Shown here: in pieces, positions 1-59,187 of the stretch
Layout of the letters: each line of letters starts with the position of its first letter
Position numbering within the stretch: position 1 is the first letter of the stretch
Virus record (IMG/VR): IMGVR_UViG_3300031565_000029
Span: 1 to 59,187 of that record
DNA from: a virus
Strand: one strand, 5' to 3'
Length of the DNA stretch: 59,187 nucleotides
Made by a program: the position numbers and the translations under genes
Notes under the pieces: model-generated
The model's input: only the letters and a program-made list of their open reading frames with translations
The model's database searches: none
Told to the model about the DNA's origin: nothing

Positions 1-144
1 GAATAATATGGCGTGATCTTCATGGTCAGTTAGAAACTCAAATAACAACTCGTTTCTCTGGAACAGGCCCCTCAAGAATAGCCACTCCCCCAAGTCTACG
101 AACGCTTTACAGCTATCACAGAACAACCCACAGTCTATTCCCAT
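1..144 (-). CDS. Partial small Cys-containing protein, runs off the window
   Basis: The ATG at 144 follows a TAAGGAGAAC ribosome binding site, and 48 codons are open to base 1. The product starts MGIDCGLFCDSCKAF, with cysteines at 5, 9 and 12 and an HEDH pair near residue 41, so it may bind zinc. If the two window ends are joined, the frame continues for 19 more codons to a TAG at 59,128-59,130, giving 67 residues. Function is unknown. It is the last gene of the leftward early block in these coordinates. Confidence 0.6.
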   Translation of the reverse strand, partial: MGIDCGLFCDSCKAFVDLGEWLFLRGLFQRNELLFEFLTDHEDHAILF

Positions 145-145
145 T

Positions 146-168
146 TCTTTGTTCTCCTTAAACTATTA
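146..168 (-). promoter_or_regulatory. 23-bp dyad element, copy 1
   Basis: The plus-strand halves are TCTTTGTT and AACTATTA, 7 nt apart. The element covers the stop codon of the upstream gene and ends 1 nt before the start at 144. Confidence 0.6.
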
Positions 169-342
169 TTCTTTAACCGATTTCTTGATAAGTTCCTGAC
201 TCAAAGGATCGTTGATTATCTTCATGGCTTTGTCATATCTGGTACACGAGGCATAATGGTCATGAGTACAAACATCATCCTCTATTTTACATAGCCACGG
301 TTTGCCTTTACGCCGTATTAACCAAGGACACCAATCAGTCAT
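166..342 (-). CDS. Small Cys/His-rich protein (58 aa)
   Basis: The ATG at 342 overlaps the stop of the preceding gene as ATGA, so translation is probably coupled. A GGAG lies just upstream. The product begins MTDWCPWLIRRKGKPW and carries C5, a CxxxxxxxxC-like pair around VCTHDHYASC, and two histidines, which suits a small metal-binding protein. The C-terminal half is charged. No family was recognised. Confidence 0.6.
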   Translation of the reverse strand: MTDWCPWLIRRKGKPWLCKIEDDVCTHDHYASCTRYDKAMKIINDPLSQELIKKSVKE

Positions 343-527
343 TCTTTATCCTCCGTGATAGTTTGCTTTGAACTATCATTAACTGGTTTTCCGTTTTCAT
401 TCACCTCTTCGTCTCTCCAAGAGATAAATTCTTCCTGTTGCTCTAAGTTTGGAAGCCCTGCCATATGCGGTATTACAGCAATTCCAAGTTTTGATAACTT
501 CTTATTGAGATAATCTATTCGTCTCAT
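339..527 (-). CDS. Small hypothetical protein (62 aa)
   Basis: The start at 527 is an ATG preceded by AGAGGAAC. The product is soluble and acidic in its C-terminal half, with no cysteines and no membrane segment. Its C-terminal tail (NDSSKQTITEDKE) is the in-frame reading of a dyad element, so the regulatory DNA has become part of the protein. It overlaps the next gene by 4 nt. Function is unknown. Confidence 0.6.
   Translation of the reverse strand: MRRIDYLNKKLSKLGIAVIPHMAGLPNLEQQEEFISWRDEEVNENGKPVNDSSKQTITEDKE
356..378 (-). promoter_or_regulatory. 23-bp dyad element, copy 2 (perfect palindrome)
   Basis: The halves TGATAGTT and AACTATCA are exact reverse complements around a 7-nt spacer. 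It lies in the 3' coding end of the 339-527 gene, 13 nt before the start at 342. Confidence 0.75.
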
Positions 528-538
528 TTTTGTTCCTC

Positions 539-561
539 TGATTGTTTAGATACAAATGTCA
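539..561 (-). promoter_or_regulatory. 23-bp dyad element, copy 3
   Basis: The halves are TGATTGTT and AAATGTCA. It overlaps the stop codon of the membrane-protein gene (559-561) and ends 11 nt before the start at 527. Confidence 0.55.
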
Positions 562-768
562 TAGATTTTGGAACCTCCGATAGAGAAGATAACCGACCAA
601 ACACAGAGCTATTCCCAACTGTGGATTGGAAGGTAGCGTTAATATTCCGACAATAGGTAACGCGACCATCGCCCCCACCCAAACCATCATAAGGAAAAAC
701 CCTAACACATCCTCATCTATAATTAACAATAAAAGAATAAAGGCAGGTAATATCAACCAGTTAAACAT
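559..768 (-). CDS. Small integral membrane protein (69 aa)
   Basis: The chosen start is the ATG at 768, preceded by AAAGGTGAAGAAG; a longer TTG start at 810 falls inside a dyad element and is less likely. Nearly the whole chain is hydrophobic, with segments at about residues 4-18, 22-45 and 50-62 and a basic C-terminus (YRRFQNL). It should sit in the host membrane. Its start overlaps the stop of the upstream zinc-ribbon gene by 8 nt. Its role is unknown; holin-like or superinfection-related functions are possible but not shown. Confidence 0.55.
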   Translation of the reverse strand: MFNWLILPAFILLLLIIDEDVLGFFLMMVWVGAMVALPIVGILTLPSNPQLGIALCLVGYLLYRRFQNL

Positions 769-973
769 CTTCTTCACCTTTATATATCTTCTTTTCCTCT
801 GAACTATCAAAAATCGGTTCTAACAAAACGCTTCCACAATAAGGGCAATGAGTAAAATCCTGTTGAGCCCCATAAGGATGCTTAGAAATATATCCATGAG
901 TTCTACATACCATAAGCATCATCTTTGCATACTTCTTGAAGTACTCATCAAAATTTATCTTAGTTCTTGACAA
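761..973 (-). CDS. Small zinc-binding protein (70 aa)
   Basis: A CxxH pair near residue 23 and a CPYC pair near residue 43, separated by histidines, suggest one zinc ribbon. The furthest start is a TTG at 973 inside a dyad element; an in-frame ATG at 922 would give a 53-residue protein, and the sequence does not decide between them. The C-terminal IFDSSEEKK tail is encoded by the next dyad element. Function is unknown; single zinc ribbons in viruses often bind nucleic acid. Confidence 0.5.
   Translation of the reverse strand: MSRTKINFDEYFKKYAKMMLMVCRTHGYISKHPYGAQQDFTHCPYCGSVLLEPIFDSSEEKKIYKGEEDV
787..809 (-). promoter_or_regulatory. 23-bp dyad element, copy 4
   Basis: The halves are TCTTCTTT (one mismatch to the consensus) and AACTATCA. 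It lies in the 3' coding end of the zinc-ribbon gene, 18 nt before the start at 768. Confidence 0.55.
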
Positions 974-980
974 ACTATCA
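958..980 (-). promoter_or_regulatory. 23-bp dyad element, copy 5
   Basis: The halves are TCTTAGTT and AACTATCA. It spans the stop codon of the 978-1298 gene and the TTG start at 973. Confidence 0.6.
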
Positions 981-1298
981 CGGCTCCAATAATTCTATCT
1001 TTTCTAGATGTTTCAATAATTGAGTTATCTTAGAATGTGTTGTTATACGATAAAGTTTTCCGTATTCTAGTTGGTGGTATCCATAGATACTAAACCGTTC
1101 AAACTTGGCATAGCTAACTGTATCCGGGTGCCCATAACATAGAGTTATATGAGTTCTATTCCAAGGCCACGTCTCATATTCCGTGTAAACCACATAACCA
1201 GTAAATTGTTTCGTTCCGATGTTCACGGTATATGACGCGATTATCATAATTGTTAATAGCGTAGAAATTCCTAACATTATCCTTTGTGTGTCATTCAT
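978..1298 (-). CDS. Membrane-anchored protein (106 aa)
   Basis: The N-terminus has one hydrophobic segment at about residues 7-27 (GISTLLTIMIIASYTV). A soluble domain rich in Tyr, His and Thr follows, so the likely arrangement is an anchored domain outside the cytoplasm or facing the membrane. An alternative is an uncleaved signal. The start ATG at 1298 overlaps the end of the upstream gene by 8 nt. No family was recognised. Confidence 0.55.
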   Translation of the reverse strand: MNDTQRIMLGISTLLTIMIIASYTVNIGTKQFTGYVVYTEYETWPWNRTHITLCYGHPDTVSYAKFERFSIYGYHQLEYGKLYRITTHSKITQLLKHLEKIELLEP

Positions 1299-1524
1299 CT
1301 TTGTTTTCTCCTTCTATCTTAGTTCGGTGTAAACAATCATAACTACAAAGATCATCATACCAATCTTTTAATTGTTTAAGTCTTGTCCCCCATTGTTCTT
1401 TAGTTCCAGAACCATAAGTCTTATCTTCAAGAACAAACCCAATAGTTTCGATTGTACGTGGCGTGGTAACAAGAGCGAAAGCTATCTGAACTTGGTTCAT
1501 TTCCTCAATTTTTGGTAGGTTCAT
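1291..1524 (-). CDS. Small hypothetical protein (77 aa)
   Basis: The ATG at 1524 follows AAAGGAGAAGAAG. The product has an N-terminal helical half and a motif-like WYDDLCSYDCLH near the C-terminus with two cysteines. The final residues (RTKIEGENKDE) are read through a dyad element. It is soluble and of unknown function. Confidence 0.55.
   Translation of the reverse strand: MNLPKIEEMNQVQIAFALVTTPRTIETIGFVLEDKTYGSGTKEQWGTRLKQLKDWYDDLCSYDCLHRTKIEGENKDE
1317..1339 (-). promoter_or_regulatory. 23-bp dyad element, copy 6
   Basis: The halves are TCTTAGTT and AACAATCA. It is in the 3' coding end of the 1291-1524 gene, 18 nt before the start at 1298. Confidence 0.6.
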
Positions 1525-1537
1525 TCTTCTTCTCCTT

Positions 1538-1560
1538 TGACACTTGACGTAGAACTATTA
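1538..1560 (-). promoter_or_regulatory. 23-bp dyad element, copy 7
   Basis: The halves are TGACACTT and AACTATTA. It covers the stop of the 1558-1764 gene and ends 13 nt before the start at 1524. Confidence 0.6.
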
Positions 1561-1764
1561 TTCATCATCGAACTCCGCCTCTATTATAATCCAATTTACC
1601 CAAGTACAAAACACCATAAGAAATAACCATGTAATTCCTTGAAGGAATGTTGTTAACGGTGGATCTTTATCAAACACAGATAAAACCCCCACGAGAACAC
1701 CGCACAACCATAGAGCTTGTACTACCCAAATAGAAAATGCCGTCCATATCGAACTTAGCTTCAT
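1558..1764 (-). CDS. Small two-helix membrane protein (68 aa)
   Basis: There are two hydrophobic segments, about residues 9-30 and 40-60, joined by a short loop containing FDKDPP. The C-terminal tail is acidic (EAEFDDE). The start overlaps the preceding stop as ATGA. It is presumably inserted in the host membrane as a hairpin. Function is unknown. Confidence 0.6.
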   Translation of the reverse strand: MKLSSIWTAFSIWVVQALWLCGVLVGVLSVFDKDPPLTTFLQGITWLFLMVFCTWVNWIIIEAEFDDE

Positions 1765-2027
1765 TCCTTTTCCTCTCTTGTGATACTTTGTGTTGAACTG
1801 TCAAGAATTAGAAGTTCTAGGTCTATTCCTATGTCAGTTCGTATCTTGACTATTCTTAGAGCCGAATTATATTCGTATTTACGATCTGAAAGATGGACAA
1901 CTGTTCCGGTGATGGTGTTTCCCGATGGAATTATATCTCCGCGTCTATCAGAAAACGATATTCTTGTATCGGGACATCCGTCGGGATCGCTTATCGATTC
2001 CTTTATGGTAACATTAACTTCTTTCAT
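1761..2027 (-). CDS. Small beta-rich hypothetical protein (88 aa)
   Basis: Alternating hydrophobic and polar residues suggest a beta-strand domain, with no cysteine pairs and no membrane segment. The tail LDSSTQSITREEKE is encoded by a dyad element. The ATG at 2027 follows an AAGGAAAC ribosome binding site. It is flanked by genes it overlaps by 4 nt on both sides, so it is part of one translationally coupled run. Function is unknown. Confidence 0.6.
   Translation of the reverse strand: MKEVNVTIKESISDPDGCPDTRISFSDRRGDIIPSGNTITGTVVHLSDRKYEYNSALRIVKIRTDIGIDLELLILDSSTQSITREEKE
1781..1803 (-). promoter_or_regulatory. 23-bp dyad element, copy 8
   Basis: The halves are TGATACTT and AACTGTCA. It is in the 3' coding end of the 1761-2027 gene, 16 nt before the start at 1764. 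Confidence 0.65.
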
Positions 2028-2287
2028 CTTGTTTCCTTCTTTGTGATTGTTTGAGATAAAGTATTATTTAAGGCTTTCTCATAACACAGGTACGGCCTAA
2101 TGAACGCCTCAAGTTCCTGGCGAAGCACACGAGCACGGGTCTCCATGACACATAAATCCTTGATGCGCCGCTTCACATCATCGACGTGCTGGATCACCGC
2201 GTCGTACCCTACAGGTTGTCGCCGTAAGATTGAAGTCTGCTTAGACTCTTCTTGAACCATGCCTTCTTGAACTGTTCCGTGTCCCAT
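2024..2287 (-). CDS. Helical hypothetical protein (87 aa)
   Basis: From about residue 25 the chain is strongly helical (VIQHVDDVKRRIKDLCVMETRARVL), which suits a short coiled coil. The N-terminus is Gln/Glu-rich. The last residues (LSQTITKKETR) are read through a dyad element. It follows the zinc-ribbon gene by 6 nt. Function is unknown. Confidence 0.55.
   Translation of the reverse strand: MGHGTVQEGMVQEESKQTSILRRQPVGYDAVIQHVDDVKRRIKDLCVMETRARVLRQELEAFIRPYLCYEKALNNTLSQTITKKETR
2044..2066 (-). promoter_or_regulatory. 23-bp dyad element, copy 9
   Basis: The halves are TGATTGTT and AAGTATTA. It is in the 3' coding end of the 2024-2287 gene, 16 nt before the start at 2027. Confidence 0.6.
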
Positions 2288-2293
2288 AGATAC

Positions 2294-2485
2294 CTACTCC
2301 TGAACTCCTTTATCTTTTCGCTCATTTCTTTTCACCCAACTAGGGGTTTGAGGTATAACACGCTGTATCTTTATGCCACACTTGGAGCACGATGCCATAA
2401 GATCGTTTTCTTCGTTGCTCCACCAGAGTTTCGCACGAATGGGGCCACAAACTGGGCACTCGTACCCTTCTTTGTATACAGCCAT
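2294..2485 (-). CDS. Zinc-ribbon protein (63 aa)
   Basis: Two CxxC knuckles at C10/C13 and C33/C36 frame about 20 residues, a classical zinc ribbon. A basic Lys/Arg-rich C-terminus follows. It is the first gene after its own TATA-type promoter and would have an 8-nt leader. A nucleic-acid-binding or transcription-related role is plausible but not proven. Confidence 0.65.
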   Translation of the reverse strand: MAVYKEGYECPVCGPIRAKLWWSNEENDLMASCSKCGIKIQRVIPQTPSWVKRNERKDKGVQE

Positions 2486-2512
2486 TTTACTTCAAAAATA
2501 TAGGGGGTGAAA

Positions 2513-2531
2513 GAGTATATAAGGTTTACGT
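2513..2531 (-). promoter_or_regulatory. Archaeal promoter for 2294-2485 and downstream genes
   Basis: On the minus strand the site reads CGTAAACC followed by TTATATAC, a BRE-plus-TATA arrangement. Its centre is about 34 nt before the ATG at 2485, placing the transcription start near 2493. The same CGTAAACCTT block recurs at the 14.6 kb promoter and, slightly altered, at 7.9 kb. Confidence 0.6.
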
Positions 2532-2533
2532 AT

Positions 2534-2989
2534 TTAACGTATCTTAGTGTTCTTGGTGCTGCTGACTTGCATCATGTCGTCGAACGGGTCTTTAATGATC
2601 AGGTTCGTCACGGTTAACTCATCACCAGCCGCGTGATTCATTACGTCATCGCCGAGGTCTTCCCATAACGCTACGCGTATATCTCCGTACTCTGTGTTTA
2701 AGGCAAAGTTCGTCACTGTTTTAGGGCCACTCCTAGTCTCAACGTCTCTTTGAACGGGATCATTGAGCATGGTTCCTTTCAGGGTATTTATGAATTTCCC
2801 TGGGGACAAGTCCTGTGGCTCTGACTCCGCCTTTTTCTTTTGTCTCTCCCGTGGCTTAGGTTTGGCTTCTTTTGGTGTCTCGAAGCCGCCACCCATGAGG
2901 GTGCCGACCATGTCCTGCGTCACCTTAATCTCCTTCAGAATCGTGTCGAGTCGCTGCTCGATGTCTTCCTCCCAACTCATGTTACTCAC
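2534..2989 (-). CDS. RPA-like single-stranded DNA-binding protein (151 aa)
   Basis: Residues about 75-151 match the OB-fold pattern of archaeal RPA/SSB proteins: a conserved core with VTNFALNTEYGDIRVALWED, then a GDELTVTN strand and a final strand ending KNTKIR. The N-terminus has a short helix and a Lys/Pro-rich linker. The expected role is coating ssDNA during viral replication or recombination, in line with the Cas4-like nuclease two genes upstream. The start overlaps the preceding gene by 8 nt. The family assignment is by motif only. Confidence 0.7.
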   Translation of the reverse strand: MSNMSWEEDIEQRLDTILKEIKVTQDMVGTLMGGGFETPKEAKPKPRERQKKKAESEPQDLSPGKFINTLKGTMLNDPVQRDVETRSGPKTVTNFALNTEYGDIRVALWEDLGDDVMNHAAGDELTVTNLIIKDPFDDMMQVSSTKNTKIR

Positions 2990-3263
2990 TGTTCAACACT
3001 TCTTGGTGCTTCCTTATATATTCGATGGTTAAACCATTTAAAGGTTTCGCTCGTGCCACGGCCCCTCTCTTTACACGGTATATCTTCGGCGTCTCCCACG
3101 TATAGTGGCTTACCATGCATTCTATGACGGGGCATTCTGGGTTGAGGCATTGTTGGCGCCGTTTTTTAAGGTACGCACTTTCCTTTAGGACTAGGGGTTC
3201 TCCGCAGTCGGGGCAGTTCATTGTTTTATATGATGTCTCCATGTTTTTAAAACCTACGATCAT
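2982..3263 (-). CDS. Zinc-ribbon protein (93 aa)
   Basis: CPDC at 17-20 and a CxxxxC pair at 39-44 form a zinc ribbon like those in topoisomerase or Ogr/Delta-type proteins. The C-terminal half is basic and helical. The ATG at 3263 follows GGTAAAGAGTGA, which is the right half of a dyad element; an in-frame ATG at 3242 is an alternative. It lies between the nuclease and ssDNA-binding genes, so a replication or recombination accessory role is a reasonable guess. Confidence 0.6.
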   Translation of the reverse strand: MIVGFKNMETSYKTMNCPDCGEPLVLKESAYLKKRRQQCLNPECPVIECMVSHYTWETPKIYRVKRGAVARAKPLNGLTIEYIRKHQEVLNSE

Positions 3264-3286
3264 TCACTCTTTACCTAGAACTATCA
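3264..3286 (-). promoter_or_regulatory. 23-bp dyad element, copy 10
   Basis: The halves are TCACTCTT and AACTATCA. It abuts the start at 3263, so its coding-strand right half (AAGAGTGA) doubles as the ribosome binding region, and it covers the end of the nuclease gene. Confidence 0.6.
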
Positions 3287-3930
3287 CATAAATCCTTGTA
3301 TAGACAATAGCCACACACTTTTCCTCCCCACGCATCTGAGTTTGAAACCGGTAATGTTTTTTTATCAACACATGATTTCAAATTTAAAGCTCGACTAATC
3401 AACTCTTTCCCTATCTTTCTATCTAGTTCGATTGGGAACGATAAATCAACCTCGGTTCCCCCTCTAAGCAACGCTCCTTTATCAAGATAATCTATAACGC
3501 CATGCTCTAATTCTAGACAATACAGATAAAACTGTAGCTGCTCATTATGCTCTGGCTTCGGCTCCTTCATCCAATGACACGAGGAAGCTGTCTTAACTTC
3601 ATGTGCAACGATCCTGTTTTTATTATGTTGCGTTAACACATCAACGCGACCATGAATAATTAAGTCACCAACAACATGATAAGCTGGAACCTGGGTTCCT
3701 AGTACATATATGTCCGGGTTTTTTCTCAGTATTTCTACCCAGTAGTCTTCAAGGATGTTTCCAGCCTCAAATATTCGCAAGGTCTCTACGGGGAAGGGCT
3801 TATCCTCCGTCACGTCGTAGTATGCCTGTCTCATACATGGCTTAGTTAAGTCTGTTACATAGTAGTGGTTTGGTGGCCTTATTTTTCTGTTCTCGGCCTT
3901 ATGTAGAAGAAACGTATCAATCTTACTCAT
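3271..3930 (-). CDS. Cas4-like PD-(D/E)XK exonuclease with Fe-S cluster cysteines (219 aa)
   Basis: It shows the full Cas4/RecB-nuclease pattern: C32 in a KPCMRQ segment, GNILEDYW at 57-64, catalytic D97 in GRVDV, E111 and K113 in HEVKT, a QLQFYLY motif, and C206, C209 and C215 near the C-terminus. The four cysteines suit a 4Fe-4S cluster. The likely activity is ssDNA exonuclease or end processing in replication or recombination. The length is normal for the family. No cas1, cas2 or repeat array is nearby, so it is read as a viral stand-alone nuclease. Confidence 0.85.
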   Translation of the reverse strand: MSKIDTFLLHKAENRKIRPPNHYYVTDLTKPCMRQAYYDVTEDKPFPVETLRIFEAGNILEDYWVEILRKNPDIYVLGTQVPAYHVVGDLIIHGRVDVLTQHNKNRIVAHEVKTASSCHWMKEPKPEHNEQLQFYLYCLELEHGVIDYLDKGALLRGGTEVDLSFPIELDRKIGKELISRALNLKSCVDKKTLPVSNSDAWGGKVCGYCLYKDLCDSSR

Positions 3931-3948
3931 TTTATCCCTCTTTGGTAC

Positions 3949-4143
3949 TCATTCCCAATACTCAACTCTGTGACCGCAATCCAAACATTGAAGTGCGTAT
4001 TTGTGGTATCTCACTTCAAGTGTCATTGATGAAAATTTGGGTTGTTTTATATATTCGCTCATTGTTTTTGGTTCTATTTTGGAAGGATTAAGCCTTACTT
4101 TCTCGACGTTGAGGCTTCCACATTTATCACATTTTATACTCAT
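3949..4143 (-). CDS. Zinc-ribbon protein (64 aa)
   Basis: CDKC at 5-8 and CLDC at 53-56 form a widely spaced zinc ribbon around a basic, helical middle. The ATG at 4143 is preceded by GAGTGAAAACAAG within and after a dyad element. Function is unknown. Confidence 0.6.
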   Translation of the reverse strand: MSIKCDKCGSLNVEKVRLNPSKIEPKTMSEYIKQPKFSSMTLEVRYHKYALQCLDCGHRVEYWE

Positions 4144-4150
4144 CTTGTTT

Positions 4151-4173
4151 TCACTCTTCTGGTTAAACTAATA
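4151..4173 (-). promoter_or_regulatory. 23-bp dyad element, copy 11
   Basis: The halves are TCACTCTT and AACTAATA. It overlaps the end of the methyltransferase-like gene and ends 7 nt before the start at 4143. Confidence 0.55.
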
Positions 4174-4663
4174 TTTTTGATAGTTTTATATCTCCGAGAT
4201 GCCCCTTCTTAAAATGAACCATGCCCAACTCAAACCCAGTTTGAGGAAAGTTTGGTGGAACTTCGGTTATACATATTTCCTTTATACCAAACCCAGCCTC
4301 CTCTCTATCTCTTCGTCTTGCTTTAGTCCAACAATGGTTTATGGTCATGAGAAAAGCCACGTCATCAGCTAACATGTAAGCGTGTTTAAGAAACGCCCTC
4401 ATTTTTGACCAAGGTGGGTTGGTTATTATCCAATCCACCCTTTCCTTAAAATCGAAGAAGTCTTTACCCTCCGATATTTCGCACCATTTAACATCAAACA
4501 CACCATCTTGTTTTATTAGGGCATTAATGAAAGCCCCCTCCCCTTTACATGGTTCAAGAACGATGCCTTTTGGTTTGAAGTGTTGAACTAATGCTAGAGC
4601 TAATGATTCTGGTGTCATAACCTCATCCGTTGATTTATAGTTTCGATTAGGTTGGGTTCTCAC
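4163..4663 (-). CDS. Adenine-specific DNA methyltransferase-like protein (166 aa)
   Basis: A SAM-binding motif I-like LEPCKGEGAF at 36-45 and the catalytic NPPW at 82-85 mark an N6-adenine/N4-cytosine amino-methyltransferase fold. At 166 residues it is short and lacks an obvious target-recognition domain. It could be a minimal DNA methyltransferase that protects viral DNA, or an inactive relative. It starts with GTG at 4663 and overlaps the preceding stop by 4 nt. Confidence 0.65.
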   Translation of the reverse strand: MRTQPNRNYKSTDEVMTPESLALALVQHFKPKGIVLEPCKGEGAFINALIKQDGVFDVKWCEISEGKDFFDFKERVDWIITNPPWSKMRAFLKHAYMLADDVAFLMTINHCWTKARRRDREEAGFGIKEICITEVPPNFPQTGFELGMVHFKKGHLGDIKLSKILV

Positions 4664-4836
4664 TCATTATCACTTCTCTTACGTTGCTTTGAAGTATCGC
4701 ACCAGCACTTGAAACACATTGACTTATCCCCCTCCACCCCAACGGTTTTTGACCACTCTAGATATGCTGAAATAGAGAGGGGATTACTATCTAAAATTAA
4801 TATTTCGCTTTCATGTCCACACTTATATTTTGTCAT
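4660..4836 (-). CDS. Small Cys/His zinc-binding protein (58 aa)
   Basis: The ATG at 4836 opens a frame with C6, H8, C41, C44 and C46 (CFKCWC), consistent with one zinc site. It overlaps both neighbours by 4 nt, in a coupled run. The Ser/Lys/Arg-rich C-terminus is read through a dyad element. Function is unknown. Confidence 0.6.
   Translation of the reverse strand: MTKYKCGHESEILILDSNPLSISAYLEWSKTVGVEGDKSMCFKCWCDTSKQRKRSDNE
4677..4699 (-). promoter_or_regulatory. 23-bp dyad element, copy 12
   Basis: The halves are TCTTACGT and AAGTATCG, each with one mismatch to the consensus. It is in the 3' coding end of the 4660-4836 gene, 13 nt before the start at 4663. Confidence 0.45.
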
Positions 4837-5039
4837 GGTTCACCATTTCCTACTTTAGTAGAAACTAAGAAAGGGTTATCTGGATCATTCTCAAGAAACT
4901 CATCATATCTACAATCAACCCAGTTCCAATGAAGTCTATCTAATTTTACAAAGGCTTTACAAGCTCTGCACGCACCGATTCTAGTTAACTCTTCGTCAAT
5001 AGGGCATACAACCGCTAAAACCTGTTTTAGTCTTTTCAT
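4833..5039 (-). CDS. Small Cys-rich protein (68 aa)
   Basis: The start at 5039 has an AAAGGTGACAAA ribosome binding site; a longer frame to 5090 lies inside the HNH gene and is less likely. C12, C24, C27 and C43 suit a zinc-binding fold, with Trp and Arg in between. It resembles the general layout of the partial gene at 1-144, a CxxC followed by an acidic C-terminal part. Function is unknown. Confidence 0.6.
   Translation of the reverse strand: MKRLKQVLAVVCPIDEELTRIGACRACKAFVKLDRLHWNWVDCRYDEFLENDPDNPFLVSTKVGNGEP
4848..4870 (-). promoter_or_regulatory. 23-bp dyad element, copy 13
   Basis: The halves are TCCTACTT (one mismatch) and AACTAAGA. It is in the 3' coding end of the 4833-5039 gene, 11 nt before the start at 4836. 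Confidence 0.5.
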
Positions 5040-5043
5040 TTTG

Positions 5044-5592
5044 TCACCTTTTGGTATGTACCAAGTAAATAGATTCACTTGATTCTCCATTCTTTAATGC
5101 TTGCCATTTTGGTTTGATGTACTTCTGTGCGAACTCACGCATCTCATCAAAGGATAACAAATTACTTTTCAGAAAATTGCACCGTTCACACGCAAGAACA
5201 AGATTTCCAGTTTTGTATCCAACGGAATTATCAATACAATCAACTGTTAATCTATCAGTTCTAGAACCATACCTCTGTTTTAAGAAAATGAAGTCGGCTT
5301 CCGGTATATCACAGTAAGCACAAATCTTAGGTTCACTAATATACCACTCAACAAACTCAGCTTTAATTATCTCAAATGGTTTTGCCGCGGGGTGATTATG
5401 TTTATTATAATATATTTGTCTACTTTTGATTTGGTTGTATATTCCAACGGGGGTATGCCTATATCGTTCAGCTTCCTTTCGACAGCATTCTTTACACCAA
5501 GAATTAAGGTTGCTCTTTGTTTGTCTATTTTTCCCAAAGCGTGTTAATGGTTTTGTTTCACCACATCGAGGGCACCGCTTAGATGCAATCAT
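5044..5592 (-). CDS. HNH homing-type endonuclease (182 aa)
   Basis: The N-terminus holds CPRC at 7-10 and a CxxCC group at 33-37 (zinc finger), then a second CxxC near residue 90. The HNH core follows, with LTVDCIDN, GNLVLACERCN and LKSNLLSFDEM. It is a clear paralogue of the plus-strand protein at 8849-9373. A TATA box (TTAAATATG, 5615-5623) about 27 nt before the ATG predicts a leaderless transcript of its own. The gene separates a dyad element from the next early gene, as expected of an inserted selfish endonuclease. Confidence 0.8.
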   Translation of the reverse strand: MIASKRCPRCGETKPLTRFGKNRQTKSNLNSWCKECCRKEAERYRHTPVGIYNQIKSRQIYYNKHNHPAAKPFEIIKAEFVEWYISEPKICAYCDIPEADFIFLKQRYGSRTDRLTVDCIDNSVGYKTGNLVLACERCNFLKSNLLSFDEMREFAQKYIKPKWQALKNGESSESIYLVHTKR

Positions 5593-5614
5593 ACTAACAA
5601 CCTATGTGTGCCGT

Positions 5615-5623
5615 CATATTTAA
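5615..5623 (-). promoter_or_regulatory. TATA box for the HNH gene
   Basis: The minus strand reads CAGTTAAATATG with its centre about 27 nt from the ATG at 5592, so the transcript would be leaderless. Confidence 0.45.
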
Positions 5624-5634
5624 CTGTTGTGTTA

Positions 5635-5657
5635 TGATAGTATGGTATAAACTATCA
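5635..5657 (-). promoter_or_regulatory. 23-bp dyad element, copy 14
   Basis: The halves are TGATAGTA and AACTATCA. It overlaps the stop codon of the 5655-6092 gene. Its next start codon (HNH, 5592) is unusually far, at 42 nt. Confidence 0.6.
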
Positions 5658-6092
5658 TTCAAAATCCCACCGATGGGATTTATAAAGTTCGTCCGTCTTT
5701 TTACTCCAAACACTAGCTGAAACAGACTCATAGCAAACTTTACAGAGATACTCAGGGGGGTCACCGAAACTTTCTTCTTTTAAATCTGTGCTTCTTTCCT
5801 CCCCACATAAGGCACAGGTGAAACTGCCTTTACCAGCTTTACTACACTCTTCGCAAACATAATTATCTCTTGTATCTTTTGAAGTGCCTTCATATTGAAT
5901 CCCAGCGCGTTTAAGTTGTGAGTCCAAGTTGGTTTTCCAGTAATAAGGAAATAAGTTTCGCATTCTTTGTGTATCCTTTTTTTCCATTTTTATCATAGGT
6001 CGATTACAGACAGAACATTTAGATAGTTGAATTATTACCTTCGCGTATCCTTCGTTTTCAATTAGTTCTGGTACAAATTCTTCTAGATTCAT
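5655..6092 (-). CDS. Multi-zinc-ribbon protein (145 aa)
   Basis: Four CxxC knuckles are visible: C26/C29, a VCEEC near residue 79, a TCALC near 92 and an LCKVC near 115. This suggests two zinc sites separated by a basic, aromatic linker. The C-terminus is charged. It is one of the larger early zinc proteins. Nucleic-acid or protein binding is likely; a specific role is not evident. Confidence 0.6.
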   Translation of the reverse strand: MNLEEFVPELIENEGYAKVIIQLSKCSVCNRPMIKMEKKDTQRMRNLFPYYWKTNLDSQLKRAGIQYEGTSKDTRDNYVCEECSKAGKGSFTCALCGEERSTDLKEESFGDPPEYLCKVCYESVSASVWSKKTDELYKSHRWDFE

Positions 6093-6097
6093 TTCGG

Positions 6098-6373
6098 TTA
6101 CTCCTCAATCTTTGTTGTGGGTGAACTGTCATAATCTAGTCTTTTCATAATCTCACACCCCTCAACATGAACAAAGTCATCTATATTACAATCATGGCAA
6201 CATGTAAAATTTGGGCAAGCATATTCCACTATCTTGTAGAACTCATCACCGAACTTATCGTAGGCTTTGTTAAGAATATAGGTGAGCATTCTGCTATTAG
6301 GGTGCATTATGATTGGACAATGGTTACAGTCCTCATTACAGAGTTTGATAGTTGGGTATGAAGTATCACTCAT
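6098..6373 (-). CDS. Cys-rich protein (91 aa)
   Basis: Eight cysteines occur in two groups, an N-terminal CxxxCxxC and a central ACPNFTCCHDC with a further EGC. This suggests two metal sites. The ATG at 6373 overlaps the preceding TGA; a TTG at 6379 is a weaker alternative. A dyad element lies in codons 2-9. The C-terminal YDSSPTTKIEE is read from the next dyad element. Function is unknown. Confidence 0.6.
   Translation of the reverse strand: MSDTSYPTIKLCNEDCNHCPIIMHPNSRMLTYILNKAYDKFGDEFYKIVEYACPNFTCCHDCNIDDFVHVEGCEIMKRLDYDSSPTTKIEE
6109..6131 (-). promoter_or_regulatory. 23-bp dyad element, copy 15
   Basis: The halves are TCTTTGTT and AACTGTCA. It is in the 3' coding end of the 6098-6373 gene, 16 nt before the start at 6092. 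Confidence 0.6.
6346..6368 (-). promoter_or_regulatory. 23-bp dyad element, copy 16 (inside a gene start)
   Basis: The halves are TGATAGTT and AAGTATCA. It overlaps the stop of the upstream gene (6366-6368) and the first codons of the gene starting at 6373, so it lies downstream of the start codon rather than before it. Confidence 0.65.
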
Positions 6374-6530
6374 GGTCAACTGCTCCTGCTATAGCAGCGG
6401 ATAAACAAGCGGAGAGGATGTATAATACCTCCAATGTAACATTTTCTGTTATAAATAGGTGTCGCACGGCGTTTGAAAACATCCATACAGTATTAACATA
6501 CCAAACGTTTCTAAGCCATTTGTTACTCAT
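6366..6530 (-). CDS. Small membrane-associated protein (54 aa)
   Basis: The ATG at 6530 overlaps the upstream stop region. A hydrophobic C-terminal half (LEVLYILSACLSAAIAGAV) looks like one membrane helix after an aromatic N-terminus (NKWLRNVWYVNTVW). Function is unknown. Confidence 0.5.
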   Translation of the reverse strand: MSNKWLRNVWYVNTVWMFSNAVRHLFITENVTLEVLYILSACLSAAIAGAVDHE

Positions 6531-6786
6531 TGGGGTCACCATCTATCTTTGTTTCGGATAAACTGTCAAGTTTTTGTTCCAAGATTTTTATTTTAAGAAT
6601 CAGGGCATCTCTAGTAAGTGAATTAGGATCAGCATCACCATATTCTCTGTGAATAAACTCTAATTCATCTCTAGCCTGTTTATGGGGACATTCGTCAAGC
6701 CAACAGTTAGGGTAGTAACAAGTAGCTGGCCCCTCTACAGGATCATCCTCAGATTCTATCATGCAACGAAAGCTTTCAAAACTCAT
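6523..6786 (-). CDS. Cys-motif and coiled-coil protein (87 aa)
   Basis: The start at 6786 has a GGAGAGAAAAACA ribosome binding site and overlaps the upstream gene by 11 nt. C8, C23, C28 and C33 may bind a metal, and the C-terminal half (ALILKIKILEQKLDSL) is a short coiled coil. The tail is read through a dyad element. Function is unknown. Confidence 0.55.
   Translation of the reverse strand: MSFESFRCMIESEDDPVEGPATCYYPNCWLDECPHKQARDELEFIHREYGDADPNSLTRDALILKIKILEQKLDSLSETKIDGDPNE
6546..6568 (-). promoter_or_regulatory. 23-bp dyad element, copy 17
   Basis: The halves are TCTTTGTT and AACTGTCA. It is in the 3' coding end of the 6523-6786 gene, 15 nt before the start at 6530. Confidence 0.6.
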
Positions 6787-7024
6787 TGTTTTTCTCTCTC
6801 CGTCTTTGCTCAGAAGTATTAGATAGTTTGAGGCTTGGGCATACCAAACTAGCGGGGCTAAAAGGTAAGTCTCCAAAAACTTTTTGATTTAGACCCTTAA
6901 GAGATTTGAAAAACTCCATATGTGGAAACCACTTCTCTCCGCAATCATTACATTTATAAATAGAATCCCTTGCTTCAGTGCCATAGAACTCCGTATTTTC
7001 TGATGCGCATTTAGGGCACTTCAT
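6776..7024 (-). CDS. Zinc-ribbon protein (82 aa)
   Basis: CPKC at 3-6 and CNDC at 25-28 make a compact zinc ribbon of the kind seen at the start of transcription-factor-like proteins. A Pro/Ser-rich middle and a basic C-terminus follow. Function is unknown. Confidence 0.6.
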   Translation of the reverse strand: MKCPKCASENTEFYGTEARDSIYKCNDCGEKWFPHMEFFKSLKGLNQKVFGDLPFSPASLVCPSLKLSNTSEQRRREKNNEF

Positions 7025-7177
7025 TTATCCTTCCTCCGTTTTCATTGTTTGATTAGAACTATCAAACGTAAGAAGGATTTTATCTGCCTCAGCTTGGGTC
7101 ATAAACCCCTTATCTACGAGAGCCTGATTGTACCCAGCCACGTATCCATGATTGAATATTTCCGTATTATTCTTCAT
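7025..7177 (-). CDS. Small hypothetical protein (50 aa)
   Basis: The start at 7177 has GGAAGAAAG upstream; the much longer upstream reading lies in another frame of the cysteine-protease-like gene. The sequence NHGYVAGYNQALVDKGFMTQ resembles a small helical DNA- or protein-binding unit. The tail LTFDSSNQTMKTEEG is dyad-encoded. Function is unknown. Confidence 0.5.
   Translation of the reverse strand: MKNNTEIFNHGYVAGYNQALVDKGFMTQAEADKILLTFDSSNQTMKTEEG
7042..7064 (-). promoter_or_regulatory. 23-bp dyad element, copy 18
   Basis: The halves are TCATTGTT and AACTATCA. It is in the 3' coding end of the 7025-7177 gene, 17 nt before the start at 7024. Confidence 0.65.
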
Positions 7178-7847
7178 TTTTCTTTCTTCCTTGTAAAGTA
7201 TAAGGAGTGGTTCCTGGGAACCATATCTTCCTTGGTATGTAGCTACCGGAGCCCTCGTCGAGACGCCCCACAATACTACCATTCTGAGGCTCATATATAT
7301 AAGACTTTCCGTCGACATCAATGAAGGCATTAAACGCGTGTGTACGGCTCCAAACCACCATGAACCCTCCCTGACGTTTGAGCCCCGCCTTAAGGAAAAG
7401 GATACTCATAAAGTCATACATGGTTGTGGCGAAGTTGTCGCAATCGCTTATCTCTTTAACCCATTTTCCGCGTGCCTTCACGGTCTCCACCTGTATCGGG
7501 GGCAGTATCTTCATCCAGGTATCATAGGGTAGCGCATAGTATTCCTCGTCGGCGACCAGCACATCATTGACTGGCCATATCAGGTCGTATGGGTCGAACA
7601 ACCACTCGGGTTCGGTGTGGATGCTGAGAACTGGTATCTGTATGGATTCGTCGAGTGCCTGTTGCATGTGTTCGATGCGGGTGCGATACATTAACGCTTG
7701 TTTCGATAGCATCTCATAGTTTTTCTTATTCATTTCTGTGAGTTTTTTCTGTGTTTCTAATTCTTTCTGTGTGAGCCGTAACCCCGCTTCAGTGGCTTCC
7801 AACCTATGTTTTAGTTTATAGCAGAACAGATCTTCCAGTAGCGTCAT
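7167..7847 (-). CDS. Papain/transglutaminase-like cysteine hydrolase with coiled-coil N-terminus (226 aa)
   Basis: Residues about 18-70 form a coiled coil. The C-terminal domain has SDCDNFA with C136, RTHAFNAF with H170, and YIYEPQNG with E186, which fits the Cys-His-Asp/Glu arrangement of transglutaminase-like proteins. A peptidase or amidase role at entry or exit is possible, but the substrate is not known. The transcript is predicted to be leaderless from the promoter at 7869-7887. Confidence 0.55.
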   Translation of the reverse strand: MTLLEDLFCYKLKHRLEATEAGLRLTQKELETQKKLTEMNKKNYEMLSKQALMYRTRIEHMQQALDESIQIPVLSIHTEPEWLFDPYDLIWPVNDVLVADEEYYALPYDTWMKILPPIQVETVKARGKWVKEISDCDNFATTMYDFMSILFLKAGLKRQGGFMVVWSRTHAFNAFIDVDGKSYIYEPQNGSIVGRLDEGSGSYIPRKIWFPGTTPYTLQGRKKNEE

Positions 7848-7864
7848 GCCACATAGGGATAGTT

Positions 7865-8695
7865 TTAAGAGTTTAAAAAGGTTACGTATTTAACCAACAA
7901 TTTCTTGGCGTACCGTCTAGCCTGTTTCTCAAGCTGAGGAAGTGCTACTCGGCTTTCACGTAAATCCATATACATGTAGTGTTTACCCATTGCTTGAGAC
8001 ACACCAATACGTTGACCGCTAATAGTCCATCCACCAAAATAGGCTCCATCAACCTGATCAAAACCATAGTCATTCATAACCGTTTGTAAACTAATTTTCC
8101 TCAAGACATGACTCGTTACAGGCTTCCATCTAGGATCAACTTTTTCGCCAACGCTTGCGTATTCTAAGTCCTTGGTCCAAGAACGCTCGCCGTCAGGAAA
8201 GAATACAAGGTATTCTTCGTACCCATCATCGCCCCATCGTTGAGTTTTAACCATGTCTTTGGTGTACGATCTTTTAATGCTTCTAGTATAGTCACTCATG
8301 GGCCAATACATGCCCTTAAACGCTTGTTTAGCTTCATTCATCGCGTAGGTCTTGCTAGTCGCCACGTTCTCATGTAAACTAAATGGATAGACACCCCCAG
8401 ACTCGATGTAATCAAGAACCTTCTTTGCCCACGGATCATATTCCAAGTTCAAGGGGCGAGCACAGGGGCGCAACATCCCTTTACGCTTAGCGGTCTTGAC
8501 GATAAACATAACAAATTCTTCGCCCTCGACTTCTATTATGATGTGGTCGTCTCGGCTTGGCATATATTTTCCGGCGACTTCGCTAATGCGCCCCAGGGTC
8601 TCATACTGGTACATGTAGGCGAAGCGATATTGTTTGTCTTTGACGGCTTCGATGCGGTTTCTTATCTCTAGATCGGTGGGTTGCCGGTGAAGCAT
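7865..8695 (-). CDS. Tyrosine recombinase, catalytic domain only (276 aa)
   Basis: The catalytic set is visible: R36 with E39 (GRISEVAG), H196 and R199 (SHVLRKIS), W223 in GGW, and the nucleophile Y240 or Y242 (GKHYMYMD). R36 lies so near the N-terminus that the usual SAM-like core-binding domain is missing. The role may be integration, resolution of multimers or inversion. The gene has its own leaderless promoter in a 17-bp inverted repeat at 8717-8733. Confidence 0.75.
   Translation of the reverse strand: MLHRQPTDLEIRNRIEAVKDKQYRFAYMYQYETLGRISEVAGKYMPSRDDHIIIEVEGEEFVMFIVKTAKRKGMLRPCARPLNLEYDPWAKKVLDYIESGGVYPFSLHENVATSKTYAMNEAKQAFKGMYWPMSDYTRSIKRSYTKDMVKTQRWGDDGYEEYLVFFPDGERSWTKDLEYASVGEKVDPRWKPVTSHVLRKISLQTVMNDYGFDQVDGAYFGGWTISGQRIGVSQAMGKHYMYMDLRESRVALPQLEKQARRYAKKLLVKYVTFLNS
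7869..7887 (-). promoter_or_regulatory. Archaeal promoter for 7167-7847
   Basis: The minus strand reads CGTAACC followed by TTTTTAAAC. The centre is about 28 nt before the ATG at 7847, so transcription should start at or next to the start codon. The CGTAACCTT block resembles the promoters at 2.5 and 14.6 kb. Confidence 0.55.
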
Positions 8696-8716
8696 CCCTT
8701 ACTTATAACTGTTACT

Positions 8717-8733
8717 ATCTTATAACTTTATTG
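8717..8733 (-). promoter_or_regulatory. Left arm of 17-bp inverted repeat; recombinase promoter
   Basis: On the minus strand it reads CAATAAAGTTATAAGAT, a BRE-TATA element centred about 26 nt before the ATG at 8695. It is an exact inverted copy of 8801-8817, and the same 17 nt recur at 15,045-15,061. Confidence 0.65.
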
Positions 8734-8752
8734 ATACTTGATAATTAGGGTG

Positions 8753-8800
8753 GTGTGGAGATTGGTGCAACCCATAAGTAATATATGAGTTTCTCCACAC
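8753..8800. repeat. Inner 9-bp inverted repeat between recombinase and HNH genes
   Basis: GTGTGGAGA at 8753-8761 is matched by TCTCCACAC at 8792-8800, directly beside the right promoter arm. The 8696-8848 gap has no gene. It holds two divergent promoters, this repeat and a repeated GGTGCAAC, so it could also be a recombinase target. Confidence 0.5.
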
Positions 8801-8829
8801 CAATAAAGTTATAAGATACCTTATATATA
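8801..8829 (+). promoter_or_regulatory. Right arm of inverted repeat; HNH promoter
   Basis: CAATAAAGTTATAAGAT is followed at once by a second TATA box, CTTATATATAATG. The second box is centred about 24 nt before the ATG at 8849, predicting a leaderless HNH transcript. Confidence 0.6.
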
Positions 8830-8848
8830 ATGATTTCGGTGCAACACC

Positions 8849-9373
8849 ATGAGTGAAAAGTATTGTAAACGTTGTGATAGAACACTTCCAATTTGGGACT
8901 TTCATAAAGACAAAAATAGTAAAGATGGGCACGCATTCTATTGTAAGAAATGTACTTATACGCTAGGGAAAAAATATAGGCATACCCCTAGAGGAATTTA
9001 TAAATGTGCTAAAACTCGTCAAACTTATTATAGAAGACACAATGATCCACGAATGAAACCATTTAAAATATCGTTAAATTGGTTTTTAGAATGGTACGCT
9101 TCTCAAGAAAAGAAATGTGTATATTGTAATATCCCTGAAGAACTTTTAAGTGTTGTTGATGACATATATAATAATAAATGCACAAATCTAACTTTGGATT
9201 GTATGGATAATGATAAAGGATACACAGAAAAGAACCTCGTCTTATCTTGTCTTAGATGTAATTATACAAAAAGTAACCTTCTATCTTTTGATGAAATGTA
9301 TGAGATAGGACAGAAATATTTTAAACCAAAATGGCAACAAAACATAAAAATCTCTTTTGATAACAAACTATAA
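8849..9373 (+). CDS. HNH homing-type endonuclease (174 aa)
   Basis: It is a paralogue of the protein at 5044-5592 with the same order: CKRC and CKKC zinc knuckles, a KYRHTPRGIY segment, a CVYC pair, then LTLDCMDN, NLVLSCLRCN and KSNLLSFDEM of the HNH core. It is the only plus-strand gene in the early block and is very AT-rich. Both points suggest recent arrival as a selfish element. It ends 7 nt from the convergent coiled-coil gene. Confidence 0.8.
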   Translation: MSEKYCKRCDRTLPIWDFHKDKNSKDGHAFYCKKCTYTLGKKYRHTPRGIYKCAKTRQTYYRRHNDPRMKPFKISLNWFLEWYASQEKKCVYCNIPEELLSVVDDIYNNKCTNLTLDCMDNDKGYTEKNLVLSCLRCNYTKSNLLSFDEMYEIGQKYFKPKWQQNIKISFDNKL

Positions 9374-9380
9374 GAAAAAT

Positions 9381-9614
9381 TCATTTCTTTTTTATCGTCT
9401 CCGTGATAGGTATGCGTGAGGATTGAGGCTGTAGTTGTGCCCTCATCCTATCTATTTCGGCTTGTAATCTCGCGTTTTGGGCTTTTATTCGTCGTGATTG
9501 TAGTTTTGCTAGTTCGATCTGTAATTCCGCTTTTTGTAGTTCCCTTTTTGTGATCTCGCTTTGTAGGTTTGCGATTTCGAGTTCTAGTTTTATTTCTTCA
9601 ATTTTAACTTCCAT
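9381..9614 (-). CDS. Coiled-coil protein (77 aa)
   Basis: Residues about 3-62 are an uninterrupted heptad-like Leu/Ile/Glu/Lys coiled coil (LELEIANLQSEITKRELQ), with a short Ser/Pro tail. It likely forms a dimer or trimer. The partner is unknown. Confidence 0.6.
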   Translation of the reverse strand: MEVKIEEIKLELEIANLQSEITKRELQKAELQIELAKLQSRRIKAQNARLQAEIDRMRAQLQPQSSRIPITETIKKK

Positions 9615-9631
9615 TTCATCACCCCCTTAAC

Positions 9632-9976
9632 TTATGAAACTAAATCCTCATACTCCGATTCCGAAAGTTGAATCCCGTTCCCTTCTAGTGGTCTTAGTTT
9701 TTCCAAAAGAGTTTCAACTTTTCCTATGTATTCTCTTCTCGGACCGTCTCTCACTTTGTTATCTATCACGTATTCCAACATTTCGAGCTGGTAATCAAAG
9801 GGAAACGTCCACACGATGCCAGTAAGATATCGCTTATCTTTTTTTGCTATGTCTGGGGGATAGTTTCTGTCACTTGGTGCTTCAACGATTAAACATAAAC
9901 AGTTTTTATGTAATTTATAACCACCAACGACTTTAAGATCATCTAGTTCTTTTTCTGTAAGTTCAGGAAAACCCAT
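9632..9976 (-). CDS. Hypothetical protein (114 aa)
   Basis: The ATG at 9976 overlaps the methyltransferase stop as TAATG; a longer frame to 10,012 is less likely. The chain is mixed alpha/beta with no cysteine pairs, contains GYKLHKNCLCLIVEAP and ends in acidic residues. No family was recognised. Coupling to the ParB/MT-A70 gene suggests a related task. Confidence 0.55.
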   Translation of the reverse strand: MGFPELTEKELDDLKVVGGYKLHKNCLCLIVEAPSDRNYPPDIAKKDKRYLTGIVWTFPFDYQLEMLEYVIDNKVRDGPRREYIGKVETLLEKLRPLEGNGIQLSESEYEDLVS

Positions 9977-11103
9977 TATTTTTCCTGCTCCATCGTTCCA
10001 AACGTTTCCCACCCTTCTCTGTCTTTTCTCGCAAAGTAATCCAGTTTTCTTCCCTCAACGTATCCGTCCACAAAGTCATAGAACTCAGGTGGTTTTATGC
10101 TATGTCCTAGGTTCTTAGCGTGAAGTGCCGTGGTTTGATTGGTTAATTTAAATTTTGGTTTGCCTTTTACCGCTAAGATTACGTGTTCGGTGATTCCCCT
10201 CAACCAGTACCCAATCCCCATTCTATCTTTTATCCACGTAAGGATCGTCTTTGACTCAAACCCCCATTTCTCTATGATGTGGTAAGCGTCGTGCATGAAG
10301 GCGTTGGTTGTCCACATGAATAACATACAGGATTCCTCGTTTGCTGGAATCTCCATATTCATAATTTCTTCTATGGACATCTCTGGATAAGGTGACGCCA
10401 CGCGTCTAGTATCGGGGTCATACTCTGTTCCATAGTTCCACGGGGGGTCGATCACGATTACCTCAAATTTTCCATTCGGGAGTGCGAGTTGTTTTACTTC
10501 CTCTTTTAGTTCTTCGTTTGCTTGTTTTCTTTCTATTTTCTTTATTTCTTTGTATGCTCTGGATACGCTTGTTTCTCCGCTGAGGACTTGTTTTTTAAGT
10601 TCTTCTGGTGCTTTCTCTATTACTGTTTTGGCTCGGTGGTATGTTGTTGGGCTGAGTCCTACGGTTTTAGCCGCCTGATCACGGGACTTAATGTGGTGTT
10701 CATTTGAACCTAACACTGGCTGAAAACCTTTTTCGCCTTCAAGGGGTATCGTTGCTTCTTGTCTTTGTTTGGCTTTCTCAGCGTATAACGGCTCAAGGTT
10801 TATTGCAAGTTGGGCTTTCTGAATGGAGGAAAGGTGTCTACGAAGAATATTGGATTCGATAACAAATATTTTCTCATCAAGTTCAGAATCAAACTCTCTA
10901 ATATCTGTTCGATAGAAACACCCATGTTTAATACATATCTCATACCGAGTATGTCCATCAAGAATCATGTCGTTTTGATTAATTATGATGGGTTCGGTGG
11001 CTTCTTTTTTTTCGACGATATTAGCTTCGAGTGATGCGTATTCTTCCTTCGTTGGGCGTGGGACCAAAGCCATATAATTAGGATTAACGATAAGCGGCTT
11101 CAT
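9976..11103 (-). CDS. ParB-domain / MT-A70 adenine methyltransferase fusion (375 aa)
   Basis: Residues about 10-100 match a ParB/Spo0J-type nuclease domain (MILDGHTRYEI near 46-56). About 130-190 is a helix-turn-helix segment (RDQAAKTVGLSPTTYHRA). The C-terminal domain carries DPPW at 219-222 and other MT-A70 features such as MLFMWTTN and the EHVILAVKG strand. The protein probably modifies adenine in viral DNA at sites chosen by its own DNA-binding half. It has a leaderless promoter at 11,126-11,140 with a dyad element just upstream. Confidence 0.8.
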   Translation of the reverse strand: MKPLIVNPNYMALVPRPTKEEYASLEANIVEKKEATEPIIINQNDMILDGHTRYEICIKHGCFYRTDIREFDSELDEKIFVIESNILRRHLSSIQKAQLAINLEPLYAEKAKQRQEATIPLEGEKGFQPVLGSNEHHIKSRDQAAKTVGLSPTTYHRAKTVIEKAPEELKKQVLSGETSVSRAYKEIKKIERKQANEELKEEVKQLALPNGKFEVIVIDPPWNYGTEYDPDTRRVASPYPEMSIEEIMNMEIPANEESCMLFMWTTNAFMHDAYHIIEKWGFESKTILTWIKDRMGIGYWLRGITEHVILAVKGKPKFKLTNQTTALHAKNLGHSIKPPEFYDFVDGYVEGRKLDYFARKDREGWETFGTMEQEK

Positions 11104-11125
11104 ACTAACTAAAAAAGGTTAAACA

Positions 11126-11140
11126 CGCTTATAACTTTTT
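11126..11140 (-). promoter_or_regulatory. Promoter of the ParB/MT-A70 gene
   Basis: The minus strand reads AAAAAGTTATAAGCG, with the TATA centre 27 nt before the ATG at 11,103. A dyad element ends 22 nt further upstream. Confidence 0.65.
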
Positions 11141-11162
11141 CTATTCCCAAAAACAACGTTTA

Positions 11163-11185
11163 TGATACTTCAAGTACAAGTAAGA
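11163..11185 (-). promoter_or_regulatory. 23-bp dyad element, copy 19 (promoter-proximal)
   Basis: The halves are TGATACTT and AAGTAAGA. It sits in the gap after the 11,196-11,354 gene and upstream of the methyltransferase promoter, where an activator or operator would bind. Confidence 0.65.
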
Positions 11186-11195
11186 TAAAGGAGAG

Positions 11196-11354
11196 CTACG
11201 TCCTAACGCTGTGTTTGAAAATGGAAACTTGAATGAATTTCTCAGGGGTTTGGATCCTTCTCTCTTGTTGAATGAACTCTAATTCTTCCAGTTTGGAATC
11301 ACTGGGGTTGTTCATATATTCCTCTCTTTTTTTAATAAAGTAAGACTCTGTCAT
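11196..11354 (-). CDS. Small hypothetical protein (52 aa)
   Basis: The ATG at 11,354 overlaps the upstream stop as ATGA. The product is helical and highly charged (MTESYFIKKREEYM, then EELEFIQQERR). Function is unknown. Confidence 0.5.
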   Translation of the reverse strand: MTESYFIKKREEYMNNPSDSKLEELEFIQQERRIQTPEKFIQVSIFKHSVRT

Positions 11355-11710
11355 AGTATTTTCCTCGGCAACAGCCAAAAGTCGGCACATTTTTTATAGT
11401 CCTCTTGATAATCAGACTTACACATTGTTTGACAATGGGATTCAGGATTTATTGACCACTCGCACTTTGATTTATCTATCCTCTTAATATCTGAGGCTAT
11501 GGACGCAAGGTATTCTCTTGCTTCCTTCAAGCATTTAGAGTGAACCATAATCTTGTTTTCTTCATCCCATTCATAAGGTTCATCATCAAGCGATTTACCA
11601 CAAAGAGGGCATCCATTTTCAATCTCTGGGTCTTCTCCCCTATATCGTAGTTCTTCGTCTGTTGGGAAGCCTGTTGATTCTGCTAAATCCCAAGGATCGG
11701 GTGATTCCAT
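11351..11710 (-). CDS. Cys-rich zinc-binding protein (119 aa)
   Basis: CPLC near residue 34 and an HSKC near 57 form one zinc site; a second group (SKCEW, SHCQTMC, KKCADFW) lies in the C-terminal third. The ATG at 11,710 has AAAGGAGAAC upstream and its own promoter at 11,749-11,760. Function is unknown. Confidence 0.6.
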   Translation of the reverse strand: MESPDPWDLAESTGFPTDEELRYRGEDPEIENGCPLCGKSLDDEPYEWDEENKIMVHSKCLKEAREYLASIASDIKRIDKSKCEWSINPESHCQTMCKSDYQEDYKKCADFWLLPRKIL

Positions 11711-11748
11711 TATGTCCGTTCTCCTTTAGATTAAATGGGGGTTATCCA

Positions 11749-11760
11749 CTATTTAACCTT
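11749..11760 (-). promoter_or_regulatory. Promoter for 11,351-11,710 and downstream genes
   Basis: The minus strand reads AAGGTTAAATAG. The centre is about 43 nt before the ATG at 11,710, leaving a short leader that contains the ribosome binding site. A dyad element begins 2 nt upstream of this box. Confidence 0.5.
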
Positions 11761-11762
11761 TA

Positions 11763-11785
11763 TGACTGTTCTAACACAACTAAGA
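11763..11785 (-). promoter_or_regulatory. 23-bp dyad element, copy 20 (promoter-proximal)
   Basis: The halves are TGACTGTT and AACTAAGA. It overlaps the end of the 11,780-12,256 gene and sits directly upstream of the TATA box at 11,749-11,760. Confidence 0.65.
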
Positions 11786-12256
11786 TTTTACGAAAGTAAC
11801 CCACCACGTAGTTCCCCGAATATAACCCGATCCTTTTGTTCTATAACTAACTCTATGAATTTCTCTCCAAAACCCCTTAAAAACTGAGTATAATTGCCAT
11901 AAAGTAGGTACATCGCGGTTTTCATTCCATTTAAAACAAAGGATGCCCCCAACGCGAGCAAACTCTTTGATTGCTTTAAATAATGTTGGGGCTATCTCTT
12001 TTTTTCTTGTCCAACACCCATAATTTTTAATTATACTCATTTTGTTTGTGTATCCCGTGCTTCTCACTAAATGAGGAGGATCGAATATTATCGATTTAAA
12101 GGCTCCATCTCTAAAAGGTAGATATTCCCACATGGCGATGATGTCTGGTTTAATAGTTAAATCTTCAGTCCGTTTGTCCATAAAAACAACAAAAGGCATA
12201 TCCTTTACCGGCCACATCATTCTGTTTCCCGCCGTCGCGTCAAGTATTGGTTTCAT
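11780..12256 (-). CDS. DPPH-type methyltransferase-like protein (158 aa)
   Basis: It starts with the SAM-motif-like LDATAGNRMMW (5-15) and carries FDPPH at 58-62 followed by a KEFARVGGILCFKWNE strand. This is the order of a small class I methyltransferase with a DPP(H) motif like that of amino-methyltransferases. It is a paralogue of the neighbouring 186-residue protein. The substrate could be DNA or RNA. There is no recognition domain. Confidence 0.6.
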   Translation of the reverse strand: MKPILDATAGNRMMWPVKDMPFVVFMDKRTEDLTIKPDIIAMWEYLPFRDGAFKSIIFDPPHLVRSTGYTNKMSIIKNYGCWTRKKEIAPTLFKAIKEFARVGGILCFKWNENRDVPTLWQLYSVFKGFWREIHRVSYRTKGSGYIRGTTWWVTFVKS

Positions 12257-12260
12257 TTTG

Positions 12261-12283
12261 TGACACTTTAAATAGAACTATCA
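12261..12283 (-). promoter_or_regulatory. 23-bp dyad element, copy 21
   Basis: The halves are TGACACTT and AACTATCA. It overlaps the upstream gene's stop and ends 4 nt before the start at 12,256. Confidence 0.65.
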
Positions 12284-12841
12284 TAAAGTTCCCTGTCTTG
12301 GGGCTGTGTGTTGTTTCATCAACATAATCCAATAACTAGGCGTGGCGTTTTCACTAAGGGTCTTTATAGGAATTCTCATCATTTCTGTCCATCCGACAAA
12401 CACACCCAATATTTCATTTAGCTTTATTCTATTCTCACTCCACTTTAACCAAAGTTGGCCATCATCTGACAAAATCCTATTGAACTCTTGTTGGGATTGA
12501 AATATAAACTCCATTAAATCGCTTCTTGTCTTATATTTATCTGCACCATAATAACAATGAACAGTTCTTTTTATATTAGGCCATTTTTCAGTTAACTTGG
12601 ATGTGTTTGGTGTGGTATAAACCGAAGTGTTTTTTGTTCTTCCAAATTCATGTGGTGGATCAAAATATATTGTATGGAACACACCCTCATCAAAACCTGT
12701 ATTTCTACAATCCATTATCTTATCCGGTTTTATAGTCAAATCATCCTCTATGTCTATCCAAAAAATATGGGGAGACTCTTTTGTTTTCCAGATAGTTCTG
12801 TTAGCGGCCGTGGCATCTAATATTCTAGCATTTTTCTTCAT
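12281..12841 (-). CDS. DPPH-type methyltransferase-like protein (186 aa)
   Basis: LDATAANRTIW at 8-18 and FDPPH at 60-64 repeat the pattern of the downstream paralogue, with an insertion of about 30 residues (KLTEKWPNIKRTVHCYYGADK) after the DPPH motif. The ATG at 12,841 is 4 nt after a dyad element; a TTG at 12,862 lies inside it. The pair looks like a tandem duplication that then diverged. Confidence 0.6.
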   Translation of the reverse strand: MKKNARILDATAANRTIWKTKESPHIFWIDIEDDLTIKPDKIMDCRNTGFDEGVFHTIYFDPPHEFGRTKNTSVYTTPNTSKLTEKWPNIKRTVHCYYGADKYKTRSDLMEFIFQSQQEFNRILSDDGQLWLKWSENRIKLNEILGVFVGWTEMMRIPIKTLSENATPSYWIMLMKQHTAPRQGTL

Positions 12842-12845
12842 TCTA

Positions 12846-12868
12846 TCACTGTTTAGTATCAACTATCA
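12846..12868 (-). promoter_or_regulatory. 23-bp dyad element, copy 22
   Basis: The halves are TCACTGTT and AACTATCA. It covers the stop of the 12,859-13,431 gene (…EYDS) and ends 4 nt before the start at 12,841. Confidence 0.65.
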
Positions 12869-13431
12869 TACTCTGGATCATAATAGTCGTCCTCATCATA
12901 TTTTTCCTTGTATGTTCTTTTTCTGCCCGTCGGTTCTCTAGGCCGGTCTTCTTCTGTATACCGTATTTCTGAACCCATAAAGTAAACACCATCGATATGT
13001 GGTTTAGCTTGTATTTCCATAAGAACCACCGTTCCTGTTTGGCGGTCCTTTTTGATGAAAATATAGGGTATTGTTTTTTGTATGATGTCCTTCTCAGCCA
13101 AGTTCGTTGTTTTTAATGTAACTGTATATAGTTCAGAAATGCCATCATCATAATTAATTATTGGTATTCCTAATTCGTTAAAATAACCCAAATAGGATTC
13201 TTGATTATAATACCTATATTTAATTATCCACTCAACGTCCACACATTCTTCCTCAAGACTCAACCAATAAAGACTTAACTTTGGTTCTACTACGAGAAAG
13301 GAGGTGGGAACCATCCACGTAAGATACATCTTTTCTTTGGTGGACTGAACGGGTAGACCACATACACTTCCTGATGCCGGAAGTGCTTTGTCTGGGTTAG
13401 TAGATGCCATATATAAAGAAGATTCTATCAC
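12859..13431 (-). CDS. Hypothetical protein (up to 190 aa)
   Basis: The furthest start is a GTG at 13,431 overlapping the preceding TGA inside a dyad element; an ATG at 13,410 gives the 17-nt spacing seen for many other dyads and may be the true start. The protein is mixed alpha/beta, ends in a basic stretch and then a very acidic tail (EKYDEDDYYDPEYDS). Function is unknown. Confidence 0.55.
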   Translation of the reverse strand: MIESSLYMASTNPDKALPASGSVCGLPVQSTKEKMYLTWMVPTSFLVVEPKLSLYWLSLEEECVDVEWIIKYRYYNQESYLGYFNELGIPIINYDDGISELYTVTLKTTNLAEKDIIQKTIPYIFIKKDRQTGTVVLMEIQAKPHIDGVYFMGSEIRYTEEDRPREPTGRKRTYKEKYDEDDYYDPEYDS

Positions 13432-13450
13432 TGTTCTGCACCAACTAATA
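13428..13450 (-). promoter_or_regulatory. 23-bp dyad element, copy 23
   Basis: The halves are TCACTGTT and AACTAATA. It includes the stop of the 13,428-13,655 gene and the GTG at 13,431. Confidence 0.6.
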
Positions 13451-13655
13451 TTTCTGGGTGTCTAACCTGATAGCATTCTTTACATAGTCCTCCGTAGAAT
13501 GAGAACTCTGGTGGAGCTATCTTCTTAAGACAGTCGTAGCAATCCATAGTTATTGGTTCTAGTGTTTTACTTCTATCTTGTAATGTGGATAACCAGAGAC
13601 AGAAAACATACCCTGTTATGAATCCGAACACTAGTAAAATAATTTCTATTCCCAT
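13428..13655 (-). CDS. Membrane-anchored zinc ribbon (75 aa)
   Basis: A membrane helix at about residues 3-22 (IEIILLVFGFITGYVFCLW) is followed by a zinc ribbon with C39/C42 and C58/C61. The ribbon should face the cytoplasm or the exterior depending on topology. The start ATG shares its first base with a dyad element. Function is unknown. Confidence 0.6.
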   Translation of the reverse strand: MGIEIILLVFGFITGYVFCLWLSTLQDRSKTLEPITMDCYDCLKKIAPPEFSFYGGLCKECYQVRHPEILVGAEQ

Positions 13656-13677
13656 CTTTGTTTAACCTCAAGTATCA
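13655..13677 (-). promoter_or_regulatory. 23-bp dyad element, copy 24
   Basis: The halves are TCTTTGTT and AAGTATCA. The element ends on the A of the ATG at 13,655. Confidence 0.6.
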
Positions 13678-13835
13678 TAATCGTACATTAACTCGAATTG
13701 GGGGCAATGTCCATAAACGAAATCATATATGGCTTCAAACGGAGGTTCCCACCAAGGATAAGTCTTTTTCACCGTACTCTCAAACTCTCGTATTATGAAG
13801 CACACATGTCGTTTTTTACATTTAAAACAAGTCAT
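13668..13835 (-). CDS. Small Cys-containing protein (55 aa)
   Basis: The ATG at 13,835 follows AAGGAGAGATGAAAAA. C3, C6, C12 and C44 suggest a metal site, with a Trp/Pro-rich centre (YPWWEPPFEAIYDF). A longer upstream reading overlaps the neighbouring gene in another frame. Function is unknown. Confidence 0.55.
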   Translation of the reverse strand: MTCFKCKKRHVCFIIREFESTVKKTYPWWEPPFEAIYDFVYGHCPQFELMYDYDT

Positions 13836-13839
13836 TTTT

Positions 13840-13995
13840 TCATCTCTCCTTATGATCGAATAAGGGGTATTGCCAGAACCCGTTATCGTCAAGCTCCCCG
13901 TACCCACAGGTTAGGCCGCCGCCTATGTTATGTGAATAACAGGGTTTGAAGCCAAGCCGTTTAAGGATTCTCGCTACCCAGTTTCTCCAAGTCAT
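13840..13995 (-). CDS. Small hypothetical protein (51 aa)
   Basis: The ATG at 13,995 overlaps the upstream stop as ATGA. The product begins MTWRNWVARILKRLGF, a basic amphipathic helix, followed by a Gly-rich segment with two cysteines and an aromatic C-terminus. Function is unknown. Confidence 0.5.
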   Translation of the reverse strand: MTWRNWVARILKRLGFKPCYSHNIGGGLTCGYGELDDNGFWQYPLFDHKER

Positions 13996-14162
13996 TTTTC
14001 AAGCGTCTCCAATATATCATCTATCAAGTTATTCCAGTCCCAATGATCACACTCGTTCTGGTAATATTCAAGGGTTTTTCTAATCTCGTCAAGCTGGTTC
14101 TGGGCGAAGTCAAGTTCTCGTGCCTTATCTTCACAGGCCGTGCAGTTATCCATGTAACTCAT
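13992..14162 (-). CDS. Small helical protein with a CxxC (56 aa)
   Basis: The ATG at 14,162 follows AAAGGTGATAAAA, where the GGTGA is also the right half of a dyad element. C7 and C10 precede a long helix (ARELDFAQNQLDEIRKTLEYY) and a third cysteine at 38. Function is unknown. Confidence 0.55.
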   Translation of the reverse strand: MSYMDNCTACEDKARELDFAQNQLDEIRKTLEYYQNECDHWDWNNLIDDILETLEK

Positions 14163-14167
14163 TTTTA

Positions 14168-14190
14168 TCACCTTTCAATGTCAACTATCA
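14168..14190 (-). promoter_or_regulatory. 23-bp dyad element, copy 25
   Basis: The halves are TCACCTTT and AACTATCA. It ends 5 nt before the start at 14,162 and supplies its ribosome binding site. Confidence 0.65.
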
Positions 14191-14422
14191 TAGAATCTAA
14201 ATATAGTTTCATATCATCTACGAGATACTGGTTTCTGTATTCTGGGTTGTCTTCCATAAACCTGAGAAGCACATTCATGACGTGCAATTGGTTCATGCGT
14301 GTCTCCATTAAGTCCAAGGTTTTAAGCGCACTTCTCCCACCCATGGCCGTTCCTACCTTCTTTGCCGCTTTTCTAAGTTCCTTTAACTCATCTTTCGGTA
14401 TACCTAAAGTTGATCTTGTCAT
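14168..14422 (-). CDS. Helical hypothetical protein (84 aa)
   Basis: The chain is almost wholly helical with basic N-terminal residues (KDELKELRKAAKKVG), so a small DNA-binding or oligomeric protein is possible. The ATG lies within a dyad element (AACAATGA). Function is unknown. Confidence 0.55.
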   Translation of the reverse strand: MTRSTLGIPKDELKELRKAAKKVGTAMGGRSALKTLDLMETRMNQLHVMNVLLRFMEDNPEYRNQYLVDDMKLYLDSMIVDIER

Positions 14423-14441
14423 TGTTTATCCACAACAAAGA
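14419..14441 (-). promoter_or_regulatory. 23-bp dyad element, copy 26
   Basis: The halves are TCATTGTT and AACAAAGA. It contains the ATG at 14,420-14,422 and the end of the previous gene. Confidence 0.65.
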
Positions 14442-14604
14442 TTTTTTTGATTCCGATCTTTGAACCCTTAATTAGGATTCTTTCATAATCGGATTCCCCT
14501 ATCTCTTTAAGATAGGAATCCACCTCCTCGATGGTGCTAAATTCTTCAAGGTGATAGAACCCATCTTCGTTCAAGTCTATTAACATATAATATTTTTCAT
14601 CCAT
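14419..14604 (-). CDS. Small hypothetical protein, first gene of an early operon (61 aa)
   Basis: The product has a compact beta-alpha-beta-like pattern (YYMLIDLNEDGFYHL, then SYLKEIGESDYERILI). It is the first gene after the 14.6 kb promoter, so it should be among the earliest expressed. The ATG at 14,604 lies about 8 nt after the predicted transcript start. Function is unknown. Confidence 0.6.
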   Translation of the reverse strand: MDEKYYMLIDLNEDGFYHLEEFSTIEEVDSYLKEIGESDYERILIKGSKIGIKKIFVVDKQ

Positions 14605-14633
14605 TTTTCTTCACATAACCATATATTTAACAA

Positions 14634-14650
14634 GTATTTAAGGTTTACGA
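14634..14650 (-). promoter_or_regulatory. Main leftward early promoter
   Basis: The minus strand reads CGTAAACCTTAAATAC, nearly the same as the 2.5 kb promoter. The centre is about 34 nt before the ATG at 14,604. A second AT-rich block (TTAAATATATGG) follows downstream. Confidence 0.6.
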
Positions 14651-14722
14651 ATCACAGATAATGGGGAAAAGTATGACTAGCCTCAACCCAAGTGACGGCC
14701 AACGTCCCAAAGATGTAGAACA

Positions 14723-14938
14723 CTATGATATCCGTTTCCTACGTCCCCCCCTAGCCTCAGCTAAAACCCTAACCCTCATAAACGCCTGGGCAATAGACAC
14801 GGTCCCCCCCAAGAAAAGCCCCACGATGTCACCCCAATAATAATAGGTATCCGGCCACCTAAGCAGGTATCCACAATACTCCATGCCAAGCGAAACCTGT
14901 ATTGCCCCAACCACAACCAGCAACCCCGTCAACATCAT
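14723..14938 (-). CDS. Small membrane protein (71 aa)
   Basis: The frame encodes two hydrophobic segments (MMLTGLLVVVGAIQVSLG and a second around DIVGLFLGGTVSIAQAF) and a strongly basic tail (EARGGRRKRIS). A TATA box (CTTTTATAC, 14,968-14,976) about 34 nt upstream supports transcription on this strand. The plus strand has a competing 59-codon frame from 14,661, so the call is tentative. A holin-like role is possible. Confidence 0.4.
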   Translation of the reverse strand: MMLTGLLVVVGAIQVSLGMEYCGYLLRWPDTYYYWGDIVGLFLGGTVSIAQAFMRVRVLAEARGGRRKRIS

Positions 14939-14967
14939 TTCAACCAAACAAACCATACGCAAACAAG

Positions 14968-14982
14968 TATAAAAGACTTATG
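14968..14982 (-). promoter_or_regulatory. Possible promoter of the 14,723-14,938 gene
   Basis: The minus strand reads AAGTCTTTTATACTT. The predicted transcript start is near 14,946, just before the ATG at 14,938. Confidence 0.35.
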
Positions 14983-15044
14983 GAACCAACCAAATACCCA
15001 CCCAACACTACCAATATACTCATAACATACCACCAATACACAAC

Positions 15045-15062
15045 CAATAAAGTTATAAGATA
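15045..15062 (+). promoter_or_regulatory. Rightward promoter of the packaging/structural block
   Basis: CAATAAAGTTATAAGATA is the third copy of the promoter sequence found in the 8.7-8.8 kb inverted repeat. The predicted transcript start is near 15,083, giving a leader of about 60 nt before the gene at 15,142. The leader can pair CCCGC (near 15,092) with GCGGG (near 15,125). Confidence 0.65.
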
Positions 15063-15141
15063 GTATCCCAACCCTATGTACAGGGAATATACACTCCCGC
15101 CTCCCTTAGACATATCTATTAAGCGCGGGATAGGTGATAAC

Positions 15142-15441
15142 ATGGACTTAACATGGGTAATTATAAAGACACTCTTCTACGCTTTCCTCTGGGCCGTCTT
15201 TGGGTATCTCTCAAGACAAACAGATGAAGGATTCCAACCAGAAAAACTATTATCTACACTACTCGCGGCCACCATCGTGGCCCTCCTCAACGTATTCTGG
15301 GGAATAGACCCAGAAATAGGAGAAAACGCATATCTGGTTTTCATCGTGAAACCGGGATTAATCGGGGTAATAGATAAACTGATAAAAGTTATCTGGAGAA
15401 GAACTGGTCTAAAGACGTGGTGGGAAAACCTAGATCGGTGA
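15142..15441 (+). CDS. Membrane protein, first gene of the structural block (99 aa)
   Basis: The ATG at 15,142 has a GGTGATAAC ribosome binding site; an in-frame ATG at 15,076 lies before the predicted transcript start. Hydrophobic segments are at about residues 5-22 (WVIIKTLFYAFLWAVFGY) and 37-53 (LSTLLAATIVALLNVFW), with a third weaker one near 68-82. The C-terminus is basic and Trp-rich. A holin or membrane-anchoring role is possible. Confidence 0.6.
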   Translation: MDLTWVIIKTLFYAFLWAVFGYLSRQTDEGFQPEKLLSTLLAATIVALLNVFWGIDPEIGENAYLVFIVKPGLIGVIDKLIKVIWRRTGLKTWWENLDR

Positions 15442-15707
15442 AGCATCTGACGCGTAAAACCCGCAGAGGACATCGCAGCGGAGAAGCAGAGCAACGCCGA
15501 TACGTCAACAGACTCATCAGCAAAGCCGCTTACCGAGACCTCAAAAAAGCGGAGAGCATCAACGTCCTCACGCCAGACCAGATAAACCAGCAACTGCACG
15601 AACAATACGAGAACGTAATCATATATGAGCACCTTCAACTAGAACGCGGACTTGTCCTCAGTGATCCTCGTGGCGAGGGAGAGCTTCAACGCCACATAGA
15701 AGAATAA
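15438..15707 (+). CDS. Basic hypothetical protein before terminase (89 aa)
   Basis: The GTG at 15,438 overlaps the upstream stop as GTGA; a GTG at 15,417 is an alternative. The N-terminus is very basic (VKHLTRKTRRGHRSGEAEQRR) and the rest is helical and acidic. DNA binding is plausible. It may assist packaging, given its place before the terminase genes. Confidence 0.55.
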   Translation: MKHLTRKTRRGHRSGEAEQRRYVNRLISKAAYRDLKKAESINVLTPDQINQQLHEQYENVIIYEHLQLERGLVLSDPRGEGELQRHIEE

Positions 15708-16073
15708 GTGACACAAATGTCACAAAGTAAAACCATTCGACTCACCAAAGAGAAGAGAAAACAATACATCAAAGACAACATTGCACAGTACACTCAGGAC
15801 GAGATAGCGGAGGCGTGTGGTGTTATTCGTGAAACCATTAGCCGCGACATTCGGGAGATGCGGGAGTCTGGTGACTGGTTTGAATGGATCGAGACTGAGC
15901 TACTTCGGTTACATAAGTCTCATGACATTGATGATAACACCAAGTATAAAGAGATGAGCAAACTCTACGCGAAGGGTATAACCACTAAAGCCGAGGTATA
16001 TACTGAGGGAACTCAGACAATAAAAGTAGTGTTCGACAGAGACATGAAGGATGAGTCTCAAGATAGCGTATAG
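15708..16073 (+). CDS. terS: Terminase small subunit-like HTH protein (121 aa)
   Basis: It starts with GTG directly after the upstream stop. Residues about 22-55 form a helix-turn-helix (TQDEIAEACGVIRETISRDIREM), and the C-terminal part includes a helical oligomerisation-like region and a final beta stretch (TQTIKVVFDRD). Position before the large terminase and size fit the small subunit that recognises the packaging site. Sequence alone cannot exclude a regulator. Confidence 0.65.
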   Translation: MTQMSQSKTIRLTKEKRKQYIKDNIAQYTQDEIAEACGVIRETISRDIREMRESGDWFEWIETELLRLHKSHDIDDNTKYKEMSKLYAKGITTKAEVYTEGTQTIKVVFDRDMKDESQDSV

Positions 16074-17301
16074 TCCACATGAGACGCAGAAACCGTTTCA
16101 CCGTGAACGCCACCAATACAAGTATCGACTCCTCTGCGGCGGAACCGGCTCAGGTAAAACGTTTGCGGGCGTCGTGGAAGACCTCTACTGGTGCCTAACC
16201 TATCCGGGAATAGTTGGCTACGTCTTCGAGCCGTCATACCCGATGGTTCGCCGAATTCTATTACCCACCCTTGAGAGGCTCCTCGGCTTCCCTATGGAGT
16301 CAAACCCCACCGTCGCCAACTACAATAGAGGCGACATGAAACTCACATTCAAAAACGGCAGCACACTATGGATGGGAAGCCTCGACGACCCAGAACGAGC
16401 CGAGGGACCGAACATAGACTTCATCCACGTCGACGAGGCGCGGCTCATCAAGAAGTTCGAGTTAGCGTGGCGCGTTATTCAGCGCCGTCTCCGTGGAAGC
16501 GGAGGCGAGCACCCCATCGGGGCCTGGGTGACAACCACACCAGATGCACCTGGCAGCCCCCTATTCAACTTCTTCGAGCACCCCCAGAAACATGACCCCC
16601 AATCCAACCTATATAGGATGCGTCTCGACGATAACGTTCACCTGAAACCCGACTACATTGCGGCGGTGAAACGCGCCCACACCGGCGGCCTATATAAACG
16701 TTTCGTCGAGGGCTTGTTCGCGGATGTCGGCGCGGGGAGCTTCGACTTCGACTATACCATCCACGTACAGGGCTTTGAACAATACTATGACCCGGACGCA
16801 ATAAGGAAACTCGTATATGGTGTCGACTTTGGGTGGACAAACCCCAGCGCCGTCATAGCCATAGCTATGGATGGTGACGACCGGGCGTTCGCAATAGAAG
16901 AAGTTTATGATTCTCAACTAAGTGAAGATGATCTAATAACTGAGTGTGACCTCATGAAAGAAAAGCATGGGGAAGGAACTTTCTGGTGCGACTCTTCTGA
17001 GCCACGTACAATCACCGCATTACGCCGGGCACACCTAGACGCCAAGCCTAACAAGTCCAAACGAGATGACGGCATAAGGGAAATAGGCGGCAGACTCAAG
17101 GACGCGGGAGATGGAAAACACCGACTCTACGTTTCCCCCGAATGTGTGAACCTCATCGAGGAACTTCAGATATACGACGCAGAGAAGAAGGAACACGACC
17201 ACGCAACCGACGGACTTCGATACGGGTTGATGGGGGCTAAGGATCGTCCGGGGCGAATAGAGGGCACCACAGTTTACCGTAAACGGGAGATAGTGATATG
17301 A
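16051..17301 (+). CDS. terL: Terminase large subunit (416 aa)
   Basis: The ATPase domain has Walker A GGTGSGKT at 30-37 and Walker B IDFIHVDE at 122-129. The nuclease domain has acidic residues at D259 (VDFGWTN), D314 (WCDSSEP) and D387 (ATDGLRYG). It is the packaging motor that cuts and translocates DNA into the prohead. Length is typical. Its start overlaps terS by 23 nt, which suggests coupled translation. Confidence 0.93.
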   Translation: MSLKIAYSPHETQKPFHRERHQYKYRLLCGGTGSGKTFAGVVEDLYWCLTYPGIVGYVFEPSYPMVRRILLPTLERLLGFPMESNPTVANYNRGDMKLTFKNGSTLWMGSLDDPERAEGPNIDFIHVDEARLIKKFELAWRVIQRRLRGSGGEHPIGAWVTTTPDAPGSPLFNFFEHPQKHDPQSNLYRMRLDDNVHLKPDYIAAVKRAHTGGLYKRFVEGLFADVGAGSFDFDYTIHVQGFEQYYDPDAIRKLVYGVDFGWTNPSAVIAIAMDGDDRAFAIEEVYDSQLSEDDLITECDLMKEKHGEGTFWCDSSEPRTITALRRAHLDAKPNKSKRDDGIREIGGRLKDAGDGKHRLYVSPECVNLIEELQIYDAEKKEHDHATDGLRYGLMGAKDRPGRIEGTTVYRKREIVI

Positions 17302-17477
17302 GCTTCAACTTCATAGTTTGCCCCAAATGTAAAGAGGTTATTTACCTCATACGTATAGGGCCAGCGGGCTTGAATGAGGGGCGGCCCGATAGCAAGATCA
17401 TATTATGTGAAGCCTGCACATATGTGTTCCGCACTAATGGTAATACGTGGCGAGAGGAACACGGATTTCTAGAGTGA
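17298..17477 (+). CDS. Small zinc-ribbon protein (59 aa)
   Basis: The ATG overlaps the terminase stop (ATGA). CPKC at 8-11 and CEAC at 37-40 form a zinc ribbon. It lies between terminase and portal genes, where small accessory proteins are common. Function is unknown. Confidence 0.6.
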   Translation: MSFNFIVCPKCKEVIYLIRIGPAGLNEGRPDSKIILCEACTYVFRTNGNTWREEHGFLE

Positions 17478-17482
17478 ATAAC

Positions 17483-17701
17483 ATGTTTGAACAAATACGG
17501 AAAGCATTACACCTCCCCAAAAACGAGTTAGGGAAACAGACCATCAACCGGAACGTCAACGACATCACCATAAGTGTCTCCGAGGGGCTTAGCGAGACAA
17601 GGCAGATAACGGTGACTAACTGGAACCAAGAACTAGCGTTCGACCTATTCAAACGGGTAAGAGACGAGTTGAGGGAGAACCCCCGTGAATCAACGCTGTA
17701 G
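17483..17701 (+). CDS. Hypothetical protein (72 aa)
   Basis: The ATG at 17,483 lies 5 nt after the preceding stop. The product has a helical N-terminus (MFEQIRKALHL), beta-like centre and basic helical C-terminus. No family was recognised. Confidence 0.5.
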   Translation: MFEQIRKALHLPKNELGKQTINRNVNDITISVSEGLSETRQITVTNWNQELAFDLFKRVRDELRENPRESTL

Positions 17702-17861
17702 CCGGTGCGGGTCAGCTATCCCGTTCGAGGCGTGTCCTACTTGTCCCCCCATGATATATATATGTCTCGTATGTGGAACAGAGAACCTCGTAGAGCCATC
17801 ACCTCTAGATCAAGTAGAAGAAGTGATAAAACGGTTTAAGGAGAGACAAGTTGACCGATAA
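17685..17861 (+). CDS. Zinc-finger protein with three CxxC pairs (58 aa)
   Basis: A GTG at 17,685 opens a frame with C5/C8, C17/C20 and C27/C30 in the first 30 residues, then an acidic-to-basic helix. It overlaps both the upstream gene (17 nt) and the portal start (11 nt). Function is unknown. Confidence 0.55.
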   Translation: MNQRCSRCGSAIPFEACPTCPPMIYICLVCGTENLVEPSPLDQVEEVIKRFKERQVDR

Positions 17862-19200
17862 CAGAGTATTCAAAGCAATCGAAGCCATAAGCACACGCAT
17901 CGCAGGGCCACGGACTCCGCTTCCACATGAAACCCCATCCATCCGCGAATCTCATCCCGTGAGTGGTGTTCGAGTTCCTAGCTACTATATGAAGGAACGA
18001 CACAGTTTCAGGGAAGCCACAAGTCAAGGGACAACCACCAAAGTCAAGGGGCTCAGCGGTTTCTACACATGGTATGAGACAGACGGCGTAGTATTCGCAT
18101 CCATAAACGGATTAGCCGAGGCGGCAGTAGGTCAAGGATACCACACCACCATAGAGGAAGAGGAGCCAGAGAAAGCTAAGGAGCTTGTCGACGAATTCGG
18201 CAAAGAGATGAATCTCGACACGTTCCTACCCAACGTCTGCAAGAACATGCTGATAGCGGGGTTCGTCTGCGTCGACACAAGGATAAACAAGTTCCCAAGC
18301 AAGTGTGCCCTCAAGATCATTCACCCGAAGACGATTAAAGAGATAGTGATGAACGATGACGGCTCCGTCAACAAGATCATACAGAAAAACCCGGAAGCCG
18401 GAAAGAGCGACATCACAATAAAAGGAGAATACATAACCTTATTCATCCACAACCAGATAGCCAACGACCCTACCGGCACAAGCATAATCAAACCCGTTGA
18501 AACACTGCTCACCACCAAACACGTCGCAATAACCAACATCTCCAAAATCATAGAGAAACGCATGTTCCCCGACATCATCTGGAAAACCACCCGCGACCCC
18601 GCAGGACTCAAAGAACTGCTCGGGCAGAAAGAGGTGGACGAAGACCTCGTACTCGGCTGGTTGGAAGAAGGTGAACTCGCAAACGTGGCCCAGATCGTTG
18701 AGATACAGGGCAACACACGATATGAGGGCTACATCGACCACATAGATAGACTCATCTACAAGGGACTCTACTCACCGGACCTCTACTATTGGAAGGACGC
18801 GACCCTGGCCAGCGCCAAAGAGCTTACAACCATCGTGGACCGCAACATCAACAGCATCCAGCGAAACGTGGAACGCGGCGTAGAAGCCGGTTTCTTCAGA
18901 CGCCTCATGAAAGCCAACAACCTGGACGCAGAGCCTAAGATGGTGTGGGGACGGGAAACTACTGGGGCGGAAGACCTACAGATGGAGAACATCGTAAGCA
19001 CCGCCATCACGGTGGGTCTTATCGGCCCTAAACAATTAGCTCGGCTGCTTCAGTTGATGGGGCTCGACCTCGGTGAACTAGGGTACGAATCACCCGAAGC
19101 CGAGCCGGAGGAAGAACCTGAGCCAGAACCAGAGGAAGAGGAACCTGAAGAGGAGCCGGTAGAGGACGAAGAGGAAGAGCGGCTGATGGAAGATGTCTAA
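17851..19200 (+). CDS. Portal protein (449 aa)
   Basis: It starts with TTG after GGAGAG. It has the length and layout of HK97/SPP1-type portals: an N-terminal wing, a central region with FLPNVCKNMLIAGFVCVDT and LKIIHPKTIKEIV, and a long helix-rich C-terminal part. The C-terminus is an unusual Pro/Glu-rich acidic tail of about 40 residues (PEEEPEPEPEEEEP). It forms the DNA entry ring and contacts the terminase. The assignment rests on position after terminase and general pattern. Confidence 0.8.
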   Translation: MTDNRVFKAIEAISTRIAGPRTPLPHETPSIRESHPVSGVRVPSYYMKERHSFREATSQGTTTKVKGLSGFYTWYETDGVVFASINGLAEAAVGQGYHTTIEEEEPEKAKELVDEFGKEMNLDTFLPNVCKNMLIAGFVCVDTRINKFPSKCALKIIHPKTIKEIVMNDDGSVNKIIQKNPEAGKSDITIKGEYITLFIHNQIANDPTGTSIIKPVETLLTTKHVAITNISKIIEKRMFPDIIWKTTRDPAGLKELLGQKEVDEDLVLGWLEEGELANVAQIVEIQGNTRYEGYIDHIDRLIYKGLYSPDLYYWKDATLASAKELTTIVDRNINSIQRNVERGVEAGFFRRLMKANNLDAEPKMVWGRETTGAEDLQMENIVSTAITVGLIGPKQLARLLQLMGLDLGELGYESPEAEPEEEPEPEPEEEEPEEEPVEDEEEERLMEDV

Positions 19201-19558
19201 ATACGTTGGCATCTACGTCGACGAAGCATTGAAGACGCCGCTACTAACCACCGTCAAGGACGGTAAAGAAGTACCATACCTAAGATTTGGGAACCTAGAT
19301 GTAGAGCAAGAGAAGACGTATGTCCTCTACCTAGAAAACCAGAGCACCGGAACCATAGAGAACCTGGAGATCACGGCTCAACCCATAGACCGCCGAGACG
19401 TAACGCTAATCATCAGAAACGGCAGAGCACTCAACCCCCTAGGCATGGCGAAAGTGCATAAGTTCTATGTGTCGTGGCGGTGGGGCGACAACGTCAAAGC
19501 TGGGCCACTTGAGGCGATCATAGACATTAAAGGCGTGGTGGCGAACGAGTTAGTATGA
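19193..19558 (+). CDS. Beta-rich virion protein, unknown (121 aa)
   Basis: The pattern YVLYLENQSTGTIENLEITAQP resembles an Ig-like or beta-sandwich domain of the kind used in capsid or tail decoration. It starts inside the end of the portal gene. No family was recognised. Confidence 0.5.
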   Translation: MSKYVGIYVDEALKTPLLTTVKDGKEVPYLRFGNLDVEQEKTYVLYLENQSTGTIENLEITAQPIDRRDVTLIIRNGRALNPLGMAKVHKFYVSWRWGDNVKAGPLEAIIDIKGVVANELV

Positions 19559-19749
19559 CCCCAATCTATAAGTGGGTTCCCGGCGGACGGAAGATCACGC
19601 CGGAGGACTGGAACGTTCTAGTAGGTGTCTTAGAGTTAGAGACACCGAAAACTGTTCCCGAGGATGGAACCTATAAAGTTACAAACCTATATGTTGTAGT
19701 AGAGAACGGTAATCCTAAACTTAAGATAGAGTATGATGATGGAGAATAA
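19555..19749 (+). CDS. Small hypothetical protein (64 aa)
   Basis: It overlaps the previous stop as ATGA. It ends with a beta pair and acidic tail (VVVENGNPKLKIEYDDGE) that is echoed at the end of the next protein (GKLKIQYEDVAE), so the two may share a small C-terminal unit. Function is unknown. Confidence 0.5.
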   Translation: MTPIYKWVPGGRKITPEDWNVLVGVLELETPKTVPEDGTYKVTNLYVVVENGNPKLKIEYDDGE

Positions 19750-19765
19750 AGGGACGTGAAAAGAA

Positions 19766-20131
19766 TTGGTTAAACAAAGTTTTGTGCTTGACCCAAACGC
19801 GGCGAGCTATACGGATGACGAGATCGTGGGTAAAGTTAACGCCGCCACCGCAACAATAACCCGAGTCGGCTTCACCGATCTAGATAAGATCAGTGAAGGC
19901 TCAACCAACAAAACATACACGGACACCGAGAAAACAAAGCTCAGCGGAGTAGAGGAAAACGCAACCATAGACCAAACAGGTGTAGAGGTGCGTGACCTCA
20001 TCATAGCGTTAAGCGACACTGAACGTGGAATAGTGGTAACTGACCCCACAACAGGCGAATACAAGGTCATAAGCATCGAACGTGACGCAACGGGAAAACT
20101 GAAGATACAGTATGAAGACGTAGCTGAATAA
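19766..20131 (+). CDS. Fibre-like protein (121 aa)
   Basis: It starts with TTG. The segment YTDTEKTKLSGVEENATIDQ matches the short repeat typical of phage tail-fibre and collar-fibre proteins. It is followed by a compact C-terminal beta region. Its place between portal and minor head genes suggests a head- or neck-attached fibre rather than a tail fibre. Confidence 0.6.
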   Translation: MVKQSFVLDPNAASYTDDEIVGKVNAATATITRVGFTDLDKISEGSTNKTYTDTEKTKLSGVEENATIDQTGVEVRDLIIALSDTERGIVVTDPTTGEYKVISIERDATGKLKIQYEDVAE

Positions 20132-20133
20132 CG

Positions 20134-20478
20134 GTGACTAAACAGAGTGTTGAAGTCGCCCACCCAGAACTCGTAGGCGGAGACAGCACAACACTTCACA
20201 CCCATCCAGGGGGAGGTGGAGGCGGCCTAGTCGATAAATCTGGGATCGTTACAAGCAATGGATCAGGCGAAGCCACCGTATCTTTCAACACTAGTTACGG
20301 AAGCACAGGTTATTTCATACAGTTAACTGCCGGTGAAAGCATAGATGCCACCATGTGTAACGTGAAGACTGGGACAAAAACGGTTTCCGGGTTCACGCTT
20401 GTAACGATGGATGATGGAGGTAAAGCCGAGCCCAGTATCAGTGTTTATTGGTGTACTGGATTATATAGTAACCCATAG
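20134..20478 (+). CDS. Fibre or receptor-binding-like protein (114 aa)
   Basis: It starts with GTG. The N-terminal HPELVGGDSTTLHTHPGG motif with a glycine run is characteristic of short fibre and adhesin tips that bind metal through HxH motifs. A beta-rich C-terminal domain follows. Likely role: surface fibre or receptor contact. Confidence 0.55.
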   Translation: MTKQSVEVAHPELVGGDSTTLHTHPGGGGGGLVDKSGIVTSNGSGEATVSFNTSYGSTGYFIQLTAGESIDATMCNVKTGTKTVSGFTLVTMDDGGKAEPSISVYWCTGLYSNP

Positions 20479-20486
20479 GTGAAGCC

Positions 20487-20831
20487 ATGTCCCTCCTATT
20501 TGATGAAGAGGCATTCGAAGGATACGGGTTCGCCCTCTCTACCCCCAGCGTCTCCCCCACAACGGCGGGTGCAGGACAGGTTGAGCGCATCCGCGTGTAT
20601 AAGCGGACCCGGTTCCTCACACACCTATTGCTCATGGGGGCAATAGAGAAGCCGTTCGAGGAACAATTAATCATAGACGCCGACCCAGTTCACAGTTTCA
20701 ACGAGTGCATATACTTGGCAGCCATCCCCGTGAAGCCATTCACCGAGTCACTGTATCTTGCGGGGGCGGTTAACATTATGGAGTGGCTATACCCTAGTCT
20801 GGAGACAACGAAAGAAGTAAAGGAAAGTTAA
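20487..20831 (+). CDS. Hypothetical virion protein (114 aa)
   Basis: The ATG has a GGTGAAGCC ribosome binding site. A middle segment shows loose internal repeats (IEKPFEEQLIIDADP, VKPFTESLYLAGAV). No family was recognised; the context is the fibre cassette. Confidence 0.5.
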   Translation: MSLLFDEEAFEGYGFALSTPSVSPTTAGAGQVERIRVYKRTRFLTHLLLMGAIEKPFEEQLIIDADPVHSFNECIYLAAIPVKPFTESLYLAGAVNIMEWLYPSLETTKEVKES

Positions 20832-20834
20832 ACA

Positions 20835-21011
20835 ATGAGCGCGCCTTTAAGCAGAAACAACATAACCACATTCGGAGACCGGATACTATACCGAATGAGT
20901 CAAGTCTACCCAGCGGCAGCCGTCGACGCACCATGCCCGTGGAGTGAAAGCTGGGACGGCATCCTGGTGGTGCTTGAATACTACCTGACAAGGGGGTATA
21001 GGTTCACATGA
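20835..21011 (+). CDS. Short member of the RLLW family (58 aa)
   Basis: Its N-terminus (RNNITTFGDRILYRMSQVY) is a diverged copy of that in the genes at 21,008 (RENLVSLGTRLLWGMQQY) and 22,945. It overlaps the next gene as ATGA. It may be a truncated paralogue. Confidence 0.5.
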   Translation: MSAPLSRNNITTFGDRILYRMSQVYPAAAVDAPCPWSESWDGILVVLEYYLTRGYRFT

Positions 21012-21256
21012 CTTACCCTTGTGCAGTGCGTGAGAACCTCGTCAGCCTAGGAACCCGGTTGTTATGGGGGATGCAACAATACGGTAGCATCGAGAACTAT
21101 GAGATTGTGACAGGCGAGATCGCGGAGCCTACTACCGTGAGTAGAGGTGATGGTCACAGCGTTGCGGTGGAGTACAGTGACTTTACGCCTAACAGGATGG
21201 TTAAATGGATCAGAGGCTCAGGGGACACCAAGTGGTTTGGAGTTGAGTTGCTGTGA
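21008..21256 (+). CDS. RLLW-family virion protein (82 aa)
   Basis: The first 25 residues (VRENLVSLGTRLLWGMQQY) match the 22,945-23,538 protein, which is longer. The remainder is beta-rich and ends with KWFGVELL. Probably a capsid- or fibre-associated protein; function is unknown. Confidence 0.5.
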   Translation: MTYPCAVRENLVSLGTRLLWGMQQYGSIENYEIVTGEIAEPTTVSRGDGHSVAVEYSDFTPNRMVKWIRGSGDTKWFGVELL

Positions 21257-21492
21257 CTAAGTACCGTTACACGATGAAGATAACCGCTGAGAAGCTTGCT
21301 GACCTCATCGAATCCGCCATCGCTAGGCGACCTGATGAGATGGGTAAATCTGGGCTTCACACCTTCAGCTTCACCTTTAAGGATGCAGATGTATCCGCTT
21401 CGGAGCGTCAGGCGGCGTTGGATGCGCTTCCTGAGTGGCTGCGACTAGTCTACAGTTTTGAACGAACCGTAGTAAGCGACGAGGAGACGTAG
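21253..21492 (+). CDS. Hypothetical protein (79 aa)
   Basis: A GTG start overlaps the previous stop. A mixed alpha/beta fold is suggested (KLADLIESAIARR, then LHTFSFTFKDAD). No family was recognised. Confidence 0.45.
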   Translation: MTKYRYTMKITAEKLADLIESAIARRPDEMGKSGLHTFSFTFKDADVSASERQAALDALPEWLRLVYSFERTVVSDEET

Positions 21493-21495
21493 CCT

Positions 21496-22134
21496 TTGAG
21501 CGTTAAGGTTCATGAAGCGTACTCGATAGACAGTTTCCAAGACCGCCTTCTCTGGTGGGACGACTTCCTCGGTGATCAGTTGCAGGATGAGTGGGCGTTA
21601 ACTGTTGTCGGTACTGGGGCTGGGGCAGTCGTTGATGCTCAAACAGGTGGTGTATATAGGTTACGTGCTCCAACGAACGCTACGAATGATGTGGCTAGAA
21701 TAGATTGGGGTGGAGGTACACCAATCCGCAGTCTCTTAGCATCAAAGAAAGTCACTATGGAAGTAAGGGCAACGTTATCCTCTGTTGATGATGCCGAAGC
21801 ATGGTTGGCGTTGTGGTATGATGCTACACATATGATAAGGTTCCGTTTTGATGACAGTGCTGGGAATAATTGGCTCATAGAGACGGATGATGCAACTGGG
21901 CCAACATCCGCTGATAGCGGAATAGTAACAGATGTTTCTTATCATATTTTTCGCATTGAGTGTTTCCCGACGGGCGAGGTACACTTTTACATAGACAACA
22001 TTGAATGTGGGAACAGTCCAGTAACAACGGATATTCCATCGGAGTATCTTATGCCGTATCTTTACATAGAAACTCAAGCAGCGGCAGAAAAGCAACTAGA
22101 TATTGATTACTGTGTGGTGAGGCAGGAAATATGA
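21496..22134 (+). CDS. Concanavalin/LamG-like virion protein A (212 aa)
   Basis: It starts with TTG. The chain is beta-rich, with the pattern of a lectin-like jelly roll: KVTMEVRATLS, MIRFRFDD, YHIFRIECFPTGEVHFYID and a final IDYCVVRQ. It is a paralogue of the next gene (same start MSVK.HE and FLGDQ motif). A sugar-binding decoration or fibre function is likely. Confidence 0.6.
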   Translation: MSVKVHEAYSIDSFQDRLLWWDDFLGDQLQDEWALTVVGTGAGAVVDAQTGGVYRLRAPTNATNDVARIDWGGGTPIRSLLASKKVTMEVRATLSSVDDAEAWLALWYDATHMIRFRFDDSAGNNWLIETDDATGPTSADSGIVTDVSYHIFRIECFPTGEVHFYIDNIECGNSPVTTDIPSEYLMPYLYIETQAAAEKQLDIDYCVVRQEI

Positions 22135-22138
22135 CTTA

Positions 22139-22161
22139 TGATACTTTAGCTCAAAGGGTGA
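22139..22161 (+). promoter_or_regulatory. 23-bp dyad element, copy 27
   Basis: The halves are TGATACTT and AAGGGTGA. It ends 6 nt before the TTG at 22,168, and the GGGTGA is the likely ribosome binding site. Confidence 0.6.
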
Positions 22162-22167
22162 TAAAAG

Positions 22168-22797
22168 TTGAGTGTTAAGACTCATGAGCCGGTGTGCCTA
22201 GACTCGGCGATGGATAAGTTCTTCTGGGGCGACCACTTCCTCGGAGACCAAGTACAGGGTGAGTGGCGTGGGGCTGGTACAGGTAGTGTTGCTGTAGTTG
22301 ATGGACAGATAGGCGGAATAGCACGGATAACCACGGGGGCAGTGACAAATGACACTTATTATATTGATTGGAACAATAGTAGAATACTTCACGTAGATAA
22401 GAAAGTAACTATAGAGATAAGAGCTAAACTCGAAACCGCTTCAAATATTCAAATACAGTATAGACTTATGTTTGATGTAACTAATTTAATTTCGTTTTGG
22501 TTTAACTCGGGGGCGCACGCTAGTTATAGACTTTACGTGAGGGATGACGGTGCTACAACTAATGTGGATTCCGGCGTAGCGCCTGACACTGATTATCATG
22601 TGTTTCGTATAGAGGCTTTTCCAACCGGCGAGGTTCACTTTTATATAGATGGTGTAGAGTGTAGTAATAGTCCAGTTACTACCAATATTCCCGCTGATGC
22701 AGGAGATTACCTACAACCATATTTAGCTGTTACAACGTTAGAAGATGCCACAAAATATGTAGATTTTGACTACGTTGTGGTTCGCCAAGACCGCTGA
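22168..22797 (+). CDS. Concanavalin/LamG-like virion protein B (209 aa)
   Basis: It is a tandem duplicate of the previous protein with the same layout: FLGDQVQGEW, KVTIEIRAKLE, FRIEAFPTGEVHFYIDG and a final FDYVVVRQ. The two genes are each flanked by dyad elements on the right side, as if the unit gene plus element was duplicated. Likely a sugar-binding surface protein. Confidence 0.6.
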   Translation: MSVKTHEPVCLDSAMDKFFWGDHFLGDQVQGEWRGAGTGSVAVVDGQIGGIARITTGAVTNDTYYIDWNNSRILHVDKKVTIEIRAKLETASNIQIQYRLMFDVTNLISFWFNSGAHASYRLYVRDDGATTNVDSGVAPDTDYHVFRIEAFPTGEVHFYIDGVECSNSPVTTNIPADAGDYLQPYLAVTTLEDATKYVDFDYVVVRQDR

Positions 22798-22801
22798 GTT
22801 A

Positions 22802-22824
22802 TGATACTTCAAGATAAACAATGA
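22802..22824 (+). promoter_or_regulatory. 23-bp dyad element, copy 28
   Basis: The halves are TGATACTT and AACAATGA. The ATG of the 38-codon gene (22,821) lies in the right half. Confidence 0.65.
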
Positions 22825-22937
22825 CAACCCTAGACATCGTCCTCCCCGTCCTCGCATTCGCGTTACCGGTATATATCATCCCAGAACTGTTGATACGCCT
22901 AGGTTGGGTAAAGAGAACCAAGTCCAAGGAAATGTGA
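22821..22937 (+). CDS. Single-helix membrane peptide (38 aa)
   Basis: The frame encodes a short hydrophobic helix (IVLPVLAFALPVYIIPELLI) with a basic tail (KRTKSKEM). It is flanked by a dyad element and the next gene. It could be a minor membrane protein; size makes the call uncertain. Confidence 0.4.
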   Translation: MTTLDIVLPVLAFALPVYIIPELLIRLGWVKRTKSKEM

Positions 22938-22944
22938 AACCCAG

Positions 22945-23538
22945 ATGAGTTACACGGGTATAGTGCGAGAAAGTCTTGTCAGTCTAGGCGATCGCCTCCT
23001 ATGGGGCATGCAAACATATAAGGCAACCGAAGAAGGAGAAATACTTCTCTCCATAGAAGCCGAAGCCTTCGGAAGACCAGCGGCGAACACCCCCACCGTA
23101 GTAGACCAAGATAACCTCACCCTCTACAGTTTCACACTAAACACCGACTTCATGACCTACAAGTTTCCGGTTCCCTGGGAGTTAGTCTCCGGCGAAAACA
23201 TACAGATCAACGCCGTGTGGACAAACGACGGCGGCGTAGACGACAACGCAAAAGAAGTAAAAGTCCAGATAGACTACCAGACCGCAGCCGAAGGAGACCC
23301 GGTCTCAGGAAGCCACGCAAACAGCCCTAAAACACAGAACGACACATATACTAGCGCAAGTGGGTGGATAGGACACCACACAGACTTCATGACCATCGCA
23401 AACGCCGACTTTGTGGGGAAACTATGTATCTTCATGAAAATATCGTTCATCACCCCTGATGGAGTAGCCTTAACCTGTAAACCTCATCTACTAGGAATAT
23501 GCCTAAAATATATAGCACACAAGGTAAAAACAACATGA
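22945..23538 (+). CDS. RLLW-family virion protein, long form (197 aa)
   Basis: The N-terminus (VRESLVSLGDRLLWGMQTY) is shared with the 21,008 gene. The rest is a beta-sandwich-like domain (FTLNTDFMTYKFPVPWELVSGENIQINAVW) typical of virion decoration or carbohydrate-binding proteins. Function is inferred from context only. Confidence 0.5.
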   Translation: MSYTGIVRESLVSLGDRLLWGMQTYKATEEGEILLSIEAEAFGRPAANTPTVVDQDNLTLYSFTLNTDFMTYKFPVPWELVSGENIQINAVWTNDGGVDDNAKEVKVQIDYQTAAEGDPVSGSHANSPKTQNDTYTSASGWIGHHTDFMTIANADFVGKLCIFMKISFITPDGVALTCKPHLLGICLKYIAHKVKTT

Positions 23539-23840
23539 GTCGAAGAATCAAGGTAGACATAGGCACCCAGGACAGGGAGACAGCCGACCTCACCCGACGC
23601 CTCAAAGGAGTAGAACTCAACTACCGTTTCGGAATAATAGATAAGGTACGCGCCAAACAGATGAGCACAAGAATAATCGACGACCACTACCACACACTCC
23701 TCAGCCTCACACGGGGACGCCTCGGCTACAACCTGAAACGCAATGTATCCCTCACCCCCGAAGATAAGAGACGCCTCGACGGTTGGCGGGACCAAGCAAT
23801 ACGCGACTTCGAGGCAATAATAGATGACACACGCCAATAA
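23535..23840 (+). CDS. Basic helical protein before the minor head gene (101 aa)
   Basis: The ATG overlaps the preceding stop. The chain is helical and rich in Arg/Asp (RETADLTRRLKGVEL, RRLDGWRDQAIRDFEAII). It overlaps the Mu F-like gene by 17 nt, so a head-assembly partner is plausible. Confidence 0.5.
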   Translation: MSRRIKVDIGTQDRETADLTRRLKGVELNYRFGIIDKVRAKQMSTRIIDDHYHTLLSLTRGRLGYNLKRNVSLTPEDKRRLDGWRDQAIRDFEAIIDDTRQ

Positions 23841-24447
23841 CTGTACCTGCCCACACTGTAACAGCCTATACGAGAAACGGGCGACAAGCGACTACTGGCG
23901 AACCCCACAAGGCATCGCTAAACGTATAGAGATGCTTTCACAGAACTTCACCTATAAAGTAGTAAACAACAGCCTCATGTTCTACGGACAATCGGCGGGC
24001 ATCAACTATGTTCGATGGGTGACGATGGGAGACGAACGTGTATGTCCTATATGCGGTCCCTTGGAGGGACGTGTGTATCGGAAAGGGCAGTTCCTTCCCC
24101 CTTTGCCCGCCCATCAAAATTGTAGATGTAGGTTTGAATTAATACGAGTGCCTGAAGAAGTGCAACCTGAACTCGTACCCAAGATAACTGGCACAGGCTT
24201 CCTAGTAGATGCGCCTCAGTGGAGCGCGAACCTTTCTACCATCGCTAAGGCGGCGGCACTCATACTGTTATTCACCGTGGTTAACCGGGGTGAACGGGCG
24301 GCACGATACACTGAGCTACAGAGACTATTGATATTGCAGGGATATAACCGTGTAGAGGTGGAGGCTAGGAGCGACGAGGAACTAGAGTTCTGGTTACGCC
24401 GTGGCTTCAAGCAACGTAGAACCGGTAGACTTTACAAGAGAATCTAG
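23824..24447 (+). CDS. Mu F/SPP1 gp7-like minor head protein (207 aa)
   Basis: It carries the family's hallmark: GDERVCPICGPLEGRVY followed by LPPLPAHQNCRCRF (about residues 70-103). An extra CPHC sits near the N-terminus. These proteins attach to the portal inside the procapsid and are ejected or assist DNA entry. At 207 residues it is shorter than many relatives. Confidence 0.8.
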   Translation: MTHANNCTCPHCNSLYEKRATSDYWRTPQGIAKRIEMLSQNFTYKVVNNSLMFYGQSAGINYVRWVTMGDERVCPICGPLEGRVYRKGQFLPPLPAHQNCRCRFELIRVPEEVQPELVPKITGTGFLVDAPQWSANLSTIAKAAALILLFTVVNRGERAARYTELQRLLILQGYNRVEVEARSDEELEFWLRRGFKQRRTGRLYKRI

Positions 24448-24463
24448 GTTGTAGATAGAAGGA

Positions 24464-24742
24464 ATGATTAACATGGATTCAATAGAAAACGCCCAAAACG
24501 TAGCTATAATAAAAGAAAAACTGAATAGTTTAGATGACCGAGTCACAGAACTCGCCGGAAACTATAATGCGTTAAGCAAAAGTTTCTTCGTACTCAACGA
24601 GTGCCACCACCAGATAAACATAGATAACGCGACGCTGAGAGCCGAACTGAAGACAGTGAAAACGATCATTATGTGGGTTGTCTCACCCTCCGCAGTGTTC
24701 GTGTTTATAATTCAATTAGCAAAACTATGTGGGATGATATAA
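24464..24742 (+). CDS. Coiled-coil plus C-terminal membrane helix, holin/XhlA-like (92 aa)
   Basis: Residues about 10-65 are a coiled coil (AIIKEKLNSLDDRVTELAGNYNAL), then a hydrophobic segment (IIMWVVSPSAVFVFIIQLA). This layout matches haemolysin XhlA-type or tail-anchored phage proteins linked to lysis. There is no lysin next door, so the role is uncertain. Confidence 0.5.
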   Translation: MINMDSIENAQNVAIIKEKLNSLDDRVTELAGNYNALSKSFFVLNECHHQINIDNATLRAELKTVKTIIMWVVSPSAVFVFIIQLAKLCGMI

Positions 24743-25233
24743 TGACAAGATGTGAATTCCTGATCTACGAACAGTCTAAAAGCTGTTCCGGCTGCACTGG
24801 CTGGTTCTGTGTCGTCAAAGGACGGAAGAAGAAGGTTGGCGACGCCGCCATCTGTAATGATGAGGAACTGTGGAGCGAATGCACCCGCTACCTACAGGTC
24901 TACCCCAAACCACCCGACCTGGAGATTGAACCAATCGTAGAGTTCTCATCCACCGAAACCTTTGACGAACCCCTTTATCTGGAGGATGTGTTGCTGGAAG
25001 ACGAGATCACGGACATCCCCAAACCGACTCCACCGAAACCAAAACCCCTACTACAAACATGTCTCTACCTTGGGCCTCCACCCCCCGGCGTACACACCTG
25101 TTGTGGACTATACTGCTACGCTGAGAATATATCGGTAAGAACAGGGACCACATGCACAAGCCGCCCTTCATGGCTGGAATGTATCAAACGGTTAAGAGCC
25201 GTAAAACGAGGTGTACCATATGCCGTGGGATGA
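24742..25233 (+). CDS. Cys-rich duplicated-domain protein (163 aa)
   Basis: The ATG overlaps the previous stop as TAATG. Two cysteine domains, residues about 3-48 and 112-155, share spacing and endings (ICNDEELWSECTRYL and TCTSRPSWLECIKRL) and are linked by a Pro/Glu-rich stretch. Together they contain 14 cysteines, enough for several disulfides or metal sites. No family was recognised; it precedes the protease-scaffold gene. Confidence 0.55.
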   Translation: MTRCEFLIYEQSKSCSGCTGWFCVVKGRKKKVGDAAICNDEELWSECTRYLQVYPKPPDLEIEPIVEFSSTETFDEPLYLEDVLLEDEITDIPKPTPPKPKPLLQTCLYLGPPPPGVHTCCGLYCYAENISVRTGTTCTSRPSWLECIKRLRAVKRGVPYAVG

Positions 25234-27169
25234 AACCGACCAGTATATACGAAGTGGGCACCGGACGCCCGGGTCAACATGCCGCACCATCACCATCAGT
25301 GATGATCAGGGAATAAAAGCCATTTACTGTAAGTATGGTGCCACATGGGGTATACAGAGTTACCTATTCAGTAAGGCGAAAGGCTGGAACATGAGTAAAG
25401 CAAAGTCATGGTTCAGCAGTCACAAGGAAACCATAGTGGGCACTGAGAAACTGAACCCTAACTCACACACCGACTTCATCCAGTTCTATAACGATTTCAT
25501 AAACCTCTACGACGAAGAACTAGGTGACAAAAAATACTATGCCTTCCTCAAAGCCTACGGACTAGACGAAACAAAGAGTTATGCAAGTCAATTGACACGA
25601 GAATGCCTAAACGGTGTATGTGAAGCATTCCAATGGACCAAACCACTCATACAATACATCCGTGACGACAAGGACGCTAAATATTATAAGGTTCGAGCAT
25701 TAACCGCGTCACTAAGCGCAAACAAAAATGATTATCGTGATCTCGTTGAATTAGAAAAGTCTGCGCGAACAATGGCGGGGGCAGTAATTAATATCAACCA
25801 CGACCATTCACGGACTCTTCCTCATCCAGATAATAAAGTTGTTTGGGCAGAATACGAAGACAAAGCAGTTGAAGCAGTAATAAAAATACACAACAACCAG
25901 AAAGACATCCAAGATAAACTAGATAATGGAGAGATCGTCAATCCAAGTATTGAAGGCGATCCACTAGGAGGATATACGACGCCAGAAGGCACTAAAGTTC
26001 CAGTATGGTATAACTTCACCGCCCTCGCCCTCCTAGAGAAAGACAAAACACTCCCAGGGGTTCCGTCAACCTACGGCTTCGAGCCGCTATTCCTGAACGA
26101 ATCCCTAGGCCGAAGCCTTGTAGAATCCTTGAGTATGGAGAAAGATAAAACTAAGGAAAAAACAATGACAACCCCAGAAAAGGTTGATCTCGAAGCAACA
26201 AAACAATTAAAAGAATATACCGGAATACAGGGCATGGACGTTTGTGGACAATGCAAGTTCTACGAAGAACTAACTAACACCACAACCCAAGCATCCGCCG
26301 CCCCCGGGAGCGACGGCACAGTCACACACAGCGCAGGAGCCGTCGGCCCCGGCGTAGGAAAATGCAGCGTAACAGGCGGATACATCCGTAAAGCTGACTC
26401 AGTATGTACAGACGGTAGACCAAGAGATCGACCAACAGATCTAGATAGGACGATTGAAATGAAGGAAATAGAATTAGAAGCCAAAAACATGGTGTTGGGC
26501 CAAAAAGTAGTTGACCTCGAAAACCAGGTGCTTCTTGAGAAACAGCAAACACGAGCCGCAACCGAAGGCAAACTCGCCGCTATGAATGAAAGCCTAGCCA
26601 AAGATGAACTCAACAAACGACAGCAACTCGACATCGCTGAGAGTCAGGCTAAAGTTGCTACAATGACTGAGCGACTGGAAAAGGAAGACCTAGCTAACCG
26701 GAAACTAAGCAACGAAAACGCCCACTTCAAAGTGAAGTCCGAGGCTCTCGAAGAAGACATGAAACTCTTCAAAGAAAGATTGGATCGCCTACAAATCGAA
26801 TTAACTGAACAGAAAACCCTCGTAACCCGTCTAACAGAAAACCTTAAACGCGCCACCACTAAAGCCAACGACGAATCCGCCCTCCGCGCTCAAGCAGTAC
26901 AGCGGGCCATCGACGCAGAGAACAATTCGGCTGAGATACAAGGCGAAAATGCGTTATACATAGAACAACTCTCCGGCAAGAGCCAGGAAATCTATGACAG
27001 CACCAAAGCACGAAGTGAAGGCGCAAAACGCGAGATGAAGCTCCAAGAGGATCTAAGAGCACAACGCGAACGATACGACAAACTAACAGAAGAGTACCGC
27101 GAACTGAAACGCCTATACAACGAACTACTAGCGGGCCGGAAGAAAATCAAGGTCCAAGTGAAGGTGTAG
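25220..27169 (+). CDS. Prohead protease-like / scaffold fusion (649 aa)
   Basis: The ATG at 25,220 has a GAGGTG ribosome binding site; a GTG at 25,211 is possible. The N-terminal part has a DDQGIKAIYCKYGATWGIQSY-like segment often seen in uncharacterised head-gene proteins and then a region with VININHDHSR (about 190-198) and IVNPSIEGDPLGG that resembles prohead maturation proteases. Residues about 340-395 carry four cysteines. From about 405 to the end is one long coiled coil, as in scaffolds. It should guide capsid assembly and then process itself and the capsid protein. Confidence 0.6.
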   Translation: MPWDETDQYIRSGHRTPGSTCRTITISDDQGIKAIYCKYGATWGIQSYLFSKAKGWNMSKAKSWFSSHKETIVGTEKLNPNSHTDFIQFYNDFINLYDEELGDKKYYAFLKAYGLDETKSYASQLTRECLNGVCEAFQWTKPLIQYIRDDKDAKYYKVRALTASLSANKNDYRDLVELEKSARTMAGAVININHDHSRTLPHPDNKVVWAEYEDKAVEAVIKIHNNQKDIQDKLDNGEIVNPSIEGDPLGGYTTPEGTKVPVWYNFTALALLEKDKTLPGVPSTYGFEPLFLNESLGRSLVESLSMEKDKTKEKTMTTPEKVDLEATKQLKEYTGIQGMDVCGQCKFYEELTNTTTQASAAPGSDGTVTHSAGAVGPGVGKCSVTGGYIRKADSVCTDGRPRDRPTDLDRTIEMKEIELEAKNMVLGQKVVDLENQVLLEKQQTRAATEGKLAAMNESLAKDELNKRQQLDIAESQAKVATMTERLEKEDLANRKLSNENAHFKVKSEALEEDMKLFKERLDRLQIELTEQKTLVTRLTENLKRATTKANDESALRAQAVQRAIDAENNSAEIQGENALYIEQLSGKSQEIYDSTKARSEGAKREMKLQEDLRAQRERYDKLTEEYRELKRLYNELLAGRKKIKVQVKV

Positions 27170-27179
27170 GTGACACAGG

Positions 27180-27593
27180 ATGGCAGCAAACTATCCCGTT
27201 GAGGGACTCATCGGACGCATAAGCTTCGGTGGAGCCGTCGTCGGACATCTACTCGGCGTAGAGTTAAGTGGAGACCGGAACACCACACAGTACCGTGCCA
27301 TGGGCACCTACGCAACCACAAGCATCCTCAAAGGACGAAGAAACTTTGAGGGAAGCGCAAAGAAAGCCTTTATTTGTGGCGACTTCCTAACACTCTTCCT
27401 GAACGACTGCACCGAGTACCAAGGCAGCTTCTTCCCACGATACGGCGTATGTGTCGGCGGAATCACCGCCTGTGGCACCATCGCAGGGACACTGGTCTTC
27501 AAAAGCTGGCGTCTCACCGGATGGGAAGCAGAAGCCGAGGCCGCGAAGATCGAGGAAATCACCTTCGACATCTATAATATAACCCAACCCTAA
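27180..27593 (+). CDS. Tube/decoration-like protein, shares a domain with a distal tail protein (137 aa)
   Basis: Residues 6-135 align along their whole length with the N-terminal half of the 54,838 protein: VEGLIGRISFGG/IEGLVGAFSVGG, KKAFICGDFLTLF/RKAFICGDFLTLF and EAAKIEEITFDIYN/EAAKIEEIEFDLYN. It is beta-rich, like tail-tube or capsid-decoration proteins. It sits just before the capsid gene, so either use is possible. Confidence 0.55.
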   Translation: MAANYPVEGLIGRISFGGAVVGHLLGVELSGDRNTTQYRAMGTYATTSILKGRRNFEGSAKKAFICGDFLTLFLNDCTEYQGSFFPRYGVCVGGITACGTIAGTLVFKSWRLTGWEAEAEAAKIEEITFDIYNITQP

Positions 27594-27597
27594 CCCT

Positions 27598-27614
27598 CCC
27601 CGACTTTTTAGGGG
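27598..27614 (+). terminator. Short hairpin with T-run after 27,593
   Basis: CCCC at 27,598-27,601 pairs with GGGG at 27,611-27,614 around a loop containing T5. It may end the head-operon transcript, but the stem is short. Confidence 0.3.
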
Positions 27615-27632
27615 CTAGACTGTAGACTCATT

Positions 27633-27656
27633 ATCACCAACTAGATAGTAGGTGAT
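27633..27656 (+). promoter_or_regulatory. Hairpin that would hide a ribosome binding site upstream of the capsid gene
   Basis: ATCACC at 27,633-27,638 is an exact inverted match to GGTGAT at 27,651-27,656. The GGTGAT would be the ribosome binding site of a 33-codon frame starting at 27,662. Confidence 0.4.
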
Positions 27657-27661
27657 CCTTG

Positions 27662-27763
27662 ATGGTGACCTCAAGGCTAAACATTATGGTACACCGGCGG
27701 ACTAGAATCGGGCATGTCGCCGCTAAACTACGCCCAAATAAAAAAGGTGACAAAATTGTCTAA
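27662..27763 (+). CDS. Possible basic leader peptide overlapping the capsid start (33 aa)
   Basis: An ATG with GGTGAT 5 nt upstream encodes MVTSRLNIMVHRRTRIGH and continues to a TAA at 27,761-27,763. The stop overlaps the likely TTG start of the capsid gene at 27,756 by 8 nt. It is strongly basic. It could be a small real gene or a translation-coupling leader; there is no homology evidence. Confidence 0.3.
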   Translation: MVTSRLNIMVHRRTRIGHVAAKLRPNKKGDKIV

Positions 27764-28961
27764 TGAAAATGAATCTCCCGTCGAGGTAAACATCGACACC
27801 GAAGGCTTGGAGAACCGGATAGTTGACAAGTTCAACGTAAAGTTCACAGCCCTCGAAGAGATGCTTGCCAAGAAGGAAAAGACAGAAGCCCTCAGCGAAA
27901 GCACTAAAGATAACAAACCCGTCGACTTCGACTATGAAAAAGGGATACTAGAGAGACTTATAAGCGAACGAAAAAGCGACAACTTCACCCCTGACGAATT
28001 CCGGCGTCCCGTGAAATCCGTTTCCATCGTAACCTATAACGAGAAAACCAAGGAACACGAATACAGTTTAACCGAGAGTCTCGTAGAAACCATCGGCACC
28101 ATCGCACAGGGAGCAGCCAACTGTTGTATCCCGGAGATATGGGCCGACAAGATCGAACGGGATCACGTCTATCCCGGATCAGTGTTCCTCGGAGCCTGGT
28201 TCGTAAACTGGTATGACGACATCGAGAACAGGCCCGGCGACACCGTGCGGATATGCCGCGTCGCCCCCGCTGTTTGCGTTGATCTAACCTGTGACGAACC
28301 ATCAACAGTCGCACCCACCATTGCATGTCCCTCCATCACACTAGAGCACGACGTATGCGCACTCGCCATCTGTAAAAACGATATGGAGTGCGTCCAGACT
28401 GGACTCCTTGACGCCCTGAACGAAGGACTCGGCTCATGCCTACAGGTATGTGTTGACAATTACTTTTTCAACGTGGCGCTAAGCTGCACCAACGCTGGAA
28501 CCCTAGTCTGCACCGGCCCAATGGCTGGCAGCCTCATAGTTGAGGCAATGGGTTCGATGATGGCAGGTACGTACACCCCAGTTAAGGTTATCATGCACCC
28601 AGTCGTATGGGCATCGCTCATGCAGGACACCCAGTTCAGCTACGCCAACCGCTTCGGAGCACGCGACGTGGTCTTAGGTGGAAGGCTAGAGCAAGCCTAC
28701 GGCCTTGAGATCAACGTAACCCCCAAGGGTACGCTGATCCTGCCCGCTTGGGACTGGAGCGTATCCGGTACGTACCGGACGCTTCTGTTAGCTAAGGGTG
28801 CTCTCGCTGGTGCGATGAAGCACGGGATAACAATTGAGACAGAGTATTCGCCACGTCTCCAGAAGAAGTGGATCATAGCCGACATCAAGTATGGCGGCGT
28901 ATGTCTGCATCCTGACGGAATCTTCTGGATACACACGGTAGAGACTCCATTCAGTTGTTAA
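27756..28961 (+). CDS. Major capsid protein, HK97-like (401 aa)
   Basis: The TTG at 27,756 has an AAAAAGGTGA ribosome binding site; an ATG at 27,714 without one would add 14 residues. After a charged N-terminal region (about 100 residues, likely the delta domain cleaved by the protease) comes a domain with DHVYPGSVFLGAWFVNW, VKVIMHPVVWASLM and a C-terminal IIADIKYGGVCLH, typical of HK97-fold capsid proteins. It contains 15 cysteines, very unusual for this family. Identification rests on position and pattern. Confidence 0.75.
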   Translation: MSNENESPVEVNIDTEGLENRIVDKFNVKFTALEEMLAKKEKTEALSESTKDNKPVDFDYEKGILERLISERKSDNFTPDEFRRPVKSVSIVTYNEKTKEHEYSLTESLVETIGTIAQGAANCCIPEIWADKIERDHVYPGSVFLGAWFVNWYDDIENRPGDTVRICRVAPAVCVDLTCDEPSTVAPTIACPSITLEHDVCALAICKNDMECVQTGLLDALNEGLGSCLQVCVDNYFFNVALSCTNAGTLVCTGPMAGSLIVEAMGSMMAGTYTPVKVIMHPVVWASLMQDTQFSYANRFGARDVVLGGRLEQAYGLEINVTPKGTLILPAWDWSVSGTYRTLLLAKGALAGAMKHGITIETEYSPRLQKKWIIADIKYGGVCLHPDGIFWIHTVETPFSC

Positions 28962-28982
28962 ACGCTTAACTGACACTTTCTT

Positions 28983-29016
28983 CCTTTCTTCTCCGCCATT
29001 ATTTCCCTCTGGGGGC
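28983..29016 (+). terminator. Hairpin after the capsid gene
   Basis: CTCCGCC and GGCGGAG form a 7-bp stem around a 16-nt loop, followed by an AT-rich stretch. It separates the capsid gene from the glycan island. The 28,962-29,067 gap otherwise holds a possible TATA (GGTATAAGT near 29,036) and the AAGGAGATG ribosome binding site. Confidence 0.4.
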
Positions 29017-29067
29017 GGAGCAATTACCCTTCGTGGTATAAGTAACTATATCTAAGGAGATGTAGAG

Positions 29068-31071
29068 TTGAGTAAGAAACGAGAAATCAAATATTCAAGT
29101 AGTAAACAGTTTGTCGGTAGTGCCGATCCAGAAACCTATGGGGAAGGATACTTCCTACATGCAGAAGGTAGCAACTATGGCAGAGGCCCCTTTGCCCCAT
29201 ACGACGAGACATACCTAGTCAGAAACCGGGAACTCGCTAAACGGATAATATCCACCATACCTCGCCTAAGCTCCGTCCTTGTTCTCGGAGCGGCTCGGGG
29301 ATACCTCGTTAAAGCCTTCAGGGAACAAGGCGTAGACGCTGTCGGCGTGGATATAAGTCAATGGGCGGTAGAAAACTGCGCCGAGGGCATCGAAGACTAC
29401 ATGTACTGTGGTGACATCTGTGACCTCAGTTTATGGGAGGACAAGTCCTTCGACCTCGTAGTTGGCCTAGATGTGTTTGAACACATCACGGTTCCCGACC
29501 TTTACAAAGCAATGGATGAAGCCGTCCGCGTAGGAAAATCACTTATTCTAGATGTCCCCATCCTCCCACATGACGATGAACCCGATCAGAGTTATGGCAC
29601 CGATGCAACCCACGTCAGTTGTTACTCTAAAATGTGGTGGCTACAAGGGTTCATGGCGCGTGGGTTGGAACCCTTCGGACAGGTAAGTGAATACCTATAC
29701 CCAGAGGAACACGAAAACTCGCCGTGGCCAGATGGACACGATCACGGTGTAACAGTATGGTTCCGCACCCCCAAACCAGTTCCGACACCAGAAAACATTC
29801 CAGAGCCTAAGATCGCCCCCAACGGCAAAGACTTTAAGATCTTATGGTACGCGAATGCCCATTTCTGTGGGACTGGATACGGCGTAGGAACCGCCGGGGT
29901 CATATTCGACCTACTAAAACACTACAGTGTCAGAAACCTAGCCTTCTACGGACTAGAGGGAAAAGCACTTGGGTTCAACGAACTTGTCACGTATCCGAAG
30001 CGGTTCTGCCCATTCGGAAGCGACGCCGCCGCTCTTCTATGCAATCGCTGGAAACCAGACATACTTGTGACCTTATTCGACATCTGGATCGATGAGTCGG
30101 CAAGCCGCGTCGGTGGACCCGGGTGGCTAAGCTCTATGCACCCTCGATGGGTGCCCATCATCCCCGTTGATCATGACCCCATACCGCCCCCCACGCTTGT
30201 GCCTGCCAGAAAAGCCTATAAGCCTGTGGCGATGAGCCGTTTCGGTCAGAGGCAACTTGAAGCAAATGGCGTTCCATCAACATACATACCTCACGGTGTG
30301 GACACAACGCTGTTTAAGCCTTCACTGGATAAGGTGGCTAGCCGTCAACATCTTCACGACATTTCGGTTCCGCTTATATCTGGAAAGGAGGAACCGTGGC
30401 CTGAGGACTGCTTCGTCATCGGGAAGGTGGCGGCTAACAAGGACACTAAACGTAAAGGCTTCGACACCGACGCCCAAGCTCTGCGACTCTTCTTTGATAG
30501 CAACCCGGACGCTAGAAAGGATACGCGGGTGTTCATGCACACACTCCCACGGTTCCCCGGCGGCTTCAACATCGATCACTGGTACGACCTCTGCGGGGTC
30601 TCACAGTACGTAAAGGTCATCGACGAGTTCTTCTGGTATCAGGGACTCACCTATGAGGACATGTCAAAACTCTATGGAGGCTTCGATGTGTTGCTGAACG
30701 CTAGTAGAGCCGAAGGGTTTGGCATACCGATCATTGAAGCAGCTTCCTGCGGTGTCCCGTCGATAGGTACAAACTTTACGTCGATGCCGGAGCTAATCGG
30801 GGGACATGGGTGGCTCGTTGATAAATATGTTAGAGACCTCACCCCTGCACTGAGCTTCATAGCAGTCCCGGATGTGTATGAGTTAGCCGACCACATATCT
30901 GAAGCCTACAATAGCCCCGATAAGACCGCCCGCTACGGTGAAGCCTCAAGAGACTTTGCGTTAAACTTTGACTGGAAAAAAGTTGTTGTACCTCTCTGGA
31001 AGAATCTTATTGAGGACATCAGAGAAGAAATACGTCCAAAGACCCTGAGCGAAAGGAGGAAGATGCTATGA
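29068..31071 (+). CDS. Methyltransferase / glycosyltransferase fusion (667 aa)
   Basis: It starts with TTG after AAGGAGATG. Residues about 65-190 form a class I SAM methyltransferase (VLVLGAARG at 70-78, FDLVVGLDVFEHI). From about 255 a GT-B glycosyltransferase follows, with ILWYANAHFCGTGYGVG at its start and EAASCGVPSIGTN near residue 555 in the donor-binding domain, as in GT4. It may add and methylate a sugar on the same glycan. First gene of the island. Confidence 0.75.
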   Translation: MSKKREIKYSSSKQFVGSADPETYGEGYFLHAEGSNYGRGPFAPYDETYLVRNRELAKRIISTIPRLSSVLVLGAARGYLVKAFREQGVDAVGVDISQWAVENCAEGIEDYMYCGDICDLSLWEDKSFDLVVGLDVFEHITVPDLYKAMDEAVRVGKSLILDVPILPHDDEPDQSYGTDATHVSCYSKMWWLQGFMARGLEPFGQVSEYLYPEEHENSPWPDGHDHGVTVWFRTPKPVPTPENIPEPKIAPNGKDFKILWYANAHFCGTGYGVGTAGVIFDLLKHYSVRNLAFYGLEGKALGFNELVTYPKRFCPFGSDAAALLCNRWKPDILVTLFDIWIDESASRVGGPGWLSSMHPRWVPIIPVDHDPIPPPTLVPARKAYKPVAMSRFGQRQLEANGVPSTYIPHGVDTTLFKPSLDKVASRQHLHDISVPLISGKEEPWPEDCFVIGKVAANKDTKRKGFDTDAQALRLFFDSNPDARKDTRVFMHTLPRFPGGFNIDHWYDLCGVSQYVKVIDEFFWYQGLTYEDMSKLYGGFDVLLNASRAEGFGIPIIEAASCGVPSIGTNFTSMPELIGGHGWLVDKYVRDLTPALSFIAVPDVYELADHISEAYNSPDKTARYGEASRDFALNFDWKKVVVPLWKNLIEDIREEIRPKTLSERRKML

Positions 31072-31874
31072 GTGTCATGATAGGAGTCGCAATAAAGAAC
31101 AGCGCCGTGTGGCTCCCCCGGTTTTTATACCAACTAGATAAACTTAGTGACGTAAGCCGCGTAGTATTCATCTATGGACCAAGCCAAGACCCAACCCTTG
31201 ATATATTGAAACTATGGGAAAACGAGACTGCCCATTCAACGGAGATCATCTTAGAACCGATGATGAAAAACCCGTTATCCGCAGCCGAGATAGCGCCGCT
31301 CTACGAAGACTTCCAGAACATCATTGGAGAAGAGGGGTGGGAAGATGAAACACATTTCCTGCTCATAGACTCTGACATCATGGAAGTTCCAGATGACCTA
31401 ATTCAACGATTGAAAGAACAGGATAAGGATATCATCGCTCCCTTTGTCTGGGTTGACCGCGCAGATCCACCCCAGTTCTTTGATACACACTGTTTCAGAT
31501 TCTACAGTTATAGGTTCCATCCCTTCAGCCCGCCGGACCCCTACGATGGCAAACCGTTCGAGGTTGACAGCGTCGGCTCATGCTACATGGTGAAACGCGA
31601 AGTCTTTGAACGAGTCCCTTACGAGAACCCCCATCCACACATGAAGTTCTGTGAGAACGCGTTGAACGACGGCTACGAAGTTTGGGCACACCCTAGAATA
31701 AAGATACTGCATCTCGACGTCCAGAAAGTAGGATTAACGAAGACACCTATCGAGATACTGAGAGGGCAGGCATTCGCACCACCGCCCTTCATAAAGAAGG
31801 ATGGAACAGTTGTCGAAGAAGAAGTGTTTGCCTCAGACCTGATAAACGCCTACGTCTGGGGCACCACAGAATGA
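31068..31874 (+). CDS. GT-A type glycosyltransferase (268 aa)
   Basis: HFLLIDSDIM provides the DxD metal/nucleotide-sugar motif, and a later DSVGSCYMVKREVFERVPY matches the acceptor-side pattern of GT-A enzymes. It overlaps both neighbours by 4 nt, in a coupled operon. Confidence 0.65.
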   Translation: MSVMIGVAIKNSAVWLPRFLYQLDKLSDVSRVVFIYGPSQDPTLDILKLWENETAHSTEIILEPMMKNPLSAAEIAPLYEDFQNIIGEEGWEDETHFLLIDSDIMEVPDDLIQRLKEQDKDIIAPFVWVDRADPPQFFDTHCFRFYSYRFHPFSPPDPYDGKPFEVDSVGSCYMVKREVFERVPYENPHPHMKFCENALNDGYEVWAHPRIKILHLDVQKVGLTKTPIEILRGQAFAPPPFIKKDGTVVEEEVFASDLINAYVWGTTE

Positions 31875-32683
31875 CTGTTGAAACCATTCAAACAGTGGAT
31901 ATAGAAAACCCCCTCTACTCCGTAGTTGTTCCAATACGAGACCGATGTGGACACATGCTCCGCAACTGTCTGCGAAGCATAGAACTACAAACTCTAAAAC
32001 CCATAGAACTAATCCTAGTAGACTATGGTTCAACACCTGAGAACCACCAGAAAACATTAGATATGTTGCCGCCATGCACCGTGTACCGATGCGAAACAGA
32101 TGAACCGTGGAACCTCTCCACCGCCCGTAACATCGGGTTACGAAGATCATGCGCCAAACATGCATGCGTTCTAGACGGCGACCTAATAATGGAGCCACGC
32201 GTACTAGAATCAGCCCTCCAAATACATAACGACTATCCCCCATGCTATATCACCACCCACGTCATATTGCTTAGCCCTAACGCAATAACAAGCAAAGTAA
32301 TAGAGTTACCCCGTGACTATGATGAACTAGTTAGAGCGCCATTCATCAAACGTGCCGAAGGTTGGGGCGGATTCACGAGTGCACCGACCTCATGGTGGTA
32401 CGAGTGTCAGGGTTTCGACGAACGAATGAAGTGGTGGGGTTGGGAGGACGTGGATATGTGGAAACGGGTAGCGCGAGCAGGACTCGCTCGCAACCGTTTG
32501 CAAAGCATAATGTACCCTGACAGCGAAACCTATCATCAATACCACGTTAACGCCCAGGTTGTCGCCATGAAGCAACAACAGATAGAGATATATAAAGCCA
32601 TAACCACCAACGAACACTATGCGAAACACAGCAGAGGAGTCACTCGTAACGACGAGAATTGGGGGCTATGGCGTGAAGATTAG
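31871..32683 (+). CDS. Family 2 glycosyltransferase (270 aa)
   Basis: The N-terminus is a typical GT2 start (YSVVVPIRDRCGHMLRNCLRSI, ILVDYGSTPEN) with the DGD motif in VLDGDLIMEP. The C-terminal FDERMKWWGWEDVDMWKRV is the ED-containing acceptor motif. It is closely related to the proteins at 35,365 and 36,152. Confidence 0.85.
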   Translation: MTVETIQTVDIENPLYSVVVPIRDRCGHMLRNCLRSIELQTLKPIELILVDYGSTPENHQKTLDMLPPCTVYRCETDEPWNLSTARNIGLRRSCAKHACVLDGDLIMEPRVLESALQIHNDYPPCYITTHVILLSPNAITSKVIELPRDYDELVRAPFIKRAEGWGGFTSAPTSWWYECQGFDERMKWWGWEDVDMWKRVARAGLARNRLQSIMYPDSETYHQYHVNAQVVAMKQQQIEIYKAITTNEHYAKHSRGVTRNDENWGLWRED

Positions 32684-33530
32684 TGCTGCCCTCATCGCTT
32701 GGAACGAAGCACAGACCATTGATCTAGCATTAAAGAGCATATCCAACTTTGTGGATGAAGTAATAATCGCCGACACGGGGAGTTTCGATGGCACCGTCAA
32801 GAAGGCAGAAGAGTGTCTCTCAGAATATCATATAAGTGGTGAAGTATTAAACGTTAAAGCAAACACATTGGGGCAAGCCCGCCTCGCAGCTATAGAGAAA
32901 ACTATATATGACTGGATACTACTAATAGACGCAAATCTCGTCCTTTCCGAAGCCCTAAAAAAAGAATTAGGGGAATCCCAAAAACACGGTTTTCTCGGTA
33001 TGGTTCGCAGTCTCAACCTTATGGGTGACTATGAACACTATTTTACGCCTCTTCCATTACATGATCACCATGACACCCTATTTCACAAGTCAACGGTTAC
33101 ATGGTTAAACGATCTAGATAGACCGATTCCTCTCGTTAACCGAAGACGTCTAAAACGGTGGGCGATCAACCTCAGCCGAGTTCGTCCAGCGTGGCGTAGT
33201 TGGTATCGCGGGGAACCGTTTGACCCTGATTATTATAACCCAAAAAATAGGAACCCACTTCATGAAGCCGCGACGATGGACCTATGGACGCACAACGGTA
33301 AATTTAGTTCCCTTGTTGAGTATATAGAGACAAAAAGGGGGTTATCCTTGGATGATGTTAAGAGGATAGCACCCGAATGGTATCTTAACCAACTTAACCG
33401 TTTTGCCGAACCATTGTGCCCCCAATTCAGACGAGGACTTCCAGAACCAATTATAGAAGAACAACGGACACCGCGATATAGTTTAATCTATCAAGGAGGA
33501 AAAATCATTGGCAGATACCCAACTCTCTAG
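32673..33530 (+). CDS. Family 2 glycosyltransferase (285 aa)
   Basis: A GTG at 32,673 overlaps the previous gene by 11 nt; an ATG at 32,619 would extend it in overlap. AALIAWNEAQTIDLALKSI, EVIIADTGSFDGT and LIDANLVL mark a GT2 nucleotide-sugar domain. A 69-bp stretch (32,699-32,767) is identical to one in the next gene, so the pair arose by duplication with later gene conversion or strong constraint. Confidence 0.8.
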   Translation: MKISAALIAWNEAQTIDLALKSISNFVDEVIIADTGSFDGTVKKAEECLSEYHISGEVLNVKANTLGQARLAAIEKTIYDWILLIDANLVLSEALKKELGESQKHGFLGMVRSLNLMGDYEHYFTPLPLHDHHDTLFHKSTVTWLNDLDRPIPLVNRRRLKRWAINLSRVRPAWRSWYRGEPFDPDYYNPKNRNPLHEAATMDLWTHNGKFSSLVEYIETKRGLSLDDVKRIAPEWYLNQLNRFAEPLCPQFRRGLPEPIIEEQRTPRYSLIYQGGKIIGRYPTL

Positions 33531-34389
33531 CGGTATGATCTGTTGGAACGAAGCACAGACCATTGATCTAGCATTAAAGAGCATATCCAACTTTGTGGAT
33601 GAAGTAATAATAATTGACACCGGTTCCTTTGATGGTACACAGAAAATAGCAAGAGAAACAATCGACAACCTCAACCTTAGTGGCCAAATAAAAGAAGTAA
33701 CGATAACAAAATTATTCGATGCCAGATTAAAAGCCTTCCAACTTTGTGATGGCGACTGGATGCTGATGCAGGACTCTAATCTTGTGCTATCGAATGCCTT
33801 AAAACAAGAAATGTTAGGACATATAAAACGTTCTAACGCACTCGGATGCGTAAAAAGTCTTAACTTAATGGGTGACTACGAACATCTCTTTGGCAATCGT
33901 CCCTTTATGGCTCCTCACGACATATTAATTAAATTAGAGAAAGCCACATGGGATGAAAGTGCGGATCGTCCCCACTTCATAGGAACAGTAAAAACCCTTT
34001 CTAATTGGGCCGTTAATCTTAGCCGGGTACGCCCCGCATGGAGATACTGGTTACGAGGAGAACAATTCGATAGACGCGCCTATAACGATGTAGCTAGACG
34101 ACACAGTGACGGGCATAAGAACAAATTTAACACACAGTATTCGTGGCAACGACTGGATAAATATACTTCCCCCCTAGAGTACATTGAAGTAACAAAGGGA
34201 ATGACCCTTAACGACGTTAAACAAGTGGCACCCGCATGGTTCCTGAAACAACTACGCCTTGAAGCTAGACACTTAGTCCCCGCATACAGACAGGACTTAC
34301 CAGAAGTGATTCAAGACGAATTAAAGAATCCCCGATACAAACTAATCTATGAAAACAACAAGATAACTGGAAGATGGCCAGAGCTTTGA
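33508..34389 (+). CDS. Family 2 glycosyltransferase, paralogue (293 aa)
   Basis: A TTG start has a strong AAGGAGG ribosome binding site inside the end of the previous gene. MICWNEAQTIDLALKSI and EVIIIDTGSFDGT match its neighbour, and shared WAVNLSRVRPAWRYW-type segments run through the middle. The acceptor or donor specificity may differ, as the central metal motif is MQDSNLVL here. Confidence 0.8.
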   Translation: MADTQLSSGMICWNEAQTIDLALKSISNFVDEVIIIDTGSFDGTQKIARETIDNLNLSGQIKEVTITKLFDARLKAFQLCDGDWMLMQDSNLVLSNALKQEMLGHIKRSNALGCVKSLNLMGDYEHLFGNRPFMAPHDILIKLEKATWDESADRPHFIGTVKTLSNWAVNLSRVRPAWRYWLRGEQFDRRAYNDVARRHSDGHKNKFNTQYSWQRLDKYTSPLEYIEVTKGMTLNDVKQVAPAWFLKQLRLEARHLVPAYRQDLPEVIQDELKNPRYKLIYENNKITGRWPEL

Positions 34390-35363
34390 GAATCCTTTTC
34401 CTACGCCACAAGGGACTTGACTATGTCGGTGCCCCCGGCACATACCATGACTTTGAGCAAACCGTCGGAAAGATAGCGGAGTGTAAGTGGGCTGGAAAAG
34501 AATGGCCTTTACACCGTCCAAACGAGCCGATGGACGCAACTGTTAAAAGGGTTATGCCTGACGCGGATTGGGTGATCGATACAGATGAAGGGTTCAAGGC
34601 ACCACGTGACAAAGACTACCAGGTGGGACACTTTACATCCGATCTTCACGGAAAATCTATATGTGGCGTTCATACTCCACAAGGACTCCTAGCGTTAATG
34701 AACCGCTCCAACTATGATGCTTTGTTCATGAAATATAAATACGTCTATGGTGCAAACTGTAACCCAGACATTTTCCTAACAGATATGAAGGTTCAATCAA
34801 GGTTTCTACCTTGGAGCATAGACCCAGAAAAATATCGACCAAACGGAGAAAGGAGGGTTGACGTGGCGTTTCTAGGTGCCTATGGCTCAGTCTATCCTCT
34901 ACGCAACGATCTGTGGTATGGATTGAATCCGTTTTGTCGTAGACACAACCTAAAACTGTTACTCAAACAGTCCCCCGGTGGCAGTTCATTTAAACGGTAT
35001 ATCCCAAACCTTATAGATGAGGGCCATGTTGTGGGTAGCAGATACCGAGAGGCGTTAAGGTCTACACGCATCCTAATCTTTGGTGGAAGTAGATTCCGTT
35101 ATCCCATTCAAAAATATTTCGAGGGTATGGTAAGCGGATGCCTGGTCATGGCTAACACACCAGGCGCAGCAGAGGACTTACATTTCAAAGATGGATATAA
35201 CTTTGTGGATATTAACGTTAATAACTGGAAAGATAAACTACTTTACTATGCTCAGCATAGAGATGAAGCCGAACAAATTTCAGAGCAAGGAAGAAAAACA
35301 ATAGAAAAATACCACACCCATGACATCCGAGCACAACAATTCATTCAAATGCTCGGTGACTGA
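34374..35363 (+). CDS. GT-B glycosyltransferase, CgeB-like (329 aa)
   Basis: The C-terminal half (VAFLGAYGSVYPLRNDLW, then RYPIQKYFEGMVSGCLVMAN and LHFKDGYNFVDIN) follows the spore-coat CgeB/GT1-like pattern, with the conserved E of the donor site. The N-terminal half is a diverged Rossmann domain. It likely adds a sugar in the same glycan. Confidence 0.7.
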   Translation: MARALRILFLRHKGLDYVGAPGTYHDFEQTVGKIAECKWAGKEWPLHRPNEPMDATVKRVMPDADWVIDTDEGFKAPRDKDYQVGHFTSDLHGKSICGVHTPQGLLALMNRSNYDALFMKYKYVYGANCNPDIFLTDMKVQSRFLPWSIDPEKYRPNGERRVDVAFLGAYGSVYPLRNDLWYGLNPFCRRHNLKLLLKQSPGGSSFKRYIPNLIDEGHVVGSRYREALRSTRILIFGGSRFRYPIQKYFEGMVSGCLVMANTPGAAEDLHFKDGYNFVDINVNNWKDKLLYYAQHRDEAEQISEQGRKTIEKYHTHDIRAQQFIQMLGD

Positions 35364-35364
35364 C

Positions 35365-36159
35365 ATGGCACAAAAAACGAAATTGGTTAAACGCCAGAAC
35401 ACTAAAAACCCGTTATTTTCGATAGTAATACCAATAAGAAACCGTTATGGCATCCAAGTGTGGAACTGTCTTAAAAGTCTTCAATTACAGACTTTACGCG
35501 AACTAGAAATAATAGTTGTTGACTATGGTTCCACAAAAGAAAACCATGAAAAACTAATGAATACTTTAAACTCCTTTGATTGTTCAGTTTTCTATTATGA
35601 AACAAAGGATTTATGGAGTTTAAGCGTCGCACGGAACATAGGAATTAGAAGAACACAAAGTAACTTCGTTGCAACCATTGACGTTGATTGTATCGTGGAA
35701 CCCACTGTCATAGAAGCAACATTAAAGCGGTTCCATCTTAATGAAAACTATTTTATTGTAAACCGCGTCTGTCACTGCCCCAAAGAACTAAACGTTCACT
35801 CTTTAGAATTACCAAACGACTTCAAACTACTTAGAAAAGAATGTAAATGCACTAAACGAGGCATCGGTGCCTATATTAGTGCTTCACGAGGTTGGTGGTT
35901 CAAGGTTAGAGGCTTCGATGAGCGAATAAGGGTATGGGGCACAGAGGATGATGACATTAAGAAAAGAGCTTTAGCCGATGGAAAAATAATGATTGTTTTG
36001 AGATTAGGCTCACCACCACTCTTTATTTACCATCAGTGGCACCCCCAGGTTGAACGAGGAAAAGATTTTGATTTATGGGAACAGAGAAACCTGAAAATTT
36101 TAAGAGATGATGATTCAATAGAACGGAACACTAAAAACTGGGGTTGTTTTAATGGTTAA
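35365..36159 (+). CDS. Family 2 glycosyltransferase (264 aa)
   Basis: The ATG at 35,365 directly follows the previous stop; a longer reading overlaps it. FSIVIPIRNRYGIQVWNCLKSL, IIVVDYGSTKEN, ATIDVDCIVEP (DVD motif) and FDERIRVWGTEDDD identify GT2. It is a paralogue of 31,871 and 36,152. Confidence 0.85.
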   Translation: MAQKTKLVKRQNTKNPLFSIVIPIRNRYGIQVWNCLKSLQLQTLRELEIIVVDYGSTKENHEKLMNTLNSFDCSVFYYETKDLWSLSVARNIGIRRTQSNFVATIDVDCIVEPTVIEATLKRFHLNENYFIVNRVCHCPKELNVHSLELPNDFKLLRKECKCTKRGIGAYISASRGWWFKVRGFDERIRVWGTEDDDIKKRALADGKIMIVLRLGSPPLFIYHQWHPQVERGKDFDLWEQRNLKILRDDDSIERNTKNWGCFNG

Positions 36160-36970
36160 AGTGCAGACCCTTAGACAACAGGATTTTGATGTTCCCCCCG
36201 CGATCACTATAGTAATCCCTATTAAAGATAGGTGCGGCATCAGATTACAGAACTGTCTACGAAGCATCCAAGTACAGACACACAGAGATATGGAAACCAT
36301 TATCGTTGATTATGGTTCAACCCAGAAAAACCATGAACAACTATTACAAGACCTATCCCCCTTCGACTGTACTATCTACTATTACCCAACCACGAATATA
36401 TGGAGTCCCGCCGTCTCCAAGAACATAGGAATCCGCCGTGCCCGTGGAGAATATATCGCGACACTGGACGCAGACTGCATCCTGGAGCCCCACGTCCTCG
36501 AAGCCACGTTAAATCTACACACAGAGAAGGGAATGAACTATGTGGAAACCAAGATGGCGTTTCTTCCAGAAGGATTCGACATTAACAATTTAACGTTACC
36601 AGAAGACTTTGATAAATGCCGAAAAACGCATACTCTACGAAAGCAGGGTTTCGGTTCCTACCTCTCCGTACATAGATTATGGTGGTTTGGCATCCGAGGA
36701 TGCGATGAGAGAATGCAGGGGTGGGGTGGCAACGACGATGATATACGGGATCGAGTGCGTAGAAGTGGATATAAGCGAATGATATTAAGTCAATATAACC
36801 TACCCCAAACAATGATATTCCACCAGTGGCACACCCCAACACGGGCTGCCTTTGAACAAAAATATGGTGAACCATTTAAGGAGATGTGGCGTAGAAACGT
36901 GTCAATAATAAGAAACGATAAAACAACAGTTAGAAACAAGGATAACGATAATTGGGGGGTATTTGGTTGA
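36152..36970 (+). CDS. Family 2 glycosyltransferase (272 aa)
   Basis: ITIVIPIKDRCGIRLQNCLRSI, TIIVDYGSTQKN, ATLDADCILEP (DAD) and CDERMQGWGGNDDD are the same GT2 landmarks as in its two paralogues. Three such genes in a row suggest stepwise addition of related sugars. Confidence 0.85.
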   Translation: MVKVQTLRQQDFDVPPAITIVIPIKDRCGIRLQNCLRSIQVQTHRDMETIIVDYGSTQKNHEQLLQDLSPFDCTIYYYPTTNIWSPAVSKNIGIRRARGEYIATLDADCILEPHVLEATLNLHTEKGMNYVETKMAFLPEGFDINNLTLPEDFDKCRKTHTLRKQGFGSYLSVHRLWWFGIRGCDERMQGWGGNDDDIRDRVRRSGYKRMILSQYNLPQTMIFHQWHTPTRAAFEQKYGEPFKEMWRRNVSIIRNDKTTVRNKDNDNWGVFG

Positions 36971-38007
36971 AGAAGCCAATCTGGTATTTCAGTGTTATGG
37001 GTTCCAACCGTGGCGACAAAGCAATACGGGAGGCCGTTAAAACCCAACTAAGTAAACGGGTAGATGCCCCGATAGCGTTTTTCAGTTGCAAGACAGACCT
37101 ATTGGACATGAACCGTATCAACCAGTTAAACGAAGAAGGATCAATGCTGTTAATCGCGGGTTCCGGCCTCTATTCCAACTATGACTTGGAGAGCGGCTTC
37201 TATTTTAGGTGTAATCCAGACAACTTTAAACACATAAAAGTTCCTATAGTGCTACTCAGCATAGGAATGAATAACCATTTAGAGATGGACCGATTCGGCC
37301 CACTACAACCAGACACCCTTAAAAATATAAAGGAGTTAAACCAACTAGCCTCACACACATCGACAAGAGACCATAGGACACTAAGAATGTTGTATGACCT
37401 GGGTATTGAAAAAGCAGCCTTCGTACCCGATCCAGCCATGTTCTGCCCCAAAACCGCGTTTCCATTCCAACCAAAAAATACTCGTTTAGTTGGTTTAAGT
37501 ATCGCCCAACACGCAACCATGTTAAAACATCGGCGACAGAAGATAATTGAATTATTCATCGGAGTTTGCCACGCTCTAGATGCCCGAGGTTATACCCCCA
37601 TCTTCATCAGCCACGATGCCTTAGAACACAACATATATGAAGACTTGAAAGCACAATATCCGGCTCTTCTCTATTATAGCAATGACTCGCCAAGGGAGAT
37701 GATGTCTCTATATGAGAAATGCGAGTTCACTATAGGTGTTCGCTGTCACTCAAACATCATGAGCTTTGGTTCCTGTACACCATTCATCTGTTTAGCTTAT
37801 GACCAGAAACAAGTAGAGTTCTGCAAGATAGCCGGGGTCATCCCAATCCTGTTATCTAATAACCCGGAACTTGACCAGATACTATATTATGTTGATCGTC
37901 TTCAAGAAGACTTTATACTAACAAAAAGAGATATGTCTCGCCGTTGGCTCGATCTATATAAAATCTTTGCTACCTCGATGGATGAAATCGCGAGGTTGGT
38001 AAAATAG
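36967..38007 (+). CDS. Polysaccharide pyruvyltransferase-like protein (346 aa)
   Basis: A TTG at 36,967 overlaps the previous stop (TTGA); GGGGGG lies upstream. The order WYFSVMGSNRGDKAIREA near the start, VPIVLLSIGMN, DPAMFCPK and the C-terminal FTIGVRCHSNIMSFGSCTPFI matches the CsaB/PssM pyruvyltransferase family, which adds a pyruvate ketal to sugars using phosphoenolpyruvate. It would put a negative charge on the virion glycan. Confidence 0.75.
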   Translation: MKKPIWYFSVMGSNRGDKAIREAVKTQLSKRVDAPIAFFSCKTDLLDMNRINQLNEEGSMLLIAGSGLYSNYDLESGFYFRCNPDNFKHIKVPIVLLSIGMNNHLEMDRFGPLQPDTLKNIKELNQLASHTSTRDHRTLRMLYDLGIEKAAFVPDPAMFCPKTAFPFQPKNTRLVGLSIAQHATMLKHRRQKIIELFIGVCHALDARGYTPIFISHDALEHNIYEDLKAQYPALLYYSNDSPREMMSLYEKCEFTIGVRCHSNIMSFGSCTPFICLAYDQKQVEFCKIAGVIPILLSNNPELDQILYYVDRLQEDFILTKRDMSRRWLDLYKIFATSMDEIARLVK

Positions 38008-38826
38008 GTGGAAGTATATCATAATAAATCTTTCAAGGATTTAACCACCTTCAAGATAGGGGGACCAATAAACAACCTCTACTATCCTGCAACAACCAAG
38101 GAACTAGCAACCCTATTATCGACTCGCCACAAGTTTCACATCATAGGTGCTGGAAGCAAGATTCTGGCGGGGGATGGCCCATTTGAGAACGTTATCTGCA
38201 CCCAACGACTCAACCGACTTCACTTTAAAGGAAACACATTAAGAGTCGATGCCGGGGCATACGCCCCCACAATCTCCCTTGAATGTTCAAAACGGGGATT
38301 ATCTGGGACCGAGTTTCTCATAGACATTCCAGCCACCATTGGAGGTGCGGTGTTCATGAACGCGGGTTTCATGGGGCATGATATGAGCCAAACCTGTGCC
38401 TCAGTTGAATATGTATCCTTCAATGGAAAAATAAAGGAAACCACGGATATACGTTGGGCTCGTCGATGGTGCAGTCTTCAAGGGGTAGGTGTGATCACCT
38501 CAGTTACGTTGAATCTAACCCCCGAGGATACCGATAAAATAATGGCACGACTAGAAGAGTATCATAAAATACGGGCAACCTGTCAACCTCAAGGTATGGC
38601 GAGTGCGGGGGGTATATTCATCAACCACCGAGTCTTACCGGGTATCTTGAAGGGGTTGCCCTATTTAAGATATGGTGATGCTGAGATAGTGGAAAGGAGT
38701 CCGAACTTTATTGTTAACCACGGGTCGGCAACGTTTGGTGATGTTGTTCATCTAATTAATCTAATAGAGAAACACGCCCATGTTCTCGGGCTTTCCATGG
38801 ATAGAGAAATAAAAATCGTGGAGTGA
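38008..38826 (+). CDS. MurB-like FAD-dependent reductase (272 aa)
   Basis: It starts with GTG directly after the previous stop. The FAD-binding landmarks of UDP-N-acetylenolpyruvoylglucosamine reductase are present: TTFKIGGP, FHIIGAGSKIL, LIDIPATIGGAVFMNAG, and the C-terminal NFIVNHGSATFGDVVHLI with a final REIKIVE (glutamate kept). Where MurB has the proton-donating serine in a GS-x-F motif, this protein reads SAGGIFIN, with glycine. It may act on another enolpyruvyl or keto sugar. A muramate enzyme in an archaeal virus is notable. Confidence 0.75.
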   Translation: MEVYHNKSFKDLTTFKIGGPINNLYYPATTKELATLLSTRHKFHIIGAGSKILAGDGPFENVICTQRLNRLHFKGNTLRVDAGAYAPTISLECSKRGLSGTEFLIDIPATIGGAVFMNAGFMGHDMSQTCASVEYVSFNGKIKETTDIRWARRWCSLQGVGVITSVTLNLTPEDTDKIMARLEEYHKIRATCQPQGMASAGGIFINHRVLPGILKGLPYLRYGDAEIVERSPNFIVNHGSATFGDVVHLINLIEKHAHVLGLSMDREIKIVE

Positions 38827-38833
38827 TAAGTTT

Positions 38834-39778
38834 ATGGGTTGGAGAGACATTCTTTTAACCGGAACTACCGGATTCATCGGAACCGAATTGCTTCCCAAAC
38901 TAAAAGAACGAGGATACCGCGTCTTCACCCTAGAACGATACGTCACTGGACGCATGGGAAAAATCAGGAACCCATCAGACGATCTATGGTTTGCCGACCT
39001 AAAAGACGTATTCAGCCTCACAAAAGTCATCCAAAAGATACAACCAGACATCGTAATCCATCTCGGGGCAATCACCTCAGTAGAGTATTCCTATCGGCAC
39101 CCTCAAGAGGTATTGGAAACCAACTTCCTTGGAACGGTGAACCTAGCAGAACTATGTCGTCGATACGTCCCTAACTTCCAGCAATTCATCTTCGCCAGCA
39201 CCGCCGAAGTCTACGGAGTATGTGAGGAACTTAACAAAAACGAAACGTTAACCGACCTCATCCCCAATAGCCCCTATTCCGTTAGCAAATATGCAAGCGA
39301 AAAATATCTTCACTATCTCCATAAAGCATACAACTTACCCATCACAATCTTCCGCATGTTCAACAGTTATGGACGCAAACGAGACAACTTCTTCGTAGTA
39401 GAGAAAACCATCGACCAGATGCTACACGAAGAAACCTGTTACCTCGGAGACCCTGAGCCTGTAAGAGACTTCCTTCACTACAAAGACCAATTAAACGCTT
39501 ATTTAGTGGCACTTGAAAACCCAGACGCGATAGGTGAAACATTTAACGTAAGTTCAGGGATTGGTGTATCAATTAAGGAGCTTGCAGATAAAGTTGCTGA
39601 GTTAACGGAGTTCAAAGGCGACGTTGTTTGGAGAAGTATGCCTCGGCGTCCACTTGATATAATGCATCTTGTGGGATCAAACGAGAAGATACACCGGGTT
39701 CTAGATGTACCTGACCCCGTGTCTCTTGACGAAGGATTAATGAAAACAATAGATTGGTGGCGAAACATTGAAGTTTGA
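38834..39778 (+). CDS. NAD-dependent sugar epimerase/dehydratase (314 aa)
   Basis: It is an extended short-chain dehydrogenase: GTTGFIGTEL at 11-20 binds NAD, HLGAITSVEYS follows, and the catalytic YxxxK is SPYSVSKYASEKY with FRMFNSYG. It probably makes a 4-keto or epimerised nucleotide sugar that the next two enzymes use. The exact substrate (UDP-, dTDP- or GDP-sugar) cannot be told. Confidence 0.85.
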   Translation: MGWRDILLTGTTGFIGTELLPKLKERGYRVFTLERYVTGRMGKIRNPSDDLWFADLKDVFSLTKVIQKIQPDIVIHLGAITSVEYSYRHPQEVLETNFLGTVNLAELCRRYVPNFQQFIFASTAEVYGVCEELNKNETLTDLIPNSPYSVSKYASEKYLHYLHKAYNLPITIFRMFNSYGRKRDNFFVVEKTIDQMLHEETCYLGDPEPVRDFLHYKDQLNAYLVALENPDAIGETFNVSSGIGVSIKELADKVAELTEFKGDVVWRSMPRRPLDIMHLVGSNEKIHRVLDVPDPVSLDEGLMKTIDWWRNIEV

Positions 39779-40148
39779 GAAAATTCATGGGGATAATCGT
39801 GGAGAAATCTATCTAGTTTTAGATGCTCTCCAAGAGGGACGAGAACTAACTCTTTTTACAACCAGAAAAGGATATGCCCGTGGCGGGTGTATCCATAAAA
39901 AAAGCGGTGAAAGCTGCGTTGTCATTAAAGGTGAAATCAAGTACTGGATAGGTGACAATGAACCGATTATTATGTCTCGTGGAGATACCTGTTATATTGA
40001 AGCTGGTGTGCCTCATTACTTTGTTGCGTTAACGGAGGAAACCGTTGTGATGGAGTGGGGTGCGCTGCCAGAGGAAAAGAAGGAAAAGTATCCACCATCA
40101 CGATTCATAGTCGATATCATCAACAAAAGAAGGAGTGGCGTAAGATGA
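39768..40148 (+). CDS. Cupin sugar 3,4-ketoisomerase-like (126 aa)
   Basis: It starts with TTG inside the end of the epimerase gene. A single cupin domain shows GGCIHKKSGESCVVIKGEIKYW, GDTCYIEAGVPHYF and the usual spacing of metal or substrate histidines, as in FdtA/WxcM-type enzymes that move the keto group before amination. It is translationally coupled to its neighbours. Confidence 0.65.
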   Translation: MKFEKIHGDNRGEIYLVLDALQEGRELTLFTTRKGYARGGCIHKKSGESCVVIKGEIKYWIGDNEPIIMSRGDTCYIEAGVPHYFVALTEETVVMEWGALPEEKKEKYPPSRFIVDIINKRRSGVR

Positions 40149-40681
40149 AGTTTAGAATAAAACAGCACCCAGATTCTGGACCATTCTCCTATGAATGGTA
40201 TAATAACCTATATGATAAAATAGATTACACTGACCAAATTGTACTAGACCTCGGGGCAGATTGGGGAAGAACACCCGATCTTTTCCTTCAAAAAGGAGCG
40301 AAAAAAGTTATAGCCGTAGAAGGCAAGAAAGAATGGTATGACCTTCTAGAGGAGAACTCGAAAATAATAGAAGGCATTATACCTATTTTCATGTGGCTAG
40401 AGAATCCCAGTGACATATCAAATCTTATTAAAAAATATAAACCAGACATCGTAAAGATCGCAACGCGGCCTTGGTGTTCATGTGAAAACTGGCTTCTAGA
40501 TATACCAGTAGATATAATTACATCGGTCTCTAAATATGTCTTATTGACTTCACAAAGGAAAGAACAAAAAGTAAAGATAGAGAAAATAGAAAACCTGTTT
40601 AGAAATCTTAGTTACGATGTAAACATAAAAATGCATCATGTTCCCGTTATAACAGCGGTTTCACAGAGAACAAAACTATGA
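40145..40681 (+). CDS. SAM-dependent methyltransferase, FkbM-like (178 aa)
   Basis: The ATG at 40,145 overlaps the previous stop. IVLDLGADWGRTPDLFLQKGAKKVIAVEGK is a clear class I SAM-binding motif with the acidic residue of motif II. The short length suits a sugar O- or N-methyltransferase. Confidence 0.65.
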   Translation: MKFRIKQHPDSGPFSYEWYNNLYDKIDYTDQIVLDLGADWGRTPDLFLQKGAKKVIAVEGKKEWYDLLEENSKIIEGIIPIFMWLENPSDISNLIKKYKPDIVKIATRPWCSCENWLLDIPVDIITSVSKYVLLTSQRKEQKVKIEKIENLFRNLSYDVNIKMHHVPVITAVSQRTKL

Positions 40682-41781
40682 TACCCCTATTTTCACCCTT
40701 CATCCCACCCGAAGCTGGAGACGCCGTAAAGCAAGTCATTGACTCAGGGTGGATAAACACAGGACCAAAAGAACAACTATTTAGAGAACGTTTACAGGAA
40801 AAATTTGGGTTCCCACATTGTGTGGCAACAAGTTCCTGCACAGGATCACTAAGAGCCTCATTAGCCACGTTAGGCATTACCTGTGGAGACGAAGTGATAA
40901 CGACACCGTGGACAATGATCGCTACAAACACCGTCATCTTGGAACAAGGCGCTACACCGATATTCGCCGACATTGAGTATGATACACTGAACATCGACCC
41001 AGAGGACGTTGTACGGAAGATAACGGATAAGACGAAAGCCATTATGTGCGTCCATTATGCGGGGGCACCCTGTAACTTAGATGCGTTAAGAAAAATAGCT
41101 AAGGATAATGACCTAACGCTTGTTGAGGACGCGGCACAGGCGTTAGGAGCCAAGTACCACAATAAATATGTTGGGGCAACAGGTAAACTAGTTAACTTCT
41201 CGTTTCAAGCCATAAAGACCATAACGTCAGGGGACGGAGGCGTAATAGCCACCGACAGCGAAAAACTCTACGAGGAACTTCAAACCCGCGTCTGGTTTGG
41301 CATCGACAAAAAGCGGAGACAGAAAACCGTGTTAGGTCCACTCCCTCACGATGTTGAGGTGCTTGGATTCAAATACAATATGAACGACATCGCCGCCGCC
41401 CTTGGCTTAGTTGGACTAGATCACTTTGATGAATCATTAGCAAAGCGTAAGGCAGTTGCACAGCATTACCGAGACGAACTTCAAAACCTTAATGATATAA
41501 CATTATTGAATTATCCCACTAACATAGAATCCGCATGCTGGATGTTCCCAATCCATGTGAAAAACCGGTTACAGTTCGCAGAGTATATGCGGCGTAACGG
41601 TGTAGAGGTAAGCGTCCACTATCCACGAAACGACGGCTACACGATATTCGGTGGCAAACAAGACCTTCCAGTAACTAAACAAGTGGATGCCGATATCATC
41701 CATATCCCGATACACGCCAACCTGTCAGAACAACAGGTGGCACAAGTCATAGATGTGGTGCGTGGTTGGCATGGTTATTAA
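40678..41781 (+). CDS. DegT/DnrJ/EryC1 sugar aminotransferase (367 aa)
   Basis: It has the family's landmarks: SGWINTGPKEQLFRERL at the start, CVATSSCTGSL, the PLP-lysine segment FQAIKTITSGDGGVI, and a C-terminal SVHYPRN-type motif. It would transfer an amino group to a keto-sugar nucleotide made by the epimerase and cupin isomerase upstream. Length is normal. Confidence 0.88.
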   Translation: MIPLFSPFIPPEAGDAVKQVIDSGWINTGPKEQLFRERLQEKFGFPHCVATSSCTGSLRASLATLGITCGDEVITTPWTMIATNTVILEQGATPIFADIEYDTLNIDPEDVVRKITDKTKAIMCVHYAGAPCNLDALRKIAKDNDLTLVEDAAQALGAKYHNKYVGATGKLVNFSFQAIKTITSGDGGVIATDSEKLYEELQTRVWFGIDKKRRQKTVLGPLPHDVEVLGFKYNMNDIAAALGLVGLDHFDESLAKRKAVAQHYRDELQNLNDITLLNYPTNIESACWMFPIHVKNRLQFAEYMRRNGVEVSVHYPRNDGYTIFGGKQDLPVTKQVDADIIHIPIHANLSEQQVAQVIDVVRGWHGY

Positions 41782-42676
41782 AGTCTACAGCATAGCAAGC
41801 TGGGATGTCTGTGACCTCTACGGGGAACCCACCACCGAATATCAGCGACAACTAAGGTTCTCACCAGAAGGAGATGGGCGCTGGGGCAACATCCAGATCG
41901 TAGATAACTTTGACGAAGCCGACATTTACGTTCAGTTCTGGCCTGACAAGACGGGGCAACGGCACAAGTGTCCACCAGGAACAGTCATAAACTTGATGCG
42001 AGAGGCAACCCACTGTATTCCGAAGCCTAGTAGGATTGGACGCGAGACACTTTACAGTCGGTGGGTATCGATGGATCATAACCCGCAGGGCTGGTGGATC
42101 GGTAAAACCTATAAAGAACTAGCGTCAAACGACTTTCCACAAAAAACCAAGACGTTGTCCTATGTCACTTCGGGCAGACAGTTTCTACGAGGACATAAAC
42201 TACGCCTTCAGTTTACCACAAAGTTCGCACAGACTTATCCTGGTGTTCTAGACTTATATGGGAAAAACATTGGCGGCTACAACCTCGCTAGAATTAAGGG
42301 ATATAAGGGGAACGTTAAAGATAAGTGGGATGGGCTCGCACCGTATCGATACTCGTTCGCGTTTAACAATATCTACGAGAAAAACTATTTCGACGAAAAA
42401 CTGGGGGACGTCATATTGGCTGGGTGTACGCCCATCTTCTATGGGTGCCCTAACATCGGAGACTTCTTCCCAGAGGGGTCATACTATTATTTAGATATTA
42501 CCAAACCGGGAGCCGTAAAGGAAGCTTTTGATGTTATCAATAGTGATTATAGAGAAGAGAATCTCGACGCACTGAAGAAGGCTAAGGATTTATGGCTTAA
42601 CAAATACAGTCTTCAACCAACGGTTCATAAAATAGTGAATGAGTTAATAGAAGCAGGTAAACTAAACCTAAAGTAG
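41771..42676 (+). CDS. GT10 (fucosyltransferase-like) glycosyltransferase (301 aa)
   Basis: The ATG at 41,771 overlaps the previous gene by 11 nt. The C-terminal YRYSFAFNNIYEKNYFDEKLGDVILAG and CTPIFYGCPNIGDFFP match the GT10 alpha-1,3-fucosyltransferase motif (the F-x-F-x4-N and EKL-x8-AG pattern). It closes the glycan island. Confidence 0.65.
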   Translation: MVIKVYSIASWDVCDLYGEPTTEYQRQLRFSPEGDGRWGNIQIVDNFDEADIYVQFWPDKTGQRHKCPPGTVINLMREATHCIPKPSRIGRETLYSRWVSMDHNPQGWWIGKTYKELASNDFPQKTKTLSYVTSGRQFLRGHKLRLQFTTKFAQTYPGVLDLYGKNIGGYNLARIKGYKGNVKDKWDGLAPYRYSFAFNNIYEKNYFDEKLGDVILAGCTPIFYGCPNIGDFFPEGSYYYLDITKPGAVKEAFDVINSDYREENLDALKKAKDLWLNKYSLQPTVHKIVNELIEAGKLNLK

Positions 42677-42695
42677 ATTGTAATCCATAAGAGTG

Positions 42696-42715
42696 CCTAG
42701 AGAGGCACTAGGAGA
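42696..42715 (+). other. Hairpin between the glycan island and the connector gene
   Basis: GTGCCT and AGGCAC form a perfect 6-bp stem with a 4-nt loop, followed by AGGAGATG, the ribosome binding site of the next gene. It could be a weak terminator or a translation control hairpin. Confidence 0.35.
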
Positions 42716-42724
42716 TGTAAAAAA

Positions 42725-43378
42725 ATGGCAGTTAGATACTGTTCGGCGTTCGATGTCGCAATCTTCGGTCAAGTTGAGTATCAGCAGATAGGCTTCGCAA
42801 GTCTCGCAGATTACACCAACTGGGTACACGGCACCCTCATATATAAAGCCATGGACTTCGTCGACAACTATTGCCGACACAACTTCCAAGACAACACGGG
42901 TACAATCTACGTCGACGGCAGATGTAGGGAAACCGTGCACGTAACATCCTCTGGCGTAGTGACGAGGTGGCCTGACTCATATCCCGAGTTCCCAATAGGG
43001 TTAATGCCCATCCCGCTTATGAGGGTCACGGGTATCAGCATCGACGGCGTCGCCCAGACACTTAGCAACTTCCGTAGCTATAACACCCATGTCGCCTATA
43101 GGTGGGGAGGGGCTTTCAACGAGGGGCGGCAGAACGTCATGATAACCGCTAGATTTGGGTATGGTACTGTTCCACATGATATACAATACGTTACGGCTCA
43201 GTTATGCAGTAACATGTTAGCGGACATGGTGAGGCGTCGAATGGTTGTCGACCTCGTTACACCCATCATGGAAGGCGGGGGAGATGTCGGCATATTATTC
43301 AGGTCTCCAAAGGTGTTGACGGAAAACGAAAAAAGTATTTTAAACAAATATAGATATCATTCAGCGGAGATAACATAG
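42725..43378 (+). CDS. Head-tail connector protein (217 aa)
   Basis: Position after head genes, length near 200 and the helical core (VTAQLCSNMLADMVRRRMV) with a beta insert fit a gp6/gp15-type connector that binds under the portal. The start has an AGGAG. The family link is by context and pattern, not by a diagnostic motif. Confidence 0.55.
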   Translation: MAVRYCSAFDVAIFGQVEYQQIGFASLADYTNWVHGTLIYKAMDFVDNYCRHNFQDNTGTIYVDGRCRETVHVTSSGVVTRWPDSYPEFPIGLMPIPLMRVTGISIDGVAQTLSNFRSYNTHVAYRWGGAFNEGRQNVMITARFGYGTVPHDIQYVTAQLCSNMLADMVRRRMVVDLVTPIMEGGGDVGILFRSPKVLTENEKSILNKYRYHSAEIT

Positions 43379-43888
43379 TTGGCGTACGTCACAATCCCGC
43401 AGGGAATACGGAACGCATTAGTCACTAACTGGTTATTAGCGGTTGGGTTGACTGATGTGAATCACATCAACTTCGACACGGGCTGGGTTGACCTAAAACA
43501 GTTACGCGCAACAAACATGACGGCGCAGGTGATCGTCAGCGGTCCCATAGCTGGGCCTATTAGATACTTCGGGCCTGACGTGAGTGCGTTGGGTGTCGTC
43601 GCTCCTGGGTTGCGGTTGTTAACCTATCATCGATACGTGGTTAACATCTGGGTGCCTATTCCGCCGGGTGATCTGCGTCTGGTTTGGGATGATTACGCGG
43701 AGGAGATACGTTTCGAGGTTATCAGAATCTTGAATGAGCAGCGTAGCGGCTTCTCGGCGGTTCCGCCTGGCTGCCCGGTGATAATGTTTGAGATACCGTT
43801 GGATGCTGGTCGCGCCCTTCATGAACTGGATGTGACGCCGAGGATTCTTCGTTACGAGATAACGTTCCAAGTGGACACCATGTCATAG
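43379..43888 (+). CDS. Neck/tail-completion-like protein (169 aa)
   Basis: It starts with TTG immediately after the connector stop. Beta-rich with IPPGDLRLVWDDYAEEIRFEV and a final RYEITFQVDTMS, it resembles minor tail/neck proteins (gpU or gp17-like). Its size fits. Confidence 0.5.
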   Translation: MAYVTIPQGIRNALVTNWLLAVGLTDVNHINFDTGWVDLKQLRATNMTAQVIVSGPIAGPIRYFGPDVSALGVVAPGLRLLTYHRYVVNIWVPIPPGDLRLVWDDYAEEIRFEVIRILNEQRSGFSAVPPGCPVIMFEIPLDAGRALHELDVTPRILRYEITFQVDTMS

Positions 43889-43905
43889 TTTGTTAAGGGA
43901 TTAGA
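43883..43905 (+). promoter_or_regulatory. Weak dyad element
   Basis: The halves are TCATAGTT and GGATTAGA; the right half breaks the AA core. It covers the stop of the neck gene and the first base of the ATG at 43,905, the usual place for the element. Confidence 0.3.
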
Positions 43906-44408
43906 TGCAGAAAAGCTGCTGTATAGACATTGACGGTGTGTTAAATTGTTACCCCCAACCTTGGCTTCACTTTCTAAAGATTAGGGGTTATCCCTTTGAG
44001 AAAATAGGTGAAGCAAAGAGGGGTTTATCCTACGAAGATTATAACAACCTAAAAACCCTGTATAGACACAGCCTAGAGAAACGATACCAACAACCCCGAA
44101 AAGGCGCAACAGAGTTCACAGCAAAACTCACAGACATGGGATACCATATCATCCTAAAGACAAGCCGCCCCATCCAAGAACACCCCCACCTCATCGACTG
44201 GACACAAGACTGGCTAAAAGAACACGGCTTCACATACAACGAAACCATGTTCAACCGCCACCACCCCACCCAAATCCCCGACACACACCCAAACCTAGAA
44301 TTCATAGTAGACGACGACCAAGACACAATCATCCTCTTCCAGAAACTAGGCATACAGACCTTCCTATTTGACGACAACTTCGACAAGATATTGGAGGCAC
44401 TAAGATGA
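43905..44408 (+). CDS. HAD-superfamily phosphatase (167 aa)
   Basis: DIDGVLNCY near the start carries the nucleophile DxD, ILKTSRP near 80 the motif II Ser/Thr with following Arg, and FIVDDDQDT the C-terminal acidic motif. It resembles small HAD 5'-nucleotidases or sugar phosphatases. Given the next gene, it may dephosphorylate a sugar for the glycan. Confidence 0.7.
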   Translation: MQKSCCIDIDGVLNCYPQPWLHFLKIRGYPFEKIGEAKRGLSYEDYNNLKTLYRHSLEKRYQQPRKGATEFTAKLTDMGYHIILKTSRPIQEHPHLIDWTQDWLKEHGFTYNETMFNRHHPTQIPDTHPNLEFIVDDDQDTIILFQKLGIQTFLFDDNFDKILEALR

Positions 44409-45193
44409 AAGTGGCAACAATCATATCACACCGCAACCGACCCAAACTCGCCGACCACCTAGCTTACCGAATGGAAAAATTAACCCAAGTAGCACAAGTA
44501 GAAAACCACGTCCTAATCGTCGACTGTGGAAGCGACCCCAACAAACGGACCCGCCACCCAAGTTATTGGTATCCCGACCCAGAGTTTAAACTAGGAAAAA
44601 TATATGGCCACGTCATCGGCATTGAACTACTAGGCACGGACTATGACTATTATTGGCTCAACCACCCAGACCTAATATTCAACGATAATGAAACCCTGAA
44701 AACCTTGTTACGGGTGATGAACGAAAACAAGGACATAGGTCTATTAAGCCCACAATGTAACGGAACATACTCTGGAAAAGATGAACGCGGAGATAACCTA
44801 GACTGGCACCCAGTCGCCTGTGTGGACTACCTCAGCCTCCTCATCCGAGGCAAAGCACTACGAGAAGTGGGGACACTTGACCCCGATTTTCGATACTGTG
44901 TGGGGGCTGACCTTGACTACGGGTATCGGATGTGGGCGCGGGGTTGGAAGGTGGGTTACTGTGACGCTGTGGAGATGTATCATCTTGGGGGAACCACCTA
45001 CGGTGCCCCTGGGACGAACACTATAAGTAGAAAACAATATGAAACCCGTAGTGGCGTAGTCGCGTTTGAATTGTTGAAGCAGAAATACGGGGAACGATGG
45101 GGAGAACATATGAACCAAATCATGCCTGAAACCATACTGGGAAACCAGATTATGTATTGTTGGCGTGGAAGACAGAAAGTGAAACCAGAGTAA
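44405..45193 (+). CDS. GT2-like glycosyltransferase, separate from the island (262 aa)
   Basis: ATIISHRNRPKLADHL, VLIVDCGSDPNKRT, a WLNHPDLIF segment and FRYCVGADLDYGYRM follow the GT2 order, although the usual DxD is replaced by HPDL. It is cut off from the main island by the connector genes, and coupled to the HAD gene by a 4-nt overlap. Confidence 0.65.
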   Translation: MKVATIISHRNRPKLADHLAYRMEKLTQVAQVENHVLIVDCGSDPNKRTRHPSYWYPDPEFKLGKIYGHVIGIELLGTDYDYYWLNHPDLIFNDNETLKTLLRVMNENKDIGLLSPQCNGTYSGKDERGDNLDWHPVACVDYLSLLIRGKALREVGTLDPDFRYCVGADLDYGYRMWARGWKVGYCDAVEMYHLGGTTYGAPGTNTISRKQYETRSGVVAFELLKQKYGERWGEHMNQIMPETILGNQIMYCWRGRQKVKPE

Positions 45194-45199
45194 CGAAAA

Positions 45200-45222
45200 T
45201 CATAGTTTGAGGTGAACTAAGA
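45200..45222 (+). promoter_or_regulatory. 23-bp dyad element, copy 29
   Basis: The halves are TCATAGTT and AACTAAGA. It ends 2 nt before the ATG at 45,225 and includes the GAGGTGA ribosome binding site. Confidence 0.65.
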
Positions 45223-45224
45223 GA

Positions 45225-45491
45225 ATGGGAGAAATAGTTTTGGAGAAAATACGCAGATACACCTTCGACGAGTTGAAGGAAGAAATGAGTGAAGAGGACA
45301 CACTGTTCTCAGGGACAGGTGCCTTCGTCATAGGCATGACGTGGATAGACTATCAGCGCCTCAAGAAACAGCTTGAGGAGATGCCGGAGTTCCGCGTCAT
45401 CTATAAGACGTTCAGCACCGCACACCTTCGGATCGTTAAGAAGGAACAGTACGAAGAATTCCAGAAATGGCGAGGTGAAATACGTGAGTAA
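45225..45491 (+). CDS. Hypothetical protein before tail chaperones (88 aa)
   Basis: The protein is helical at both ends around a short beta core (SGTGAFVIGMTWIDYQRLKKQL). It overlaps the next gene by 8 nt and may be a tail-assembly factor. No family was recognised. Confidence 0.5.
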   Translation: MGEIVLEKIRRYTFDELKEEMSEEDTLFSGTGAFVIGMTWIDYQRLKKQLEEMPEFRVIYKTFSTAHLRIVKKEQYEEFQKWRGEIRE

Positions 45492-45951
45492 GAAGACGTT
45501 AGCCGAGACAAACCGTGAACGCATAGCGATGCTTGACCGCGCCGTGGAAAAGGAATACATGGATTTAGCCGAGGCGCGAAACCTATTCGACGTAGATGAT
45601 ATCTTCGACAACGCCACGAAGTCACGGAAACTGTTGCTGCCCGAACTAGGCGACGATAGTTTTCACGTCTACTGGTGTCCACTGAATTCAGTGGATCGTG
45701 TAGCCTTGTTGCGGATAGTAGACGAAAACAGTGAGGTTCAAATTGACCTACGTAATAGGCAGGCCATTTACTTGATGCTGAATAAGGCAGACCCACGCTG
45801 CACCGAGCAACTGATTCAGCGGATGCCTGCCTACTGGATAGACGTGATACTCACGAAGATCGGGGTAGAGCAGAACAGTTTTTTATCACCCCTCGTGAAA
45901 ACCGTCTTAAGTGGCTTGAAGCCAACTTCTCGGCCCAAAAGAAAGCCTTGA
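45484..45951 (+). CDS. Tail assembly chaperone, short form (155 aa)
   Basis: A GTG at 45,484 overlaps the previous stop. The helical chain precedes the tape-measure gene, exactly where phage G-type chaperones lie. Codons 132-134 contain the slippery heptamer T TTT TTA at 45,879-45,885; the normal frame ends 22 codons later in a basic tail (KPTSRPKRKP). Confidence 0.65.
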   Translation: MSKKTLAETNRERIAMLDRAVEKEYMDLAEARNLFDVDDIFDNATKSRKLLLPELGDDSFHVYWCPLNSVDRVALLRIVDENSEVQIDLRNRQAIYLMLNKADPRCTEQLIQRMPAYWIDVILTKIGVEQNSFLSPLVKTVLSGLKPTSRPKRKP

Positions 45952-46073
45952 TAATGCTTCACTATGGGTGGGCAAACCCGGATGTCGTCGCAAAGTTATC
46001 TGATGAATTCATAGAGTTTCTTGTAGACGTGCTTGTGTGGAGTAAGAGGATAGAGGTGACGACACGCGTCTAG
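45484..46073 (+). CDS. Tail assembly chaperone, frameshifted long form (196 aa)
   Basis: A -1 shift on T TTT TTA (45,879-45,885) joins the first 134 residues to 62 more (from ITPRENRLKWLEANFSAQKK to KRIEVTTRV), ending at TAG 46,071-46,073. The shifted reading is a well-formed helical protein and fills the otherwise unassigned space before the next gene. This matches the G/GT system of lambda-like phages. Confidence 0.6.
45879..45885 (+). promoter_or_regulatory. Slippery site for -1 frameshifting
   Basis: TTTTTTA is in the right phase (AGT TTT TTA in the zero frame), the same heptamer used by classical -1 frameshift signals. No strong downstream hairpin was identified by eye. Confidence 0.6.
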
Positions 46074-46467
46074 TGCACACGTACAGATAATAGGAGATCA
46101 ACGCCTCAGAGCTAATCTCCTCAACTTCACCAACGCCGTTGATCCAGAAACAACCTCCGCATTAAACGCGGTAGCGGAGAAGATACGGGACTCGGCAAAA
46201 GAAAATGCCCCTGTAGACACTGCGGCGCTACAGAAAAGCATCTCAAAAGAAATAATAACGAAACAGGGAAAGGTGAAGACCATTCGGGTTAGGGTTGGTG
46301 GCCGAGTTCGTAACCCAAAGACAGGGAGGCTGGTCGACTACGCAAGTTATGTAGAATTCGGGACTTCCAAAATGGCGGCACAACCTTTTCTCCGCCCAGC
46401 GTATGTTGAGCACCGACAGGAAGTCATTAAGGCGATTACAAGAGGGATGATGGCGAGGTTGAAATAA
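46074..46467 (+). CDS. HK97 gp10-like tail component, start codon unclear
   Basis: The frame from about 46,081 to 46,467 reads VQIIGDQRLRANLLNFTNAV, then APVDTAALQKSI, a YASYVEFGTSKMAAQPFLRPAY block and a final helix. These are the landmarks of the HK97 gp10 family. It has no in-frame ATG, GTG or TTG near its beginning: the only likely start, GTG at 46,074 after GAGGTGA, is in another frame. A GTG at 46,273 would cut off half of the domain. A one-base sequence error or a real shift near 46,080 is suspected. Confidence 0.6.
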
Positions 46468-48590
46468 TGTCGATGGAAATAGGGAACCTCATAGTTGTTC
46501 TTCAGATGGATTCCAGTAAATTTGAGGCTGGTATGAGTAAAGTCACAGTTTACCTCAACGGTTTCCAGGGAGCGGCGAAGAAAGCGTCTGGTGATCTTGG
46601 TGTCTTGGGGGGGGCGACGAATAAAGCAACGGGATACCTCGACGGCTTCCAGGGTGCCGCGAAGATAGCGTCCGGCATCCTCATGCGCGACCTGGTCCGA
46701 GGATTAACCACCGGCGCCGTCGAAGCCCTTAAGATGGGAGCCCAAATAAAGACCCTTGAAACATCATTCAACGCACTCTCACGGGCGACAGATGAATATG
46801 TGCCCAGCCTCAGCGAACTGCGGACGGCAACAAAGGGCATGGTGTCTGACACCGACCTGTTGCTCAGGGCTAACGAAGCTCTAGCCCTCGGCATCCCAAC
46901 GGAGAACCTTGATGATCTCTTCGACTCTGCGATACGTCTCGGGAAGGCGATGGGCATCGACGCCACTCAGGGCATACAGGCACTCACAATCGGTGTAGGT
47001 CGCCAGAGCCGCCTTGTGCTGGACAACCTCGGAGTCATCGTTAGGGCGGAGAGCGCCTACGAGGAATACGCGGAACGAGTCGGGAAGACAACTGAGACAC
47101 TTACGGAGAACGAGCGACGCATAGCGTTCCAGACCGTTGCATTGGAGAAGATTTCAGAGAAAGCAGCGATACTTGGTGACAACATCAGCGACACCGATAT
47201 GAGCATGGCACAGTGGTCCGCCACTATAAAGAACACGACAACCGCCTTGGGTGAAATGCTTCAACCCCTAGGGGCATTCACTCCGGCATTACAGACGTTG
47301 GGGCCGTCTCTTGGAATCATGGGGGCACAGATACTTCCGACGTTGTCTGCGGCGACTTTGGGTTGGGCTGCTGCGGGCGCACTTGCGGTTGTAGGTGTTG
47401 TTGGACTTATCTCGGTGATGCGTGACTATCAGCAACGCACAGATGAAGTGGCACAGGCACAGAACAGATTTAAGGATTCTCTAAGCGCCGTCGACTTAGC
47501 GACGCAGGAAGTAGAAGATGCTCAACAGAACCTTAAAATCGCTCTTTCTGGTCAAGATGCGGTGTATGATGCGTTGAGTTCAGCGATAGACCGACGTGCT
47601 ATGGCGTCTGAACGTTTAGCGGATGCAGAGGGGAACCTGAAAACCGCTGAAAACGAGTTAATGATTGCACAACAGGATTTATCGGCGTTCCTCGGCTACC
47701 TCTCTGGCGACATCACGGAGTACACGGCGGTAACGGGTAGCATGGAGTACGCGACTCTTGCCGCACAGATGGGGATAACCGCACTTTCCACAGAACTACA
47801 GACTCTACAAGGCATCGCGGCTGCGACGTCCGCTGAGCTTGCTGGGCTAGAGGGTCAGATGACTGGGCTTTCAGATGAGGAGCAGGGACTTAACCTCAGA
47901 ATGTTGAAGGTTGAGGACGCGTTCCGTGATGGGCGTATAACTCAGGAAGAGTACACGGAGCGCGTGGAGACGCTTCGTGGCAAGCTCCGTAACTTGAACA
48001 TCGCTCAGGCAGAGCTAGGCATTCAGATACGGGATACAAGGCGTGAAGAGGAGGAGCAAATAGAGACGCTGTCTGAGACTCAGGGAAACCTTGATGATCT
48101 TATAGCTAAGAACGAGGAAGCGGTCACGGTGCAAGAAGAAGTCGACTCTGCCACGGAAGATGTTGCCGATGCTCGGGACGAGGAGATAGATGCAATCAAC
48201 GATGTCAAAGGTGCGCTTGAAGACCTTGAGACTGCACATGATAATGTCGTGGTGGCACAAGATGCGGCAAGAGAGTCCGCTATTCGAGAAGCGGCTGCAC
48301 TTCGAGAATTAGAGCGTGAATCTCTTGCAGTTGCGGCCGCCGAGAGGCAGCGGGCACAGGATCAGGCATTCCGGGAACAGTGGCAGACCCCCGGAATTAG
48401 TAGAGACTATATGGGTGTAGCTACTGGGGGCGGCACCAGCGTCACCAATGTTGGTCCAACGACGTCCAGCACAATAAACCTAAACGTAAACATGGCGGCC
48501 CCAACCTCCTCCCCGGAAGCCCAGCAGTACGCAAACGAATTCGTGGATGTAGCCCTTCAAGAGTTGGGTCGTCGAGGAGTTATGAGGTAA
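46467..48590 (+). CDS. Tape measure protein (707 aa)
   Basis: The N-terminus has the usual VVLQMDSSKFEAGMSK opening and a tandem repeat (VYLNGFQGAAKKASG and GYLDGFQGAAKIASG). Residues about 100-260 form the conserved helical domain with RQSRLVLDNLGVIV. A hydrophobic segment lies near 285-320 (LGWAAAGALAVVGVVGLI) and a long coiled coil follows. It sets tail length and is ejected with the DNA. A tail of roughly 100 nm would be expected from the usual length per residue. Confidence 0.85.
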   Translation: MSMEIGNLIVVLQMDSSKFEAGMSKVTVYLNGFQGAAKKASGDLGVLGGATNKATGYLDGFQGAAKIASGILMRDLVRGLTTGAVEALKMGAQIKTLETSFNALSRATDEYVPSLSELRTATKGMVSDTDLLLRANEALALGIPTENLDDLFDSAIRLGKAMGIDATQGIQALTIGVGRQSRLVLDNLGVIVRAESAYEEYAERVGKTTETLTENERRIAFQTVALEKISEKAAILGDNISDTDMSMAQWSATIKNTTTALGEMLQPLGAFTPALQTLGPSLGIMGAQILPTLSAATLGWAAAGALAVVGVVGLISVMRDYQQRTDEVAQAQNRFKDSLSAVDLATQEVEDAQQNLKIALSGQDAVYDALSSAIDRRAMASERLADAEGNLKTAENELMIAQQDLSAFLGYLSGDITEYTAVTGSMEYATLAAQMGITALSTELQTLQGIAAATSAELAGLEGQMTGLSDEEQGLNLRMLKVEDAFRDGRITQEEYTERVETLRGKLRNLNIAQAELGIQIRDTRREEEEQIETLSETQGNLDDLIAKNEEAVTVQEEVDSATEDVADARDEEIDAINDVKGALEDLETAHDNVVVAQDAARESAIREAAALRELERESLAVAAAERQRAQDQAFREQWQTPGISRDYMGVATGGGTSVTNVGPTTSSTINLNVNMAAPTSSPEAQQYANEFVDVALQELGRRGVMR

Positions 48591-51074
48591 ATGAGCAGCA
48601 AGCCATACATCCTCAAAATAGAGGGCGTAGAGAAAGAGACGACGGGCGCCATTAACGTCAACTGGGACGTTAAAACGATGGCGGTGTGGGACGCCGTTCT
48701 CCGAGACCCAGAACACTTATCTGGCTTCAACCTCGTCTCCATAGAACGTGGCGGCACGGAGATACTTGGTGGACGCATAGAGAATCCGAGGGCGCAGTTC
48801 AGCGGTGTTGGCCGCGATATGCCGATAAGTGGTTATGATCACACCGTCCGGCTCCGCGACTATAAGACGCCGGTACAGGGCATAGGTATCAGCGATACCG
48901 AGACAACGCTTACACACATAATAAGCGAGACGCCGTTCATCATCTCACCACCAGACGGCACCTTCGAGTACATATCCGAGCTTCGTGATTGGGATACAAA
49001 CCTAGATTTTCTTCAATGCATATTCAGCGACACAACAATAGAGCTTGACATAACCAATCCTGACGACGTGGACTGGGAGAAATTCGAGGAAATAGCGACT
49101 GGAACATACACGCTTCCAAAGATGGGGTGCCACGCCTCATTCTTTTACAACGGAGTCACGCCAAGATTCTACGTGTTCATCCGAGACAACGCCAACAACC
49201 TAAGATATCTTCACAGCGTAGACCTCATAACTTGGACAAACGTAAACACGGGGTACCCGTGTGTAAGCGCTAAATGGGCGGCGAACTATGATGGAACCAA
49301 CGTCATACTCGCGTGGGGGGACGGAGCAAACACCGATGTGGCTACCGGTGTGATAACCGATGGAACCGGTGATATCGTGTGGACGCTGCGCGCAAACGCC
49401 ATAGTCGGCGACGAAATAACGTTTGGTATATGCTTCGACGATCAGGGAGACGCGTGGGTGGTGGGTGACGAGACTCGTGGGTGGGAATCCCTCGACAACG
49501 GGGCGACGTGGAACAACAGGTTCACAAGGCCACTGAATATGTCTCTCGTCGGAATCGCCCCCTTTGGGGTGGATGGTGACATGTATGGCTTCATGTATGA
49601 TCAGACGGCTGCTCCCTTCGACCTCATGGAGTATTACTATGATCGAAACATAGGGTCATTCGTTGTGGTAGGTAATATAGATATCAACGAAGATGTGCCT
49701 TACTTTGACTGTGTGGTCGACGCTACGTATCGGGTTCATATGGTTTATCATGATACCGATGATGCTACCACCAAATACGCGTATGGAACCACCGGCGCGT
49801 GGACGACCATGGATCTATATGTTGGGGTCGTGAACTTTGCGACGGCGTGTATTATGTCTGATGGCAGTTTCTGTGCGTACATATTACATACCTCCGCTGC
49901 GGGTCAACATGTGTGGAAGATGAAGAACGGCGTAGAGACGGTGGAGGAAAACTTCCTTACGCTAGGAACCCCAACATATTTGGATTGTGTTCAAGGTTTT
50001 AACATCAACACGTTGGCAACGGGGCACTGGTTCGTAGGAATCGACGTAGGGGACGATGTGTGGTTTGGTTTGCCGCAGCCTCTTGGTGTAAGACTTATAG
50101 CGGGTGACAATGCGGGGTATTTGATGTCAGAAGCGGTCACGGGACACGGCGGCTTCACGAATTGGGGGCTCTGCACCGCTGAAGGCACAGACATGTCAGC
50201 GACTGAGTGGGATATACTTGATAACGCTAACGTAATCGTCGGGACACCCGATCAGCAACCCAACTTCGATATCGCGGCGATAGGTGTCAACCACATCACC
50301 AATCCAACGATCAAGGTTCGTATAGACTTCGACGGAATCCCCCTCACCCCCATAGTGGGAGAGTTCAGCATCACAGACCGAATGGATGCCGTAACTCTTG
50401 ACACGGATGGAGAAAACTGTTACACCGCCGTTGAACGGCTCGCCACCCTCGCCGGGGCAGAGTTCTGGGTGGAGAAGGATAATGGAACCTACACCGTCTA
50501 TTTCTCAACACGAAGAGGAGAAGACAAGTCCGGTTGGCTGATACTGAAGACGACCACCACCAGCGATGAGCCGGATACCAAGGCAAACATCAAAGTAATA
50601 TCAAAGACGTATGACTGGAGCAGTTTTGCCAACTGCATCCTATTCATCGGAGGTACAGATTCAGGCGGAAACCGGGTGGAGGTAGAGGTTCGAGACACTG
50701 ATAGCATTAGCACAATGGGGCAGGAATACTGGATAACCATCCGTGACGCAGAGGTTACAACCCGTGCCATGGGGAGAACCCGCGCCGCATTAGAACTTGA
50801 GGACCGTAACGCGGTTGTTGAACGCATAGCGGCGAACTTCATAGATAAACACTCAGCCAACGATGTCGGGATAGGTGACAGCGTTTCCCTTATCAGTGAG
50901 TGGCTTGACGGAGACCTCAAGATAGAGGGCAGCCACCGAGTAGTCGTCCTAAACCGTTCATGGGGACCGGCGGGGGAACAGGTTGGCGCAGAGTTCACGA
51001 ACAGGATGCAGAAAGCACAATACTATAATTATCTTCGTGAAACGGATGATCATGCGAGGTGGATCACGGCGTGA
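48591..51074 (+). CDS. Tail hub protein with inserted propeller-like domain (827 aa)
   Basis: The first 140 residues (YILKIEGVEKETTGAINVNW, ISGYDHTVRLRDY) and the last 250 (TAVERLATLAGAEFWVEKDNG, ENNAVVERI-type helix, IGDSVSLISEWLDG) follow the gp27/Tal-type hub pattern. Between them are about 400 residues rich in Trp/Asp repeats (LHSVDLITWTNV, ESLDNGATWNN) like BNR/Asp-box propellers of sialidase-type domains. The insert may bind or cut host surface sugars. It starts directly at the tape-measure stop. Confidence 0.7.
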   Translation: MSSKPYILKIEGVEKETTGAINVNWDVKTMAVWDAVLRDPEHLSGFNLVSIERGGTEILGGRIENPRAQFSGVGRDMPISGYDHTVRLRDYKTPVQGIGISDTETTLTHIISETPFIISPPDGTFEYISELRDWDTNLDFLQCIFSDTTIELDITNPDDVDWEKFEEIATGTYTLPKMGCHASFFYNGVTPRFYVFIRDNANNLRYLHSVDLITWTNVNTGYPCVSAKWAANYDGTNVILAWGDGANTDVATGVITDGTGDIVWTLRANAIVGDEITFGICFDDQGDAWVVGDETRGWESLDNGATWNNRFTRPLNMSLVGIAPFGVDGDMYGFMYDQTAAPFDLMEYYYDRNIGSFVVVGNIDINEDVPYFDCVVDATYRVHMVYHDTDDATTKYAYGTTGAWTTMDLYVGVVNFATACIMSDGSFCAYILHTSAAGQHVWKMKNGVETVEENFLTLGTPTYLDCVQGFNINTLATGHWFVGIDVGDDVWFGLPQPLGVRLIAGDNAGYLMSEAVTGHGGFTNWGLCTAEGTDMSATEWDILDNANVIVGTPDQQPNFDIAAIGVNHITNPTIKVRIDFDGIPLTPIVGEFSITDRMDAVTLDTDGENCYTAVERLATLAGAEFWVEKDNGTYTVYFSTRRGEDKSGWLILKTTTTSDEPDTKANIKVISKTYDWSSFANCILFIGGTDSGGNRVEVEVRDTDSISTMGQEYWITIRDAEVTTRAMGRTRAALELEDRNAVVERIAANFIDKHSANDVGIGDSVSLISEWLDGDLKIEGSHRVVVLNRSWGPAGEQVGAEFTNRMQKAQYYNYLRETDDHARWITA

Positions 51075-51292
51075 AACATAGATTAAGGTATATTGGGGGT
51101 CGTCCGTTTCGGCTGGTCATTAATAACGAACTGATGGTTCTACGTCGTGGCGACGTGATTGAGGTTGACCTTAAGAGCTTCAGCGGTAAACGGATGAAGT
51201 ATTTTGAGAACCTCACCAAAAAAGACGCTGAGAAAGCGATTCGTAGAAAAGAGATAACATCATTGATACGAGAGGAGAAACAGATTAAATGA
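51071..51292 (+). CDS. Small basic tail protein (73 aa)
   Basis: A GTG overlaps the hub stop (GTGA). The RLVINNELMVLRRGDVIEVD segment resembles small beta-barrel tail or baseplate proteins. The C-terminal half is strongly basic. Function is inferred from position. Confidence 0.5.
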   Translation: MKHRLRYIGGRPFRLVINNELMVLRRGDVIEVDLKSFSGKRMKYFENLTKKDAEKAIRRKEITSLIREEKQIK

Positions 51293-51711
51293 CTACCATT
51301 GGAACCGTCACAGTTGACATCGTCACCGTCTACACTCGGCGCGGCTACGGCCTATCCCTCATGGTTGTTGACAACGGGTCTGCACGGTTTAACCAGCTAC
51401 GGGAGCTATGGGCGAAGTCGGATGTTGGTACGGCGGTTCACATGGTTCCGGGGGAACGGCTCTATGGGGAGGACTTGACGGCGGACAGCATTCACACGGT
51501 TTACTGTGACTTCACCGTCGGTACTCCGGGGAAGGTTCAGGACGGCTACTATCTGCTGCGCCCCCAGTTTTCGTTTGTGGAGGATGAGACGCCGGAGGGT
51601 CATAGTTATGCGGCTTCGTTTAACCTGTTTTTCTTGGGGACGACGGCGTATTATCAGGCGGCGTATGGGTTGGTAGACTTGGAAGCACTTGACAGCGATT
51701 GGTCGATATGA
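51289..51711 (+). CDS. Tail protein of unknown role (140 aa)
   Basis: The ATG overlaps the previous stop. It is a beta-rich chain with aromatic residues (YYLLRPQFSFVEDETPEGH). It is followed by the LAGLIDADG gene, which may have inserted next to or within the original transcription unit. Confidence 0.5.
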   Translation: MTTIGTVTVDIVTVYTRRGYGLSLMVVDNGSARFNQLRELWAKSDVGTAVHMVPGERLYGEDLTADSIHTVYCDFTVGTPGKVQDGYYLLRPQFSFVEDETPEGHSYAASFNLFFLGTTAYYQAAYGLVDLEALDSDWSI

Positions 51712-51720
51712 GGGATTTGT

Positions 51721-52434
51721 TTGGACAATAGAACTCTAGTTAGTAATGAACATAGAGTAATAATGAAAATGGACTACATCAACGGAGATTGTGCAAGAGT
51801 AATAGGTGAAAAGTTAAACTATCCATATTGGACGGTTTTGAAACATCTTAAAAGCATGAACGTCGACATCAGAAGCGACCACGCTAAGCAAGTTGATTTT
51901 TCTAAAAAAGAAACTTTGGCATATATAGAAGGCGTTCTTTGCGGTGATGGGTGGGCATATAATAACAAAAAAACATCTCGGTATCACATTGGCATCGATG
52001 CTATTGATAAGGACTTTGTAACAAAATTTAAAAATAGTTTAGAGGACGTTGGTTTAAAAATATGGTTTGGTCAATCTAAAGATAACTGTTGGAGGGCGTT
52101 AGGCAACTCAAAAAGATTGTATATATGGCATAATGAACTACCATACAAAAACTTTAAATCTAATGAAGAAAAGATAGCATTTTTAGAAGGCTTTTATGAA
52201 TCTGATGGGACGAGCGACATACGGAACGTAGTTTATTGTAATACAGATAAAACTCTTTTAGACACAACGCGAAGATATTTAGATGATTTGAATATAGAAA
52301 CCACTTTAACTGGACCATATAAAAACAATTATGACTCCTTATATTATTTTCTTAGAATAAGTAGTGCCAGCTTAGGTAGGTTTATGAGACTAATTAAACC
52401 AGTTAATAAATTCAATAAAGGTGGGATGAAATGA
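51721..52434 (+). CDS. LAGLIDADG homing endonuclease (237 aa)
   Basis: Two LAGLIDADG-type helices are present: LAYIEGVLCGDGWA (about 61-74) and IAFLEGFYESDGTS (about 155-168), each ending in the catalytic acidic residue. An N-terminal helix-turn-helix (GEKLNYPYWTVLKHLKSM) precedes them. It starts with TTG and is much more AT-rich than its neighbours. It is a free-standing mobile element in the tail module. Confidence 0.85.
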   Translation: MDNRTLVSNEHRVIMKMDYINGDCARVIGEKLNYPYWTVLKHLKSMNVDIRSDHAKQVDFSKKETLAYIEGVLCGDGWAYNNKKTSRYHIGIDAIDKDFVTKFKNSLEDVGLKIWFGQSKDNCWRALGNSKRLYIWHNELPYKNFKSNEEKIAFLEGFYESDGTSDIRNVVYCNTDKTLLDTTRRYLDDLNIETTLTGPYKNNYDSLYYFLRISSASLGRFMRLIKPVNKFNKGGMK

Positions 52435-52517
52435 TAATAATGAGAAGTGTGGGATATCAGACGAGTACGGCTCAGGCGAAGCTTGACAGCCTTATTGGTG
52501 TTGACTTAGAGGAGTAA
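52431..52517 (+). CDS. Possible 28-aa remnant or small gene
   Basis: An ATG overlapping the endonuclease stop opens MIIMRSVGYQTSTAQAKL and ends in VDLEE. It may be a small gene or the detached end of a gene split by the homing endonuclease. Base usage is like the tail genes, not like the endonuclease. Confidence 0.3.
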   Translation: MIIMRSVGYQTSTAQAKLDSLIGVDLEE

Positions 52518-52521
52518 TTAG

Positions 52522-54837
52522 ATGCCTTATCATTTGCATGCTTTACCGGTTACGGCGACCAGTTTATCAATCAGACATAAAGGAGAAACATACCCCCTTC
52601 TTTTAGATACCGATACCTTCGATAGAACAGGAGAAGATGGGGACATCCCAATAATTCCCCTCAATGGAGGATGTGAGTTTGTCGGGGAAGTTTTACCTGC
52701 CGAATTTCATAAATGTTGGGATGATAAGATTAATACTTTCACGGCTACGATTGACAGTGGCATTCTCCGGTTGACGGGGTTCGCTAAGAACGCCGGTATA
52801 GTGGGTCGGGGCTGGATAAACAGCCACCATCCACTTCCTATGCTTGACGACCTAGAAGTCACTGTGTCGATGGAGGTTCCGGTTGACGACAGCGGGGTGA
52901 CTGCTGCCCGCGACATATTCTATGAGTTCTACATTAAACAGGATAAAGATGAGATTGACCCATTCGGGGATAATAACTATCTAGTAGTCTACTATGATAT
53001 CGATGAAGAGGGGTTAAAACTCTATATTAAGAAGAGAGTTAACGGAGCCGCAGTTGAGACACTTGCATCAGGTAAAGACTATAATATGGCTAGTGACAGA
53101 GGCGTCGGAGACCTTGAAGCCACGATATGGCGGTTCGTGTTCAACGGCAAACCGGGGACAGTCGGCGCGACCCTCGGCGTCTATCTGAAGCAAAGCAACA
53201 ACCTCGCCAATGCGGAGAGTGCTACGGAACACGAGGTAGTGGACGCGGTGACGGGAGAGCCGTTCGACATCAGCGACTTAGCGTTCAACGTGGGGTATCC
53301 CTGTTACGCGATATACACCCAGAACGCCACCTACTTCGGCACCGCCTACGACTCCGCGAACCGAGCCGCATCAGGATACCTCAGAGTAACCTATCCATCC
53401 CAGTTTAACGTAAACTATAATTACACGGAGGCAAACTACGGGGAAACAGACGTACAACTGTGGGACGGCGACCCGGATGCGGGAGGAATTCGTGTTTATG
53501 ATGAGGACCATATGTTCAGCGGGAAACGATGGATTAGAAACGGGTTAGCCCAGATAACATTAGAAGAAGCCGCCACTGGAATGGATTTCTATGTCTGGGA
53601 TGGCACAAACTACACATACATTGGCTTGTTCAAACACTATGATGCAAACCTTTTATTAAACGATGATTCTCCATCCAACATAGTAATTAAGACAGTAACT
53701 CCTGAAAGAGTCATAGTTGACTTTGACTTAAATACCAGTACTCAAAGAATGACTATGACTCGGGGTAATCCCATGACCAAGTTTGTTTTTAGATATACTT
53801 CAGCGGCTAATAACTGGATTAGAATACAATCAATCATCCCAGATTATGGTTTTACTCAGGATAACGACGTTATGGATCGGTCTCTAGCCATAACCGTGAA
53901 CACAAATGATGTTTACGACAACTTTGCTCTAGCGTGGGATAATGTTAGTGATTGGGTTCTTGTGTTTTGCAGTAAAGAAAAGGCACAGACGAAGATTGAC
54001 TTAGCTGAATATGGTTGGGGTAACATTGATTTTAAAGAGTTTACAGCGTGGTTCGGCTCTATCCCCTTCGCATATATCGTTAACCTGTTCGAGGAAGCCG
54101 AAGACGCCACCCTCGGAGCCGGAACCGCACGGCTGTTCACTGACCCCACCGGAGCATCAACCTTCGTCCGAGCCCAGAGTTCCGCCGCCGGAGACATCAC
54201 ACAGACACTCACCATAATCGGAGACACCGCCACCGGTAGACAGACGGACACAATAGCCCTCAACGGCGCGGCATGGGTAAACGGTTCCATAGACTTCACC
54301 AGAGTCTACGTGCTCCACCTCTCAGCGGTAACGGCAGGCAATATCACGGTACAGGGCAGCGACGCCGGGGCAGTCCATATAATACCCATCGGAACAACAC
54401 ATGTGGACAACTGCGTAATACTGAACGCCCAGACCGAGTACGTGAGACATGACTTCATCGCAGGCACAGACTTACCCGCCGGAAGATACCTAGCCGCACT
54501 CAGAATAAGCGACCTAAACCAAGTGGCAGATGACGTGGAACTAAAGGTCACCAACTTCACCGACAACGAGCAGCGCGGAGAACAAGGCAAACCAATCTAT
54601 GTAACGGCAGCCGCCACATACGGCTACTTCTGCGAGTTCTTCGACATAACAGACACAGATGTGAGCACCCTAGACTCTATGCGTATAACCGTGACGAAAG
54701 ACTTGGCGACCGGCAACGAGATATACGTCGACTACTTCCTCATAATTCCCATCGGCGACGGAATGAATTGGAGCCAAGACCTCGCCCACGGAGCAATCAG
54801 AGGCATAACGCAGCACCCACGGCTAAGTGAACGGTAG
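52522..54837 (+). CDS. Large distal tail protein with lectin-like domains (771 aa)
   Basis: It is beta-rich throughout: a first domain with TATIDSGILRLTGF and GRGWINSHHPLPMLDDLEVTV resembles concanavalin-like sheets, the middle has many Asn/Tyr/Asp, and the last 250 residues (RYLAALRISDLNQVADDVEL) look like a jelly-roll fibre domain. It probably forms part of the tail tip that contacts the host. Confidence 0.6.
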   Translation: MPYHLHALPVTATSLSIRHKGETYPLLLDTDTFDRTGEDGDIPIIPLNGGCEFVGEVLPAEFHKCWDDKINTFTATIDSGILRLTGFAKNAGIVGRGWINSHHPLPMLDDLEVTVSMEVPVDDSGVTAARDIFYEFYIKQDKDEIDPFGDNNYLVVYYDIDEEGLKLYIKKRVNGAAVETLASGKDYNMASDRGVGDLEATIWRFVFNGKPGTVGATLGVYLKQSNNLANAESATEHEVVDAVTGEPFDISDLAFNVGYPCYAIYTQNATYFGTAYDSANRAASGYLRVTYPSQFNVNYNYTEANYGETDVQLWDGDPDAGGIRVYDEDHMFSGKRWIRNGLAQITLEEAATGMDFYVWDGTNYTYIGLFKHYDANLLLNDDSPSNIVIKTVTPERVIVDFDLNTSTQRMTMTRGNPMTKFVFRYTSAANNWIRIQSIIPDYGFTQDNDVMDRSLAITVNTNDVYDNFALAWDNVSDWVLVFCSKEKAQTKIDLAEYGWGNIDFKEFTAWFGSIPFAYIVNLFEEAEDATLGAGTARLFTDPTGASTFVRAQSSAAGDITQTLTIIGDTATGRQTDTIALNGAAWVNGSIDFTRVYVLHLSAVTAGNITVQGSDAGAVHIIPIGTTHVDNCVILNAQTEYVRHDFIAGTDLPAGRYLAALRISDLNQVADDVELKVTNFTDNEQRGEQGKPIYVTAAATYGYFCEFFDITDTDVSTLDSMRITVTKDLATGNEIYVDYFLIIPIGDGMNWSQDLAHGAIRGITQHPRLSER

Positions 54838-55680
54838 ATGAGCACCCCAGATGACCCCATAGAAGGACTCGTCGGCGCATTCAGCGTCGGCGGAACCTTC
54901 ATAGGGCACCTTCTAGGAGTAACCATCCGAGGCAGACGCTTAACCCAGCAGATACGTAACATCGGGAACATAGAAGCAAATAAGATACTTGTAGGAAAAG
55001 TAGATTTCGACGGCGACTCCCGGAAAGCCTTCATATGCGGCGACTTCCTGACATTGTTCAGGGAGAACGTAGCCCACGGAAACGATTTCAGCGGAACCTT
55101 CTACCCCAGAGGACTTCTCGGCTGCGGAACCATATGGGGAAACCTAGTCTTCAAACGATGGAGACTGGAGAACTGGGACGCCGAAAGCGAAGCCGCAAAG
55201 ATAGAGGAAATAGAGTTCGACTTATACAACGTAACAATGGTGAGCGCATTGACAAAAGAATTATGGTTCGGAGTAACAGAACCCGACGGAATCATAGGCA
55301 AACACCCAGCCATCATCCTCACGGATGGGATTGATGTGACGGTCTACGCCCAGATATACATACCGTTCGACTTCACGGCATTAACGTCAGCATACGTGAT
55401 AATTGTGGCGGGGGGGACTGGCAACCTTCGGCGAAGCGTCAGCAGCAACTTCGGCGTACTATGTGGCGCGGAGAACTATAACGCCCACATGGAAGGCATC
55501 GCCGTCGGTCAGGTCGCCGTCACAGCGAGCCGCCTAACCTGTATAGACATAAGCGCCGCGTTGATAGGGCTCGGGGCAAGCGACTTGGTGGGATTAACGT
55601 TCCTCCGGGAAGCAAGCAACGTTAACGACACGGTTAACGAGGATTGTTATTACCTTGGAATCAGAGTGAGGTACACCTAA
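54838..55680 (+). CDS. Two-domain tail protein sharing its N-terminus with the pre-capsid protein (280 aa)
   Basis: Residues 1-138 match the 27,180 protein. Residues about 145-280 (IILTDGIDVTVYAQIYIPFDF, LTCIDISAALIGLGASDLVGL) match the second half of the next protein. It is thus a fusion of a tube/decoration-like unit with a fibre-type unit, and starts directly at the previous stop. Confidence 0.6.
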   Translation: MSTPDDPIEGLVGAFSVGGTFIGHLLGVTIRGRRLTQQIRNIGNIEANKILVGKVDFDGDSRKAFICGDFLTLFRENVAHGNDFSGTFYPRGLLGCGTIWGNLVFKRWRLENWDAESEAAKIEEIEFDLYNVTMVSALTKELWFGVTEPDGIIGKHPAIILTDGIDVTVYAQIYIPFDFTALTSAYVIIVAGGTGNLRRSVSSNFGVLCGAENYNAHMEGIAVGQVAVTASRLTCIDISAALIGLGASDLVGLTFLREASNVNDTVNEDCYYLGIRVRYT

Positions 55681-56283
55681 ATGAGCACTACAAGAAAAGT
55701 AACCCTGCGAAAAGATGGGGGAGCCGACCTCGGGTCAGCGGAACGGATCAACTTCATCACAGGAAACAACATCATCTTAGCAATAGCTTTGGACGCGGCG
55801 AACAAAGAGTTCGACGTAACCATAACCGCCGAAGCAGGGCTTCCCCCAGCGTGGCTCGACCAATTCTTCCCCGCTGTAGACCCTGACACATATAAGGGAG
55901 CATACGCCACAGTCACTATGACGGACGGCGTCGACATACCCATCTACCAGACCTTCATGATCCCCAAAGATATAGCAACCATCACTAGAGCGGTGGTCAT
56001 AATCATCCCGAATGCATCTGGTGATCTTTACTGGAGTTGTGTCACCAACTTTGGGCGGGTATGTGACGACGAGGACTATCAGACACACGGTGACGCCATT
56101 GCGTTAAACGCCATAGCCGTAACCGTCGATGAAATAGAGTGTATAGATATCAGTGACGCGTTGACAGTCGCCGTCGGAGGAGACCTGGTTGGGTTACATT
56201 TTGTCCGAGCCGCAGAAAACGTGTTAGACACGATAGGTGACACAGTTCACTATATAGGAGTATTGATAGAAGGAGATTCATAA
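55681..56283 (+). CDS. Tail or fibre protein with the shared C-terminal domain (200 aa)
   Basis: The N-terminal ADLGSAERINFITGNNIILAIALDAANKEFDVTI is a common short unit in phage fibre proteins. The C-terminal domain (TMTDGVDIPIYQTFMIPKDI, CIDISDALTVAVGGDLVGLHF) is shared with the previous protein. It starts directly at the previous stop. Confidence 0.6.
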   Translation: MSTTRKVTLRKDGGADLGSAERINFITGNNIILAIALDAANKEFDVTITAEAGLPPAWLDQFFPAVDPDTYKGAYATVTMTDGVDIPIYQTFMIPKDIATITRAVVIIIPNASGDLYWSCVTNFGRVCDDEDYQTHGDAIALNAIAVTVDEIECIDISDALTVAVGGDLVGLHFVRAAENVLDTIGDTVHYIGVLIEGDS

Positions 56284-56301
56284 AATGAGGAGAGATGAAA
56301 G

Positions 56302-58113
56302 ATGAGTACATTATATCATAGGGAGAAGACCGTAGACTATGTCATAGGATACGATGGAGTAAACTACTATGCCCAAGATGAGTACGGTGTAATACGCTAC
56401 GAGAAGCCTGGGGGAGGTGCATTAATCAATGCCGTGATAGTTGCACTATCACCGACGGGAGGTGAGGTTCTCCTTAAGTGTTTGGTTATCGTGGACGATG
56501 AGGACGTAGAGTTATTAGTGCTCCCCAAAGGTTCTCTTGGATTCACGGGAATCGGTGCGAGGGGTGGATCCACCAGCGCTACATGGCTTAACAGCCGTTC
56601 AGGGTTCGCCTTCAGCGGCGGATTTGTGATAACTAACAATCTAGTGTCACTGAATGGTGGTAACCACATCTTCCGCAACATGGGTATGTTCTGGAGCGGT
56701 GTCGTTAATAAGCCGTGTTTCTTAATGGATAACGTGTTCCCGAAACTTGACCACGTGTACGCATGTGAATCAGGAAACACCTTCCCTGCTAATGGCGTGC
56801 AGGGCGTATTTACACATGACAGCACCACGGTTCCCACACCATCCACGAGTTCGGTTGTATTTGACCATGTCACCATAATCATGAGAAGTGACAACTGTGT
56901 CGGCTACTATTGTCACTTCGAGAATCCGAGTTGGATACACCCAGTTATGCAGTTTAACGCTACTGGTTGTAGAGGATGGGTAGTTGCCAGTGTCAGTGGA
57001 CAGACGATTGATCAGCTTGACGTATGGCTTGGCGATCCTGCTCAGGGATGTGTGATGTTCCAGCTTGAGAACCAAGGCAAGTGGATTAATATAGAACACA
57101 TAGAATGTTCCTCACAGGCCAATGCAGGTAATGTAACGCCGAACATTCTATTTGGTTACAAAGTGATAGACTTCTCAGACTATACAAACGACGACATCAA
57201 CATTTGGGTTGGTACATTAGTAAAAATACCCATGACAACAACACCTACGGCTCCGATATATGCGTACCAAGATGCAAACATGATTGGGAGAACTCGAATT
57301 GGGATGGTGTTGGATACGCCCACTTATGGAGTAGAATCACACTGGTATTGCTCGACATGTGATAACACAGACCTGCTATCTGACGGCACCGACGAATACC
57401 TATTCTTTACCGGCGATGATGCGCCAGATACGGTTGAGGCTAACCAGCAAATACAGATACACGATGCCATGATAATTGAGGAGATGATAGTTTTCCTCGA
57501 AGAAGACCCAGGCGCAGGCAACAGCAGGACGTTTACTCTCAGAGTTGACGGGATTAGCCAAGCACAAACCGTAACTATCGCCAATACAGATAAGGTTGGT
57601 CATGACGCTGCGCACCCAATAACGGTAGATAAGGATGCCTTTCTGGATTGGCTCAGCGACGGCGGCGTTGGAGGCCCAGATGTGTCCGAGGTTAACATTC
57701 GATGCAGAGCGACACCAATACGGGATGTATACCCTGAAACCATGGTTTACTTACTAGTGAAGAGCACCCTCACAACTCCTATCGTGTTGGCTGATGATGC
57801 CATGACAGATGCGGGGCAAAACCCTCAGCCTGTTGATCTTCGACATCATACCAAAGCTCGGTTTGAACTGATCGCAGAAAGTGACGGCAACTTCACAAAT
57901 ACGATATATGCTTACAATGAAACTGACGCTGAGGTGGTCGCGGAGTACTCGTGGGTTGGAAACGACCTTGAAATGGTTGTCACCGCCGATATAGACATCA
58001 CTGGCATAACAAACAGGGATGGCGTGAAAGCTATAGCGATGTATTGTAAGACCAGTAATGCAGGTGGAGACACCGTAAGATACACTAACGCGAAGGTAAG
58101 GTTCTACAGGTGA
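56302..58113 (+). CDS. Tail spike/fibre, beta-helix-like (603 aa)
   Basis: After a short N-terminal unit the chain shows the Ser/Thr/Asn-rich, short-repeat pattern of right-handed beta-helix spikes (NGGNHIFRNMGMFWSG, VFDHVTIIMRSDNC). The last 250 residues are a separate beta-rich C-terminal region (TFTLRVDGISQAQTVTI, RFELIAESDGNFTN). It is the last structural gene and the likely receptor-binding or sugar-degrading spike. Confidence 0.65.
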   Translation: MSTLYHREKTVDYVIGYDGVNYYAQDEYGVIRYEKPGGGALINAVIVALSPTGGEVLLKCLVIVDDEDVELLVLPKGSLGFTGIGARGGSTSATWLNSRSGFAFSGGFVITNNLVSLNGGNHIFRNMGMFWSGVVNKPCFLMDNVFPKLDHVYACESGNTFPANGVQGVFTHDSTTVPTPSTSSVVFDHVTIIMRSDNCVGYYCHFENPSWIHPVMQFNATGCRGWVVASVSGQTIDQLDVWLGDPAQGCVMFQLENQGKWINIEHIECSSQANAGNVTPNILFGYKVIDFSDYTNDDINIWVGTLVKIPMTTTPTAPIYAYQDANMIGRTRIGMVLDTPTYGVESHWYCSTCDNTDLLSDGTDEYLFFTGDDAPDTVEANQQIQIHDAMIIEEMIVFLEEDPGAGNSRTFTLRVDGISQAQTVTIANTDKVGHDAAHPITVDKDAFLDWLSDGGVGGPDVSEVNIRCRATPIRDVYPETMVYLLVKSTLTTPIVLADDAMTDAGQNPQPVDLRHHTKARFELIAESDGNFTNTIYAYNETDAEVVAEYSWVGNDLEMVVTADIDITGITNRDGVKAIAMYCKTSNAGGDTVRYTNAKVRFYR

Positions 58114-58117
58114 TAGA

Positions 58118-58140
58118 AGATTGTTGACAAAGCACTAATA
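58118..58140 (+). promoter_or_regulatory. Weak dyad element
   Basis: The halves are AGATTGTT and CACTAATA, each with one mismatch to the consensus. It lies just after the last structural gene and 13 nt before a strong copy. Confidence 0.3.
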
Positions 58141-58153
58141 TTGGGACGCAACG

Positions 58154-58176
58154 TGATAGTTTGCCCTGAAGTATCA
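58154..58176 (+). promoter_or_regulatory. 23-bp dyad element, copy 30
   Basis: The halves are TGATAGTT and AAGTATCA. It lies in the non-coding end region, 53 nt from the end of the small RNA at 58,230. Confidence 0.65.
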
Positions 58177-58229
58177 TAAACTTTTTATTCATCTATCCTA
58201 GACATCAGATGATACTTTGGTAACTAATG

Positions 58230-58402
58230 AAAAAAACTTGGAGGAAAGTCCCGCCACCCGACGGAGGGACATCCGTGCCACCTCTCCCGGTGTAGCGAGG
58301 TAGACTTATCGGTTCTTAAAACCGTGCCGTCACACGTTTCAACGATCTACCACTAAGGGAGTTGTCGTCTCACATCTTGGGCGGTCTCGGTTTCCTCCAA
58401 AA
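58230..58402 (-). ncRNA. Structured small RNA of unknown family
   Basis: A perfect 10-bp closing stem (58,238-58,247 with 58,391-58,400) encloses nested helices: 58,251-255/380-384, 58,284-288/357-361, 58,299-304/346-351, and hairpins at 58,261-276 and 58,310-324. On the minus strand a TATA box at 58,421-58,430 lies about 25 nt before the first stem base, and a run of seven U follows the last one. This is a complete small transcription unit. The plus-strand reading contains GGAGGAAAGTCC, identical to a conserved block of RNase P RNA, but the rest does not fit that RNA. Function is unknown. Confidence 0.6.
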
Positions 58403-58420
58403 CAAGGATGCCTTATCTCA

Positions 58421-58430
58421 TATATAAGTT
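58421..58430 (-). promoter_or_regulatory. Promoter of the small RNA
   Basis: The minus strand reads AACTTATATATGAG, a near-ideal archaeal TATA box, centred about 25 nt from the first base of the RNA stem. Confidence 0.6.
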
Positions 58431-58633
58431 TTCCTATAGAACGTTTGTTCGGTATATCGGTTCCGATTTATGTAGAAAACACAATTCTATAAAAACATTG
58501 AAGTTATAGACAGAATTTAGATCATCCCCGTCGTTTCACGCAATGTTCTTAAGGTAACAGAAATCGTTACCATAGTTACACGAAGTATAGAAAAACGGAA
58601 GTAGTATATATATTACTTTAGAAAAATGGTATG
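58431..58633. other. AT-rich gap without recognised genes
   Basis: No convincing reading frame is present. It contains a GTAAC/GTTAC hairpin near 58,554-58,571 and a palindromic TATA-like block near 58,603-58,617. No other signal was seen. Confidence 0.3.
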
Positions 58634-58880
58634 TAAAAAAAGTTTAACGGTTCTAGGTTGAATATACCAAAGTTAACCGCATTGACATAAAATAGATATC
58701 ACATGACACGTTTTTTATACGGGTTTATCTATACATTCACTTTGTTGCCAAAACTATATTACCGTTTCAGGTAAAGTAGTTGAAATGGTTTACCAGATCA
58801 AGCAATTCTTCGCCGTTCGATGAAAACATGAACATCCCACCCACATAGGATGTTTAGCTAAACCACAGAGTTTATTTTAC
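58634..58880 (-). ncRNA. Possible second small RNA
   Basis: A minus-strand TATA box at 58,901-58,910 and a run of seven U at 58,635-58,641 bracket about 245 nt without a reading frame. Inside are paired segments GGTTTA/TAAACC (58,788-58,793 with 58,859-58,864) enclosing a 7-bp hairpin AACATCC/GGATGTT (58,831-58,837 with 58,848-58,854). The fold is looser than that of the first RNA. Confidence 0.3.
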
Positions 58881-58900
58881 TCACATCTCAATCCGAGTTA

Positions 58901-58910
58901 GTATATAAAG
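58901..58910 (-). promoter_or_regulatory. TATA box upstream of the possible second RNA
   Basis: The minus strand reads CTTTATATAC, with a predicted start near 58,880. It lies about 40 nt past the tRNA 3' end. Confidence 0.45.
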
Positions 58911-58922
58911 GGTTGCGATATA

Positions 58923-58945
58923 TCTTAGTTGAGAATAAACAAAGA
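58923..58945 (-). promoter_or_regulatory. 23-bp dyad element, copy 31
   Basis: The plus-strand halves are TCTTAGTT and AACAAAGA. It starts 5 nt after the 3' end of the tRNA gene, so it is not tied to a protein start here. Confidence 0.6.
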
Positions 58946-58950
58946 TTTGG

Positions 58951-59025
58951 TGGGTTCGGGCAGATTTGAACTGCCGTTCTCACGGTTCCAGGCCGCGAAT
59001 GTTGACCAAGCTACACCACGAACCC
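58951..59025 (-). tRNA. tRNA-Pro (anticodon UGG)
   Basis: A full cloverleaf can be drawn on the minus strand. The acceptor stem is GGGTTCG/CGAACCC with discriminator A, the D-arm has GTGT/ACAT, the anticodon stem is CGCGG/CCGTG with loop CCTGGAA, and the T-arm is GGCAG-TTCAAAT-CTGCC. The anticodon reads UGG. Position 33 is C where U is nearly universal. CCA is not encoded and no intron is seen. It may supply a codon used heavily by the virus or resist host tRNA cleavage. Confidence 0.85.
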
Positions 59026-59138
59026 ATTTGAACGCATGGGGGAGTGGCTTTCCCCCATAGGGTCATCACGCACATTTAACCTCCTTAGTTAAGGGAGGCA
59101 CCCACATGAGCCACGGGCTGCGGTTTCCTATCCCTGCA
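59026..59138 (-). ncRNA. Structured leader of the tRNA transcript
   Basis: Between the TATA box at 59,159-59,168 and the tRNA lies about 112 nt with two clear hairpins: ATGGGGGA/TCCCCCAT (59,036-59,043 with 59,051-59,058) and a 7-bp stem at 59,080-59,098. A C-box-like GTGATGA reads at 59,063-59,069 on the minus strand, but no D box is seen. It may carry its own small RNA. Confidence 0.35.
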
Positions 59139-59158
59139 AACATATCGGTAACTCATCT

Positions 59159-59168
59159 AGTATATAAG
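59159..59168 (-). promoter_or_regulatory. Promoter of the tRNA unit
   Basis: The minus strand reads GACTTATATACTAG, with a predicted start near 59,138. If the window is circular this box lies inside the coding end of the gene that begins at 144. Confidence 0.5.
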
Positions 59169-59187
59169 TCTTACCTACACACCATTT

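Follow-up and report, generated by a model that had tools for sequence, protein, structure and literature searches.

Positions 58230-58430 of this viral DNA raise the question of whether they hold a complete RNA gene, self-contained in having a promoter, a folded product and a terminator of its own, as the original prediction proposed. The window, meaning the whole stretch analysed, spans 59,187 bases, comes from IMG/VR as a virus record and lacks a terminal repeat. Its genes include those for a terminase large subunit and a portal, together with a tape-measure match, and its promoters carry TATA boxes of the archaeal type, features that together make a tailed virus of an archaeon the likely identity. 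A search of genome contigs for the host, by major capsid protein and tRNA-Pro pattern, gave no match. The window also encodes a stand-alone Cas4-like nuclease (3271-3930); Cas4 is present in some Bathyarchaeia viruses (PMC10848311), and the gene is a weak hint to the kind of host. Elsewhere we noted a LAGLIDADG-type gene (51721-52434), two proteins with a common domain (27180-27593 and 54838-55680) that both match the same gene in relatives, and, within the structural gene region, a long series of glycosyltransferase-like and sugar-nucleotide-like genes, several of them paralogous (29068-43000).

Inspection of the locus confirmed its coordinates and established the minus strand as the one on which it reads as a gene (Table 1). 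The perfect 10-bp closing stem, the TATA box and the U7 tract of the original prediction are all present. Read directly from the sequence, the stem pairs 58391-58400 with 58238-58247 and is lengthened beyond 10 bp by a U58401-G58237 wobble; the U7 tract begins one base past its 3′ arm, and the TATA box lies 27 nt upstream of the stem. From the TATA distance, the RNA would start near 58403. We then asked how often this arrangement arises, using a filter that asked for three things: a perfect stem with 10 bp or more and four or more G/C, a T5 tract within 4 nt of the end of the stem, and a TATA box 12-38 nt upstream. The filter selected one site in the window, the RNA gene, and none in shuffled sequence (200 versions of the whole window, 5,000 of the noncoding region), counts that serve as a guide and not as a p-value, the filter having been devised after the feature was known. 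A stem with T5 and no TATA box occurred at a mean of 0.185 per shuffled window. A looser version of the filter returned no second site in the window and none in eight related virus records. Stem, TATA box and U tract occur together at a single place in the window and in no shuffle, an above-chance architecture that argues for an RNA gene.

Table 1 Features of the RNA gene and the adjoining tRNA gene
Feature	Sequence	Position	Strand	Basis
Predicted structured noncoding RNA, ~170 nt		58236..58403	minus	fold z, G+C contrast, no ORF of at least 60 aa, no Rfam match
TATA box	TTATATAT	58420..58427 (58427-58420)	minus	matrix rank 6th, just behind training sites
Closing stem, 5′ arm	TTGGAGGAAA	58391..58400 (58400-58391)	minus	sequence and pair probabilities 0.68-1.0
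Closing stem, 3′ arm	TTTCCTCCAA	58238..58247 (58247-58238)	minus	sequence and pair probabilities 0.68-1.0
Predicted terminator	U7 tract	58230..58236	minus	sequence and shuffle control
tRNA-Pro (TGG)		58951..59025	minus	ARAGORN; Rfam tRNA 55.4 bits
tRNA-Pro upstream promoter		59152..59172	minus	repeat search and matrix rank 7

The promoter agrees with those that the virus uses for other genes. A weight matrix built from five protein-gene promoters of the window, chosen by a TATA regular expression, ranked the RNA-gene promoter as the top non-training site (sixth of all positions), with the tRNA-Pro promoter seventh. Directly upstream of the RNA-gene TATA box lies an A-rich, BRE-like stretch (58428-58434), and by inspection AAAACTTATATA at the RNA gene agrees with RAAANNTWWWWA, the BRE/TATA consensus applied to Pyrococcus abyssi (PMC3124441). 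The RNA and tRNA-Pro promoters have in common a 21-nt stretch that is 81% identical (58412-58432 and 59152-59172). The match of the RNA promoter to protein-gene promoters of the same virus and its resemblance to the tRNA-Pro promoter both support the reading as an RNA gene.

Composition points in the same direction. The G+C content of the RNA is 0.547, close to the 0.573 of the tRNA, against 0.328 in both flanks, and the step is limited to the predicted RNA. No open reading frame of at least 60 aa overlaps the RNA. The tRNA-like G+C peak, the lack of such a frame and the lack of a match to a known family all speak for the RNA-gene reading. A 24-codon frame preceded by a Shine-Dalgarno (SD)-like sequence does overlap the 3′ part of the RNA, and this weakens the RNA-gene reading. 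Together the RNA and tRNA-Pro form a single noncoding island of about 1 kb on the minus strand, which also carries the left-arm (early-type) genes. Several other elements lie in this neighbourhood. The tRNA-Pro promoter is more than 100 nt upstream of its tRNA, and the intervening leader (59026-59142, minus) has CCTCC/GGAGG and ATGGGGG/CCCCCAT hairpins, a start-like stretch GGAGGTTAAATG and a fold z of -0.84. At 58820-58916 (minus), a TATA box near 58909 precedes a short region that contains a strong hairpin and ends T-rich (fold z -2.03), possibly a second small RNA. A TATA-like stretch near 58610, akin to the one at 58909, precedes an AT-rich region (58440-58616, minus; fold z -2.00). On the other side of the RNA gene, an inverted repeat, AAGTATCAT / ATGATACTT (58170-58220), separates it from a converging tail gene and is possibly a terminator.

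Thermodynamic folding gave the minus-strand RNA a minimum free energy of -65.3 kcal/mol and a z score of about -2.7 against shuffles (-2.77 and -2.69), compared with -1.45 for the plus-strand fold of the same region. That the minus strand beats its shuffles, and the plus strand less so, is consistent with an RNA read from the minus strand. Across the genome, 17 of 696 equally long windows scored as low or lower, placing the RNA in the lowest 2-3%. The at least four nested helices of the original prediction do appear in the minimum-energy structure; their inner pair probabilities, however, are about 0.2-0.55, the ensemble is split, and a rod-like alternative lies 2.7 kcal/mol above the minimum. 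In these models the closing stem alone is secure and the interior of the RNA folds ambiguously. Regions with lower z scores than the RNA (30 shuffles each) include 29751-29920 on the plus strand (-6.0), 15641-15810 on the plus strand (-4.8) and 8671-8840 on both strands (-5.0), the last of which spans a gap beside an HNH-like gene.

We searched for relatives of the RNA by sequence, by pattern and by covariance. No homologue was found by blastn among phages and plasmids, and the RNA was absent by blastn from 15 related virus records, many of them partial, in a set that also took in one stem-pattern match without a protein link (L026). Exact-pattern scanning of IMG/VR with the closing stem at 10 bp returned one match, L175, unrelated by inspection; with the stem at 8 bp, none of the matches listed was notable on alignment to the RNA. 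A single-sequence covariance model run over most related records recovered the RNA itself and noise at E 9.3 only. Relatives identified by the major capsid protein have mostly 58-80% identity, with a few more distant, and many of these records are fragments; protein queries from neighbouring or early genes found no relatives. The related viruses have structural genes in common with the window, and their early regions differ from it in content and strand, which suggests that the RNA may be part of an accessory module. The reading as an RNA gene is weakened by the lack of homologues in these searches, and hence of pairs to count for covariation, by a fold z that is unexceptional in the genome and by the ambiguous interior.

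The RNA could instead be a divergent copy of something familiar. Across the whole window, Rfam 15 at the gathering score matched tRNA only and gave no match to the RNA, in keeping with the original prediction, in which no known family was recognised. Relaxing the threshold to E up to 10 brought up, for the RNA region, only a snoRNA at 14.5 bits (55 needed) and RNaseP_arch at 9.1, both on the plus strand. The likeness to archaeal RNase P RNA (RF00373) consists of the 12-nt AGGAAAGUCCC block on the plus strand, already suspected of being fortuitous; we agree and reject this candidate, its 9.1 bits standing against a required 84 and the block lying on the strand without a promoter. A tRNA or tRNA-derived RNA is rejected as well: ARAGORN and Rfam report tRNA-Pro alone, and intact, intron-excised and permuted forms were all negative, with no tRNA in 2,103 rearranged versions of the RNA. 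Although the RNA has the same strand as tRNA-Pro, a similar promoter and a similar G+C peak, it differs in being a 170-nt molecule from which ARAGORN recovers no tRNA in any arrangement tried. A C/D-box guide RNA is rejected because the minus strand has neither box C (RUGAUGA) nor box D (CUGA), and an H/ACA guide because every ACA is internal, with no ACA box near the 3′ end. A highly diverged host RNA of a known family, such as RNase P, SRP or a tRNA-derived RNA, would fit the adjoining tRNA gene and the RNase P-like block; given the low score, the wrong strand, the failed tRNA searches and the missing C and D boxes, we regard it as very unlikely.

Two further explanations dispense with a stable noncoding product. 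The promoter could drive a short mRNA for a peptide of about 24 aa, the U7 tract then not being a strong terminator. The sequence does contain an ATG (58272-58270), an SD-like GAGGTGG upstream of it and a TAG stop ending at 58198, but the frame crosses the U7 tract, so that a transcript ending there would have no stop codon; about 130 nt of structured, G+C-rich leader would be left without explanation, and such short frames are common by chance. We consider this explanation unlikely. An inverted repeat and U tract might also have come to lie by accident near the promoter of something else, or the promoter might yield no stable product. This would accord with the absence of the RNA from every relative searched, with a z score merely in the lowest 2-3% of genome windows and with the occurrence of a stem and T5 without a TATA box in about one of five shuffled windows. 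Stem, TATA box and U tract jointly, however, appear in no shuffle, and the G+C step is restricted to the predicted RNA, leaving coincidence similarly improbable.

We therefore return to the RNA-gene reading and think it likely that the locus is an orphan, virus-encoded gene for a small structured noncoding RNA on the minus strand, with promoter and terminator signals of its own. The self-contained gene originally proposed is well supported by the promoter match, the G+C contrast, the architecture and the lack of an Rfam match, whereas its transcription, its particular inner helices and any conservation are predicted only; we infer from the sequence that the locus is transcribed, that termination follows and that the RNA is noncoding. 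The host's archaeal-type transcription machinery would initiate at the gene's own BRE/TATA promoter, near 58403, and halt at the U7 tract (58236-58230), releasing a stable product some 170 nt long with its ends paired in a stem of 10-11 bp. Its likeliest action would be in trans: with its ends so protected, the RNA might bind a protein or RNP of the host, as a decoy or scaffold. This trans-acting, host-protein-binding role is a guess drawn by analogy, and a doubtful one. Two 11-nt complementary stretches, where about four are expected, speak against the RNA acting as an antisense to viral genes.

The analogy is with adenovirus VA RNA and the EBERs of Epstein-Barr virus, small structured viral RNAs that are likewise made from a promoter of their own, with paired ends and a terminal U tract. 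Those RNAs are transcribed by the eukaryotic RNA polymerase III, their promoters having internal elements, whereas the promoter here is an archaeal-type TATA; the likeness is drawn by analogy only. In a literature search that was not exhaustive, we found no tailed archaeal virus described as having a structured noncoding RNA. It is a long shot that the locus represents a new class of trans-acting structured RNA, made by a tailed archaeal virus from a promoter resembling that of the viral tRNA, that occupies or redirects an RNA-binding protein or a defence system of the host. The RNA gene is probably real and ordinary in kind, a single orphan locus with good signals. If expressed, it would offer a compact case for asking how tailed archaeal viruses use RNA in their hosts.
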